In this document: one piece after another, positions 1 to 64,000 of the stretch
Numbering within the stretch: the stretch's first letter is position 1
Layout: every line of letters starts with the position of its first letter
Source: Isoetes taiwanensis
Taxonomy: Eukaryota > Streptophyta > Lycopodiopsida > Isoetales > Isoetaceae
Reading direction: 5' to 3'
Length of the DNA stretch: 64,000 bases
Assembly: GCA_021234155.1 (NCBI GenBank)
Contig: JAJEKV010000011.1
Span: forward strand, 16,010,441-16,074,440
Program-made: the position numbers and the translations under genes
Notes under the pieces: model-generated
The model's input: the letters and a program-made list of their open reading frames with translations, nothing else
What the model was told of the DNA's origin: nothing
The model's database searches: none

Positions 1-340
1 CATCATATAGGTTCGGGGAGCCTTAATCGAGATACATGGTACCATTATCAATCTTTAATGGCCATACAAGATCTCGTTGCATACATATATCTTCACATTT
101 GTCATACCACTTTGGCCTCTTTACTCCTCCTACATAAGCACCCAACTAGCCTACAACAAATTTGGACAAATGATCTACGCAAGGTTAACAGATATGGAAC
201 TTCCACTATAGGCTAGCGAGTTAATGGAGTCTCTTTGGTTATGAATCTTTGATGTGTTAAGATCTGCTTGTTAAGATATGAGAGGGATAACACCCTGGAA
301 CGATGGTGTTATGCCCTATTATAGATGTGTTAAGATCTGT

Positions 341-474
341 TTGTTAAGATATGAGGGGGATAACACTCTGGAACGAGGGTGTTATGCCCTATTATAACAA
401 ACGAGGGCCGGAGGCCCGAGTTTGTTATAGTAGGGCATAACACTTGAGTTCTAGGTTGTTATCCGCCTTAACAA
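341..474. repeat. Foldback (long hairpin) element
   Basis: Two arms of about 60 bp, both ending in TTGTTAAG, pair around a short loop near position 410 (GGGCC-GGA-GGCCC). The inner arm GTTATGCCCTA(T/C)TATAACAAAC is almost perfectly complementary. An incomplete direct repeat of the left arm lies just upstream at about 255-325. The element recurs at 58477-58610 in the other copy of the locus. No coding capacity is seen. Confidence 0.75.
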
Positions 475-988
475 CCTGTGCCCGAGAGCTTTATGATGAT
501 TTTGTGGTGGTTTTATGGTGGTTTTCATAACAAGCTAGGTGTTTATGGCCATTTGGCATAACAAACTAGGTGTTTATGCACTTTTTAATGTGTTACTGGT
601 GGGTAACACCACTATAACCAATGGCTGAGATTTAATCCCATCATTAAAACTTGAGGTCCAGGTTGTTAAGGTGTCCATCTTGCATACATGTGAAAGTACT
701 CCTCTCGAGTAGTTAAATCCCCGGCCAAAAGATTCATAAATATGGATTAGCAAAATGCCTAGTATTAGCAGCCACTAAGCTATATTTAGTTTCCAAGTCA
801 GGGCAAATTGTGGTTTCGGTATCACTTTTGAAGGGATGGTCATGGGCTTGACAATCGAGCCCTAGGTGGTCCAGGAATGCCACGATTGGGGCATGCTGCT
901 AGGGTTTGGTTTAAACCTGGATTTCAAATATTCTAAGCCTTGTTTGAGTCAAATCCAAATGATCAATATGTCATTCTTGCGACGTAAA

Positions 989-1317
989 TGCAACTTAGGT
1001 TGCATTCTGCCATATCCGCCAATGGCATTGCGCCATCTGGCGAAGGTTCTCTTCCGGAACCTCTGTGAAACTCAAGAGCACCGGCAGTTCTTGAAATTAC
1101 TTGGATTTACCTCTCATTCTGGCGATTTACCTCTCGTTCCGGCCATCTACCCCCGATTCTGAAGCTTTCTACCCCCGATTCTGAAGTTTTTACCCCCGAT
1201 TCAGAGCAGAATGCAACCTAAGTTGCATCCACGTTATAAGAATGGCAGTTTACTGCCGATTCCCAGCGTCGGCAGGGATTCCTCCCTGGGAATCGGCAGT
1301 AAACTGCCATTCTTATA
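989..1317. repeat. Compound inverted-repeat block upstream of FQR1
   Basis: There are two perfect inverted repeats. One has 21-bp arms at 989-1009 and 1207-1227. The other has 32-bp arms at 1235-1266 and 1286-1317 around a 19-nt loop. A short tandem repeat, TACCCCCGATTCTGAAG (about three copies), lies at 1148-1205. The block is absent from the corresponding place in copy B, so it is probably a foldback/MITE insertion. It ends about 190 bp before the FQR1 start codon. Confidence 0.7.
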
Positions 1318-1451
1318 TACAGAATGATGTCAAGGCATTTGGGACTGACGTGGCAAAAAACGTGCCCTGTATATGATCTTTCTATAGCATCTTCGCACTC
1401 CGTTCTCTTGCGTCAGACCAGACGGCAGCATGACGTTTTCATACAATGTCA

Positions 1452-1459
1452 ATATATAT
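1452..1459 (+). promoter_or_regulatory. Candidate TATA box of the FQR1-like gene
   Basis: ATATATAT lies 48 bp before the ATG at 1507. A start of transcription about 30 bp downstream would fall after the in-frame ATG at 1468, so the ATG at 1507 would be the first one in the message. The same sequence is present in copy B. This is a motif match only. Confidence 0.4.
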
Positions 1460-1506
1460 CCCACACCATGGCCAAGAACTCATCTAGCAGCAGCTCCTTC
1501 ATACAA

Positions 1507-2734
1507 ATGGCTTCCAAGCTCTACGTCGTGTAAGCTTCTTAAACTTTCCTTGTATCGAACAGCAGAATCTTTTTTTCCATCAATCTTATCTTCAGGCAAA
1601 CTCATTTAGAGCTTCAGGAATGTGCATGGTGGATCATACCATGCTTTAGCTTGCTAGCAGGTGATTATGGCCAGAGATTTGAATGTTTGATATGATTTAG
1701 GTATTACTCCATGTATGGACATGTGGAAAAACTAGCCCAAGAAATCAAAAGAGGTGCTGATTCAGTTGAAGGTGTTGAGGCTTCACTCTGGCAGGTATGA
1801 TTTGATCATTAGAGATCATGATGTCATTTTTCATATCTGTAGATTTTGGGACTTTTTGCTATGAACATCTAACAGTTCCCTGAGATGTCTCAGTTATCTC
1901 AATCATCATTATGCCAGATATTTCCCATTGAATACCATCTTGTCAAACCTAATTTTAAACTATTTTAGAAGTATTAAGTTTGCCAAGGAGGCATTTATTT
2001 ATGCCTGGGTTGTTATTTGCTCTAAAAACTGCGTACTTAACAACATTCACGACTTAACATTCGAGAATCTTAAGGGCATAGAAAATGCATCGCAGATACA
2101 TGTTTAATATGCAGATTTCCTTATTATTATTTATCTATTCAGGTACCCGAGACATTGTCAGAAGAAATATTAGGAAAAATGGGTGCAGCTCCTAAATCAG
2201 ATGTACCATGCATTAAGCCTGCACAGCTAGCAGATGCAGATGGGCTTATTTTTGGATTCCCAACTAGATTTGGAATGATGGCAGCTCAATTTAAAGCTTT
2301 CATAGATGGCACAGGAGGATTGTGGCGCGGACAAGCTCTAGCTGGCAAGCCTGCAGGAATATTTTTTAGTACAGGCTCCCAGGGTGGAGGTCAAGAAACA
2401 ACAGCGTATGTTCTGTCTGGCCTATGAAGTCACATTTTTGTCATAAACTACCTAGAAGATAGTTTGTATTGATCACATTGTTATGTCTTTCTGTTGCTGC
2501 AGTTTGACCGCAGTAACTCAACTTGCTCATCATGGAATGATTTTTGTTCCTATTGGTTATACCTTTGGTGCTGGTATGTTTGAAATGGATGAGGTTAAAG
2601 GAGGCTCTCCCTATGGAGCTGGTACCTTTGCAGGGGACGGAACTCGTCAGCCATCCAAGCTTGAATTGGAGCAAGCGTTTCACCAAGGGCAGTACATTGC
2701 AAAAATTACTAAGAAGTTGAAGTCTGGCTTGTGA
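1507..2734 (+). CDS. FQR1-like: NAD(P)H:quinone oxidoreductase, FQR1/WrbA type
   Basis: The gene has four coding exons: 1507-1529, 1701-1794, 2143-2405 and 2503-2734. All junctions are GT-AG and all join in frame, giving 203 residues; Arabidopsis FQR1 is 204. The flavodoxin-like FMN site is complete: the phosphate loop YSMYGHVEK near residues 10-18, [14 protein letters not shown] in the middle, and [15 protein letters not shown] at the end of exon 3. Exon 4 carries [20 protein letters not shown], the other family signature. Known members are soluble tetrameric flavoproteins that reduce quinones by two electrons using NAD(P)H and protect against semiquinone radicals; the Arabidopsis gene is an early auxin-response gene. 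The start at MASKLYVV is preferred over an in-frame ATG at 1468, because the second copy of the locus has a stop codon between the two. The gene appears intact and functional. Confidence 0.93.
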
Positions 2735-3202
2735 AGATTTCTCCAGGAGGTTTCTTCAAAGATGTGTCTTGTATAATCCTACAGAAGAAATATGCTTCTG
2801 GATGCTTTAAAAATGGTTGGCAATACTCATATGAAAAATTTATTTTGGGGGTATTGGTATGACTACTTTTTTAATTGCTAAATGATTGTAAATTGTCTAT
2901 TAGCTATGCTCATCGTGGAAAAGAAATCATGTATTAGATGCTGGTGAATTCATGAAAGTTAATAGATTACAAGTTTTCAAACAATTGTGTTACACGTTCG
3001 AAAAAGTGTCAAACAAAAGACAAGACATAGAAGGTTGAATCTTTATTCATTTTCTCTGCGTGGACACCTCCAGCTGTGATACAAACAAGTTATGAAATAT
3101 CATTTTGTACACCAGTATATGCCTAGCCTTGTTTTGACATCTACTATTTAAGGACATTAGAACATTGTTTTGCAAGTTACAACTACCATGAGTCTTATTT
3201 TC

Positions 3203-3260
3203 TCTAGCTCTGATACCAAATGAAATGCTCCTAGCGCCTTTAACACATAAAATCAAATAA
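3203..3260 (-). mobile_element. LTR-retrotransposon relic: tRNA-Met primer-binding site and LTR edge
   Basis: GCTCTGATACCA at 3207-3218 is the complement of TGGTATCAGAGC, the usual plant initiator-tRNA-Met primer-binding site of LTR retrotransposons. On the minus strand an LTR would end just before it, and TG at 3221-3222 fits an LTR border. The alignment between the two FQR1 loci breaks at 3203, which supports an insertion edge. The far LTR end and any internal genes were not found. Confidence 0.5.
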
Positions 3261-4160
3261 GACAAGGGACTCAAATAATAAGTATCTTTCATTCATCACA
3301 AGAACTTCACTAACAAGGATCTTTAACCCAATACTTGGATTACATGTCAAACTACATAAGATTGCTTGACATCATTTTCAATCTCTCTCTGCTTCCCTTA
3401 TTTGAGGACGACCTAGCTTTCAACTCATGCACGAACTCATTAATTCAAGAAATGGGCCATTCTCATTTTGCTCCAAGTGCCTTTTTTGGTGCATTTGAAA
3501 GCATGTTTTCAATTTGGTCTCGGTAACAGTGAAGCTATTGGCATGTGAATATGCTCAAATCCTGCTCACGGGAAGCAAGCAAGATTGAATCTGTAAAAAA
3601 AATGTACAATATTTCGATAGTCGCAAGGGCTGAGCAAGTAATAAATTCATTATTTTGATCAGAAACATCGCCGCTTGGATGTTTTGAATGCACATGAGAA
3701 ACATGAAAATTTGATACAGGCATTACTTATCAATATACTATTTATATGCTTTAAAGCAATTATATCAGCTGATATTATATCTATATGATAAGCAAGAAGC
3801 TAAGATTTCTAAAGAAAAACCTTCAATACATGATGCCAGCGATCCATAAGATCGCAATGGCGATCTAGCAAAGCAGATTTCTTGCTATTAAGCACGAATT
3901 AATTATTTGGAGAAAATAAGCTGATTTTGAGAATTTCGAGTGCACCTCTTCAGGTCCACCACAAGCCAAAAATACTCAACTTTAATTTGAAATTGTCCCG
4001 CCCAACCACCAGCAAAAGTGGTCACCTTTAATTCAAATTTTTGTCCCGCCCAATGTGGGCAGGATAAAGGTACAGCTCGAATAAAACCGTGGTTGAGAAC
4101 CATTAATATTTTAAAAACCCCTCGATTTGAATGGGCAGCAGCATGCGGGGAAACCAGGAC
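3261..4160. other. Intergenic, no gene recognised
   Basis: This is AT-rich DNA with only short ORFs. The first few hundred bases may be LTR sequence belonging to the primer-binding-site relic on the left. A near-palindrome ATCGCAATGGCGATCT lies at about 3853 and has relatives further right. Confidence 0.5.
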
Positions 4161-4162
4161 CT

Positions 4163-4327
4163 CCAGATGCCCTGCTCGATGCGTCTTCGGCAGATGTTTC
4201 TAGCGCCTTCGGCAGATGCGCCTTCGGCAGATGCGCCTTTCGGCAGATGTTTTGGCAGATGCGCCTTCGGTAGATGTTTCGGAAGATGTTTTCAGATGCC
4301 CTGCTCGATGTGCCTTCGGCAGATGTT
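4163..4327 (+). repeat. Minisatellite, unit about GCCTTCGGCAGATG
   Basis: About eight imperfect copies of a 14-15-bp unit lie in tandem. A longer unit beginning CAGATGCCCTGCTCGATG occurs at both edges (4163 and 4283). ORFs on either strand across it are products of the repeat. Confidence 0.85.
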
Positions 4328-5640
4328 TATTTTGAGTGATTTGCAGGTATTTCCGGGGTCCCTGTTTTGAGCAAAAGCCATGGATTTTCGCAGTGGTTTG
4401 AGCAAGGTTTTGAGTTAAAATCCCCTTCAACTAGGTTTTCCACCGAAATCGAATCCTGACGAAGCTGCTGCGCTTCAGAATCCACGAATCTATGGCTGCT
4501 TTTCAGGGTAAATGATGGGCGAGGGAAACATTCATTTATAGGGCTTGGTTCGGCTGAGAGGAATGATGCTTTTAATTTCAATTTAGACACAGAGGAAAAG
4601 ACAAAGCCTATTGCGTCATACAGACGGAGTTGCAAGGGAATGACAATATGGATGAGAACTATAAGGAAAATATTAGATCAGCTTGTATTGTTAATCTGAT
4701 CACGGAGGCTCCTCAGCAGACAATCTTGATTATCTCTTCGATTTGAGCTAAGATCAAGCTTGTTGAAAGGTTTGTAATTCATTCCTTTCTTATTCAGATC
4801 TGTTATTTAGGGTTTTAATCGATTCCTTTCTTATTCAAGTCTGTCATTATATCAATCCCATAGGAAAAATCTTCGCAGTCTGTTCTTGATGCAGAAAATC
4901 ATGTCCGTACGGATTCCAGAAGGCTGCCTTTATGGTTTGATTCTTGATCCACTAAATCGCCATAGCGAAATTCATGAGCACAAACCATGAGCACAAACCA
5001 TGAGCACAAACCTCAATACTTGCTCGAGCAAATCGCCACAGCGATTCTGTTGAGCAGATAAAATATTTTTCTTTTCAAAAATTGTATTCTTTTTAGTACT
5101 TTCAATATTGTATAAAGATTTAAAATTTATAAAATACAAATTTTATTTGGTCTTTGGGTGCTTATTTTGCACCCATGTTTTGTTTTAATAGATCGCAATG
5201 GGGATCTTTGGGCTAGCTAGGCAGCTTGAAATCTTCGCCGTGGCGATCCTGCTGAGTATTTTCACTCTTTCTTGTGGACCGCTCTTACTCACAAAGGAGC
5301 TTGGGATAGCCTTATACATGTCAAAGTCGGATACATCACTGGTTGTGACCAAAAAAACAACGGAAAAAACGTCAACTTTTACTCTGCTGCAACCATTTAC
5401 AGTGTTTTATAGACAACCAAGAACCTATTTCATGCTAAACGAGAATTCCAAAATTCTCTAATTAATTAAATCGTGCTTTATTACGGCCTTGTATCGCAAG
5501 GGCAATTTAGCCAAGCATGTGCTGTATCCCCCCCTTTTAATAATGGGGGCCGGGGGTCAGCCAATGTTCAGGGGTTGTTCATAAATAAAATAAAGCAAAG
5601 ACAAACCAAGATTTTACCACAAACACCCAAATCGGCTTGA
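4328..5640. other. Intergenic, no gene recognised
   Basis: Short ORFs here (for example 5198-5461 on the plus strand) show no recognisable domain. A 14-bp tandem repeat, CATGAGCACAAACC (about three copies), lies at 4973-5014. Degenerate near-palindromes of the type ATCGCCA..GCGAT recur near 4960, 5030, 5190 and 5235. Confidence 0.5.
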
Positions 5641-5643
5641 ACT

Positions 5644-5905
5644 CAACTTGAAACCTCGTTAAAGCCTTGAATTTGACTTGCTCATCATGAACTCTCGGCA
5701 TGTAATAACTTAATAATAGCTCCAAATCTGTCTAAGCCTTGAGTCAGCATAAAAAGCCTTCAATAGACCCAAATCAACTTGAAACCTTGTTAACATCTTG
5801 AATTTGACTTGTTCATCATTAAATCAGCCTGTAATAACCTAATAATAACTCTAAATCTACTTAAGATGTCTTGAATCAGCCAAAAATACTCAACAAATCT
5901 CAAAT
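5644..5905 (+). repeat. Tandem duplication, two units of about 131 bp
   Basis: The units start at 5644 and 5775 with CAACTTGAAACCT. They share blocks such as CTTGAATTTGACTTG and TGTAATAAC with scattered substitutions. No coding signal is seen. Confidence 0.8.
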
Positions 5906-7545
5906 CAGTTAGAATCGACATAGGAGTTTGTTGCTAATAATCTGAAGAGGAATCCTGGCTGAAAAACCATGTGGTACATGCTTGGGTCACTGGGGCGCTG
6001 GATCGTTCCATCCCCGGGCGCTTGTCGCTCCTCCTCTACCTGGTGGTCGCTCCCCCCGGTCGCTCCTCCCCTGGACGCTGATCTTATCTGTTGCTCAAGC
6101 ACATGGTTAACGTTCAAATTTACCTTGTCCAAGTACGTGATTACCATTTCAAATTTATCCTGCTCAAGGTACGTTTTAGCATTTGAATTAAAGGTAAAGG
6201 TCAGGCACGTGGGCACCATTTGAATTAAAGGTGAAGGTAACATGGGTCATGCTTGCTAGCTTAAAATTCTCATTTTAGCTGTTTTTCTCTCAAAATAATG
6301 AATTGTTGCTTACTCTATTCATAGTAAATAAAAAAGGAGAGATGGGGTTAGTCCACGGGAGGATTAATTAAGTAACTCTCACCCAGGTCCACCCGTACAT
6401 CATTCATGACATGATATATGCTTACATACCAATCACCTGGTATGGATGTTGCTCTTCCGCCTGGATCCCTTTGGCATCAACAAAGGGGCGGGTTCATTCA
6501 AGCAGTTAATTCTTATTTTTATTATAATCATTCACTTAAATCATGTACAACCACAATATATAAGAACTCAAAGATAAACAATTAGCAAAATATAACTACA
6601 AAATAATCTATAGGAAAGAAGTCACATTTACCATCGTTTCAACGAATAGAGAAAACCCTGACAATAATGGGATCACTACCTATGCTAAGGTCATAAATCA
6701 TAATAGAAAATGAAACCTCATGCTGACTAGCCTTGTGGGTGAAAATACATTATAAAGAAGTTGAAATTGAATCCATGTTCGAGTTGCCTTCTCATCGAAC
6801 TTCATCTCGTGCTTAGAAACCAACACCTTCGTCCAAAAATGCCAAAATATAGGAAAATTGCACCCACCAATTCTTTCCTGCATACACAAGAAACCGCACC
6901 AAAAGCCACTAGGGCTTCCCAGGCACGAGGGCCTCCAAACAGGCACGAGGGACTCCATCCAGTCGCGAGGGCCGCAAACACGACTGCGTCATCCTGCAAA
7001 AATTTAACAAGAGTAAGACAAGACCCCGGGCCCACCGGCACCAAAGGTCATCAACTCTGAATAGCCAATCAGGCTCCAATGCCACCATTCAATAAATTCA
7101 TGCCCCACCAAGCATGAACATGAGCCATCAAAGTCCTAAAACCATTAAACAGCCACCAAGGCTTAAAACTGTAAACAAGCCACCAAGGCTCAAAAACCAT
7201 AATCAACAGTCTATAACAACATATAAGCCACCCAGGCTCCATAATCATAAATCAAATAACATAGCAATAAACAAGCAGGTTATACTGGCAAGCCAAATAG
7301 GAAAAAGCTAGAGCGGCTGATCTTTGCATCAACAGTGCAAGAGAAAGAGAGAGGGAGGGTTGGGGGCGGGGGGAGTATGCTCGGGGAAAACTTCCAAAAT
7401 GGAGATGCATACAGCAGCACTGATGAGGAAAACGTACCTGCCAAACTACAAATAGGGTAAGAGCACGACGGTTGCTAAACTGCTAGGGACACATGTTCAC
7501 TAGCTCTAGAAGCCCATTTACCAATGGTAAATGTGACTTCTAGAG
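5906..7545. other. Intergenic DNA with a partly duplicated segment
   Basis: Overlapping ORFs on both strands at 5905-6243 and 6698-7060 have no recognisable domain. About 6517-6616 matches 57061-57160. The following 1.35 kb, including the recombinase fragment, is missing from that other copy. Short repeats of AGCCACCAAGGCT lie at 7150-7240. Confidence 0.5.
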
Positions 7546-7971
7546 CTATAGAGACACGATAGACAAAATGGCCCTAGTAGGTATCTCCCTAGACAGAAAA
7601 CATGCTGACAAAGAGGCAGAAAGCAAGAGAATACCATTCTGGAATCTTCGGCATGGTAAAACTGGGATAGATTTTTGAGTAAGGTCAAGCCCCAAAGCAC
7701 GTGTGACAGAAAGCTGCTCCTTCAATGTTGGACATACATAAGCATCCTTGGCTGTTTCTGACTTCCAGCGACCATGAGCTTTGAAAAGGCGATCAGGGAT
7801 GTTAAAAGCTGCAGCTGTAGTAGCACCACCCCTCCTCCCAGAATGAGTACCGAAGGCAGCGGGGTCTTCACCAATAGCAAGCAAGCAAAAGCGGAACCAT
7901 GCACGCACAGTAGAGTATGAAATCGGCTTCTGACGCAAAGAATGTCGGCCTCTAGACACTACGACGCTTCT
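7546..7971 (-). pseudogene. Tyrosine-recombinase (phage-integrase family) C-terminal fragment
   Basis: The reading frame has the C-terminal half of a tyrosine recombinase catalytic domain: an entry helix (STVRAWFRFCL), then FGTHSGRRGGATTAA with the H-x-x-R motif, DRLFKAHGRWKSE with the H/W position, and DAYV with the likely nucleophile tyrosine, followed by LSVTRALGL. This arrangement is known from eukaryotic recombinases of the DIRS, Crypton and related element groups. The first catalytic arginine and the N-terminal domain are not seen, and no split repeats were found. An AG splice-acceptor-like site lies at about 7971, exactly where the alignment with 57164 begins, so this may be one exon of a larger gene. 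It is called a fragment of a mobile element; a host gene is less likely. Confidence 0.65.
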
Positions 7972-8166
7972 AAATATACATATCAAAAGAAATACGTTGT
8001 CAAAGATTAAAATGAAAAGTTTATGCAACACGAGTGCTCTAATGTGGATTCAGACCTAGATCCTTGTGCCAACAACCATAGATGCTAACTGACTAGGCTA
8101 CCTTTCATTTGATGCTTTTAAAAGGCAAAAACTACTCTATAAAGTTGTTGGAGGACCGTTGGACGC

Positions 8167-8432
8167 CCTGCACGCCCGGGGGGTGCACACAGAAAAAATC
8201 GTACAAAACATGTGCATGTACGGTAGGGGGTTTTTTACCGTACCATATAAGTATGGGAGGGGATTTTTTTTGCTTTAATTCCGTATATATTTGTAAGAAA
8301 ATATGGTAGGGGTATATGAAATATAAGGGATATTTTTGTAGGAAAATACCGTATAAGGGATAATTTCTCTTGACCCTATGCACGCACATGCCATATAGAC
8401 TTCACATTGTGTGCACCCCCCGGGCCTGCACG
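8167..8432. mobile_element. Small TIR element (MITE-like)
   Basis: GC-rich inverted termini lie at 8167-8190 and 8409-8432 and share GCCCGGGGGGTGCACAC exactly. They enclose about 220 bp of AT-rich sequence with an inner hairpin GTACGGTA...TACCGTAC near 8219-8244. A target-site duplication was not clear, so the superfamily is unknown. Confidence 0.6.
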
Positions 8433-9011
8433 AATATCAGCAAAAACAACTGGAGGGATCGGGGGGTTTAATTCAATGGTTAAATTTCTTAATATGTTTG
8501 ATGCCCCTTTCAATGGTTCGATGTGCTATATTAATATATTATTATTATTAAGCTACATAATCTATACGGAATAAACATAAATATTGCACGAAATATGTGA
8601 ATATGTACGAAATGTATACAGAAAAAAAAAATGGCCTAGGGGTGTGCATGGGCCCAATTTATTATTATTTTTTTTTTTTTGGCCCCTTCGAGGCCTAAGG
8701 GTTGTTCTATGCAATGGAATTACATGGAAAATGGGTCATGAGGTATGAAAGAATATCAATACAGTAAAGAACATGGGATACCGTATGTTGTAGAATACAA
8801 CGAAATGTAACTATCCCTAGTCGAGCACACCTTCTTCTTTGATAGGTTGCCTTGCAGCCTCAAATACCTTAAAAATATACCATGGCCTCCCATAACAATC
8901 ACGAATCTTACGCTTACATTTAAATGTGTAAGTAATAATAAAATGTATGCCAATATGCGTAATAATATTATTATGTATTCACGATACAAATTGGAATTAC
9001 ATTTCAAAACA
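8433..9011. other. AT-rich intergenic DNA
   Basis: No gene is seen. A T-run followed by GGCCCCTTCGAGGCC lies near 8666-8696. Similar palindromes next to A/T runs occur at about 33737 and 37143. Confidence 0.4.
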
Positions 9012-10793
9012 CACTACAAGAATATAGGGGGGTCTGTAACACCCCTACTGTAACGCAATTGTAATTTGTAACGCTTACGCATTTGAAATGCATTATAAGC
9101 TATAAAATTGGGCTTTTGAAATGAGTTACTAAAGTGGCAATTTGAAATGCATTACAATATCCTTATACGCATTGCAACAGTTATTTGAAACGCATTTCAA
9201 GGGATTTCAAACTCCAATTGTGATATCCGTTACAATCATGTTGATATGCGTTTCAAACTTTATTTGAAACGGGACGTCTGAAATGCATTACAAAGCATAC
9301 TTGATATGCATTTCAATTATGACCATTGAAATGCGTTTCAAACCCTTAATTTGATTAATATGAATGAAATTTTGGGCCACGTATTGTATTTTAACTTCAC
9401 CGAATCTCCCTCCAAATCCGGCGCAGGAAGAGAGTCGATGGTGGAGAGACCTGACAACCCTTTCATGTTCTTGACAAACCGGTTGGCTGCTTCTACAATA
9501 GAATCAATTCTACAAGGAGGTATTCTGCTTTAGATCCTTAGGTGGTTAGGTTTTTCCCTTTGCTTTACTTTAAATTTGTTTAAAAATTCAGTGGTTGCAG
9601 AGCTTCTAACTCAGTTCGTATTTTTTTAAGCTCTTATACAGCGCTGCCATAGGAAGGACGCAAAATACTTTTACTACAACAACAGATTTAGGTTTTGTTG
9701 TAGCTTTCTTTTGCAAAATTTTCTTCTAGAACTCATCTTAATCTAAATCTTTCTTCTAGAACTCGACCTAATATAACACAGACCAAAGATATTTTGTCAA
9801 CGCTGATTTGAATAATATGGTTTTTTGGTTTCATTTCTTGCAAGTTCCACTTTTTATTTTGTGTATTTGTAGAAGCTAGTTACCATCGTTTTTTCTTGCA
9901 TATGTAACATTTTGCAGAGTGCTCTTTTATGCTATCAATTCTTGGTAACTTATTATCAGGTTTCTCTGCTGTCGTTATAGTTTAAAGCACCAAGTTTCCT
10001 TGGCTTTCTTTCTGGCCAATACATTTCTTAACAAATGGACTTCTTCTCATTGATTTTACTGTTTGCAGGTGAATATCATATGCAGAATGATGGCTTATTA
10101 GCAACTTAAACTATATTTCGGAATAAAGTTAATTTCTTTTTGAAAGCAGAATCTTCTCTTTTTGCAGTTATTATGATTTTCTTTTGGATGCTATATTTGG
10201 AATTTGGCAGTTTTGTGATTTTTTTTTTTGATGCTATATATGGAATGTTGTGAACAATTAGATTGTGAGATTGGTCTCAAAGAGGATTAGTCTTGGAAAT
10301 ATGGTTGAGGTTCAAATCCCCACATTCAAATTTTGACTGTTCAAATAACTATTAAAGTAGAGTAGCATAATGCTGGTTGTGCTACGTGGGTCTGATATAT
10401 TATTAAAAGTACTAGTCCAATGTGCAAATTGATGCCTGGAAATTGTTGCCACATGGCAGTCTAACATGTCATTAGAGTGAATGACACACCATTTTTTTGT
10501 TACAACAACTTCTTGACACGTTCAATTTAAAAGAAAGTTAAATAACTCAAATAAATAAACAAATACACTTGAAATGCGTTTTAAAATTGAAATGCATTGC
10601 TAATTGATTTCTATTGAAACGTATTTCATATTTGCAACTCGTTTCAATTTGGAAACACGTTTCAACTGACCCTATCAATTGTGACGCATTTCAAGCCAAC
10701 ATTGTAGCGCTTTTAAAAATAATTTTATTTTACTATTTTAGTATAAAAATACGTTTCAAAAAACGTTACTAAGGTAGGTATTTTCTTCTAGTG
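9012..10793. mobile_element. CACTA (En/Spm) non-autonomous element, copy 1
   Basis: The element begins CACTACAAGAA and ends TTCTTCTAGTG, the diagnostic CACTA termini. Both subterminal regions (about 9060-9350 and 10565-10760) are packed with copies of TTGAAATGCRTTTCAA-like motifs, as expected for transposase-binding sites. No transposase is encoded. The 3-bp flanks are ACA on the left and ATT on the right and do not match. A second copy lies at 50456-56359. A short ORF (9438-9530) ends at a splice-donor-like GGAG|GTATTC and is conserved in both copies. Confidence 0.9.
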
Positions 10794-11884
10794 ATTTTGG
10801 ATTGTTTATATGCACACATATAACCTTCCAAACAAACCATGCACGAAAATTAAATCAATGAAAACTCAAAGTACAATGCAAACATGTTCAAAGCATGTGC
10901 ACAATTTATTCCTCTAACAATTTACATAATAGACTATTATTGGAAGCACTAGTGACGGCTTGATAGAAAGAATTGAATAAAGCTATTCAAGAATGGGCAA
11001 AATGCATCAATTATGTTTACTGCACCAACTACGTTAAGAACCTCACGTACCCACATAAGTTTGCAGCCCAAATTGTAAAAAAGCAAGTAGGTAGCACATA
11101 TGGGCCTTGAAAGGTTACTTTGGGCATTTGGACACAAATTGTTCATTAAATTATTTGTACTACCAATACATTATCCTAAGAGGACACATGCAACTGAATG
11201 GGTCCACGCATTGAGTTGCGGTAAGACCGCACGATAATATGATTAATATAAGTCTTGCAGTTCTGTCACAAGTCCATTTAATGAGGCCAACTATTAAGTC
11301 AAGCCTTATTCGTGCCATGTACGGCACAAATTCTGCACTTTTCAATTACCAAACATGTCAACAAAAACACAGTCATTATGGATTGTTCATGTGCATAGAA
11401 CCATCCAAGCAAACCAAGCATGAACACTAAATCAATGAAAATTCAGAGCAACAACTTAGAGTGTTGTTTGGAAGCATGTGCAAAGTTTATGTTCGTACCA
11501 TATGGACATTTAATCTATTGATCCGAGATATTATAAAGAACCCAGCCAAGTCAAATCATTCATTTTATACGCACGTTTATAACCTTCCAAACAATAGAAT
11601 AGAATAGAATAGTTTTTTTAACGTCCACGGAGACCAATAGGTCATGGGACCCATACAATGGGCTAGTACAATCATTACTACTAGGATTAAAAGACCCCTG
11701 CCTCGAAAGGTTTTCAAGGGAAAAACCTTTGCAGTAATGATGATACTAGACAAGCGGAGATAATGACAAACCATGCACGAAAATTAAATCAATGAAAACT
11801 TAAAGTACAATCAAACATGTTTGAAGCATGTGCACAATTTATTCCTCTAACAATGTGCATAATAGACTATTATTGGAAGCGCTA
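10794..11884. repeat. ~690-bp repeat unit, left block
   Basis: This diverged unit matches the tandem array at 48690-50455. Shared blocks include TTTGCAGCCCAAATTGT, GGTAGCACATA, ATTTGGACACAAATTGTTC and AACCATGCACGAAAATT. Short ORFs inside it are conserved only as repeat sequence. A 5'-truncated LINE end is inserted at about 11597-11767. Confidence 0.85.
11597..11767 (-). mobile_element. 5'-truncated LINE 3' end with pentamer tail
   Basis: About 150 bp matches the 3' UTR of the LINE at 12353-19817, including GTCCACGGAGACCAAT and GGGAAAAACCTT. It ends, on the minus strand, in a tail of ATTCT repeats. The host repeat unit resumes on both sides at CAAACC, so this is a clean insertion with a short duplication of about 4 bp. 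Confidence 0.8.
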
Positions 11885-12070
11885 GTAACGGTGCCCAGGG
11901 TTGCTGGGCATAAGTTGGATGCCTGTAGATGTTTTGGCCGCAATTAGAAAAGTATGCAGTAATAACGATGCTCAGCATTGTTGAGCTTTACTTAGAAACA
12001 TGTAGATGATACACACGCATGCATTGTTAGGCTTCACTTAGAAACATGTAGATAATACACACGCATGCAC
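11885..12070 (-). mobile_element. Helitron 3'-end-like hairpin and short tandem repeat
   Basis: CTAG at 11883-11886 is followed by the hairpin GCCCAGGGTTGCTGGGC, as in the Helitron 3' ends at 23854 and 27961. It interrupts the ~690-bp repeat unit after TTGGAAGC. A related hairpin, GCTCAGCATTGTTGAGC, follows near 11971. A ~45-bp unit with TTAGAAACATGTAGAT is repeated twice at 11992-12070. The other Helitron end was not identified. Confidence 0.45.
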
Positions 12071-13221
12071 CTACTGTCTACATCGCGATAGATTATGTGT
12101 CAATATTGATTTTTGACTTATGTAGGGGCATGTTTCAACGCCTTTGCCCTAATATAGGGCATAGTCAATTGTCTATGTTCAAGACAGAGGGAATAATTAC
12201 ATATATCAGCCCTACGGATAAGCCTTACGGATATCTATGTTATGTAATAGATATTCCATTGAGACTTTCAAAAGAATAATACGTGTTAGGGTCTATTCGC
12301 ACCCATGGTTAAGTTTAGTTAAGTTAATTTTTACCATTAAGTTAAGTTAATAGAATAGGTTTTTTAGCATCCACGGAGACCAATTGGCCTATGGGACCCA
12401 AACAAAAAGAGAGCAGCAAGCGTATTACTGACAGGATTAAAAAACCCCCGCCCCGAAGGGTTTTCGAGGGAAAAACCTTAGCAGTAATAAGCATGCTGGC
12501 ACACTGTACAATTGCATAGGACAGTTCAATACCGTCCCGTAGGACACAAACGAGTCCGTGCATCCATAACCTCCTGGAGGCATGACCCCAACAACCCCAC
12601 TGATGCTGTAGTCAATAACTGATGCAACGGCTGGCCAGGCACTAGTAATCGAGCATATCGCTCTCGGATATGGGCAAATGCTGGGCAGATCTGGAGGGTA
12701 TGACATTCATCCTCAATCGCGCCCTGGTGGCAACACTGGCAAAGCCTTTGTTCTCGTGGTTCCCGAGCCCAACGTCCTGTTTCAATGCGGAGGCGATGTG
12801 CACCCATGCGAATGGAAGCTATAAGTCTGCGCTTCTTCATGGGCAGCTGGGTGTACAAGTACTGGTGTGGGCCTCTTGTGAGCCTAGGATTGACTTGTTG
12901 CTGATAGTGTACCAGCTTAACATGCGTCAGAGCCTCTGCATCCCAGAGCTTGCGAAGGAAAGTAACATCTAGGTACAGTTTAAGTGCCTCACGATCTTAC
13001 TTTGTCCTGACCTGGACGCATCTGTTTGCCTGCACACCCCAGCGTGAGAACCACTGAGCTTGCTTGTCTTTCCAGCAGGATTTCAGGCATTGGGGACCCA
13101 TCGCCGTGGCCAAAGCAAGGTGGGGCAAGCGTGTATCAGCCATAGCGACCACCTTTTGGAAGTAAACGACATGGCGTTCCAATGCAGCCCATTGAAGGGG
13201 TAGAAAGCCTATCTCCTGGAC

Positions 13222-15783
13222 AGTGTTGTTTTCGTACGCGTACGAAACAAATTGGGGCGTATAGTACCTTATTTTTTATATAGTACGTCTCGTACGTTAC
13301 AAAATAAGGTAAAAAATAATAATTTTTTTTTTTTTTTGGCGGGGTAAAGGTTTACCTTAGCCGTATGCCCTAATGCTAATTTCGAGCATCCTGAATCCTA
13401 AAACGGCCGTCCTCCGAAGCCGCTTCACAATGTAAGTTAGGAGAATCGGATTGCACATGCTAAGGGCACTTAAACAGTTTCTGATGCAATATTCGGGTGG
13501 TTTGGAGTGAAGTTAGACTAATTTTTGATGCAAAGATCCTTTGAACAGAGCTCTTGGAAGGTTTTGATGATTTTTCAGCTTTTCTTATCACTCCCATTCA
13601 TCTCTGATAGCTAAACTGAGCCGTTTTCAGGTTATTGCAGCTGCCAAAACATGGAGGATATCTTTGACAGTCCGGATTTTGAGTAAAGAATATAAGCAGT
13701 AAGTTCTTTTCTATTTCTCTGAATGCTACCTTTATCATCATAAATAACTGGTTCTGCAATGACAATGAAAATGGCAGTGACCTTTTCTGTATAGGAAAAT
13801 ATTCCTTTGTGTAATGTTCTAATTCACCACCAGTTTTTCCCTCATATTCTGTTTTAGTTTTATCCAAATTTAGTTTCGGTTTTCATAGAAGCAGCACTCA
13901 GATCTCTAAGCCATGTGCGCCACTGCACATTATTGAAATTTATATATTGAATACTTAGTGGGGCCAGATTTTCAAGATGTTTAGAAGAAGGTGAAGTTGA
14001 TTCCAGACCCTATATGCCAACGCTTTTGCTCCACAACAGTAAGCTATATGTATTTCAGTTTTCTATCTAGTCATTGGTAGCATGAAATGCTTTGCGAAAA
14101 ATCAGTTTCCATCTTTGCCTCCTGCAATTTTCAAATTCGTTTTAGCTCAAGGTGTGGTGAGTTATTTCTCAATTTCTGCTGTGGTCTCTTGTGGTGCTGT
14201 GTGGACTTTCATTCCATCGCTTGCTCTTGAAGTCCTTTCCTGTTTCTTGCCTTCTATGTGTTCTGCTTAGTCTCATACACTGAATATGGTAACATTTGAT
14301 TAGGCTGGGAAGAAGCAAACTGCATGTTTGGAGTTGATAGCAGCCTGATACATGAATGTGGGCATGCTCAATTATTTCCTGGAAATTGAAGTGAATAAGA
14401 CAGAAAAGGCATACTCATATTCTGCAAGAAATTTGCAAAAGAATTGCTGGAAAAGAGATGTAAAATCTGTGTATTTATGCCGATGGAAGTTTGAGCAAGA
14501 TTTTCAGCCAATTGAAAAGTCTAGAAGTGCAGTTGTACAGGGAATGTATTAGAGGATCGAAATATCTCATCACAGTCAGATCTGATAGATCATTATTTAA
14601 ATGCAGATGGGTATATTAGAGAGTGTTAAGGATATAAAGGAAGTAGAGAGCTGATTCAGCCAATGTTGTGATTGCTCATTTTATAGACCTGGAACATGTA
14701 ATAAACACTTCCATTATTCTGTGGGTGTGTCTAGGAATGTGTCTTTACTATAGTTTTTTCTGTTTTTGAATTTAGAAAGCGCAATATGCTGTTCTTCTGA
14801 CGGGGACGCCAGTTGGGTGCCGAGTCCGTTCACTTTCCTTTGCAGTTTACCTAAGTCTGGTGAACTTAGCAGATCTTAGCAGATTTCTTGATCAAAGCCG
14901 TATGATCAGATGAATCAATGCGCCATGGATTTGGTGCTTGGTGAGGCCTTTTGAGGTGCAGCCCATAAGGGGCATAAAAGGGTAAAACAGCTATATAAGT
15001 TGGAAGCCTTATATGCCAATCTACCTTTGGGTGAAAGGTCTTGGGGAAAGGTGAAAGGAGAGCTGGCTTCGTTTCTCCTATGTAAGAGACGCAGTTCCAT
15101 GGATCTGAAATCTTGTACATTTGGAGATCAGAATGCCTAGTGTATGTTCCTCTTTGTCAAGCTTTCTTCTATGCTACTATTGTCGATCCTCCTCCAGCAA
15201 TGTAGATCTCGCTTGGCACTTAGATTCAAATAACATCAGCCATATAACTCCTTAGAAGAATCGTGCAAGGTAGCCATTGCCACTTTACTTAAGCTAGGAA
15301 GTATTGAATTTGCTAAATTTGTTTTACATGATTCTAAGATTGTTGATTTACATCTTCATTTCCATGCAGGCCAGAAAATGGGAGAACTATTGCCAGCTCC
15401 TTTTGCATTGCCATCATGTTTGTGACGTCACAAGTACTTGACCAATCAGTTTATTGGATCTGACCAATCAGTTTGAGATCTGATCTGGCTGAGGAGTAAT
15501 TATAGCTTGAATTTGCAACAACCTGACAGCACAAGTGGGCAATAACAGGTATTCTAATTGATTGCATATATAGTAACATGTGCATTGCATTGGACTGAAA
15601 AGAATAGAAGCAAAAACTAATATGTAATGAATGGGAATGCTTTTGACCCTTCTTGAAGCAATCAGAAAGAGCAAGAGCAAGTAAAATCTGTAGCAGATTG
15701 TCAATTTGGAGCAGATTGTCAATTTGGAGCAGATTGTTTCTAATTGAAATTATATTTTTCTCTTGCAGTTTGCTTACATCACG
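13222..15783 (+). other. hAT 5' leader region, no second gene seen
   Basis: Only short ORFs lie between the left terminus and the transposase start. A polypyrimidine-AG acceptor just before 15769 (TCTTGCAG) sits 15 bp before the ATG. The transposase message may therefore have an untranslated first exon within this region. An AT-rich stretch with a T-run lies near 13320. Confidence 0.5.
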
Positions 15784-18568
15784 ATGCCACGGAAGGAGTC
15801 CCCTTTGTGGAACAAGTATTGCCTTAACATTATGAAGCATGCCAATGGCGATAGAAGCTGGGATTGTAAGTTTTGTGGTAAGCACGTTACGGGAACTAAA
15901 ACAAGGATGGTTGCTCATCTCGCAGGCGAAGCAAGATATGGGGTTGAAGCTTGTGTACAAGTACCAGATGAAGTCTATAGGGAAGTAGGTGGTGGAAGTC
16001 GCGCATCTATTATCCAAGCAGAAGAAGAAATGGGTGGTATAGGTGGTACGTTTGCTGCTGCCGCAGCAACAACAGCAACAATCGATGGTTCTGCTGCTGT
16101 CTCGTCATGTGTTGGAGATGATAGTGCATCCTTTGGCAGTATTGCTATGGCAGCGCCTAGTCATTCTCATTCATTGCCCCCATCATCACGTAAGCAGCAG
16201 CAAACTCTGAAAAAAAGTACTGTTATGCAAATGCAAAGAAAAAAATATGCAAATGTAATGGAAATGAGGTGCATTATTGAAGCTAACTTGTCCTTTAATT
16301 TGCTGAAATTGCCATGTTGGAGAAACATGTTAGAGGCATTTTCTGAAATCGGAGATAAACATAGCGGGGTCAGCTACAATTATATGAGAAATGCAGGTTT
16401 AAAATCTGAAATGCATACTTTGCAAGAAAAGATGGCAAAGATAAGGGCATTATGGCCCAAGTATGGCTGCACCATTCTAACAGATGGTTGGGTTGATGTG
16501 TGCCATAGGCAACTTGTTAATGTTTTGGTTTCATGTTGCTATGGTACAATGTTTCTCAAGTCAATTGATTGTAGCAATGTTAGCATTAGGACTGATAGTG
16601 TATGGCTTGCTGAAAAAATTTCAGAGGCAATCAAAGAGGTGGGTAGTGATAATGTGGTGCAAGTCATTTCAGATAATGCCTCCAATTGTGTGTGTATGGG
16701 AGATTTGCTTGAGGAGGAGTTTCCTCATCTTGTATGGACACCATGTGCCTCTCATTGCTTAGATCTCTTATTACAAGATATGGGTGAGCTCCCATGGATG
16801 AAAAGTATTGTTGCCAAAGCAAATAATATTGTGCGACTATTTGGAAAGAAAAGAAATGCAAGGAAAATATTTCTCTCTTATAGCAGTCATGCCCTTTTGA
16901 AGCCTTGTAAAACAAGATTTGGAGTGACATATATTGTGTTGGCACGCCTCCATAAAGTTTGGAGTGCTCTTGAACAAACAGTGGTGAGTGATCATTGGAG
17001 AAATTGGCCAGATAGTAGAAAATCCGATGCAATGAATGTCAAAAGTTACATCCTTGATCCGTCAACATTGCCTTCTTTCCATATTGTTTTAAGGGTGATG
17101 GCACCACTGCATAGTGTATTGCGCTTAACTGATAAAGAAGGCTCAACAATTGGACTGGTTTATGAATTTATGCGAAGGAGTAAAGAGGTACTATCTAAGG
17201 GGATGGAAGAAGACTCTGCCAATAAGTCCAAGTAAGTAGTACGAGTATTTGAATTTGTCTATTTTAGCTTATTTGCAAACTGATTTCAAAGTTCCAGATT
17301 TTTATTATTAAGAATTCAATATTAGAGAAATATTTTTATTGCTGATTTTTGCAGTTCAGATTTTTGTTCATAAATTATATGCTGGCTGATTTTTGCATTA
17401 AGATCTTTCACATGGATACACTTTTTTGTGTTGCAGGTTTGAAGATGTTTTAAAGTTGTTTGACAAGCGATGGGAATGGTTTAAAAGACCCATTCACTTG
17501 GTAGCTCATATTTTGCACCCTTTATGGAGAGAAGATGCAAGCTTCTTAGGTTCTGAGTTGTTGGATGCATGGATGAAGTACACGCAAAAATTATATTCTA
17601 TTGAAGAGTGTGATGAGCTATTCCGTGAGCTTCATGAATATCGCAATGGAACTGGATCATTTAGTTATGCATTGGCAAAAGAGGAGATTACAATGCGCAA
17701 ACCTGTTACATGGTGGGAAACATTCGGTGGTAGGACCCCAAAACTTCAAGCATTGGCCGTGAAAGTCTTGTCTCAGGTTAGCTTCCATGATTTTTTTTTT
17801 TTGCTCTTTAAGCTTTTATTGAATTGAAAGATGATTATGTTTGTTTATTGTAATTTAGGACTGTTCTTCTGGGGCAGCAGAAAGAAACTGGAATGCTCAT
17901 GCTTTAGCACATACGAAAATAAGGAATAGGTTGAAGCCAGCACAATTGGAGTGATTGGTGTATGTTCGTGAGAATTTACGGCTTGTTCGTAAGTTTGAAA
18001 CGATCAATACCTCTCCAATGCAGGCAAAGGCCTCTATATCTATCTCTTATTTTTAAAATTTATGTCCCCTTAGGATTTTTAATACTTATCTCTCATTTGT
18101 TAATAGGTGAATCCACTTGAAGTGGATGTTGAGAAGACTCCAGAATTGCCTCCTCCAACAGAAGCTGATGAACTTAATCGAGAATTTTATCAAACATACT
18201 TTGAAGAGAGCATGAGCTTTAGGAGGACCACTAGGAGTATGTCAAGAGCTGCAGCATCCACATCACGAGGTACACGTGGTCGTCGTAGACGACGTGGTAG
18301 TGGTAGTGGTAGTGCTAGCATTAATACTAGAAGGGTTAGGACTCGATCTACAACAAGGGCCAGCACTAGCACTGTTGCAGCAGAAAATGTGGCAGAAATT
18401 GCAACAGAAACTGGAGTAGATAATGATGTCAATGAACATATTGAGGAGGTAGAAGTCAATGAGGAAGATAATATGGAAGAAGAAGAAGAAGAAGAAGAAG
18501 AGGTGGAAATGTGGAAATCTTCCACTGAAACAGAGTCTGAAGATGAGGAGAACGAAGAAGAAGAATAA
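15784..18568 (+). CDS. hAT-family transposase (BED finger, DUF659, C-terminal dimerisation)
   Basis: There are four coding exons: 15784-17231, 17437-17776, 17859-18023 and 18107-18568. They join in frame and would give about 804 residues. Near the N terminus is a BED-type zinc finger (WDCKFCGKHVTGTKTRMVAH). The DUF659/hAT core follows, with ILTDGWVDVCHRQLVN, VVQVISDNASNCV and TPCASHCLDLLLQD, which hold the expected acidic and CxxH positions. Exon 3 has the hAT dimerisation motif AAERNWNAHALAHTKIRNRL. The last exon is basic and then very acidic (runs of E), an unusual tail. There are two defects: a TGA at 17952-17954 inside exon 3 replaces a conserved residue before LVYVREN, and the intron after exon 3 starts with GC instead of GT. 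A shortened 627-residue product ending at the TGA is possible. It was probably active until recently. Confidence 0.88.
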
Positions 18569-20252
18569 TCATCGTCAAGGTAAAGTTTATTTCAGATTAT
18601 TAAATGTTGATTGTGGCAAAAGAGTCTAATGTTTGTTTTTTTAGGTTGCCTGTATGATTTTCAGCCTAATTATGATCAGAAATTCTATTTAAACAGCAAC
18701 AAACTATTATGATCTAAAATCTTGAGAAACATAATTGTATAATGTTTTAAGGTTTCCACTTTATTTGAACAAATATGTCTGATAACTTAATCATGCATAT
18801 AAGAAATCGGCTTTAATTAATTAATGTCTATAACTTTTGAAGTTGTGTAATATATTTATGTTCTTTTACAATTTGCCTACACAAGTAATAACATAAAACA
18901 ACCGAAAATTAAAGAACAGATCACAGAAAATCTAAATTATTATTTTATTTTAGAGCTTGAAGTACTATAAGTAGTGTACGTCCGTAACGTACACTACGTG
19001 CTGTACCCGAAAAAGAACAACACACAAACTACGTACTTAAAGTACGAAAAGGCTGAAGGTCCGAAAAACGTACAGTACGTTAGCGGACGTACAATACGCG
19101 AATCGTACACTACGTACGTGACTACACTGCTCCTGGAGTAGGATCTGGTACGGAACTGTGGACTTCACCCCCAGGGCCCGTGCCAAGATGGCCTTCTACA
19201 CCTGCTCGAGGTCATTCCAGGTGTTGAGGGATATCACCGAACCCCACACTTCTGCCCCATACAGAAGGACCGGCTCAACCAAGGCCCGAAACAAATGTGA
19301 CTGGTGGCCCCAGGCATACAACTCTGCTTTGTGGCTGTTGTTCTGCATGGCATACAATGCTTTCCAACCTGCCATGACCCGCAACCTGATAGCTGCATCC
19401 CAATGAGTGGTAGTTGAGAACTCAATCCCCAAGTACTTGTAGGTCGGAGCCACCTCTACCTCCTGCCCCTGGTAAGTGAATGTGGGAAGCCTTGGCTGAC
19501 GGGATGATGCAACTAGCAGCACCCTAGTTTTGGCCAAGTTAACTCGCATGCCAGTGAATTGGCAAAAAGTGTCAAGAGCATCCAGGTGACGTTGCATGTC
19601 CTCTGGAGTATAGGCCATGAGGTTGACATCGTCAGCATATATGAGTTGGCGGATTGTGTGATGCATGAGATGTGCACCCGCATCTCCATGTTCAGAGAGC
19701 CAATCTTCCAACTGATCAATGTATAGGCCAAAGAGTGTGGGGGAGAGGGGGCAACCCTGACGCACTCCAATGCTACTGATCACCGACTGTGCTGCCGATG
19801 TGATATGGCCTGATATGAGTTAATACTAACCGGGTGATTGCCTTCGCACCAAAGCTAGTTAAAAATTTTAGTTAGGCTAACTTAACGGAAAACCATTTCG
19901 CACTCGTTTAGTTAAAAAATTTGGTTAAAAAATAACTTAACTAGCTAACTAAATGCTTTTGAACATGTCTAGTTAAGTTAGCTAAAGGCATACATTATTA
20001 TAAGCACATTTAACTATGAGGTCATTTAACTTTTAGTACTAATTTTTAATTTAGTTAACTTTTAGTTAATTTTGCTAACTTAACAGAATAAGATGCGAAG
20101 ACAACTTTAGTTAGTGTTTTTGGTTAAAAAAGTTAACTAAATTCTTAACTATATTTCTTAACTATATGCTAACTTAACTAGTGGCGCGAATGTAAATTTA
20201 GTTAAAAACCATATTTTAACTTAGCTTAACCACGGGTGCGAATGTACCCTTA

Positions 20253-21573
20253 GACACCTAATAATCGTTTGTGTGCGCTAATTGGGTTCCAGAGTGAAAC
20301 CATTTATATCACAGCCCTGGATTGTGAGTGAGGAAATTGTAAGAGAAATGTCTCACTTTACTTGGTATTTACTTAGTTGCTGATTCTTATAAATCTGGCT
20401 TGGTTGCTAAGCATCACTAAGAACTTTGAATCAGCCGCGGCTAGCATTTGAAGCTTCATTTCCAAGAATCAATCTAGCCTTAGCCTTATAATGCCTTGCA
20501 AACTTATTACCTTGCCAAAAGGTGCTTGCCCAAAGGTGCAGTAGGTTGTTATTATATAATACAACATTTTTTCCCTAGAATACGTAATGGACATGTCCCA
20601 TTTAACTTCAGCTGCCAACTATACTTCTTTTTTTTAAACAAATATCATTTGGCACACATCAGGGTTATATTGCCAAACAAAAATTGTTCTCTTATTGCAG
20701 AAATTGTTCTTTCTTATTGCACCATATATGATATTGCCCAACAGAGTACATGCTTTAAACTTCTTCATATGCAAGGTACCGAGTTATTATAGGCAACATC
20801 ATCAGGCATCCATCCATTTCACCACAGCATAGTAAATCTTATCAAAATCATTGTCTTTACAAAATCCATTGAACATGCGAATCATATCCTTGCTCAACCA
20901 TTTACAGAGAAAGATCATGTGCCTTATTAGTTCCATATTTTGCAGAGAGAGTTTATCATGATGATGTCAGAATAGAGTCTAGCTTTAGTGAGGGGCTTAA
21001 ATGCTTCAAAAGCTAGCTAACCCTCTTTCTCCTGCTCTACAAAACTCAGCTGGAGAATCAATAACATGCGGGTTGAGGCCCTTACTACTTGTTTCAAGAA
21101 TTGCAGACAATCATGTGAAAAGCCAAGTCAGATTCCACAGGAAGAACCCAACAAATTTGCACCATATATCATATTGCCCAACAGAGTACATGTTCTAAAC
21201 TTCCTCACATGCAAGGTACCGAGTTATTATAGGCAACATCATCAGGCATACATCCATTTCACCACACCACAGTAAATTTTATCAGTTGTGGAATCCACAA
21301 CTCTACTTTTCTAAATAGATTATAGGACCCTTGTACAGGTTCCTCGGGGCTTTGAAAAAGCATGCCTCATGCCAGTCTGAAGCCTATAGCGACCAAAAAT
21401 TTGTATGAACAATCTTATAAATTTACTCATGTACAAGGCTTTGAAAAAGCATGCCTCCTGCCAGTCTGAAGCCTATAGAGATCAGAATTTTGTATGAACA
21501 ATCTCATAAATTTACTCATGTACATTTCTTACAGAGAAATTTTAGCATAGTAACGATGAACCTGAGCCCCCTA
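20253..21573. repeat. Intergenic DNA with two direct-repeat pairs
   Basis: A 125-bp segment at 20719-20842 recurs at 21159-21283 (shared AGGTACCGAGTTATTATAGG). An 86-88-bp segment at 21350-21433 is repeated at 21438-21523 (shared CAGTCTGAAGCCTATAG). Short plus-strand ORFs arise from these repeats. No gene is recognised. Confidence 0.7.
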
Positions 21574-21581
21574 GGCAAAAC

Positions 21582-22166
21582 CATGGTTACCCGGAACCGG
21601 AACGGGAACCGGAATGGCACCCCAAATTTCGGAACCGGAACCGGAACACTTCGGAACGGGAACATCCAACTTTGGAAAAAATAAATTATGAAAATGGATT
21701 TGGTGTTCCCGTGAGCTAATTAACCTATTGAACTAGTTTTCAATTTTAAAATGTCAAAGGGTGATGTATAATAATGGCCAAATGAAAATAAGGCTCTACC
21801 GTATTACATATTCTTATAAATAAACATAAAAACACCACATAGTTTTTTTATGAGAATATATCTTAAGCCGTCATTATAAAAAAAGAAATCTTCTATTATA
21901 GCAAATATATGGCATGATAGCCTCGAAACATATGCATAATAAAGTAGCTAAAACAATAGTTTTCAAAACATTTGGCTCTGTGCTCTGCTTCTTCTTCCAT
22001 TTAACTAAAGAGCAATAAACAAAACAAATGCACGAAAATCAATCAAATGCTAGTTTTGCTTCAGCTCTATGAGTATGAATGAAATAAATAAATGCAGAAG
22101 AACATACCTTAAGAATGATTCAATCAATGTAATGTTATGTGGCAGCAAATGGAACTTCAGTTCTCC

Positions 22167-22198
<32 letters not shown>

Positions 22199-22683
22199 TT
22201 GGTTGGTTTTCAATAATGATACAGACATTTACTACCTATTCTAATGAAGAAGAAGGAAAGAAGGGGCGTTTTGCTTGCTCTCTACCTAATCTCTGTAGTC
22301 TCTAAAGGGGCGTTGCTGCTTGCTTCTCCTCCTCTGCTGACCGAAACCGAATCGAGCTGTTCTGTGTATGGCGGCCACTCAGGCGGAAACAAAAAGAGAG
22401 GAGAAGGGCTTTCTGCCCTGTTACGAATGAATATCAGAGGCCCAAACCTACCAAAATCGAAATTTGCAAAAGTAAAAGTGAAAAATAAGAAAAAAAGATG
22501 AAGGAAATGGTCAAAATAAATTTTATAGTTGGGAAACGTTCCCAACTTACCGGAATGTTGTCGGAACGATGTTCCGGGTAACATGCACATTTGGAACGGG
22601 AAGAAAAGTTCCCGGAACGTGGCATGCCCCGGAACGTGTTCGGAACCGGAACGGCGTTCGGAACGCCGTTCCACGTAACCATG
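21582..22683. mobile_element. Non-autonomous hAT element, 1.1 kb
   Basis: Inverted termini CATGGTTAC...GTAACCATG are flanked by a perfect 8-bp duplication GGCAAAAC (21574-21581 and 22684-22691). Both ends carry dense copies of CGGAAC/GTTCCG. Inside is a CTGG microsatellite (22164-22207). ORFs on both strands near 22282-22736 show no transposase, so the element depends on a helper. Confidence 0.85.
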
Positions 22684-22765
22684 GGCAAAACGCGTCTTTT
22701 CTGGCTTGGAGACAATTTTTTGCAAAGGAATGCCATTCTACACTGTTTATAACGATGCTTGAGAG

Positions 22766-23473
22766 CAGGGTAGCCCTTAAGGACGAAAGTTCGCCAAAAG
22801 GCTATTTTTTAAGGGTATCGAGAAATTTTGATGATATGGTTTAGTGGGGCCCATTATAGATGAAAAAAATAAAATTAGCCATCTTTTCTACAAACAAATC
22901 TCCCTCCACTTGAAAATTCGCCACATCCACTAAGCGTCATAACTATGGGTTCGCCTTATCCTCTACCCTCCTTCTCGAAGATTTCTTAAAGAATCGCCTA
23001 GTATTCCAGGCTTTCTTCAAAACCTAATATATTCTCTATATCCATCCAGATACATATGATACTTTTAAGAGTTGTTTTTGTACCCTATTGTGTTTCAAAT
23101 TCTAAGGATGCACTGGAGAGCATTTTTTTACAGACCTCCCTTTTAATATATTTGTTTTATCTACAAGGATAAGCCACGTTCTCATTTGCAAAGGTTAAGT
23201 TGTGGTATTGCATCATGCAACTATAGTTATAATGTGTTTGTGTTCTTGATTAAATATAGATGCCGATGAATAAAATTTCACCACAGAAATTGCACTTGGA
23301 AAATAAAGACACTTAAATCTTGGCAAAATAATATTGGCCATGATTCGCCTAGATTTTCATAAAAAGCATTCATGTCTAGAAAACATTCGCCAGCATAGCT
23401 AACCTTGCAACTCTATTATTCGCCCGACCTTCTAAATTATGCTTAGACAAATTTGGCCTTAAGGGCAACCCTG
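22766..23473. mobile_element. Non-autonomous hAT element (MITE-sized), 708 bp
   Basis: The termini CAGGGTAGCCCTTAAGG and (complement) CAGGGTTGCCCTTAAGG are flanked by an 8-bp duplication CTTGAGAG (22758-22765 and 23474-23481). TTCGCC motifs recur near both ends. No coding capacity is seen. It lies 74 bp from the previous hAT element but has different termini, so it is a different family. Confidence 0.88.
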
Positions 23474-23853
23474 CTTGAGAGCTTCTGATTTGTCACTTCA
23501 TATCTATTGCAACGGAATCAGATGCAACTTTGTATTTTGTAAAAGAAAAATAGTATGAAAGCTGGAGGCCAAAACATCCGCCACAAAACACGACACCAGA
23601 AGCGATGAAGCACCATCTCCATTGCTATCAGCCAAAAGCTTTGTAAAACCTAAAAAATGATAGGTGTGAAGACTTAATCCCAAGGCTTATGGGTCTGGGT
23701 TCATATGCGGTAAGGAAGCCATTCCTTCCTATTCAACAACGGGCAGATTGGGGTTAGTCGTGATCTAAAAACAAATCTTATTTGTCCAATCTTAGGGTCC
23801 AATCTTAGCCCTTCGATTTAAGACTAAACACCCTATAACATTATAAGATAGGA
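23474..23853 (-). mobile_element. Intergenic DNA ending in a Helitron 5' terminus
   Basis: On the minus strand, sequence from 23853 leftward starts TCCTATCTTATAATG. This matches the 5' ends of the Helitrons at 26099 and 30386. It marks an older Helitron whose 3' end was not found. The rest of the stretch has no recognisable gene. Confidence 0.45.
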
Positions 23854-26099
23854 CTAGTAACGGTGCCCAGCGTTGCTGGGGTTAAGTTGGGACCTTGTAA
23901 ATGTTTTGGTCACAATGACTTTCTAAAGGTTTAACGACGCTGAAAAGAAACATAGCTCCTTCATATTACACAGTGTTAATTAGGGCAGGAACTCAAATTC
24001 GAAATAGCATTCAATACAAAATACCTTTGCAAATGTTAATTGAACTTAATCAATTGGTTTGTGACTTGTCGTTGTATGCTAGAAGCATAATGTCAAAATC
24101 AAAATAGCATTCAATACAAAATACCTTTGTAAAGTGGAGAATAGATGTGTATGCAATAAATGTTGAAAGAAACAACTTTGAGTTCTTTCTTTCCTCACTT
24201 TCGATTTACTTGGCTTCACTTTCTATTCTACTTGACTTGACTTCCTACAAAAAAAAGGGCAACTCAATAACATGATATAAAAAGTTCCCATCAGACTCCG
24301 TGTATCTTGCATAACGTCCATGTGCAAGTAGCACATCCCATGCCATGAGTAAGATCTGCATGTTTTGCATGAAGAATATGTGGATACCTATATAATTGGA
24401 ATTAAATTGAATATTATGAGTGCAATTATACTTGGTGGTCAACCTAACATCTCAATCAGATATCTTAAGACATTTGCATGTATGCATGACAACATGCTCT
24501 TTGGTAGGATCAATCGACTCTGTATTGAGTATCATTCTCTAGCAAGGCATCACTACATGATTGTTGTAAATAATAATAACCTGCAAGTATCACTACCTTT
24601 TGCTTCATAAGTGCCAGCCACAACAGAGTTCAAGCCCAATGCATCAAATGGCAGACATATCCTTCCTTGTATTGTGCCACAAAGTGCAAACATTAATAAG
24701 TTCTAGAACATCAAATCAGTATACTTTATTGGTAAATGGAGCTAAGAAAACTATGATGAAGACATACAACTATTGCAAAGAACCCTATGGTGTGTGCAAT
24801 GGAAATGAGGTTAAGAAATTCTGGTCATTGATTACTTATTCTGATTACGTGGAATGTGGGATGCATGGGCTCTGTAAATACTAAAAAATATTAACTGGTG
24901 AACTAATTCTCATAGCTCAAGTGCCAGATCAAGCTTGTTGCATCCATAAAAGTTGCAGATATGGCTACAAATCTGTCCATAGAATGCATTTTGCAGTTAT
25001 GGCTTCTCTAAAGGTTGCCTTATGTGCTACGTAATAAAATCATGAGTTTTTAGAGGATGCAGTTATGGCGAACAGGAAGCTAACAAAAAATAGGGCAGAG
25101 CGCTTCTTCTATATATATGTCTATGGCTATAATCTAGTGGCCGTGCTGGTCCAAGAATTGTTTTGAAGAGCTATGAGCAAAAGCAAAGACCGAATATAAG
25201 GAAGTAGAAAGAGGACATTTACATGCAAAGAACAAACTATGGGTTAAACCCATTTAGATAATGTCGTTAAAAGGTTTAGGAAACTTAAAAACTCAATGGG
25301 AACTCAACCCTTGGATGCATCAAATCGAAAACTCAACCTGTTCCGCCAATTTTTAGCGTGCCCAAATGCAGAGCTCCAATTTTCAGCCGACTTATGCCTC
25401 CTGCAGATGGATTTGCACTCAGCAGTTCCACGGCTTCAAGGCACAACTCTGATCTTATCCCTCTGAACCTTAAGACGAACTGAAGCTCAAACCTGCCTTC
25501 AGAAATCTTGAAGAAAAAATGAATGTAAGTAAGATTGAATGAAGAAAGAATGAATCGGAAATGCAGAAAATTTAGGGTGTAGGATTTCTTGCTTCAGCGA
25601 TCAGCGATTTACTGAAAAATATATATATATATATGTATATGATGGGAACAACTGATTCACATACTGCACTCTGTGTCTCCAAGCTCCGAGCTCAAAGCAA
25701 AACCCTCCACTATCTCCAAGCTCCAAGCCTGCACTCTTTTCACCATAGTTTTGGCTCTAGTAAGCCGTCTAGAATGAAGCTATGGATATTTGAAACTATG
25801 ACGATAAGCTAGGTAGCCTTGCTGAGATTTGAACCTATGCCGCTAACTGTGGATACTCTGTTAAGGCCTGCTGTAATGTGCTTAAGTAACAAAGCCGCAT
25901 TGCGACATGAACATGGCAAGTGCCAGTCTGCCATGTTAATAGAACTTCCCCCGATTTGAGGAAACCCCAGTTGAGGCCTCAAAGACGCCATAGCTGCCAA
26001 TGCATCCTTTATTATGAGCTGTCAGATCTAGGGCACGAATCCCAGCTGTCCGATTTAGGGCGTGGTCCATTACATACATTAAAACTTTATAATATAAGA
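23854..26099 (-). mobile_element. Helitron, non-autonomous, 2.2 kb
   Basis: On the minus strand the element starts TCTTATATTATAAAG (right edge, 26099) and ends with a hairpin GCCCAGCAACGCTGGG followed by CTAG (left edge, 23854). It sits between A (23853) and T (26100) with no target duplication, as Helitrons do. No Rep/helicase gene is present. ORFs at 24365-24884 are not recognised. A TA microsatellite lies at 25619-25636, and a tRNA-like B-box (GATTTGAACC on the plus strand) near 25830. Confidence 0.75.
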
Positions 26100-27960
26100 T
26101 AATGGTGTAAACCATAAAATTTTGTGAATAATAGACGATAAAGTAAGAGGATGAAAGAGCCTCTTATCATAGTATGATATTGAACAAGGATGTGTTGAAA
26201 ATTAAAACACTACTTGGGCGTAATTATGTTGTAAAACTATATGTATCAAATGTATTGCAGGGTATGCAGGTTTCCAAGGTGGGGAGACGCGCGATGCTGA
26301 GGACAACATCAATTCAAGGTGGGGAGATTGTGACGTTCCAGCATAACATACGATCCGAATACGTATATTATACTGCCATGTCACACGTACATGTCACTAC
26401 GACAAGTACTTGAGAGCCGTAAAGAGTTGCACCTAGGGGGCAACCTCGTATATTGCGTGTATATATATGAAACATATGCAATTAAAACCCCCTTGCCAAG
26501 TGGTAATACCCCATTTGGTCCCTTCTAACCTAACCCTAAAGGTTCATATATAAGGAACAAAAGGGGAATCCCTAAACCTTTTCCCTTTTTGCATTTTGGC
26601 TTCCCTGAGCCATTCCGGCCAAGGCAAGCTGCCATTCTGCATTGCTAGGCATCACTGAGCCGCCTTTGCACATTAGATTCATCAAGAGCAGCTGTCTTCA
26701 GCAAGAACGAAGGCATGGACGCGATTCGGGGAGCTGGAGCAAGCCAAGGATCAGGTAACCTGCGATTCTGTTGTGCAAAGCCGACTCTTAGCCCGGCAAT
26801 AAGCTAGGATAGTATGTTAGATCAGTCTTATCAGCCTTGTAGATCCTAAGATCACCAGCCATAACGAAAGAACCTAATCATGTATGTTTAGGTAAGATAG
26901 GTTAGATCTTATTCAGTATTTTAGTTCTTGGTGATGATGATGTTCCATTCTATGCTCTCCTGTGTATGTGGGAAGGGGGGTAGAGACCCTGAAACCTTCA
27001 GTAGCAGACGATCCTAGATAACCTCATTAATTCCCAATTAATGCGACCCGTGTACAAGAGCCCGCCTGGTTGTGGGTGGCGGGGCTAGACCCGTGGAATA
27101 AGGGGGACTTGTCCCATCACTGACTGATCCCTCTGGTGTGTAAAGCCTATCGGGGATCTAAGCGGGCTAGGCTTAATGGTTTGCCACTACGTGTGGGCAA
27201 GGCATGAGCTCGACACCTCTTGGGTGATGCGTCACCTTCAATGAGGTTCAAGTCGAATACGGGCAATGGCCCTCTAGCCGCCTGTGATGGGCATGCATGC
27301 CTCTGGAGGGGAGGAGACTCTCCTCCTGCCTCATCGGGACTGGGGAGATGCAACCCAGCAGTAGCCCCTTTAGCTACACACCCAGCAGGCTATGGTCCAG
27401 TCCTAAGACTCTTCAACCTACTCTGCAAAGTGTGCATGGGAGGGGTGGATGGAGTGGACTACCCAACAGCCATGTTTCTATGCCAGCCCAATCCATTCTT
27501 ATGAATTCGGTCTGCAATGACTTCTGGAGGCCCAAGCCGTCAGTCCATACCTTGGAGTCCGAGGCATTGGGTAGGATCCCCCATGTGATGATGATGTTAT
27601 TGATATGCTATTACATGTATATTATGGTGTAGTCACCCTTTGAGGTGACTTTATTGATACATTGATGTCATGTGCTTATGTTTACTCACGCTTCCGCAAC
27701 TAGGACGATCCCGAGGGAAGATGGGGCAAATGACCCATCCATTCTTCCTCATCGATCCATTGTCAAGGATTGGTGTCAGGTGGATGGCCCTTGTCAGTTT
27801 GGCTGCCAGGACGATGGGAGTATTGTAGAGGAAGTAGGGGACGTCACAACTAAGGAGATGGATCCCTATCTTGAGAGTTATTTGACAAAGAAAGGACTAG
27901 TCCCTCCATGATGTAATCTTCATATCAAGTGAATACAATGTAAAAAGTATTATGTGTATA
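26100..27960 (+). mobile_element. LTR-retrotransposon fragment (3' polypurine tract and LTR)
   Basis: AAGGTGGGGAGATTG at 26316-26330 is the polypurine-tract context that normally precedes the 3' LTR of plant Ty3-type elements. It is followed by TGTGACGTTCC, a plausible LTR start near 26329. A TATA-like CATATATAAGG lies near 26548. The LTR-like, partly GC-rich sequence runs to 27960, where a Helitron interrupts it. The LTR end beyond the Helitron was not identified. ORFs here (for example 27220-27632 and 27672-27911) match no domain I recognise. The internal gag-pol region is missing on the left, cut at the Helitron edge. Confidence 0.5.
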
Positions 27961-30386
27961 CTAGTAATGGTGCCCAGCGTTGCTGGGCATAAGTTGGAAA
28001 TCTGTCTGGAGGGAAACATGTTCAGCTCAACTCCTTTTCATAAATCTTAGATAATAGAAATTAAGCCCAATGTTGCTGGGCTATAAGAGGTTTTTGTGCA
28101 CTCAAGTATTGTTTCCCTTTCTCTTTGCCTTTTGCTCTATCCCGCATTTCCCTTTTTCTTTCCTTTTTTCCCATTTTCCTACACATTTTCCTTTTTTTTT
28201 TCCCCTACACATTTTCTTTTTTTTTTTCCCCTACACATTTTCTTTTTTTTTTCCTTTTTCCTTTTCCCTTTTTCTTTTTACCCTGCTTTTCCCTTCCCTT
28301 CCCTTTTCACTTCCTGTTCTCCTTTTTCCCTTTCCCCTTTTTCTGACAGATTTTTTTTCCTTCCCTTCCATCCTTTCCCAGCTCTTCCCCTTTTTCCTGT
28401 ACCCTTTTTCCCTTTCCTTCCCCCCCTCCTGTTCCTTTTCTATTTCCCTTTTCCTATGCACTTTTTTCCCACCCTTGTTTATGTCCATTTTCTTCTTTTC
28501 CGCACCCTCTTCCCTTTTTCCTCGTGCCCCTTCTCCCTTCCTTTTCTTTTTTATTTTCCATTGTCCCATGCTCTTTTTCCCTTCACTTTTTCCTTTTTTC
28601 TCACCCTTCCTCTCTTCCTCTTTTCATGCCATTCTCCTCCTCTCTTTTTTCATTTCCCTCTTCCCCATTCCTCATGCACTTTTTTCCTTCCTTTTTTTCT
28701 ACCTTTTTCATGTGCCCATTTTCTTCTTTTTCGCACCCTCTTCTTTTTTTCCTCATGCCCCTTCTCCCTTTATTTTCTTCTTTTTTTCCCCTTATCCCAT
28801 GTTTTTTTCCCCTTCACTTTTTCATTTTTCTAACCCTTTCCTTCTTCCCCTTTTCATGCCCTGTCCCCCCTCTCTTTTCTCATTTCCCTCTTCCCCATTC
28901 CTCGTGCCCTTTTTCCCTTCCTTTTTTTCCTTTCCACCTCCCTTTTCTTTTTCCTTTCCCTTCCCTTTTCATCCTTTCCTCTCTTCCCGTGTCCTTTTTC
29001 ACTTTCTTCCCCCCTTTCCCTTTCCTTTTCATTTTCTCTTTCCTTTTCCCTTTTCCAATGCGGCGTCCCTTTTCCCGACCTTTTTCGCCTTCTCCATCCT
29101 CTTTCTCTTTTCCATGTGCTCGTCCCTCCTCTTTTTTTTCCTTTTTCTTTTCGCTTTTTCCATGCTCTTTTTCTCTTCCTTTTTTCCCTTTTCTCATATT
29201 TTCCTTTTTCCCCGTGCCCTTTTTCCCTTCCCCTTCCCATTTTCCATTTCCCTCTCCCCTTTTCCTCGTGCTCATTTTCCCTTCCCGTTTCCCCTTTCTG
29301 CATTCCTTTTTTTTTCCCTCCTCTTTCTCTTTTTGAATGCCCTTCTTCCCTTCTCTTCTCTACATCATTTTCCTCTTCCCATTTTTCGCTTCAATTTTCC
29401 TCCTTTCCATACCCTTTCCTCTTCCTCTTTTCCCATTGCCTTTTTTTCCTTCCCTTTGCTCCCTCCTCCCTTTCTTTTTCCCTTTTCCCATGCCACTTAT
29501 CCCTTCCGCACTACTTCATTCTTTCCCTTTTTCCCTCTTCCCCTGTTTCCCTTTTCCTCGTGTCTCTTTGCCTTTTCCTTTTCATCTTTTCACCCCCCTT
29601 TTTCTTTTTCCTTTCCCTAACCTCCCCCTTTTTCCCGTGCCCTTTTTTCTCTTTTCTCCCCTTCTTTCTTTTTCTTTTCTCTTTTCTTATCTTATCTTAT
29701 CTTCTTCCATTACACCGTTCCCTTTTCCCCACTTTTCCATGCGCTCATTTTCCTCCTTTCTCTATCCTCTTCTTCTTTTCCCTTTGAGCGTTCTCCCTCC
29801 CCTTTTTTTTTTCTTTTTACTTTTTCCATGCTCTTTTTTCCTTCCTTTTTCCCATTTTCTCAACCTTTTCCTTTTGCCCTTTTTCCCATGCCCTTTTTCC
29901 ATCTTCCTCTCCCCTTTTCCAAATGCCCATTCCCCTTCCCTTTTTCCCCTTCCGCGTTTCTTTTTCCTTCCCCTTTCGCTTTTCCAATGCCCCTTTTCCC
30001 TTCCCTTTTCCTCCTTTCCCCACTCTTTCCTCATTGCCCTTTCTTCCTTCCCATTCTTCTCTCCCCTCTTTGTTTTCTCTTTCTTTTTCCCTTTTCCCAT
30101 ACCACTTTTCCCTTTCCTCGCCATTTCCTTCTTCCCCCTTTTCCCATGCCCTTTTCCCCTCTTCCCCTTTCCCTCGTGCCTTTTTCCCTTCACTTTTCCT
30201 TTTTCATTTTCCCTTTTCCTTAATCTTTGATATTGCAATAAAATCATCACCGTCCAGCCAATCAAATCTACACCATTAGATTTAGGGCTTGATGGAAAAC
30301 GGACACACGCTAAAACATCAAATCTACACCATTAGATTTAGGGCTTGATGGAAAACGGACACACGCTAAAACATTATAATATAGGA
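27961..30386 (-). mobile_element. Helitron, non-autonomous, carrying a polypyrimidine tract
   Basis: On the minus strand it starts TCCTATATTATAATG (30386) and ends with the hairpin GCCCAGCAACGCTGGGC followed by CTAG (27961). The flanks are A (27960) and T (30387), the Helitron insertion pattern. Near the 5' end, a ~57-bp unit with TTTAGGGCTTGATGG is repeated twice (30262-30372). A second hairpin, AGCCCAATGTTGCTGGGCT, lies near 28063. Most of the interior is a pyrimidine tract (28100-30225). No Rep/helicase gene is present. Confidence 0.78.
28100..30225. repeat. 2.1-kb polypyrimidine minisatellite
   Basis: The plus strand is almost entirely C and T, built of variants of TTTTTCCCTTCCCTTTTCC broken by ATGC or GTGCCC every 40-60 bases. 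Stop codons are rare in pyrimidine-only DNA, so several long frames stay open on both strands: F/P/L/S-rich on plus and K/E/G/R-rich on minus. These are not genes. The sequence has strong potential for triplex (H-DNA) formation. Confidence 0.95.
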
Positions 30387-31030
30387 TTGATGTGTTGTTA
30401 TCTACAAGTGCTAATCAAACACCACATTCTTCTCACTAAAACAAGAAAATGTTAAATCACCCACTACTATAATGTAAAAATTTGCAACCTTGTAAAACAA
30501 CATGTCACACACCACAACACTATATTGAAAAAAGGGTATGCAAAAGTCGCGTGCTTTTGGAACAGACATAAATCCAATTTAAATAAATGATGGTTTACTA
30601 TCAATGAAAGTGTATTCAGATTTGTAAAAATACTTGTACATGTACACGTTTTATATGAATATACAAGATGTTTTTTGATGCAAAATTAGCTTGGTCTTGG
30701 CTCTTTCCAGTCTAAACTCTACTTTTTGCCTTGGTGTTGTTGTCGCTAATTTCTAACACACTCAATAGATGGTGCAATATTGCCACCAATTCATATTCAA
30801 AAAAAAATACAGGACGCAATTTCTTGCTCAAAATATAGGGAAAAAATTCGAGGTAAAAAAAAATGAACAGTGGAATAATTTAAAAATAACGGAATCGTGG
30901 TTTGAAGATGATAACGCTTATATTTGGTTGCAATTTTATGTGGCCTGCTGCGAAGAGACAAGCCAATTTTAATTAACTACTAGAATAAATGTATAAAATG
31001 TAGTCATTCGCAAACAAAAGGCATTATTCC
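30387..31030. other. AT-rich intergenic DNA
   Basis: No gene is seen. Runs of A/T and a short ORF at 30769-30972 carry no recognisable feature. Part of it may be the remainder of the LTR interrupted at 27960. Confidence 0.4.
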
Positions 31031-31235
31031 ACACTAGCCAATATGTAGCATAATAACAGGGGGTTTTTTTTGTGTTTTTGTACGTTTTTCACAAAGGTTT
31101 TCCTAAGATTTCATGGCGTATTCGAATGGATGTACTAATGCGTACATCTAGAGTGCACCATTTCTTAGTCGTTGATTTAGTTTTTTTTTTTCAATGGTCC
31201 AACATCCAAGGGCTCACAACAAAAGCCCTCTTTTT
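31031..31235 (+). repeat. Dispersed repeat, copy 1
   Basis: The sequence from TATGTAGCATAATAACAGGG to GGCTCACAACAAAAGCCCTC matches 36173-36360 closely in the same orientation. It includes GTACTAATGCGTACATCTAG in both copies. The two copies bracket the C2, GH9 and ankyrin fragments. Confidence 0.8.
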
Positions 31236-31439
31236 ATTTTAGGGGCTGAACATGCAAGCCTCGTGGATAGCATTTCAGGGCATTCTTGCAAAAAATTAAT
31301 GTTCCTTGTGATCAGAGTGGAAACAGATTTGGATCTGTGTGTTGTTTGTTGCCATACTGAATCTGTCTGGGCATTTTTGGAGCTGCTTCATAGCATTTTG
31401 GTGAGTTGTAGGCTCTTGATCAAGTCAAGTGATTGGCAC

Positions 31440-31962
31440 TAAGATCTTCATACCTTTCCTTGAAAAACAAATCCCTATTCAGAAAGATGCAGACTTACGC
31501 AGTGGCATGGATAGATCCGACAGTAAGGCAATGGGAAGCGGAGCATTTATGGTAGAAATTTATTCCCATGGAGCCCTGAGTGATTATTTAGTAGGAACTG
31601 TAAGAATCCCTTTTACAGATATCCCTTCAGATGCAAGGCAAAATAGTGCCGCAAATACTCAGTTTATGGCTTATAGTGTGCGCAGATCTTCAAGCCATAA
31701 ACATGGCATACTCAATATTTCCGTCAGACTCCATTACAGATCGATTCTTCTTCCTCTCCAAACCCTAACCCTAATACTCCATCTTCTAGACCTAATTTTT
31801 CAAGCTCTAGGGCAACAGAGGCAGTTGTGGCTTATCCTCAACAATCTTACCAATCTATTTGAGTCTATTTACGAAGGATTCTCTGAACATATCCCATTAT
31901 GTGGAAGCATATCTCGTGCCTATATCTGCGGTTTCCTAGAGCTTTTCTTTCAAATCAAATAA
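31440..31962 (+). pseudogene. C2-domain protein fragment (SRC2-like)
   Basis: The frame encodes the second half of a plant C2 domain: MGSGAFMVEIYSHGALSDYL, VGTVRIPFTDIPSD, then FMAYSVRRSSSHKHG and ILNISVRL. This pattern (VEIY...LVG.V.VP..D.P...Y.VRR.SG...G.LN.SVRL) is typical of SRC2/BAP-type proteins, which bind membranes in a calcium-dependent way. The first C2 strands are missing. After position ~31730 the natural continuation (PNPNPNTPSSRP, then AYPQQSYQ) lies in another frame and soon meets a stop, so the copy is broken. Confidence 0.65.
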
Positions 31963-31969
31963 CAGGGGA

Positions 31970-32907
31970 CATCCGCGGCACATCGGATTTGAAGCGGGAT
32001 TTTGCAAAGATATTTGAAGCAAATAATTTGTCAAGGCAGATGTCAAGTTTTGGGCCTTTACAAAAACTTCTAGGGCAAATCCAGAGTTCGGGGTTTCTCC
32101 TACAGCCAGAGCTCGGGAGGTTTCATCTGCAGCCAGAGCTAGGGAGTTCGGGAGTTCTGGAGTTGGGGAGTTCTTTTTCCTTTTTATTTTTTGAAATTGC
32201 TGGAAGGGTCGGCCTGCAGGAATCTCAGATCTCCAAATGATCCACCGCAGCTCAAGTTTTTTCGCGGGAGTTAAGAAGAAGCCTCATGTGCAACAAATGG
32301 ACGCCTAAAGGCGCTTTGCTTATTCAAACCTCTGCATTAATGGCTTCCTTGTCAAATTTCGTTGCATTAAATCGGCCGTTCCACGTGCTCGCTGCTCCAT
32401 TTACGAGCATGATGATGCCCTACGTTTGCATATAAAGGGCTTCTATTTCTTCCCTCGTACTTTCGGTTTTACAAAGATCATGTGAGTATATAGTCCCTCC
32501 TTTCTCTCAATACCTTATAATCCTCTTCCCGCTCAACCAATGTTTTTATAATTCTTAAATTTTTTCTCTTTTGCTCTTCGGTTGGATTATAAGGCAAGCT
32601 TTCTTGATTCATGGCTCCAGGTTTTCTAATGGTGAAAACGGAACTACCGGTGGTAGTTTGTTTGGTGATTCTTTGCTCCTCTCATAATTCACTTCTTTCG
32701 ATTGCTTTAACGTGGAGTTTTTTTACTCTTCTCTCGATTTTTTTTGAATGCTTCATACATCTTTTGATTCCGCATACATATCTCAGTAGTTTTAGATTTT
32801 GCACAGCTGCAATGGGGATTTTGGCATACACATGATCAGAACACTATTCTGACTCAGATTTCTGTAGAAGCAGCTAGCGAGGAGATTCGGCCCTTACACA
32901 CAGAGAT
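31970..32907. other. Intergenic or promoter-like DNA between gene fragments
   Basis: A short repeat with CAGCCAGAGCT occurs at about 32100-32145. CATATAAAGGG near 32429 resembles a TATA box and is followed by CT-rich leader-like sequence. A short plus ORF at 32611-32835 is hydrophobic and not recognised. Confidence 0.35.
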
Positions 32908-33079
32908 GATATAAACCTGGACATAACAGAAGCATTATATGATGCAGTGGACACTGTGAAGTTTGGTTTTGCAATGGCTTTTGTAGCCACAGTTCTAGCA
33001 TGGAGAATTCTTGAAAAAGCTGGATTGCTTGATGAAGCAAGGGGTACAATGCGCTGGATTACAGATTATTTTATAAAGG
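32908..33079 (+). pseudogene. GH9 endo-1,4-beta-glucanase exon fragment (KORRIGAN-like)
   Basis: Translation gives LYDAVDTVKFGFAMAF, VATVLAWRILEKAG and TMRWITDYFIK. Plant GH9 cellulases have YDAGDNVKFGFPMAF, TATVLAW and A..WITDYL.KA at the same spacing. Both aspartates of the catalytic DAGD motif are kept, but G is V. Membrane-anchored members such as KORRIGAN act in cellulose synthesis at the plasma membrane and Golgi. Only this one exon is present, with a stop at once downstream and no other GH9 motifs nearby, so it is a captured or decayed fragment. Confidence 0.7.
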
Positions 33080-33838
33080 TTTCATCCTTCCAAGAATGAG
33101 CTATACTTCCAGGTGAAATTTCATCCCTTGTCCTTCTAAGCATTATGTTATCTTCTATTTTTCATTATGCATTGTGCTCTCTCTCGTTTGTTCTAAGCTT
33201 AATTCCACACTGTTAAACCATGGAATTCATTGCTTTAAGTTATGCAATGGCTTGCTTTCCTCTGTCCAAGCTCAAATTTACATACTACCTTGCTAGCATT
33301 TGTCATGTTCTTGAAAAGTTTTTGCATATGTGCTGCTCAAAATACATTAATGCTAAAGTATTCTCTGTACTATTCTCTATGCAGGTTCAAAAAAAATTTG
33401 CAAGATGTTGATATCTCTAGCAATGCTTACGATGGCAATTGCACAAAAATCTAAGGAAGATCGAGTTTGTCGCATGATCCATTTCTACTTTTGTGTAACT
33501 ATCAATGCCTACAGTTTCTATTCAGTCAAGACAAGCAAATTGTTGCAACAATGCTATTTTAGAATGATTTCAAGACAATTTGAGCGTATTGTTACAATGT
33601 TGTCATTTTGGAGCCTATAAATTATGCAATTTAAAATATATGGTTTGCAATAACACCTCAATCATTTTGTACTTTTATTTTATTTTGATTTTTCTTTTTT
33701 TGTTTACCACAGAGTTTATCTATGTTTGTTTCTTTTGTGGCCCGAAGGGCCAAAAAATTTTTGTAATATAAGAACCAACATAACTACTATGAACATTAAT
33801 TAACACAAACCATTACATTAGACATGTTTAATTAAATT
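33080..33838. other. AT-rich intergenic DNA
   Basis: Short ORFs carry no recognisable domain. GTGGCCCGAAGGGCC followed by an A/T run lies at about 33736-33760. From there, ATTAATTAACACAAACCATT is shared with the region left of the second long-TIR MITE (37180-37330). Confidence 0.4.
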
Positions 33839-34148
33839 CCCCCTTAAACCCCCTTTTGTTTGGGTGCATATTCACACGGGGGGTGACTCCGGGCAGCGAG
33901 AGCCTTGTAATTATGTTTTGCACGTACAAAATCAACACCATATAGTATATTGTCTGAAATCTTATAGTATTTTATAAATCTTGTTATACAGTATAACAAA
34001 TTCTATACATTCATACCCCACAAACGAGGAACTTTGTGTACGGTGTAGATTAAGGAATAAGGGGTGAATATGCCTATCCAACAGCTCTCGTTGCCCGGAG
34101 TCACCCCCCGTGTGAATATGCACCCAAACAAAAGGGGGTTTAAGGGGG
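33839..34148. mobile_element. Long-TIR MITE, copy 1 (310 bp)
   Basis: Terminal inverted repeats of 65 bp (33839-33903 and 34084-34148) differ at one position. They begin CCCCCTTAAACCCCC and include GGGTGCATATTCACACGG. The 180-bp centre is AT-rich. The right end lies 9 bp beyond the stop codon of the ankyrin/PGG gene, so the MITE would fall in its 3' UTR. No clear target duplication was seen. Confidence 0.85.
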
Positions 34149-36172
34149 AGTCCAACCTCATCGGGCGGTGGACTTGGAAATACCATCACGGCCATCATCC
34201 CATGGAGAATACTCATATGATTCTCCTAGCTTGTATTCTAAATAGTTGGTATCAGGTTCATGGCTGGGTTCAATGTTCACACCATCTTCTTTAGCTTTAG
34301 CCTCGTCACGAACTGCCTTTTGGAATATGTTCCTTACCTTGAAAGGCATGGTCCTATGTAATGGCATCAAAAACCATATCAAACACAAGACGCAAGTTAT
34401 CCCACCAATGATAGTTGTTGCCATCATATTTGTTTGATACTTAAACAAGGATGGCAATACAACAAAGCCTGCTGCTATGAATGCCCCTACCACAACAGCA
34501 ATGGACAATGATAACAAGAAAGCAGCTATGAGTAAGCGACGTCGAATACTTAAGACGGTTGTGGCTATGTAGATGTTGCCTGTTGGTAGCACTGCGCCAG
34601 CCCCTGCTAGAACTGTTGAAATGGAAAAGAGAAATGAGAGACAATTGAAGACCCAGAACACTCTTATCCCTACATGTTTGGGATATTCTTGTTTTGTATT
34701 GTCGAGTGGAGTCTGGAGCCAGCCCGCAAACGTAACACTTGCAATTAGGGCTGCACCTACCAAGATAGCATTTGCTGCATCTACGTAGACCTGACGGTCC
34801 CTGTACAGCCCATCCACATACGATCTAACATCCTGCCTTTCCAACAACTCCTTCTTAATATCTATATGTCCCAACTCCGAGGCATAATGTAATGCAGTCT
34901 TTTTAGACTTGTCTTCCGCATTGGCTATAAGTTGCTTGCCAAACTTTCCCCTGCAGAGCTCAGATACAATTTTTTTGTCATTGAGCAACGTTGCATAATG
35001 CCATGGTGTCCATCCACTAATAGTTGTGGTTGTGGCATTATTTACAACGTCCTCCATTCCATGCACTTTGATGATGCTTTCGGCTACCTCAAATTGATGT
35101 TTATATAAAGCTACATAGAAAGGTGTCATATCGTCAATAAATTTCTCCATTTTATCTTTATCTTTGACGGTGGGAGAAACTATAGTATCCAGCTTTTTGT
35201 CTAATTCCTCAATTTTCAGTTCCACTTTGACGCTTCTTGCCCAGTTAATAAAATCTTGTTTGACCTTTTCAATAAACACCTTGTGTGTTGATTGGGAATT
35301 AAGCTTAATGTCAATGAATTTCTTTATAAACTCACAAGATGCCCTTTAGCACGAGCAAGGAGCAAAGGCGTTTTTCCTATAGCATCTTCTTTGAATAAGT
35401 CAATTTCGGTTTTCGCAAGTGCTTCAACCGAATTTTCATTTCCATTGACTGCAGCCCAATGCATGGGATTCCTGTCCTCTTTGTCCATGCGATTCACATG
35501 GGATTGTAAATTCTTTTTCTTATCTTGTTTGTTAGAGGCAATATGATTTTTGATCTGCAATAAGACCCATTCAATATCTTCTTTTCCGCCATAACCAGCT
35601 GCATAGTGAAGCAGCATAGTCGTAGGGGTAGCATCTTCGCTACGTTTAGTAGGCAGAACAAAGTCCTTAAGCTCTCTAAGGGCTGTAAATATAGACCCGA
35701 TGACAGAACTAGGACTATACTGACCAGTTCTACAGGGCATCAAATCCATGGGCAGTTTCTCCATTTTATTGGCAGCAAAATGTTGGCCTTTGCCTTGACA
35801 AGAGCATGTATGACCTCAGAGGATCCATTTCTGCAGGCCCAATGAAGCGGGGTATCTCCTTTTGCTGCATCAGTTTCATCCTTTTGCCACTCCACTGCTT
35901 CAGGGTGCCCATTCCAAGCAGCATAATGCAAGGAAGTCAATCCATCATCATTTTTACGGAAGGGAGTACATTTGAACGAGTCAAGGACATCTACATCTAC
36001 GCCACTTTCAACTAGGAATTGAACAGGGTCTAAGTGTCCTTTACCAGCAGCATGATGCAAGGGGGTTGAGTTCTTACCATTGCGAATATCTGCATTATGG
36101 CCACGTTAACCACCTGGCTGATATCGGATGGCCACATGGTTGGCCACATTAACCACATCTCGCTTGAGAATA

Positions 36173-36360
36173 TGTAGCATAATAACAGGGGATTTTCTTT
36201 GTGTTTTTGTACGCTTTTCACTAAGGTTTTCCTATGATTTCGTGATGTATTCAAATGGATGTACTAATGCGTACATCTAGAGTGCACCATTTCTGAGCCA
36301 TTGATTTTAGCCTTTTTTTTTTTCAATGCAACAACCAATGGCTCACAACAAAAGCCCTTT
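36173..36360 (+). repeat. Dispersed repeat, copy 2
   Basis: This matches 31031-31235 in the same orientation and runs directly into the 57-bp tandem repeat. It lies inside the presumed first long intron of the ankyrin gene. Confidence 0.8.
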
Positions 36361-36498
36361 TTTTGTGCGTGTGGTGCATAATGGTCAACAACCAATGGCT
36401 CACAACAAAAACACTCTTTTTGTGCGTGTGGTGCATAATGGTCAACAACCAATGGCTCACAACAAAAGCCCTCTTTTTGTGTGTGTGGTGCATAATAG
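36331..36498 (+). repeat. 57-bp tandem repeat, about 2.9 copies
   Basis: Units start at 36331, 36388 and 36445 with ACAACCAATGGCTCACAAC. The period is a multiple of three, so frames on both strands stay open (19-residue repeats). One related unit occurs at about 31199. There are no spacers, so this is not a CRISPR array. Confidence 0.9.
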
Positions 36499-36499
36499 G

Positions 36500-37332
36500 C
36501 ACATGAAGGGCTTGAAGGGCGCATGTAGTGCAGTTTCCCCGCCGGCAACACATTTCTTATCATAACTTTTGATCTAGAGCTCTGTTTGAGATGATTTTTA
36601 TTGCGTTGGAAAGCTCTCTCCGAGATCTTTTTGATAGTGTATGATATGGATATGTTTGGTTAAGTTATCTATGCTAAAACAGCAATTCTTCGGCCGGGTT
36701 TGGTAGGCTTTCACATCCTACCAGCTGATTAATACAGGATTGCGTTATTGGATATTGTTTTATGGCTCATTCCGAATGAAGATTGCAAAAAATTACCATG
36801 CATTTTTAGATTTTGAGGCAGTTATTAAGCAAATTCCAAGGCTTCTAGATCCTTGTGCTAACAAGCAGAAAAGTTTCCCACTTTGGGTTCTCACCACAAG
36901 AATCCATGGAGGTCAAAGGCTGCTGTTAAATTCCAGTTGAAAAATGTTTGTGTATGGGTGTTGCAAACTTTATGACTTTCAGAATAATGGGATCAATCCG
37001 CTCTATCTTTATGGTAACTTTTACTTATGTTCTATTTGTTTTATTGTGATGAAATTCAAAAGCTACAGGCGATGAAAGCCTCAAATGAATTCTAGTTTTT
37101 TTCTGGTTTGAATTCTAAAATTTTTGTCACACCGGGGGGGACGTCTCTAAGGCCCCGAAGGGGCCAATTTTTTTTTTTTTGCAACACAAACCATTAATAT
37201 CGAACATATAAAAAGTAAATCCCCAACACATAACAACCAATACATAACAACCATTGACATTAACAACCAACACATAACTACCATTGACATTAATTAACAC
37301 AACCATTGGGTCCAACACATTTAAATTAAAAT
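36500..37332. other. Intronic or intergenic DNA with a short minisatellite
   Basis: No gene is seen in the left half. GGCCCCGAAGGGGCC followed by an A/T run lies at 37143-37172. A minisatellite of ACATAACAACCAATACATAA-type units lies at about 37225-37300. Confidence 0.4.
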
Positions 37333-37562
37333 CCCCCTTAAACCCCCTTTGGTTTGGGTGCATATTCACACGGGGGTGACTTAGGGCAGCGAGAGCCTTC
37401 ATAATTGTATTTTGCACGTACAAAATCAACACCATATAGTATTCTGCTTGAAATCTTATAGTATTTTGCGAATCTTGTTATACAGTATAGCAAATTTTGT
37501 ACTTGCATACCCTACAAACGAGGAACTTTACGTACAGTGTAGATTAAGGAATAAGGGATGAA
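37333..37562. mobile_element. Long-TIR MITE, copy 2, lacking its right arm
   Basis: The left arm (CCCCCTTAAACCCCC, GGGTGCATATTCACACGG) and the central region match the MITE at 33839-34148. The match stops near 37562, where ankyrin coding sequence begins, so the right arm is missing. The minus-strand ankyrin frame runs out of the exon into this copy before reaching a stop. Confidence 0.8.
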
Positions 37563-38289
37563 GTGGGGCCATAATAGTCGAAAGACGTTGACGTGGTCAT
37601 GCAATGGTGTATCTCCCTCGGGGTCTCCTTTGCAAACGTCTTCGACTGCGTCTGTCTCTAGAAGCCTTGACACTATGGCTTCATTACCTCCGAATGCTGC
37701 TATTTGCAATGGTGTATTTTTCCCATTTGTCAACGCGTGAACATCAGCATGGTATCTGATAAGGAGCTCCACTATGTCAGCCCTGCCTTCTATGCATGCT
37801 AATTGCAGTGCCGTAAATCCATCCTCATCTGTGGCTTCTATCACACTTGCATTCCTCTTTACAAGCTCTTCAATCTTATCCTTATCACCCTCATACACCA
37901 GATCGTGTATGGAGTCTTCTTCTTCTTCGTACTCAGATGGATTCTGCTCCTCTCCTCTATCTTCTGATGCTTCAATAGATGTTGTGTTGTTGTCAGACAC
38001 GTTAATTATTCTATGCTCTGGAAGCTCAACGACCAATCCATGTTCAGAAATTGCATCAAACATAAACTTAAACAAGCAGAAAGGCATTCAACAGCATCCC
38101 ATAGGCACCATGACTAGCATAGCAAAAGGTGCATATGAACTGTTTTTGCTCGAGTTTATATTTATAAACGAGATATTACATACTAATCCATGTTGGAATT
38201 TATCCCATATTATTACAACACAATAGGGCAATTGCATCACGAATATTTCTTTTTGTCAATAGGAATCACAATAAATAAAGAAGGAAATG

Positions 38290-38633
38290 CAGTTACCACT
38301 GGCCATGGTTAAATTCAACATTTAACATGTGCACAAAGTACAATGTAGCAACAGCTTGATAGAAGGAACTCGTAACAGGAGTAGGCATATCCGGCTGATA
38401 TTTAAAATATCCGGTTAGGTTACATAAAAAACTACAAATTTCTAGTTAAGTAAAATTCTAATCTGGAGGCCTGCTCAAGAATGGGTAACCATAAAATGCA
38501 TCAATTATTCTTAAATTCAACATTTAACATGTGCACAAAGTACAATGTAGTGAGGAATGGGTAAAATGCATCAATTATGTTTACTACACCAACTACATTA
38601 AGAGCCTCAAAGTCCTATTTAATTAAATTGAGA
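38290..38633. repeat. Rearranged pieces of the ~690-bp repeat unit
   Basis: Blocks such as AAATGCATCAATTATGTTTA, CACCAACTACATTAAGAGCC and AGCTTGATAGAA match the repeat arrays at 10794-11884 and 48690-50455. A 39-bp segment with TTCAACATTTAACATGTGCAC occurs twice (about 38315 and 38517). Confidence 0.65.
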
Positions 38634-39497
38634 CATGTATCTCACAAAGCTCTCGAAGACTGCAATGGCCTTTAGAGTATTTGCTCTAGGTTTCAAAGTG
38701 AGTGCATTACCATGTTGGAACAAAGTGTGCCCTTTTCTAACCTGCTCCCAGTATCTGTAAAATGAAGACTTGCTCACCCCAAGAATCCATCTCAATGCTC
38801 TCATACATACCTTCATTCCCCTCAATTGATATAGCAGCCGTCCTGTGTTTTCATCATAGCTGGAATTCCTACACAAGGAGTAAATGAAATTAATCCTATC
38901 TTTTTGAAGCTGTCCAATGTATTGGGACCTTATCTGCACGAGGTCATCCACATTGTAATGCACTGTGCAATCTAGGTTGCAACACTCTTGTCCCCTAATT
39001 GCCTCCAGGTTTTCTTTGGTTGGTGCCATACTTTCCATCCTTTCTAAATATTTGTCACTTCTAGGCCTCTTGGGCACCTTTGGCTGCCTTTTATGAAAGA
39101 CATAGCGTCTCTTCCTTGTGATCAAAGGATGCTCATCGACCACCAAATCTTCCACATGGCCTTGGGTGGGCCTTGGGGTGTGTAGTTCAAGGGGCATTCT
39201 AGAGTATCACCATTCTTGTGTGTAATAAATCTAATTGGCCATCTCAACTGAGCTTGGGACTCCAGCAGCCCTGTGCACACAATGCAATCACTAGAGCTTC
39301 CCTGGGACATGATAGTAACATCTCCCAGCCTCTCATCATTCACACTATCAAATGGATCAACTGCAGTTATTATGCCCTCTGCAAATACCGTCTGGTTGCA
39401 AGGGTGCAACAAAAGGCAACCCATCTTCCTCCATTGGAGCCTAGGGCAATGGCCTCCTTTGGAATTCCCTGGCTCCATTTTACTCATCTCACATGCT
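38619..39497 (-). pseudogene. Transposon-like ORF of unknown family
   Basis: An AG acceptor (TTTTTCATTCAG) at about 39500 opens a minus-strand frame beginning MSKMEPGNSKGG. It has a stretch resembling regions seen in plant transposon proteins (AEGIITAVDPFD...ERLGDV, then LRWPIRFI). It then shifts frame near 39200 into a basic segment (TRKRRYVFHKRQPKVPKRPR). A Cys-rich motif, ECCNLDCTVHYNVDDLVQIR, and a helix-turn-helix-like segment, VCMRALRWILGVSKSSFYRY, follow. Proteins with this Cys-rich plus VC..A...LG.S..SFYR layout look familiar from repeated families in seed-free plant genomes, but I cannot name the family. The stop at 38619 comes just where the ~690-bp repeat begins. It may be an exon pair or a frameshifted fragment; the catalytic domain is not seen. 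Confidence 0.45.
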
Positions 39498-39534
39498 CCC
39501 TGAATGAAAAAGCTCACATTAAAACCATATAGCC

Positions 39535-39800
39535 CCAAACACCACAAATATGACCATATGAACCATATAAAACCATACAAACCACACTCATATACAAACC
39601 ATACAACCATATAAAACCATACAAACCACACTCATATACAAACCATATACAAACCATACAACCATATTAACTAAAATCATACAACCACACTCATTCTAAA
39701 CCATATGTAAACATTGTAACCATTGAAACCATATTAAATACAACCATTGAAACCATATTAAATACAACCATTGAAACCTTATTAAATACATAAGCATATA
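39535..39800. repeat. Minisatellite, ACCATA(T/C)AAA-type units
   Basis: Repeated words such as AAACCATACAAACCACACTC, CATATACAAACCATA and ACCATTGAAACCATATTAAA form three blocks with periods of about 20-45 bp. Its translation gives W/F/Y-rich nonsense on the minus strand that extends the transposon-like ORF artificially. Confidence 0.85.
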
Positions 39801-39959
39801 ACCTACCCTTTCATATTTTGTCATGGCCACGTGGCGCCTCTTAAGAGGCTAAAACCGTACCACGTCAAGAATCCATCACCACGCCATGGAGGGCATGGCC
39901 CACACGTGACAATGGTTTTTATTATTGCACTTTTACGAGGTTCGAGGGTGCAGCCAGAA

Positions 39960-40392
39960 TTAACTGCACCCTCTTCCTCTCCCCCCGACCATTCTTCCTC
40001 CCCTGTTTTCTCTGATCTCTCTTCCTCTCCTGTTTCCTTTAGGCGCCCGCTTTACCGATCAGGCGATCGATCGAACCGAGCGATTCCAGCGCCATCTTAT
40101 GACAGCAGCTTGGTCGACGGATCGGGGCGCCTTCAGGCAATACCGTTCTCGCCAGATTCATTGTTGGCGGAGCGTTCTGCTTTGAGAAGAAAAAGTGAGG
40201 CCCTTTTTAGTGCTGCTTTTTAGTTTTCTGTAAGTCTTTTAGTGCATTTTTTCTTATATTCTGTTGTTAGAGGCTCTTATTAATCCCTGATACAATTTAC
40301 AGCCCGACAAATCCTTATTCACGCTTTGTCAACGACTATACCCACATGGAAGCGAACTCGGAAGCCTCCTCCTCATCCAGCAAATCTTCCAG
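39960..40392 (+). CDS. Candidate first exons of a plus-strand gene
   Basis: A CT-rich leader-like stretch (39965-40040) precedes a possible untranslated exon ending at AAAAA|GTGAGG (about 40190). An acceptor TTTACAG at about 40302 opens a second exon with ATG at 40346, encoding MEANSEASSSSSKSS. It ends at TCCAG|GTATGT (40392/40393). Splice signals and the serine-rich start look genuine, but no domain is present. It may be the 5' end of the degenerate gene at 43072-47449. This is inferred from splice motifs only. Confidence 0.3.
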
Positions 40393-41040
40393 GTATGTTT
40401 TTGTAATATCATACCCTTTTTTAATCTCATTTTTCTGTACTGTTCTCCACTTTTCTCTGTACTGTTCTCCACTGTTCTCTGTTTTCTCATTAATCTTATT
40501 AATCTTTGTATTGTTTTCTGTTTTTTGTTATCTTTTTCTTGCTTGTGGTTGAATTGAATACATTGTACATGCACAAGTGAGAATAGTGGTTATAGTAGCA
40601 AGCAACCGAGATAGAAATCATCAGAGACTGGTGTTAGGAAGTAAGATATTGCAGAGCATTAACAGAAAATAACTAGGAATGTCTTTCTCCCAGCAAGAAT
40701 TCAGAATAGGAATTGCTTCACAGAATCTCCATTTCTAACTCACAGCAAATCCACTGCAGGAGACATGCAGAAGGGAGTGGCGAGTTGAGAATACTTCAGC
40801 TTGCCAACAATCCAGGAAGTACAGGCCTTCTTCTCGACTCGCGAGTCGAGAACTTCTCGACTCGCGAGGCGAGAAGAGGGAGTGTACACTCGACCTGTTG
40901 GCGGTTGAGGGATTCTCGACTTCAAGCGATTCGGGATTGCACTGACTACCCAATGTCTTCACATTCTTTAGAACCTGGCTGCGGCCTTCTTCCGACTTTC
41001 GTGAGTCGAGAATGTGATACCCTACAATGGCTCTTTGTGC

Positions 41041-42190
41041 GTCGCCGGGTGCCTCCACCCGGTCACGAGCCACTCTCCTTCCGAACCATGCTCATCGAAT
41101 ATTGCGAAGAGGGCTGGCTCCGGCCGGGTGGAGGCCTCGGCGACTCAACAGCGGAGTGCTGGCGGCTTTCGACTTCGTGAGTGAGAAAAACGCACTCTAG
41201 TGCACTCTAGAGCTGGCTGGGAGCAGTCTCAACCACTCTCCTTCTATCTTCCTCGGACATGCGAAGAAGAAGTGGTTTGATTGTCTGCAGGCCAACTCTA
41301 GCAACCCAACTCTCTGTGTGTGGTGCTTGGCGGCCTCTACCCAATCAAAGACCGTCTCCTTCGAACCATCTTCGTCGAATATTGCGAAGGGGATGGGCTC
41401 TGATTGGGTGGAGGCCTCGGCGACTAACCACAGAGTTGCTGGCTGCTTTCTCGACTCGTGAGTCGAGAAAACGCAGGCTCTAGTGCACTCTAGAGCTGGC
41501 CTGCAGACAGTCTTAAACACTCTCCTTCTATCTTCCTCGGACATTGCGAAGGGAAGTGTTTTTGACTGTCTGCAGGCCAACTCTTAGCAACCCAATTCTC
41601 CTGTGTGTGGTCGCAGTGGCCTCTACCCAATCAAAGACCGTCTCCTTCGAACCTTCTTCGTCGAATATTGCGAAGGGGATGGGCTCTGATTGGGTGGAGG
41701 CCTCTACAACTAACCACAGGGAAACCACAGAGCTTGCTGTATGCATTCTCGGCTCGCGAGTCGGGAATGCCTTACCCAACCGGCACTCCATGTGTACTAA
41801 CCGGAGTTCTGGCTGGCTAAGGCATTCTCGACTTGCGAGTCGAGAATGTAGACAGGAAGCCAAGCATTCTCGACTCGCAAGTCGAGAATCCCTTAGCCAG
41901 CCAATTCTCACAGTAATGCGGTAGCGGTGGCCTCGACCCGTCGAGTCACTCTCCTTGAACCATCTTCGTCGAATATTGCGAAGGGGAGGGGCTCTGACTG
42001 GGTGGAGGCCTCTACAACTAACCACAGGGAAACCACGAGGGAAGCCAAGGCTTGCATTCTCTACAAATGCTTGCACTTTCTATTCTGTTTTAGTCCCAAG
42101 TGCCTCTAGCCTTGCCCTGCGAGCCACTCTCCTTGAACCATCTTCCTCGAATATTGCGAAGAGGAGTGGTTCTGACAGAGGTGGAGGCCC
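41041..42190. repeat. Array of seven long stem-loops with a shared loop
   Basis: The stem-loops lie at 41041-41144, 41209-41299, 41312-41435, 41492-41584, 41600-41720, 41935-42013 and 42101-42190. Arms are about 35-50 bp; for example, 41492 pairs with 41584 through GGCCTGCAGACAGTC, and 41312 with 41435 through ACCCAATCA. Stem sequences differ among units, while the apical part keeps CTCTCCTT and a TCGAATATTGCGAAG or TCGGACATTGCGAAG core. There are two loop types. ORFs on both strands here are products of the repeats. Function is unknown. Confidence 0.85.
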
Positions 42191-42495
42191 CTCCGACTAA
42201 CTACAAGAGGATGCATTTGAACCGCATCTCCCCGGGCCTTAGTCCTAGCCCGATCTATGTACAACATTCCAAGTAAACAGTCCATGAAGAAACACACCTA
42301 AAACGGAATCTGTTCTTTACCCCGATCCAATGTTTCCTTGCCGAGCATCTCTCAACCTAGAGAGTAAATCATCTCTCGAAGCTAAAAAATCTTTGGACAA
42401 GGAAACATCAATCCGTCGAGCTTATCGGCAGCTTCCATTATTTAAACACATACGGCATGTTCTACAAGCGAAATAACATAGGCATCTCTGAAACT

Positions 42496-42727
42496 CACCT
42501 CTTCAGCGGTAATTCCTTGGGCCCTTTGTATGGCGGATCCATGACCTCACCCGAGTCTTTGCTTCTTCTCACGGGTCTCTTCAAGAGTGTATTAGCATCT
42601 AATACTTGTATCATCTGCGATTCTCGCGTATCCCCTTTCCATGGCGCCCGATGTAGAGTTCCGTGTTCCGGCAGCTCCTCTCCGCTTCCTACCTTAGCTC
42701 CGTGCTCATCGATCAAATCAACTGCTT
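42496..42727 (-). CDS. Possible single exon, unknown protein
   Basis: On the minus strand an AG acceptor (CCTATTGCAAGCAG) opens a 230-bp frame encoding VDLIDEHGAKVGSGEELPEH and ending in DPPYKGPKELPLK. It is followed at once by a consensus donor, GAG|GTGAGTTT. The start resembles the N-terminal segment of the ankyrin protein at 38060 (DAISEHGLVVELPEH), a weak similarity. No other exon of this gene was identified. It lies antisense to the candidate plus-strand gene. Confidence 0.35.
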
Positions 42728-44439
42728 GCAATAGGACGCGCGGTCAGGAAAAACACACATATGCAAGGCGCTGTTAGCAGCTTACCGCGTCGCGGCGCCA
42801 TTCCGGAAGTCGCTAACAGTCGATGATCCCCTCCGACCTCGAGGTCCCCAATGCCGCAGGGAAGATAAACTACGCTCCACTCACTTAGTCCCTTGATGTG
42901 ATTAAATTTCGAAATAGTGTTTGGGCGGGCTAAAGCCGACCGTGCTGTACCCTTAGCCCGCTTCTTTTCATAAATGATTGCATGTCCTTAAGTTCAAACT
43001 AAAGAACACGCCCGATCTTTTTTACATGCAGTCCTAAAACTCACAACCCGCGGAGGAAACTTAATTTACAGAGGGGTGCGAAGAGGATGAGAGGGCATAT
43101 AGACATGACTCCGTCTAAGAAGCGGGCTCGTGGAGGAGGATGCTTCTACCAAATGGCAAGAAGAAGAAGAAAAAAACCCGGGTGAGCTCGAGGTTTTTCT
43201 TTTGTCGGAATACCTTAACTCGATCCATCCTTTCTTCTTGCAAAGATTCACCTCGGACTCACTGGTGATCACTGGCCGAACTCCATTCTTCGTCATCGAG
43301 GGACTGGAGACAGAGCTTCTTGAAACAGCGGCAGATTCTTGGTGGTATGTCGAGGTATCGACAAGTGGGAAGGAGAAAGATCTGTTTCTACACCAAAGGG
43401 ACAAGAAGAGCTCCGGAGACAAGTACAAGAAAATCGGTGTTGTGCTCTCCGTCTCTGCGCCAGATTCGAAGCATTTAACACTACATGTCGAGGACTGCCA
43501 GAAGAGTAAGTTCTATCGCACCAAAAAATTAGCGCTTTCAAATTATTCTCACTCTTCCATGAGCAAGGCTAAGGGTACCGAAAAAGGCCGGCGCTTTTAA
43601 ATTGTCGAAACCTTGGGTGGAAGGATCTGGAAGGGATGAAGGAGGCCGAACCCTAACATCCGGGGAGCTTGGTATGGAGATTTCCAGTCGGGGAAAAACT
43701 GCTCAATACGGGAGCTTCACTTCTACTTGTCTTTGAAGACTCTACAACACTCTGCGCAGGTGGGGAATGTAGTTGTGGTTCATTCACAAAAAGTCCACCA
43801 AAAACAAAGATGGGGATGATGACACCACACGGGAGGAATCGGATGACCGAAGGAGACGAAGATATGGTCGACTCCCCAAACCTCGATCCGATGATCGATC
43901 AGGATTTCACGAGAGAGGGCACGAAAAATGGAGCGTCTAGCTCAAGGTATTATCCGTTGGGAATATCACACAAGCTGCCTGCTGGACATTAGACGGTGAA
44001 GGTTTGCCGCGGGAGATCTTGTCTTGTTCAACCACGGGGAATTTAATCCGGACACATGCCGGAGATTCTCAAACTGATGGTGCGACATCCCGCTGCATCC
44101 AATGCTGCGGATGTCATACCTTTTAGCGGATCGGCCGGTGAGTTGTTCACCGGAAGTCCGAGGAAGATCTGAAGGGAAAAAGAAGTCCGGTTACGGGTTG
44201 TAGGCGGTCGGCGATTCGGTGAGGGCGGCTCAAGTATTGCGCAGACGGAGAAGGAGGTGCCGCAAAGGATCAAGGATAGATATGCCAGCGAGAGTCAGAG
44301 TTCTTTAAGCGGAGACGCCAAAGAACCGAACCGCCAAAGCATTAGCCAACGCGGTAACACAATAGCGGCCGAGTGCCGCCTACGTAAGGTAAATAACTCT
44401 CGAATCTTTCCATTCTCGACTTCGCGAAGTCGAGAAAGC

Positions 44440-44802
44440 CCCGCCATCCTAACGTTGCCGATTATCATCGGGGTTTCTCGACTCGCCGAGTCGAGAAAGC
44501 CGTGAGTAACCACGAAAAATCAAATGATGTGGAGCTTTCTCGACTTCGCGAGTCGAGAAAACCTTAGCCGATAAAAGAAAATTAGACATTCAAAGGGACT
44601 TTCGACTCGCCCGTCGAAAAGCCCCCGCCATCCTAACATTTGCCGATTATCATCGGGGTTTTCGACTTCGCGAGTCGAAAGCCGTGGTAATGCGAAAAAT
44701 CAAAGGATCGCGAGCTTTCTCGACTTCGCGAAATCGAAAACCCGCAGAAGTAAAAGAAAATTAGACATTCAAGGGACTTTCTCGACTTCATGAGTCGAGA
44801 AA
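44440..44802 (+). repeat. Tandem duplication of ~180 bp inside an intron
   Basis: Two units share CCCGCCATCCTAAC, TTGCCGATTATCATCGGGG and AAGAAAATTAGACATTCAA in the same order. Each carries three palindromes. The palindromes of the second unit hold more mismatches (for example a missing GA) than those of the first. Confidence 0.85.
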
Positions 44803-46799
44803 ACCCGGCTACTATTTTGTTTATTCCGGTGTTTGTAGATACTTTCATGCTCGACATTGGTACATTGTCCGAATGCACCCTTATCGACGAGATCATACAC
44901 GCTAGGCAACAATGGAAAGCATTGGGTTGTCCTCGGCCCTAAAGGAAACGGGGCTCCCTGGATAAGTGGAAGACCTTTGAGAAACTATGCGATGTATGTT
45001 ACTGAGGGGGAGGAAGATGACGAGGGAGAGGAAGAAGAGGAGAAGAAGAAGAGAACACCAAGGAAAGGCGGGGAGTCTCTCTCGACCAATATGACCTCAT
45101 TCTTAGCACCGAGGCGGTCCGGGAGAAATGGACCCGACATATGGGCTCAATGGACAAGAGGCAAGGCCGAAGGACGACAATGGAGAATTTCCAAGCGTGC
45201 CGGACCCCAAGTTGTTTGACAAGCGGTTCATGAAGAGGATACTGAGGGGCCTCACCGGACAAAGAAACGCTTTGACCTACAAGGCAAAATCTTGGAGGGA
45301 ACAATCCTGGCGAGGAAGACCGGGAGTTCTAAATTGCGGGGCGCAAAGGATTATGCCACGATCCCTAAAGCGGCGGCGTCGTTAGAAAGAAGGCATCACG
45401 GAGTTCTGCAACGTTGCATCTAATGAATACCATGATTTTGATTATTACAAGGAAAAGGCTGCCCTTGATGAGGAAGACATGAAGGAATTGAACCGTCTAT
45501 GTCAACCCTACATCAACACCAAGCTGAAGCGTAACGTCAAAACCCTTCCTTTCCCTGAACGTGCTATGGCAATTCTGAAAAGGAAGCTTGGATTCGGGGT
45601 GGTCCCATTTAAGGCAGACGATAGCTCCCCCCCATTTCTGGTTACTTTGGGACACAAGGGATTTGGTGGTCTGGAACTGGCACCTGGACCCGTGGCACTA
45701 TTTGCCATCAATATGATCGAAGACCCCACCCTTTTTTATGACAAAGCTGACATAGAGCAGTGGGTACAAGGCGATGTCACGGACATGACCGACACGGATA
45801 CTTTCGGTTTCCTTGTCTTTTGCATGCCGGGCAATCAAACAACTCGCTTGCTCCCCAATGGGCAGCTGATATTAACTTCACCAACAAGATCATGCACTCC
45901 ATATCTGAACTTGATCATGAGTGCGGACTTGGCTTTGCCGAAGGCACCAAGCTTTGCCAACATAGTTTTGGTTTTGATTTCAAGATCTCGGCGGTCGACT
46001 GGATAAGTGGTGGTCTAGCGAGCATCATTATCTCGACAAGTTCATGATCTCTCAAGAGCGTATGGAACCCTGGAAGGGGGGCAGGTTTATGGAGGATGTT
46101 CCATCGATGGACAAGGTCAGCAAAGATGGTGCGACCGGTCCTATACATAGAATTCCTATCCGCCAAGAGTTATCAAGTACTTCATAACCCGGCTTTGGTC
46201 GAGGAAGATCAAATTGTATGAAAGTGGTACATGAATGGCCTGTTCTCTCGGGGGCTATCTTTTTTGGAATGAAACCTATATCCGTGGTTGGAAATAAGGA
46301 CATGGTTGAAACCATTCAGTCATACCTGGATCTGCTTCATGAGCATTTCAAGGGGAGGAAGACAAATGGAAGCAGTAAAGACGACGAGGACGAGGGAGAC
46401 AAACCTGACGGAGACGAGGATGTCGAAGGTTTGGACCAGAATGCTGCCGAAAACATTATTGAAAACCTGAGATTGAGGTGAGTTTACTTTGCTCTATCGG
46501 TGTTTCTCGACTCGCGAGTCGAGAAAACTCGTTTCCTTTCAATACCTTTTCTTTTCATTCTCGACTCGCGAGTCGAAAAACTCGTTCCTTTCTCGGCGGA
46601 TGTCATCATTTCAGGGAATTCCAGCTCAACGACTCCGGATCATTGTCAATGGATTCCAACGGTTCACGTCGCGAGGAGAATGAGAATGAAAATCCAGAGC
46701 AAGACACTGCTCACAGCCAGAAGGAACCTGAAAAGATAATGATCCCGCATTTGGATCCCGATGAACCGGAAATATGGTAAGAGCCAAACTCCAACTGGG

Positions 46800-47449
46800 A
46801 TCCAGCTGGTCCCACCAAGCTTGTAATATTTGACGTCAATGGAGTATTAGCTGCGGTATACCACGACAAAGACGTCCCTCGAGATTAACACCTCGCATCC
46901 CGGTGAAAACAGAGCATAAAATAGTGTATCCGAGGCCTAGAGCTAAGGAAATTATTGACCGGTGCCCGCACGGGATTCGGTGGGCATATGGTCTTGTATG
47001 GCAAAAGAAAAATATTGTCAATGTTCTTGGTGTTCTCGGCATTTCAGTTTTGAAGTTCAAGTTCGTTTGGGGAAACGAAAGGGTCGAAAGCATGTGAAGG
47101 ACCTCGATCCAGCCATCACAAAGGGAAGCCTATAATGGTGAAAAGGCCGGGCCGGGTTTATGAGCTATTCGGGACTATGGCAAACACAACCGCGGCGATC
47201 ATAGACGACTCCGCCTACAAGTGCTATCATAACGCCGCAAAAATACAATCATTGCTAAGCCATATCGACTGAAGAATATGAGACGGATAGGTGGTTGTCC
47301 TTCGGACTCTGTCTGCCTTGGCGGAATCCTCTTCGCCATTCTTGTCGCCGATGTGCTTACGAACTATCCGAGCCTCACGGAACCCGATCCGAGAGCAAGC
47401 CGATCATGAAAGCTATGGACGACAAATACTTTGGTGAACAAGAAGAGTG
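46800..47449 (+). pseudogene. HAD-superfamily (FCP1/NIF-like) phosphatase domain
   Basis: KLVIFDVNGVLAAVYHDKDV carries motif I with D-x-N, as in the plant FCP1-homology group that has LDLNGLL. Next come VYPRPRAKEIIDRC and RWAYGLVWQKKNIVNVLGVL, matching 'RP...FL..C...F..G.WSS...KNV..V'. AAIIDDSAYKCYHN holds the second catalytic acid pair (DDS..K). The end, KPIMKAMDDKYFGEQEE, follows after further frame changes. Family members are C-terminal-domain-type phosphatases or non-catalytic relatives in the nucleus. Premature stops at 46780 and 46887 and frameshifts near 47040, 47110 and 47275 break this copy. Confidence 0.6.
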
Positions 47450-47879
47450 ACCCCCGCTTCGGATAGTCAAATTGTGTGAATATTGTAATCGAGCGTGAAC
47501 ACATGTATTGACCATTTTGTAATGAATATACTTGTATATTGAGTTTTCGATGCCTTTCGACTCACGAGTGAAAAGGCATGCTTGTCGTGTTGATGAAATG
47601 CTTGTACAATCTATTATGATAATGCTTGTACATTGGGTTTCCTGGGCCTTTCTCGACTCGCGAGTCGAGAAAGGCATGCTGGTTTTCTCGTTGACGAAAG
47701 CATTTGTATGCTTCCGTGTGTGATTGAATGCAACCATATTCTAATGAGTATGGTTGTACTTTGATTTTTACGGGCCTTTCTCGACTCGCGAGTCGAGAAA
47801 GACACTACTTCCCACGTCATTGGATGCAGTTGTATGGAATGAATGTTCTCCGTTGTAATTTGATTTCAACGTTCTTTTC

Positions 47880-48650
47880 TTCGTTTTGACTAATGACACC
47901 GTAATTGTTAATCATACTCTCCTTGCTCCGGGTGGTTCGAGCCTGCATCCGACACCGGCCCGCGATCCCGCCGGGCATCACGAGACCGCTCCAGCGGCGG
48001 ATCCCGCTCAAAGGCGGAAGAAATACCGGATTACGCACGGATCCCGGTCCGCGCTACACTCTTGCCCTACCTTTGGGACAAGGTTGCTTTCGCGAATCGA
48101 GAGGTTGCTCGCTACACCACGGGGATAAAGAAACGGCGAAGAACAAAGAGACGATCCGGCAAGCTCAAAGCATCTTGCAAGCATTGCATAACATCCACGG
48201 AGGGTGGGGTGGAGCATATTCGATGAAAGGTCATGGGAGGCGAGTGGAGAAGTCGGGTGGGCGGCGGCGGTAGCTCGAGAGGCACCTCCACGATCGGCAT
48301 TCCACACTCTTGGGTTGCCCCCAAGGCTTCTGAGGCGGCATGAAGAAGCGCCACAAGTTAATCCCCTAAGGTGGACCACCTACCAAGATGATGTAACTGT
48401 AGTGACAGCAAGACCACCATGGTCTCTGCGTCCGATGTAAAATACATTGTATCTGTTCAATTTATTAATAAAAATTCTTTTTCAACTAGATCTTTGGTTT
48501 CAAACTTTAATGAATTTCCTTTGTTTCAGTTGCATTGTTTTTGTTCTCGACTCGCGAACCTGGGAAAACTGGAGCAAAGCTCGGATTCAGAGTTTTATTC
48601 AAAAATTCGAATTTAGGATAGTTTTCGGGCCGGGGTGCTACTTTTTATGT
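47880..48650 (+). other. GC-rich stretch with coding-like but broken frames
   Basis: Overlapping frames (47886-48128, 47905-48273, 48204-48440) give pieces such as NHTLLAPGGSSLHPTPARD and QAQSILQALHNIHGGWGG. No domain is recognised. A degraded CTCGACTCGCGA half-palindrome lies at about 48546. The stretch ends where the AT-rich repeat array begins, near 48690. Confidence 0.35.
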
Positions 48651-48689
48651 AAATTAACCGGGTTCCGAAAAAAAATGGGAATGGAATGA

Positions 48690-50455
48690 GTCCCACTTTA
48701 ATTAAATACGACTTCTCACGTACCCACATAAATTTGCAGCCCAAATTGTACAAAAGCAAGTAGGTAGCACATAAGGGACTTGAAAGGTTACTTTAGGCAT
48801 TTGGACACAAATTGTTCATTAAATTATTTGTACTACCAATACATTATTCTAAGATAAGATAAGATAAGATAAATTTTTATGTCCACGGGAACCCAACGGG
48901 TTATGGGACATGCAATTGAATGGGTCCACACATTGAGTTGCGGTAAGACATCACGATAATTTGATTAATATAAGTCCTGCAATTCTGTCACAAGTCCATT
49001 TAATGGGGCCAACTATTAAGTCAGGCCTTATTCGTACCATATACGGCACAAATTCTGCACTTTTCAATTACCAAACATATCAACAAAAATACAATCATTA
49101 TGAATTGTTCATGTGCATAGAGAATCGTCCAAGCAAACCAAACATGAACACTAAATCAATGAAAATTCAGAGCAACAACTCAGAGTGTTGTTTGGAAGCA
49201 TGTGCAAAATTTATGTCCGAACCATATGGACATTTAGTCTATTGATCTGAGATATTATAAACAACCCAGCCAAGTCAAGTCATTCATTTTGGATTGTTTA
49301 TACGCACACATATAACCTTCCAAACAAACCATGCACGAAAATTAAATCAATGAAAACTCAAAGTACAATACAAACATGTTCGAAGCATGTGCACAATTTA
49401 TTCCTCTAACAATGTGCATCAATTATGTTTACTACACCAACTACATTAAGAGCCTTACGTACTCACATAAATTTGCAGCCCAAATTGTAATAAACCAAGT
49501 AGGTAGCACATAAGGGACTTGAAAGGTTACTTTAGGCATTTGGACACAAATTGTTCATTAAATTATTTGTACTACCAATACATTATTCTAAGAGAGCACA
49601 TGCAATTGAATGGGTCCACACATTGAGTTGCGGTTAGACATCACGATAATTTGATTAATATAAGTCCTGCAATTCTGTCACAAGTCCATTTAATGGGGCC
49701 AACTATTAAGTCAGGCCTTATTCGTGCCATATACGGCACAAATTCTGCACTTTTCAATTACCAAACATATCAACAAAAATACAATCATTATGGATTGTTC
49801 ATGTGCATAGAAAATCGTCCAAGCAAACCAAGCATGAACACTAAATCAATGAAAATTCAGAGCAACAACTCAGAGTGTTGTTTGGAAGCATGTGCAAAAT
49901 TTATGTCCGTACCATAAGGACATTTAGTCTATTGATCCGAGATATTATAAACAACCCAGCCAAGTCAAATCATTCATTTTGGATTGTTTATACGCACACA
50001 TATAACCTTCCAAACAAACCATGCACGAAAATTAAATCAATGAAAGCTCAAAGTACAATACAAACATGTTCAAAGCATGTGCACAATTTATTCCTCTAAC
50101 AATGTGCATAATAGACTATTATTGCTAAGTCCTGCAGTTCTGTCACAAATCCATTTAATGAGGCCAACTATTAAGTTAAGCCTTATTTGTGCCATATACG
50201 GCACAAATTCTGCACTTTTCAATTACCAAACATATCAACAAAAACACAGTCATTATGGATTGTTCATGTGCATAGAACCGTCCAAGCAAACCAAGCATGA
50301 ACACTAAATCAATAAAAATTCAGAGCAACAACTTAGAGTGTGTTGTTTGGAAGCATGTGCAAATTTATGTCCGTGCCATATGCACATTTAGTCTATTGAT
50401 CCGAGATATCATAAACAACCCAGCCGAGTCAAGACATTCATTAATCACTACAAGA
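48690..50455. repeat. Tandem array of a ~690-bp unit
   Basis: Two full units (start points 48717 and 49455) and a partial third (from about 50130) share blocks such as AATTTGCAGCCCAAATTGTA, GGTAGCACATAAGGGACTTG and AACCATGCACGAAAATTAAA. The third unit has an internal deletion. ORFs at 48961, 49651 and 50077 are the same frame in each unit but match no protein I know. The array runs up to the left end of CACTA copy 2. Confidence 0.9.
48853..48907 (-). mobile_element. Minimal LINE 3' end (about 55 bp) with AAGAT tail
   Basis: The first array unit has an extra segment compared with the second. It consists of four AAGAT-type pentamers followed by TTTTTATGTCCACGGGAACC and GGTTATGGGA. This matches the 3' end of the LINE at 12353. 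It is a strongly 5'-truncated insertion of the same LINE family, with a different pentamer tail. Confidence 0.7.
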
Positions 50456-51288
50456 ATATAGGGGGGTCTGTAACACCCCTATTGTAACGCAATTGTAATT
50501 TGTAACGCTTACGCATTTGAAATGCATTATAAGCTATAAAATTAGGCTTTTGAAATGAGTTACTAAAGTGGCAATTTGAAATGCATTACAATATCCTTGA
50601 TACGCATTTCAACAGTTATTTGAAACGCATTTCAAGGGATTTCAAACTCCAATTGTGATATCCGTTACAATAATGTTGATCTGCGTTGCAAACTTTATTT
50701 GAAACGGGACGTCTGAAATGCATTACAAAGCATATTTGATATGCGTTTCAATCATGACCATTGAAATGTGTTTCAAACCCTTAATTTAATTAATATGAAT
50801 GAAATTTGGGCCACGTACTGTATTTTAACTTCATCGAATCTCCCTCCAAATCTGGCGCAGGAAGAGAAGTCGGTGGCGGAGAGACCTAACAACCCTTTCA
50901 TGTTCTTGACAAACCGGTTGGCCGCTTCTACAATAGAATCGATTCTACAAGGAGGTATTCTGCTTCAGATCCTTAGGTTTTTTTCATTGCTTGCTTTGCT
51001 GGTTAGGTTTTTCCCTTTCTTTACTTTAAATTTGTTTAAAACTTCAGTGGCGACGGCAGAGCTTCTAACTCAGTTCGTATTTTTTTAAGCTCTTATACAG
51101 CACTGCCATAGGAAGGACGCAAAATACTTTTACTACAACAGATTTAGGTTTTGTTGTAGCTTTCTTTTGCAAAATTTTCTTCTAGAACTCATCTTAATCT
51201 AAATCTTTCTTCTAGAACTCGACCTAATATAACACAGACCAAAGATATTTTGTCAACGCTTATTTGAATAATATGGTTTCTTGGTTTC

Positions 51289-54200
51289 TTTTTTTTTTTA
51301 ATTGAAGGCCGATGTATATATTATATATAAATAAAGTTACAAAAATTTACTTTTTACAGGGAAGTATAACCCATTTTACTCATATAAAAGGAGAGTTTTT
51401 TAAGAAGGAAAGAGACAGTTAATTCATGAAATTTCGACTTCCTCTGAGATAATCCAGTTCTGTTATAGATTGCACGGATCAGCAAACTAGAAGGGGGGTT
51501 TGAGATGGAAATTGGTGATTTTCCGACCCTTTCCCCTGACCATGATTGTGAGGATGCAAAAAGCACACAGGCAGGATTCTGCTTTGGCCATGTTGAACCT
51601 TCCTCTGTTATCTTTGGCCCCGCATAGAAGAGCTCTTCTGATATCATAGTTCTGGTCACAGCAGCAGTTACATGAACAGGGTTCTTCATGCCCATACAGG
51701 TTCGGGGGGCCGAAAACTTTGAGCCACTCCATGTTGGTGTTGGGATCAATTCTCCTCCATTTGATCTTCCGCACCAGCACAAATATGATCCCTGAAATGG
51801 AAGAATAAACCATAAGCAAAAATCAAGAGGCTGCATTAATCCAATTAATATCATATGTAATCTGCTTGATAACAGTTTTCGGGTGAATAATCTCATGATT
51901 GAAGATGAACGCATTGCGCCCTTTCCAGATCCTCCATAACAAAATAAAGATCCTCCAGTCATTCGGGGCATGAAGAAGTCCAAAGAATTTATAGATAGGA
52001 CATTGTAGCCACGAAGGTTGGAGGCTAAATCCAACATCCATTCTGACCAAATACAGCTCCTAAAGAGATGATTTTCATCTTCTTTTTGCTCTAAACACCT
52101 AGGACATACATCTGAGTCGGACATTTGCATTTTATATCTTTTACTGTTCGTTGCCAGGGCCTTATGCCATAACTGCCACATGAAGGACTTGATTTTGGGG
52201 TAAATAGGGCTTGACCACATGAACTTTAGGTTCCTCTCGCATCTATCTGCCCCTGTTTGCCATTTGTCATGGATAGATATAGTAAGACCCCTCATGAGGA
52301 ACCTATAAGCCATTCTGACTGATAAAACCGTCTTCCCGTGATAGTTCCAATTACATTCATTATTGGACCATATTTCTTGAAGCAAGGTGGTGCAGATATT
52401 GTTATAGAGGAACTCGCATGCCTCTCCTTCTTCGGCAAGAATTGAGTCCCTAAAGGGGATAATTCCATTCTCATTGTACAGATCCTTGATCAGAATGATT
52501 CCTTTGGTACTCCAGAGCTTGGCCTGATCTGGAAAATGACAAGCTAAATATAAAGATGGATTATTAGTAAGAATAGCAGGATTCCAGAAAATAGACTGGT
52601 CCATGGATAGCCCTTCCTTCCAATCGAGGACTCCCCTAACCGAATTCCAGACCTTGATCCACTTCTTGATAAGGGCCGGAGTAGATCTTGGGACCGTGAA
52701 AGGGAAATAAATAGAATGGGGAAGAACTACCTTTAACTACCTCCAACCAAAAGACCAACATTTTATAAGATAATGTCTAATGATGATTGAAATCGGATGC
52801 TTAATCAAATTATGGGCAGCTTTAAAGAAGTACTTGGCTGCAAGAGCTAGGCCCTGCTTCTCAATATTTATAACACCTAGACCTCCATCCTTTTTCCGTT
52901 TGCAACATTCTGACATGGCAACTGGGGTCCAGTATCTTCTATTCTGGCCACAGGAAATGAACCTGCCAATAATACTCTGCAATTTATTAGATACCTTCTT
53001 AGGGGCAAGGATCACCGAGGATTGATAGACATGAGATGAAGAGATAACAGAGTTTGCAATAATTGCCCTTCCCTGCTTGGAAATATATTTGGAATTAAGG
53101 TTATCTACCTTTTTTGGGAACTTCTCAATAATCTCTGTTCATATATCAGAGGGGCTCCCTTTTAAAGCATTTATAAGGGATACCAAGAATTTTAGAGGAA
53201 TTGGTTGGAAGAATATACTTACAGCCTAGGAGATCAGCTGTGTATTCCCCTTTTACCTGGTCCTTGGACATAACCTTTGACTTGATAGGATTAATTTTGC
53301 AGCCAGAAGCAGTGCCAAAGTTCTCCAGAATCCTTTGGGTGTTAATGATCGACTGATTATCCATGGATACGAGGATGAAGGTGTCATCTGCAAAATGTCC
53401 ATTCAAAATTTGATCCATTCCTTCATCATTCTTAGGAAGGCTTAATCCTTGGATCAGGTTAGAGTTTTTGGCATCCTCTAATTTACAGTGAAGAGCCTCC
53501 ATGATAATGAGAAAGAGAAAAGGGGCCAAAGGGCAGCCTTGTTTAACTCCTCTTTTCAGAGGGAAAAAAGGGCTGCATTCCCCATTGATAAGCACCGAAG
53601 ACCTCGAATTAGCAAGAGTAGCTCTAAAGATAAGAATTACCTCATTGGAGAAACCCATGGCATTACAGCACTTAAGTAGAAAGTTCCAACTTACAGTATC
53701 AAATGCTTTGGTGATGTCCAGCTTGATTAGAGCAATATCCTGGTTGGAGTCTTTTGCCCAGTTGAGGCCCAGAATGGCTGTGACCACGTTGTCTAAGATA
53801 AACCTATCCTTAAGGTATGCAGCCTGGGATGAGCTAATAATTCTGTCCAGCACAGGTTTGAGCCTTCTAGCAATGGTACCCGAGATTAGCTTGTAGACCA
53901 CATTGGAGAGAGATATTGGTCTATAATCTGAGAAAGATTCTGGCATGTCCACTTTAGGGATGAGAGTTATAAGACGTGTGTTGATTCTGGCATCCAAACA
54001 AATCTTATCTCTGAATTCATTGGCCATGCTTGTAATACACTCCTCAAGAATAGGCCATGCTTTTAGGAAGAATTCAACTGGTGGCCCATCTGGCCCTGGA
54101 GTCTTACCCTTGTCCATATCTCAGGCTGTGAGAAGAAGTTCAGCATTGGTGAAGGGTCTGTCCAGGGAAGCATTGTCTTCAACTGTAACTTTTGGTTGTA

Positions 54201-55493
54201 TATTAATAAATTCATCCATTCTCTTAACCTGGCAGTCTTGATTGGTTCCCATAATATTAGTGAAGTGCTGTGAGGCAGCTTTTTTGATCTGGTCCTCATC
54301 CATAATGAGCTCATCGCCAACCTTAATATCAAAAATGTGATTCCTCTTGATTTTTCCTTTAGCCTTGGCAAAGAAAAATTTTGAGCTGCACCATTCATCA
54401 TCTTTAATTTCTCTTATCTTAGCTTTAAGTCTCCATCCCTGGGCAATTCTGATCTCTTCCCTTTCGATCTCAGCTCTAATGTTGTCCTTAATTGACTCAG
54501 GAGCTTGGGGAAGGGAGTCTCTTAGGTTTTGGAGAGCTGTCATTTTTTGCTTGTGAACCCCTTTGCCCCACTCCTTAAGCCAATTCTTGATGGCTTTAGA
54601 TAGTGTTTTCCACCAAAACATCCAACCAGAGGAGCCATTGGGTTTCGGGTACCTGGAAATAACCTGTTGAAGCCTGTCCATAAAATCCTCTTGATCCAAC
54701 AAATTAGTATTCAATTTAAAGTAGGTCTTTTTCCTCTTGATCACGTTCTTGTCTGAGATAATCAATTGCTGTGGGTAATGGTCAGAAAGAGTGTACCCTT
54801 CTAAGTTACAGACCCTATTACTATAATTCCAAAGATTCTCAGATAGATAAAACCTGTCATGAAGACAGAGAGTAGGGTCGCTTCTCTTATCCGTCCAATT
54901 ATAAGAGTTGGGTTTCGTCCTGGCCATCATCAAGTTACGACCACTGATAAGGCTCCTCCAAGCATTCTTCTCTTGAGCTCCCAGAGGCCTGAAGTTCTTG
55001 TTCTTCATAAACTCATTAGTTACCATATTCAAATCACCTCCTAGAATACACTCATCAAATTCCAAGTTATCGAGACTATTCTTAACCATATTCCAAACAC
55101 CTACCCTTTCACTGGGGTTATTAAAAGCATAGATATTGACCAAGGCCACCCTAGTTTTAAATAAATTACAAAGCATGATCTGCCATATACCATTTCTACC
55201 ATTAACCATATAAACATCCGAAATATTTAGACTATTCTTCCAAATCATAGCAATCCCTGCAGAAGAATCGTTAGCAGGAATAGACCAAAGATCATACCCA
55301 GGAGGGAGAGTTTTTCCTATCATGATTTTGTGATTAGCATCATGGATCTTGTGCTCTTGGATAAATAAGATATCAGGGTTAAGAGAGAAAATACAAACCT
55401 TCAACCTATCTCTTTTAATACAGTTGTTGATCCCCTGGAGATTCCAGGTAATTCAATTAATCCTTTTATCAATACCTATACCTTCCTACCACT
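51289..55493 (-). mobile_element. L1-type LINE, 4.2 kb, 5'-truncated
   Basis: The insertion is flanked by a perfect 15-bp duplication TGGTTTCTTGGTTTC (51274-51288 and 55494-55508). It ends in a poly(A) tail, seen as a T-run at 51288-51299 on the plus strand. It carries ORF2 only; ORF1 is missing because the 5' truncation falls just before the endonuclease. Insertion into CACTA copy 2 but not copy 1 places it after the element was duplicated. Confidence 0.95.
51354..55446 (-). pseudogene. LINE ORF2: endonuclease, reverse transcriptase, zf-RVT, degenerate tail
   Basis: Domains run in order on the minus strand. An APE-type endonuclease starts at WNLQGINNCIKRDRLKV (about 55446), with FIQEHKI, ILGGDLNMV and LSDHYPQQL. 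A TGA at 54121-54123 then interrupts the frame. The reverse transcriptase follows: KTPGPDG, LITLIPK, YRPISLSNVVYKLI, LIKLDITKAFDTVSW, GVKQGCPLAPFLF and HFADDTFIL with the catalytic ADD (54117-53146). A frameshift leads to the connector (ERKKDGGLGVINIE-like, 53015-52737). The zf-RVT domain is at 52604-51880 (KIKSFMWQLWHKALATN; CPRCLEQKEDENHLFRSC). Further shifts lead to an IWKGRNAFIFNHE segment and a poorly preserved RNase H-like end. The element makes no functional protein. Confidence 0.9.
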
Positions 55494-56359
55494 TGGTTTC
55501 TTGGTTTCATTTCTTGCAAGTTCCACTTTTATTTTATGTATTTGTAGAAGCTGGTTACCATCGTTTTATCTTGCATGTGTAACATTTTGCAGAGTGCTCT
55601 TTTATGCTATCAATTCTTGGTAACTTATTCTCTGCTTTCGTTATAGTTTAAAGCACCAAGTTTCCTTGGCTTTCTTTCTGGCCAATACATTTCTTAACAA
55701 ATGAACTTCTCATTGATTTTACTGTTTGCAGGTGAATATCATATGCAGAATGATGGCTTATTAGCAACTTAAACTATATTTCGGAATAAAGTTAATTTAT
55801 TCTTGAAAGCAGAATCTTCTCTTTTTGCAGTTATTATGATTTTCTTTTGGATGATTTTCTTTTGGATGCTATATTTGGAATTTGGCAGTTTTGTGATTTT
55901 TTTTTTTTGATGCTATATATGGAATGTTGTGAACAACTAGATTGTGAGATTGGTCTCAAAGAGGATTAGTCTTGGAAATATGGTTGGGGTTCAAATCCCC
56001 ACATTCAAATTTTGACTGTTCAAATAACTATTAAAGTAGAGTAGCATAATGCTGGTTGTGCTACGTGGGTCTGATATATTATTAAAAGTACTAGTCCAAT
56101 GTGCAAATTGATGCCTGGAAATTGTTGCCACATGGCAGTCTAACATGTCATTAGAGTGAATGATACACCATTTTTTTGTTACAACAACTTCTTGACACGT
56201 TCAATTTAAAAGAAAGTTAAATAACTCAAATAAATAAACAAATACACTTGAAATGCGTTTCAAAATTGAAATGCATTGCTAATTGATTTCTATTGAAACG
56301 TATTTCATATTTGCAACTCGTTTCATATTTGTTACTAAGGTAGGTATTTTCTTCTAGTG

Positions 56360-57037
56360 ACATCTTATAACTAAGTTTGTCCATTGGCAGCAAGTTAGCT
56401 TATTACAACTTGCAACTTTGATCTCCTGTGGAATAACTCTTGCCTAACACGCAAATCACTACTATGCAATCATGTAACTTGGCAAAACTTACTTCAAAGC
56501 GTTCCTCAGGTGGATGCACATGACGAAGAGGCTTGCAAATTATGCTTTGAGAGGTATAATCTTCTGTTCTTCTTTGAAGGACTAAAATACAAGCAAAAGC
56601 AACAAGATTCTCATGAACATAGTACTGGACCTTGCTGCCTGCATGAACATAGTATCACAGCTTGCTACTTGAGCATAATAAGCTATATATGTATGAACTG
56701 GGGATTTGTGAATTCTAGCCCTCATACAAACAAAGCTAATCTGCAAATTTACCGTGAAGATGAATGTTGTATATCTCTATATGGCCGCAAAAGGAAGTAA
56801 GCAATGTGCCTTGCATGGTGTTAAGTACTAAAGAGACTCAACATGCATGCACGTGTGCATGCCAAAACCATAGGTTAGGAGTGCGCTAACAAGAAATACA
56901 ACACACGCTCTATAAATACTGTTGGCATACCCTCACACAAATACGCACAATAGAATCATATGCATACTATAGCAAAATGGCCGTATAATTATACGTTTTG
57001 CCCGATGAACCATTTTTTGTGATATTTACAAGGAGCG
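56360..57037. other. Intergenic DNA, no gene recognised
   Basis: A 96-codon plus ORF at 56510-56800 has no recognisable domain and no splice context. CATGCATGCACGTGTGCATG-type alternating sequence lies near 56845. Confidence 0.4.
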
Positions 57038-57340
57038 ATTGTCATACCACTTTGGCCTCTTATTTTATTATAATCATTCACTTGAACCATGTACAACCAC
57101 AATAAATAAGAACTCAAAGATACTAGCAAAACATAACTGCGAAATAATCCATAGAAAAGAACCTAAATATACATATCAAAAGAAATACGTCGTCAAAGAT
57201 TAAAATGAAAAGTTTGAGTGTTCTAATGTGGATTCAAAGCTAGGGCCTTGCACCAACAACATAGACGTTAACTGACTAGGCTACCTTTCATTTGATGCTT
57301 TTAAAAGGCAAAAACTACTCTACAAACTCGTTGGAGGGCC
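57038..57340 (+). repeat. Chimeric remnant of the duplicated locus
   Basis: TGTCATACCACTTTGGCCTC (57039-57058) matches 100-119 upstream of FQR1. The next ~100 bp matches 6517-6616, and 57164-57340 matches 7972-8150. The intervening FQR1 gene and the 6617-7971 segment are missing. It reads as a deleted third copy of the locus. Confidence 0.75.
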
Positions 57341-58135
57341 TAAAATCTATGACAAAAGATGGCCTGAACGACGGAGAAAGGTTACGGTGGCCGGAATGAC
57401 AGAGAAAGGTTACGGTGGCCTGAAACAAAGGCTATAAAGGTCAAAATGGTTAAAACCAAGGCCGGATGGCCAGAATTCATGAAATGTCTGTCGTCTGATG
57501 ACTTTGAATTGTGATCATGGACCAGATTAGAGTTGCACAGAGGACTAGATTCAGCTTGTCCGCTGGTTCAGTATGGCTTATGGCCTGGCTACAAACTACA
57601 GGCAGCATCAAAGAACTCTTACATGTAAAGCAAAGCATAGCAAGATGGTTTAGATAAAGACAGAATTAGCATCCTTCTACAACATTATCCACAGTAGAAC
57701 AAGCAGATAAACAACAAAGGCTCCAAGTCATCACAGATTCCAAGGCTTCAAGCTTCGGTTAACCCACCGATTTGGCTCTTCTCTTGTCCTGCAAGAATTC
57801 TCTAGTGCACACGGAAGCTTAAGAACAGTGCTTGCGTTGAACACAAAAAGGCCTTTTAATACTATGCCAATTCCTACGATAAAATTCGATCCCCAAGTAT
57901 AGAAGATATCTTCCTATTTCTACAAGTTATTCCGCTATTTCAAATCAAGATATTCCTTCTATTTTCCACAAATATCTCCTATATTTAAATATGGATACCC
58001 TAGTTAAAGGTTTAACAACAATGATCCTAGCCTAGGTTTATAAGAAATAAATTATTTTCTTTCCCAACAAACCCCTAGGTGCATCACATAGTATATCATA
58101 AGGAAGGGGAATTTCCCATAAATTTATATGATGGA
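57341..58135. other. Intergenic DNA upstream of FQR1 copy B
   Basis: A 28-bp unit with GAGAAAGGTTACGGTGGCC is repeated twice at 57375-57423. No gene is recognised. The matching sequence for copy A lies outside the window, to the left. Confidence 0.4.
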
Positions 58136-58476
58136 AGCATCATATAAGATCGGGGAGCCGTAATCGAGATATCAATCTTTAATGGCCATACAAGTGCTCG
58201 TTGTATACATATATCTTCACATTTGTCATACCACTTTGGCCTATTTACTCCTCCTACATAAGCACTCAACTAGCCTACAACCCATTTGGATAGATGATCT
58301 ACGCAAGGTTAACAGATGGAACTTCCACTATAGGCTAGCAAGTTAATGGAGTCTCTTTAGTTATGAATCTTTTACGTGTTAAGATCTGCTTGTTAAGATA
58401 TGCGAGGGATAACACCCTGGAATGCGGGTGTGATGCCCTATTATAGATGTGTTAAGATCTGCTTGTTAAGATCTGC

Positions 58477-58610
58477 TTGTTAAGATATGAGAGGGATAAC
58501 ACCATGGAACGAGGGTGTTATGCCCTATTATAACAAACGAGGGCCGGAGGCCCGAGTTTGTTATAGTAGGGCATAACACTTGAGTTTTAGAGTGTTATCC
58601 GCCTTAACAA
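58477..58610. repeat. Foldback element, second copy
   Basis: Same hairpin as 341-474 (GTTATGCCCTATTATAACAAAC paired with GTTTGTTATAGTAGGGCATAAC around GGGCC-GGA-GGCCC). The upstream GATCTGCTTGTTAA unit is repeated once more here than in copy A. Confidence 0.75.
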
Positions 58611-59364
58611 CCTGGGCCCCAGAGCTTTATGATGATTTTGAGGTGGTCTTATGGTGGTTTTCATAACAAACTAGGTGTTTATTTCCATTTGGCATAACAA
58701 ATTAGGTGTTTATGCACTTTTTAATGTGTTACTGGTGGGTAACACCACTGCAACCAACGGCCAAGATCTGATCCCATCATTAAAACTTGAGGGCCAGGTT
58801 GTTAAGGTGTCCATCTTGCATGCATGTGAAAGTACTCCTCTAGAGTAGTTAAATCCCCGGCCAAAAGATTTCTAAATATAGATTAGCAATATGCTTAGTA
58901 TTAGCAGCCAGTGAGCTATATTTAGTTTCCAAGTCAAGGCAATTTGTGGTTTCGGTATCAGTTTTGCAGGGATGGTCATGAGCTTGACAGTATCTTGACA
59001 AGATCGAGACCTAGGGGGTCAGGGAAGGCCACGATTGGGGCATGGTGGGGAGGGGAGGAGGTGGGTTTGGTTTAAAACTGGATTTCAAATATTCTACAGC
59101 CTGTTTGAGGCTGAGATTCCACTGCCGTAAGTCACAGTTAACTAGGTGGCATCAAATACCCTAAAAACTAAACTACCAGAGCCTGATGCATGGATTCCAC
59201 TATGGCGGAGGCAAAAAACATGGCCTGTATATGATCTTTCTATAGCATCTTCGCACTCCGTTCTCTTGCGTCAGACCAGACGGCAGCATGACGTTTTCAT
59301 ACAATGTCAATATATATCCCACACCATGGCCAAGAACTAATCTAGCAGCAGCTCCTTCATACAA

Positions 59365-61319
59365 ATGGCTTCCAAGCTCTACGTCGTGTAAGCTTCTTAA
59401 ACTTTCCTTGTATCGAACAGCAGAATCTTTTTTTCCATCAATCTTATCTTCAGGCAAACTCATTTAGAGCTTCAGGAATGTGCATGGTGGATCATATCAT
59501 GCTTTAGCTTGCTAGCAAGTGATTATGGCCAGAGATTTGAATGTTTGATATGATTTAGGTATTACTCCATGTATGGACATGTGGAAAAACTAGCCCAAGA
59601 AATCAAAAGAGGTGCTGATTCAGTTGAAGGTGTTGAGGCTTCACTCTGGCAGGTATGATTTGATCATTAGAGATCATAATGTCATTTTTTTTTTTTTTTT
59701 TTTTGAAGAACTGTGCCATCAATATATTAAAAGAATGATAATGTTACAAAGCAAGGGAGGAGGAAGGAGAACTGTCCCAAAGAGACAGCGATACCTCGAC
59801 ACTCCACAACAAACTCACAAAAAACTGCAACTCTACTGCTGTACAAACCGACCATCACCATTTACAACACCCAAGAAGTCCCGCCAAATGGCAAACTTCC
59901 GCTCTACTAATCTTGAGAACACCAGAAAGCTTTGAAATAGCTTGTACCTGAGTCGAGGAATCAGAGAGTCTGCAGGCTGCTGAATCCCCTGAAATATCCA
60001 CAACCGCCGTCGCTTCCAAATCAGCCACACCAACCAAGCCACGCACAAATGCAAGGCTTGCCGCAAAGAGCGCCAAGCACCGTGATATACATGAAGCGAA
60101 GAATCGCCGACTAGTCAATCTCACCTGAAACAGAGCCCTGACCCAATCCCAGGCAGCCTGCAAGTGAGGGCATAAAATCAGACAATGCTCCATAGTCTCA
60201 TGATGGAGGCCACAACAAGGGCAAAGAGGGCTCACACCCGGCCTAAACTGACTCGCAAGAGCATTCACCCTGATACAGTGGTGCACCACCTGCCACAGAA
60301 ACACCCTAACCTTCGGTGGGGGAAGTGAGCTCCATGTCCACGTCCAAACCGAGCGCATCGAGAACCCGGAAGCTGCAGAGACCACTTGTCTGAAGGGGGC
60401 AGAGTGTCATAATGTCATTTTTCATATCTGTAGATTTTGGGCTTTTTGCTATGAACAGCTAACAGTTTCCTGAGATGTCTCAGTTATCTCAATCATCATT
60501 ATGCCAGAATGCCAGACATTTCCCATTGAATACCATCCTGTCAAACCTAATTTTAAAATATTTTAGAAGTATTAAGTTTGCCAAGAAAGTATTTATTTAT
60601 GCCTGGGTTGTTATTTGCTCTAAAAACTGCCTAGTTAACAACATTCACGACTTAACATTCGAGAATCTTAAGGGCATAGAAAATGCATCGCAGATAGATG
60701 TTTATTATGCAGATTTCCTTATTATTATTTATCTATTCAGGTACCCGAGACATTGTCAGAAGAAATATTAGGAAAAATGGGTGCAGCTCCTAAATCAGAT
60801 GTACCATGCATTAAGCCTGCACAGCTAGCAGATGCAGATGGGCTTATTTTTGGATTCCCAACTAGATTTGGAATGATGGCAGCTCAATTTAAAGCTTTCA
60901 TAGATGGCACAGGAGGATTGTGGCGCGGACAAGCTCTAGCTGGCAAGCCTGCAGGAATATTTTTTAGTACAGGCTCCCAGGGTGGAGGTCAAGAAACAAC
61001 AGCGTATGTTCTGTCTGGCCTATGAAGTCACATTTTTGTCATAAACTACCTAGAAGATAGTTTGTATTGATCACATTGTTATGTCTTTCTGTTGCTGCCG
61101 CAGTAACTCAACTTGCTCATCATGGAATGATTTTTGTTCCTATTGGTTATACCTGCTAGTATGTTTGAAATGGACGAGGTTAAAGGAGGCTCTCCCTATG
61201 GAGCTGGTACCTTTGCAGGGGACGGAACTCGTCAGCCATCCAAGCTTGAATTGGAGCAAGCGTTTTACCAAGGGCAGTACATTGCAAAAATTACTAAGAA
61301 GTTGAAGTCTGGCTTGTGA
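59365..61319 (+). pseudogene. FQR1-like gene copy B, broken in exon 4
   Basis: Exons 1-3 (59365-59387, 59559-59652, 60741-61003) are intact and encode the same residues as copy A, including the FMN-binding motifs [19 protein letters not shown] and [11 protein letters not shown] 7-bp deletion at the start of exon 4 removes the normal acceptor and the first codons (GCTGCAGTTTGACCGCAG becomes GCTGCCGCAG). A second, 5-bp loss turns ACCTTTGGTGCTGG into ACCTGCTAG. If the next AG (61103) is used, translation shifts frame and stops at 61303-61305, replacing the last quarter of the protein, including [10 protein letters not shown] and GGSPYGAG. Intron 2 is enlarged by a LINE. The in-frame upstream ATG (59326) is followed by a TAA. 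It is probably non-functional. Confidence 0.85.
59690..60406 (-). mobile_element. 5'-truncated LINE in intron 2 of FQR1 copy B
   Basis: A 16-bp duplication TCATAATGTCATTTTT (59674-59689 and 60407-60422) flanks the insert, and a poly(A) tail appears as a T-run on the plus strand. On the minus strand, 60400-60060 encodes the zf-RVT domain of a plant L1-type LINE: PPPKVRVFLWQVVHHCI, then CPCCGLHHETMEHCLILCP. The frame then shifts to WLIWKRRRLWIFQG (about 60040). Reverse transcriptase is absent because of truncation. Confidence 0.92.
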
Positions 61320-61775
61320 AGATTTCTCCAAGTAAAGGTTTCTTCAAAGATGTATCTTGTATAATCCTACAGAAAAAATATGTTTCTGGATGCTTTGAAA
61401 ATGGTTGGCAATATTCATATGAAAAATTTATTTTGGGGGTATTGGTATGACTACTTTTTTAATTGCTAAATGATTGTAAATTGTCTATTAGCTATGGTCA
61501 TCGTGGAAAAGAAATTTATTAGATGCTGGTGAATTCATGGAAGTTAATAGATTACAAGTTTTCAAACAATTGTGTTACAGGTTCGAAAAAGTGTGAAACA
61601 AAAGATAAGACAGAGAAGGTTGAATCTTTATTCATTTTCTCTGCGTCGACACCTCCAGCTGTGATACAAACAAGTTATGCAATATCATTTTGTACACCAG
61701 TATATGCCTAGCCCTGTTCTGACATCTACTATTTAAGGACATTAGAACATTGTTTTGCAAGTCACAACTACGAAA

Positions 61776-63836
61776 AGTCTTATTTTCTTATCCTACTACT
61801 ATAGATAAAAGCTAAAAGAATTGCTAGGAGTAACCCAAGAGTAGCATAATCCAGATGCCCTCTAATTCGGCCACGGTTTAAGGTTGAGACGACCTTGGAA
61901 CTGCAATGTGTGTGCTTTGCATGTTTATCATCTCAGAATTTTTTATATAAACACGTCGTGATAAAGTCAAGGAGTTACATATGTATAGCATGTGCAAGTT
62001 TATCGTTGAATCCTATACCTTATGCTTGATACCTTATGCTTGATTTCAACGTCTGCTTAGTGGAGAAGCATATAGTGATAAGAGACAGTGGTAATAAAGA
62101 GGATAACACGCCTGAGTCACTAAGATAGTATGAACAAGGATGGAAATTTTCAGCAACTTAATGACTACAAATAACGCAAGAAGCAGGGACTCCCCCTGAG
62201 CCCCTTGGTTCGGGAAATTTTTAACTAACTAAAGGAAAATTTCCTACATTTTTTTGGGGAACCTGGTAGCAAGTAAATGTTGCCTACAACTTCCTTTAAA
62301 TTTATAAGATCAACCAGCAAGTTTCCCTCAAATTTAAAACTTGCCTACAATTTCCTGTAAGGTACATGTCAACAATCAAATTTCTAGAATCAGCGTGCCT
62401 ATTTTGTTATAAAATAAGAAAGAGAAATAACAGGTTGGTATCTCAGAAAACAAAACAGTATTAGCTTGTAAAATGTTACCAGCTTCTATAACACAAACGC
62501 GTCATCCCTGATTGAAAAGGCAGCAAGTTCAAATGATGATCACTCATTTTTAGTCACTTAAACCTCAACATCATGTATGGCTATGGTGTCAACCAGTAAT
62601 GAAACACCACGGTCTGTTGTAACAGTCATGGCGGCCATGTCCACACTTATGTTAGATGCATAGTCTTAGCTTCCCCGGAACATACTAACTTAGGTATGCT
62701 ATGTGATCCCCTGCTCACTCCCTTCATCTTGAGATCGTACTGGACTCTATAGCCAACTGCCTCTACAAGCTCTTGCTCTGTTCTTCGATACATTTCACAT
62801 GTCTGACCACATTCCACATGTGTTTGCAACAGTGCATTTTTTTTGCTCCAGATTCACATCGTGTTGGAGATGGTGGACGAGTTTGCCCTGCAGAGATTAA
62901 AATTGTAAGAAATAAAGCTAACAGGATAGATCTTTTAAATAATTTTGCTTTCCTGCTTTTATCAAATGAAAATACAATTGAAATATATACTAACCAACTT
63001 CAAGATATTCAGTTCAGGCTAAAAAATCCAGGGTAGTATTGTATTTCCAATGGGAGTATCATACCAGCAAAAACCGTGTTGTTCTTTTATTAAAAACAAC
63101 TAAGAAAGCAAAAAAAAGGTAAGGAAGCAATAACAAAGACAAAGAAACCCAATAACAAGCCTTACCTTAGTATGGGAGCCAGGTTAGAGATGTGCTTCTG
63201 TGCTGGAGTTGCATAAGCTAGAATAGAAAGGAAAAATATGAAGTGGAGGTATTGAGATAAAATGGATGACAACATGATTTATTAAGAGCAGCGCCCCCAA
63301 TAGCAATTAAACTTGTGATAGGAGATGCCTCTTGCCCAACGCTGTCATGTTCTTCACGAACATATTTTCTTCCACCACATCCGCTTAGTGATGCGATGCT
63401 GTTCTGCTCCATGCTGCTGCTGAAGATATATATGCTTTCTTCTGTTAAACACTGCCGACTGCCGCCTAAAACCCTAATAAGCCGTGATAAATATCCGGGA
63501 AAAAGAACAACACGTGATAAAATTTCCCCGTTTTTTTTGCCAGCCCATACTTTTTCCTGAAATGCTGCACGTTTTGCTCGATGGCAGAACCGGTCAATTT
63601 TTTTTTAACATGTTTTTCTTATTTTGTACGGTAGGTTTACCGTACATCTTCCACCCGCTGTTTACCTGTGCATGTCAGATTTACCTGCTGGGCGGAATGG
63701 ATGCCCCAACTTCCATTCGGCGTTATTGGCGAAGACACGTGGCGGCACATAAATGCACAATGATGACCAACTTCCATATAGTGGAGAATGCAGAATGCCT
63801 CAGTCCTCTCATAGATCAGTGACAGCATGGGTTTCT
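61776..63836. other. Intergenic DNA, no gene recognised
   Basis: Short ORFs (62773-63036 plus, 63218-63412 minus, 63484-63822 plus) have no recognisable domain. A CTCCAG acceptor-like site at about 62851 opens a short frame (HIVLEMVDEFALQ) that might be an exon, but nothing supports it. GTACGGTAGGTTTACCGTAC near 63627 is a short palindrome. Confidence 0.4.
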
Positions 63837-64000
63837 TGGAGGAAAAAGAGGACGATCTCAAAATCCCTCTGTTGCAGAAGGAAGCAATCAGTTTCAAGGC
63901 TCTGTTCAAATACGTTATCGTCAGTTTCATGGTCTTGGCTCACATTCTTTCCTTTACTGCATATCTGGGTTTCAAAATCAGACTCTATATCAAGGAATAC
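63837..64000 (+). CDS. N terminus of a putative membrane protein, cut by the window edge
   Basis: An ATG at 63837 opens a frame that stays open to the last base (54 codons). It starts MGFLEEKEDDLKIPLLQKEA, an acidic tail with a dileucine-like IPLL. A hydrophobic segment follows (YVIVSFMVLAHILSFTAYLG) and then basic residues, KIRLYIKEY. This looks like a signal-anchor, with the N terminus facing the cytosol, as in many Golgi or plasma-membrane enzymes. No family can be named from this piece. Confidence 0.4.

Follow-up and report, generated by a model that had tools for sequence, protein, structure and literature searches.

The window analysed here (64,000 nucleotides of Isoetes taiwanensis DNA) contains an array of long hairpins, which is almost certainly an internal array of a transposon. 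A short palindrome, CTCGACTCGCGAGTCGAG, is a family tag that is repeated through the noncoding parts of this element. Related elements with a DUF7869 gene carry palindromes of their own, and across the four sampled families the type of tag follows the DUF7869 phylogeny. We lean towards the view that these tags are docking sites for a sequence-specific DNA-binding protein which is encoded by the element itself.

The hairpin array and the enclosing transposon

The array comprises seven near-tandem units (41041-42205) with two interspersed loop types, as the sequence-only reading had described. From left to right, the loops are of type A, B, A, B, A, A and A. The A-type loop, TCGAATATTGCGAAG, is present in five units (loop starts at 41095, 41375, 41661, 41969 and 42147). 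The B-type loop, GGACAT(T)GCGAAG, is present in the other two (41492-41585 and 41215-41300). Fold strength is given as an RNA-fold z-score relative to dinucleotide shuffles.

41041-41148, + strand: hairpin unit 1, A-type loop (z -8.1)
41215-41300, + strand: hairpin unit 2, B-type loop with a one-base loop deletion (z -2.9)
41320-41433, + strand: hairpin unit 3, A-type loop (z -7.7)
41492-41585, + strand: hairpin unit 4, B-type loop (z -11.4)
41605-41719, + strand: hairpin unit 5, A-type loop (z -8.5)
41915-42030, + strand: hairpin unit 6, A-type loop (z -3.3)
42095-42205, + strand: hairpin unit 7, A-type loop, weak pairing in this copy (z -1.6)
41732-41860, no strand: long inverted repeat around two tag palindromes (58-nt arms, z -14.4)

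The expectation that each unit folds holds for four units with strong and two with moderate z-scores, but unit 7 is unconvincing in this copy (an equally good fold was obtained in 13 of 200 shuffles). The described alternation of hairpins and palindromes is real, with shorter palindromes between and around the units. These palindromes extend well past the stretch 41041-42190 that had drawn attention, out to 48.6 kb, which had gone unnoticed. An Rfam search of the window returned no family at the gathering score, and a tRNA search found none. The A-loop word has 2,273 genomic sites with at most one mismatch, compared with 66 for its reversed control (1,658,258,908 bases in 1,110 contigs were searched).

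Stem pairing was compared across 86 units from 28 scanned sources (73 A-type and 13 B-type; none removed). The collection excluded any unit that had indels in the loop word or lay too near the end of a locus, and unit 2 of the window was thus missed. The pairing of A-type stems is maintained across copies: 84.2% of the stem cells pair in register, compared with 44-54% when one arm is slid by 1-3 columns and a maximum of 82.2% in 300 shuffles. Cells changed on both sides number 63 (27-46 when slid, at most 36 in shuffles), a count that is inflated by kinship among the copies. Any double change is seen in 13 of 31 base pairs, which does not exceed the number for slid arms (12-15), and pairing is lost in 339 of 2,140 cells (16%). 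Thus, pairing is kept, while the case for stem covariation is modest, and the covariation check that had been proposed is borne out for double-change cells but not for the pairs that show them. The 13 B-type units show no excess over shuffles (84.3% paired, shuffle maximum 84.6%; 14 doubles, shuffle maximum 15), so the statement that the stems vary yet stay complementary applies to the A type but not to the B type. As to the conserved apical core that had been pointed out, loop conservation in the collection arises partly by construction because units were gathered by their loop. Maintained pairing does not separate an RNA function from a DNA function.

The array is enclosed by a transposon copy with terminal inverted repeats (TIRs) and a target-site duplication (TSD):

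38610-48714, + strand: probable Sola-type DNA transposon copy, 10,105 bp (TIRs, TSD, two empty sites)
38606-38609, no strand: target-site duplication CTCA, left (comparison of the ends with empty sites)
48715-48718, no strand: target-site duplication CTCA, right (comparison of the ends with empty sites)
38610-38634, + strand: left TIR, diverged
48690-48714, - strand: right TIR (25 bp identical to the left TIR of the C1075 copy)
43657-47272, + strand: right-hand gene, broken into frames

The two empty sites are paralogous repeats within the window, which are gapless across the junction (identities 104/110 and 94/99). When 40400-48720 was used as the query, long copies were retrieved at 86-93% identity and array-side pieces down to 79%; most of the long matches stop at window positions 48714-48716, a few earlier. 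The homology extends leftward in copies from five other contigs. Three of these five have an intact left end, which has a 25-bp inverted repeat in common with the right end. The C1075 copy, whose two ends are identical over 25 bp, spans 12,340 bp, and its homology begins at window position 38624. A 4-bp target duplication was found in all four copies that were read at both ends (ATAC, TTAC, CGGG and, in the window copy, CTCA). The termini of the window copy read AAGTC.

In the C1075 copy, a stop-to-stop frame of 571 aa includes a DUF7869 domain (E 2.7e-35). The window copy is devoid of the left ~2.2 kb, which is the part that holds this frame in C1075. Because its ends and TSD are intact, it probably moved in trans, or the frame was lost later. 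A Pfam scan of one frame from the C1047 copy (L004:6210-6833) gave no DUF7869 match. Genome-wide, there are 9,907 first-look candidates for DUF7869, and all 150 scored matches are above the cut-off. In the window copy, the array is located between the remains of a leftward DUF7869 gene and the rightward gene, at a distance of about 2.4 kb to the left TIR and 6.5 kb to the right TIR.

CACTA elements have CACTA-type termini and a 3-bp TSD, Mutator-type elements have a 9-bp TSD, and VANDAL transposons are Mutator-like, a class differing from that of the element described here. An assignment to CACTA (En/Spm) was rejected, there being no CACTA-type match at either element end, together with the AAGTC ends and the 4-bp TSD. 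The 4-bp TSD and DUF7869 likewise exclude a Mutator-type element (such as VANDAL). The earlier guess of a foldback family was right about transposon membership but not about the type, since this is an internal noncoding array of a TIR element of 10-12 kb. TIRs and a short TSD might also have pointed to ordinary MITEs. Both were found, but on a copy of 10,105 bp with a 12,340-bp relative that has coding frames. MITE and foldback identity are thus discarded, the element being neither short nor mainly inverted repeat and having protein-coding relatives. We consider the Sola type probable, and regard the link between DUF7869 and the Sola1 transposase as putative. Sola elements make 4-bp duplications and are seemingly uncommon in flowering plants (PMC10741241, in excerpt). 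The terms "Sola" and "DNA transposon" are both missing from the main texts of two Isoetes genome papers. The rbcL protein of the genome aligns over its full length with Rubisco large chains of known structure and resembles that of a seedless land plant. The I. taiwanensis assembly was built from Nanopore reads with polishing (PMC8566536, in excerpt), and assembly errors may therefore account for some of the broken frames and small indels.

Other features were observed elsewhere in the window. CACTA-like elements are located at 9012-10793 and 50446-56359 (ends CACTACAAGAAT and CACTAGAAGAAA; their extents are inferred from the ends), and they have an 852-column match in common at 93% identity. 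The region 28000-30000 is an almost pure pyrimidine strand (GC skew -0.77, AT skew -0.75) with degenerate CCCTTTT-type tandem repeats. A repeat of 1.2-1.4 kb at 36170-37560 has 40 scored copies at 94-97% identity and possibly represents a recently active family.

Family-specific palindromes

The tag CTCGACTCGCGAGTCGAG has 7,950 genomic sites with at most one mismatch, compared with 0 for the reversed control. Ten palindromes of the form TTCTCGACTCGCGAGTCGAGAA occur in the window with at most three mismatches in the 18-bp core (shuffle mean 0), and all ten fall between 40.8 and 47.8 kb. The tag features, none of which is assigned a strand, are as follows (intron borders around tags are inferred from GT/AG signals and frame):

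40831-40875: two tag palindromes, TTCTCGACTCGCGAGTCGAGAA and a one-mismatch copy
41448-41469: tag palindrome
41746-41767: tag palindrome
41825-41846: tag palindrome
41867-41888: tag palindrome
44413-44805: six tag palindromes or degenerate versions (D8, D10), probable intron
46503-46582: two tag palindromes, probable intron
47649-47802: two tag palindromes, 3' of the right-hand gene

Loci centred on tags and on loops were retrieved from the genome. Among 13 tag-centred loci, six match the terminal/3' region of the window element and seven match by tags alone, assignments that rest on the six longest matches per locus. Two loci that represent the left parts of window-family copies (L001 and L003) have no exactly repeated palindromic 14-mer; L001 has seven tags with at most one mismatch. 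Among seven loop-centred loci, four have long matches to the window family, while three (L027, L029 and L031) match in the hairpins only. These three have window-type hairpins together with a different palindrome, ATGGCGCCATGGCGCCAT, which has 2,359 genomic sites with at most one mismatch (reversed control: 1). This sister group keeps the hairpins of the window family and swaps the tag. The hairpin apex is constant and the tag between hairpins differs, which points to an array with two layers, the hairpin being conserved and the tag specific to the family.

Ten 10-kb loci around DUF7869 matches were surveyed, which were hand-picked down the list of 150 rather than drawn at random. All ten contain a repeated palindromic 14-mer, and four different palindromes are found: GTATGAATTCATAC in two loci, GTATAAATTTATAC in three, GTATTCCGGAATAC in three and CTATGCGCGCATAG in two. 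A second repeated palindrome is also present in L038. The table of tags by loci is near block-diagonal, with the counts falling on the cognate tag, except that two GAATTC loci also have AAATTT-like sites. Exact genomic matches to two of the surveyed tags number 3,720 and 1,551 (0 for each when reversed). Outside the element, the other 53.9 kb of the window are free of all six tags. Slices outside elements contain no repeated palindromic 12-mer apart from AT runs and one word; this word was found 8 times in the 8 right-end loci, where element sequence is still present.

In the DUF7869 tree (11 proteins; columns present in fewer than 10 of the 11 were removed, with 304 of 1,194 kept), the four tag classes correspond to clades with support 0.99-1.0. 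The GAATTC and AAATTT classes group together (support 0.87), and their tags differ by one base per half-site. DUF7869 identity is 77-97% within a tag class, and 23-26% between the window family and the rest. The ten loci effectively represent four families, so the agreement between tag and tree could be plain descent, at least in part.

Tags are underrepresented in open reading frames of at least 150 aa (17 of 94, 39.9 expected). Of these 17, 14 belong to the AAATTT family, and all nine tags of L036 and L038 are within frames. We suspect that the stop-to-stop frames of the AAATTT family run into upstream noncoding DNA.

Five intergenic stretches were compared for inverted repeats. The locus L037, which has 26 tag copies, contains a 119-nt inverted repeat (97% complementary) between divergent genes (L037:4108-4406), and this consists largely of GTATAAATTTATAC tags. 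Long inverted repeats are also found in L039 (82 nt, 83%) and L043 (65 nt, 80%), while L034 and L042 have inverted repeats of only about 20 nt. The array of the window is placed in the same way as that of L037, between the leftward DUF7869 gene remains and the rightward gene. Searches of the open-licence literature, outside which most subscription journals lie, gave no earlier description of palindromes specific to families of DUF7869 or ParB-methyltransferase transposons.

Partner genes of DUF7869

In some families, the rightward gene codes for a PF01555 N6/N4 DNA methyltransferase (E 2e-15 in L037, 2.7e-16 in L040). Genome-wide, there are 1,444 first-look candidates for PF01555, and all 150 scored matches are above the cut-off. 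For 24 of these 150, one of the 150 listed DUF7869 matches lies no more than 15 kb away. In a control with shifted positions, the mean was 0.42 and the maximum 3, values which are somewhat low because the control ignores contig ends. The linked pairs are divergent in 22 cases, convergent in one and on the same strand in one. At least 22 relatives thus have a divergent DNA-methyltransferase gene. The methyltransferase exons of five loci (L044-L048) contain what we take to be the catalytic motif (ADLPYGF or ADIPYGF, four of five) and the cofactor motif (DAFSGSGTT, five of five).

No methyltransferase was found in the tested frames of the window family, and methylation therefore cannot be the general reason for the tags. 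In a tblastn search, the right-hand gene of the window showed no remote homology to the right-hand genes of other families. Part of the right-hand gene in L067 matches NIF phosphatase below the cut-off (E 0.038).

The stretch upstream of the methyltransferase (YVLGGTHSYKARKEL in L034) is possibly ParB-like. L040 has a sub-threshold match to TIGR03764 (E 0.041), and a longer frame in a window-family copy (L064) has a sub-threshold ParB-like match to phrog_1033 (E 0.03). Profile-profile comparison of the ParB-like parts from two lineages gave a probability of 5% (E 0.0077). Structure models of these parts are poor (pLDDT 42 and 34). A PDB fold search with the pLDDT-42 model yielded nothing at E 0.001 or better, and a PDB sequence search with the A1 profile gave chance-level matches only.

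A possible self-addressing system

If the tags are docking sites, their most likely reader would be the protein encoded by the right-hand gene, which is possibly ParB-like and would bind as a symmetric dimer. The dense local tags would recruit this reader protein, together with its methyltransferase where present, to the noncoding DNA of the element itself. The recruited protein may mark the element or keep silencing off. As families diverge, tag and reader would change in concert. Within this inverted-repeat array, the long hairpins might form a second layer that is more conserved and acts as DNA or as RNA. The full form of this proposal is that each family's ParB-like protein (or ParB-like methyltransferase) reads its own palindrome and either writes a base mark of bacterial type (6mA or 4mC) or blocks silencing, in a lock-and-key co-evolution. 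In this full form, the proposal is tentative, and we would put it at about one in three.

The agreement between tag type and the DUF7869 tree could also be expected if the palindromes and hairpins were sites at which the DUF7869 transposase binds or carries out strand transfer, comparable to subterminal repeats, with a role in excision and not in chromatin. The window copy, which keeps intact ends and a TSD although its DUF7869 frame is missing, is consistent with this. However, the array is internal (at about 2.4 kb and 6.5 kb from the left and right TIR), and tags are also found in intergenic regions and probable introns, not only near the ends, so that we consider this unlikely. Copying without any function might also produce palindromes, if short inverted repeats were spread inside elements by template switching or slippage. 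The strong growth of arrays (as in L037) and the formation of long inverted repeats are what slippage would yield. It would not account for the paucity of tags in reading frames, for the clade-specific tag identity with its symmetric change per half-site between GAATTC and AAATTT, or for the recurrence of tags in several separate segments of one element. We therefore give the reading as functionless by-products only a small chance.

The deep folds in four of the seven units and the complementary arms across the 73 A-type units also fit hairpins that act as RNA, either as small-RNA precursors or as structured RNA in transcripts of the element. The tags, however, are DNA palindromes and thus symmetric on both strands. 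They differ between groups while the hairpin apex stays constant, for which RNA is not needed. There are also no Rfam matches, and covariation is modest, with 16% of the cells broken, no excess of double-change pairs and a B type that does not exceed shuffles. An RNA role of the hairpins is therefore rather improbable.

Three known systems invite comparison with the proposed docking sites. In Ectocarpus, the element Sola1-1_Ec32 has a ParB-like plus N4/N6 methyltransferase gene opposite the transposase. Its authors suggest that proteins of this kind may bind to their own transposon and modify it, and they cite cases from green and red algae (PMC12477816, in excerpt). The elements described here are likewise large and probably of Sola type, with relatives that have a methyltransferase gene divergent from the DUF7869 gene. 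They differ by their host, a vascular plant and not an alga, and by the dispersed palindrome of each sampled family, a candidate recognition site; such sites are not mentioned for Sola1-1_Ec32 in the excerpt of that paper. What appears to be new here are the family-specific tags, the pairing of methyltransferase and transposase being already described for Ectocarpus Sola1 in the same excerpt.

VANC proteins bind motifs which have accumulated in the noncoding parts of VANDAL transposons and which differ between families (excerpts of PMC5735166 and PMC10398659). The tags resemble these motifs in being short and family-specific, in their location in introns, intergenic and terminal noncoding DNA and apparently in changing with the cognate protein (PMC5735166, in excerpt), as well as in their growth by tandem repetition (both excerpts). 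Unlike the tags, the VANC motifs printed in the excerpt of PMC5735166 are non-palindromic and have a single orientation. Unlike the methyltransferase-bearing families, VANDAL/VANC systems are described without mention of a methyltransferase in the excerpts of PMC5735166 and PMC10398659. N4CMT from bdelloid rotifers is also a PF01555 amino-methyltransferase in a eukaryotic nuclear genome, and it marks transposons. It differs, however, in being the product of a captured gene with a chromodomain that is linked to silencing (PMC8885841, in excerpt), while the methyltransferase genes found here adjoin DUF7869 genes inside elements.

The self-binding proposed for the algal ParB-methyltransferases had no named target (PMC12477816, in excerpt), and the palindromes supply a concrete and readable candidate. 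Since family-specific palindromes are linked to such genes in a sequenced plant, binding, methylation and specificity switching are directly testable. If the proposal is true, thousands of tag sites from several families would coexist without cross-talk, and restriction-modification specificity would have its counterpart in a eukaryote. The VANC principle, in which an element-coded protein is paired with an amplified noncoding motif, would also gain a second and independent case, here with palindromic words.
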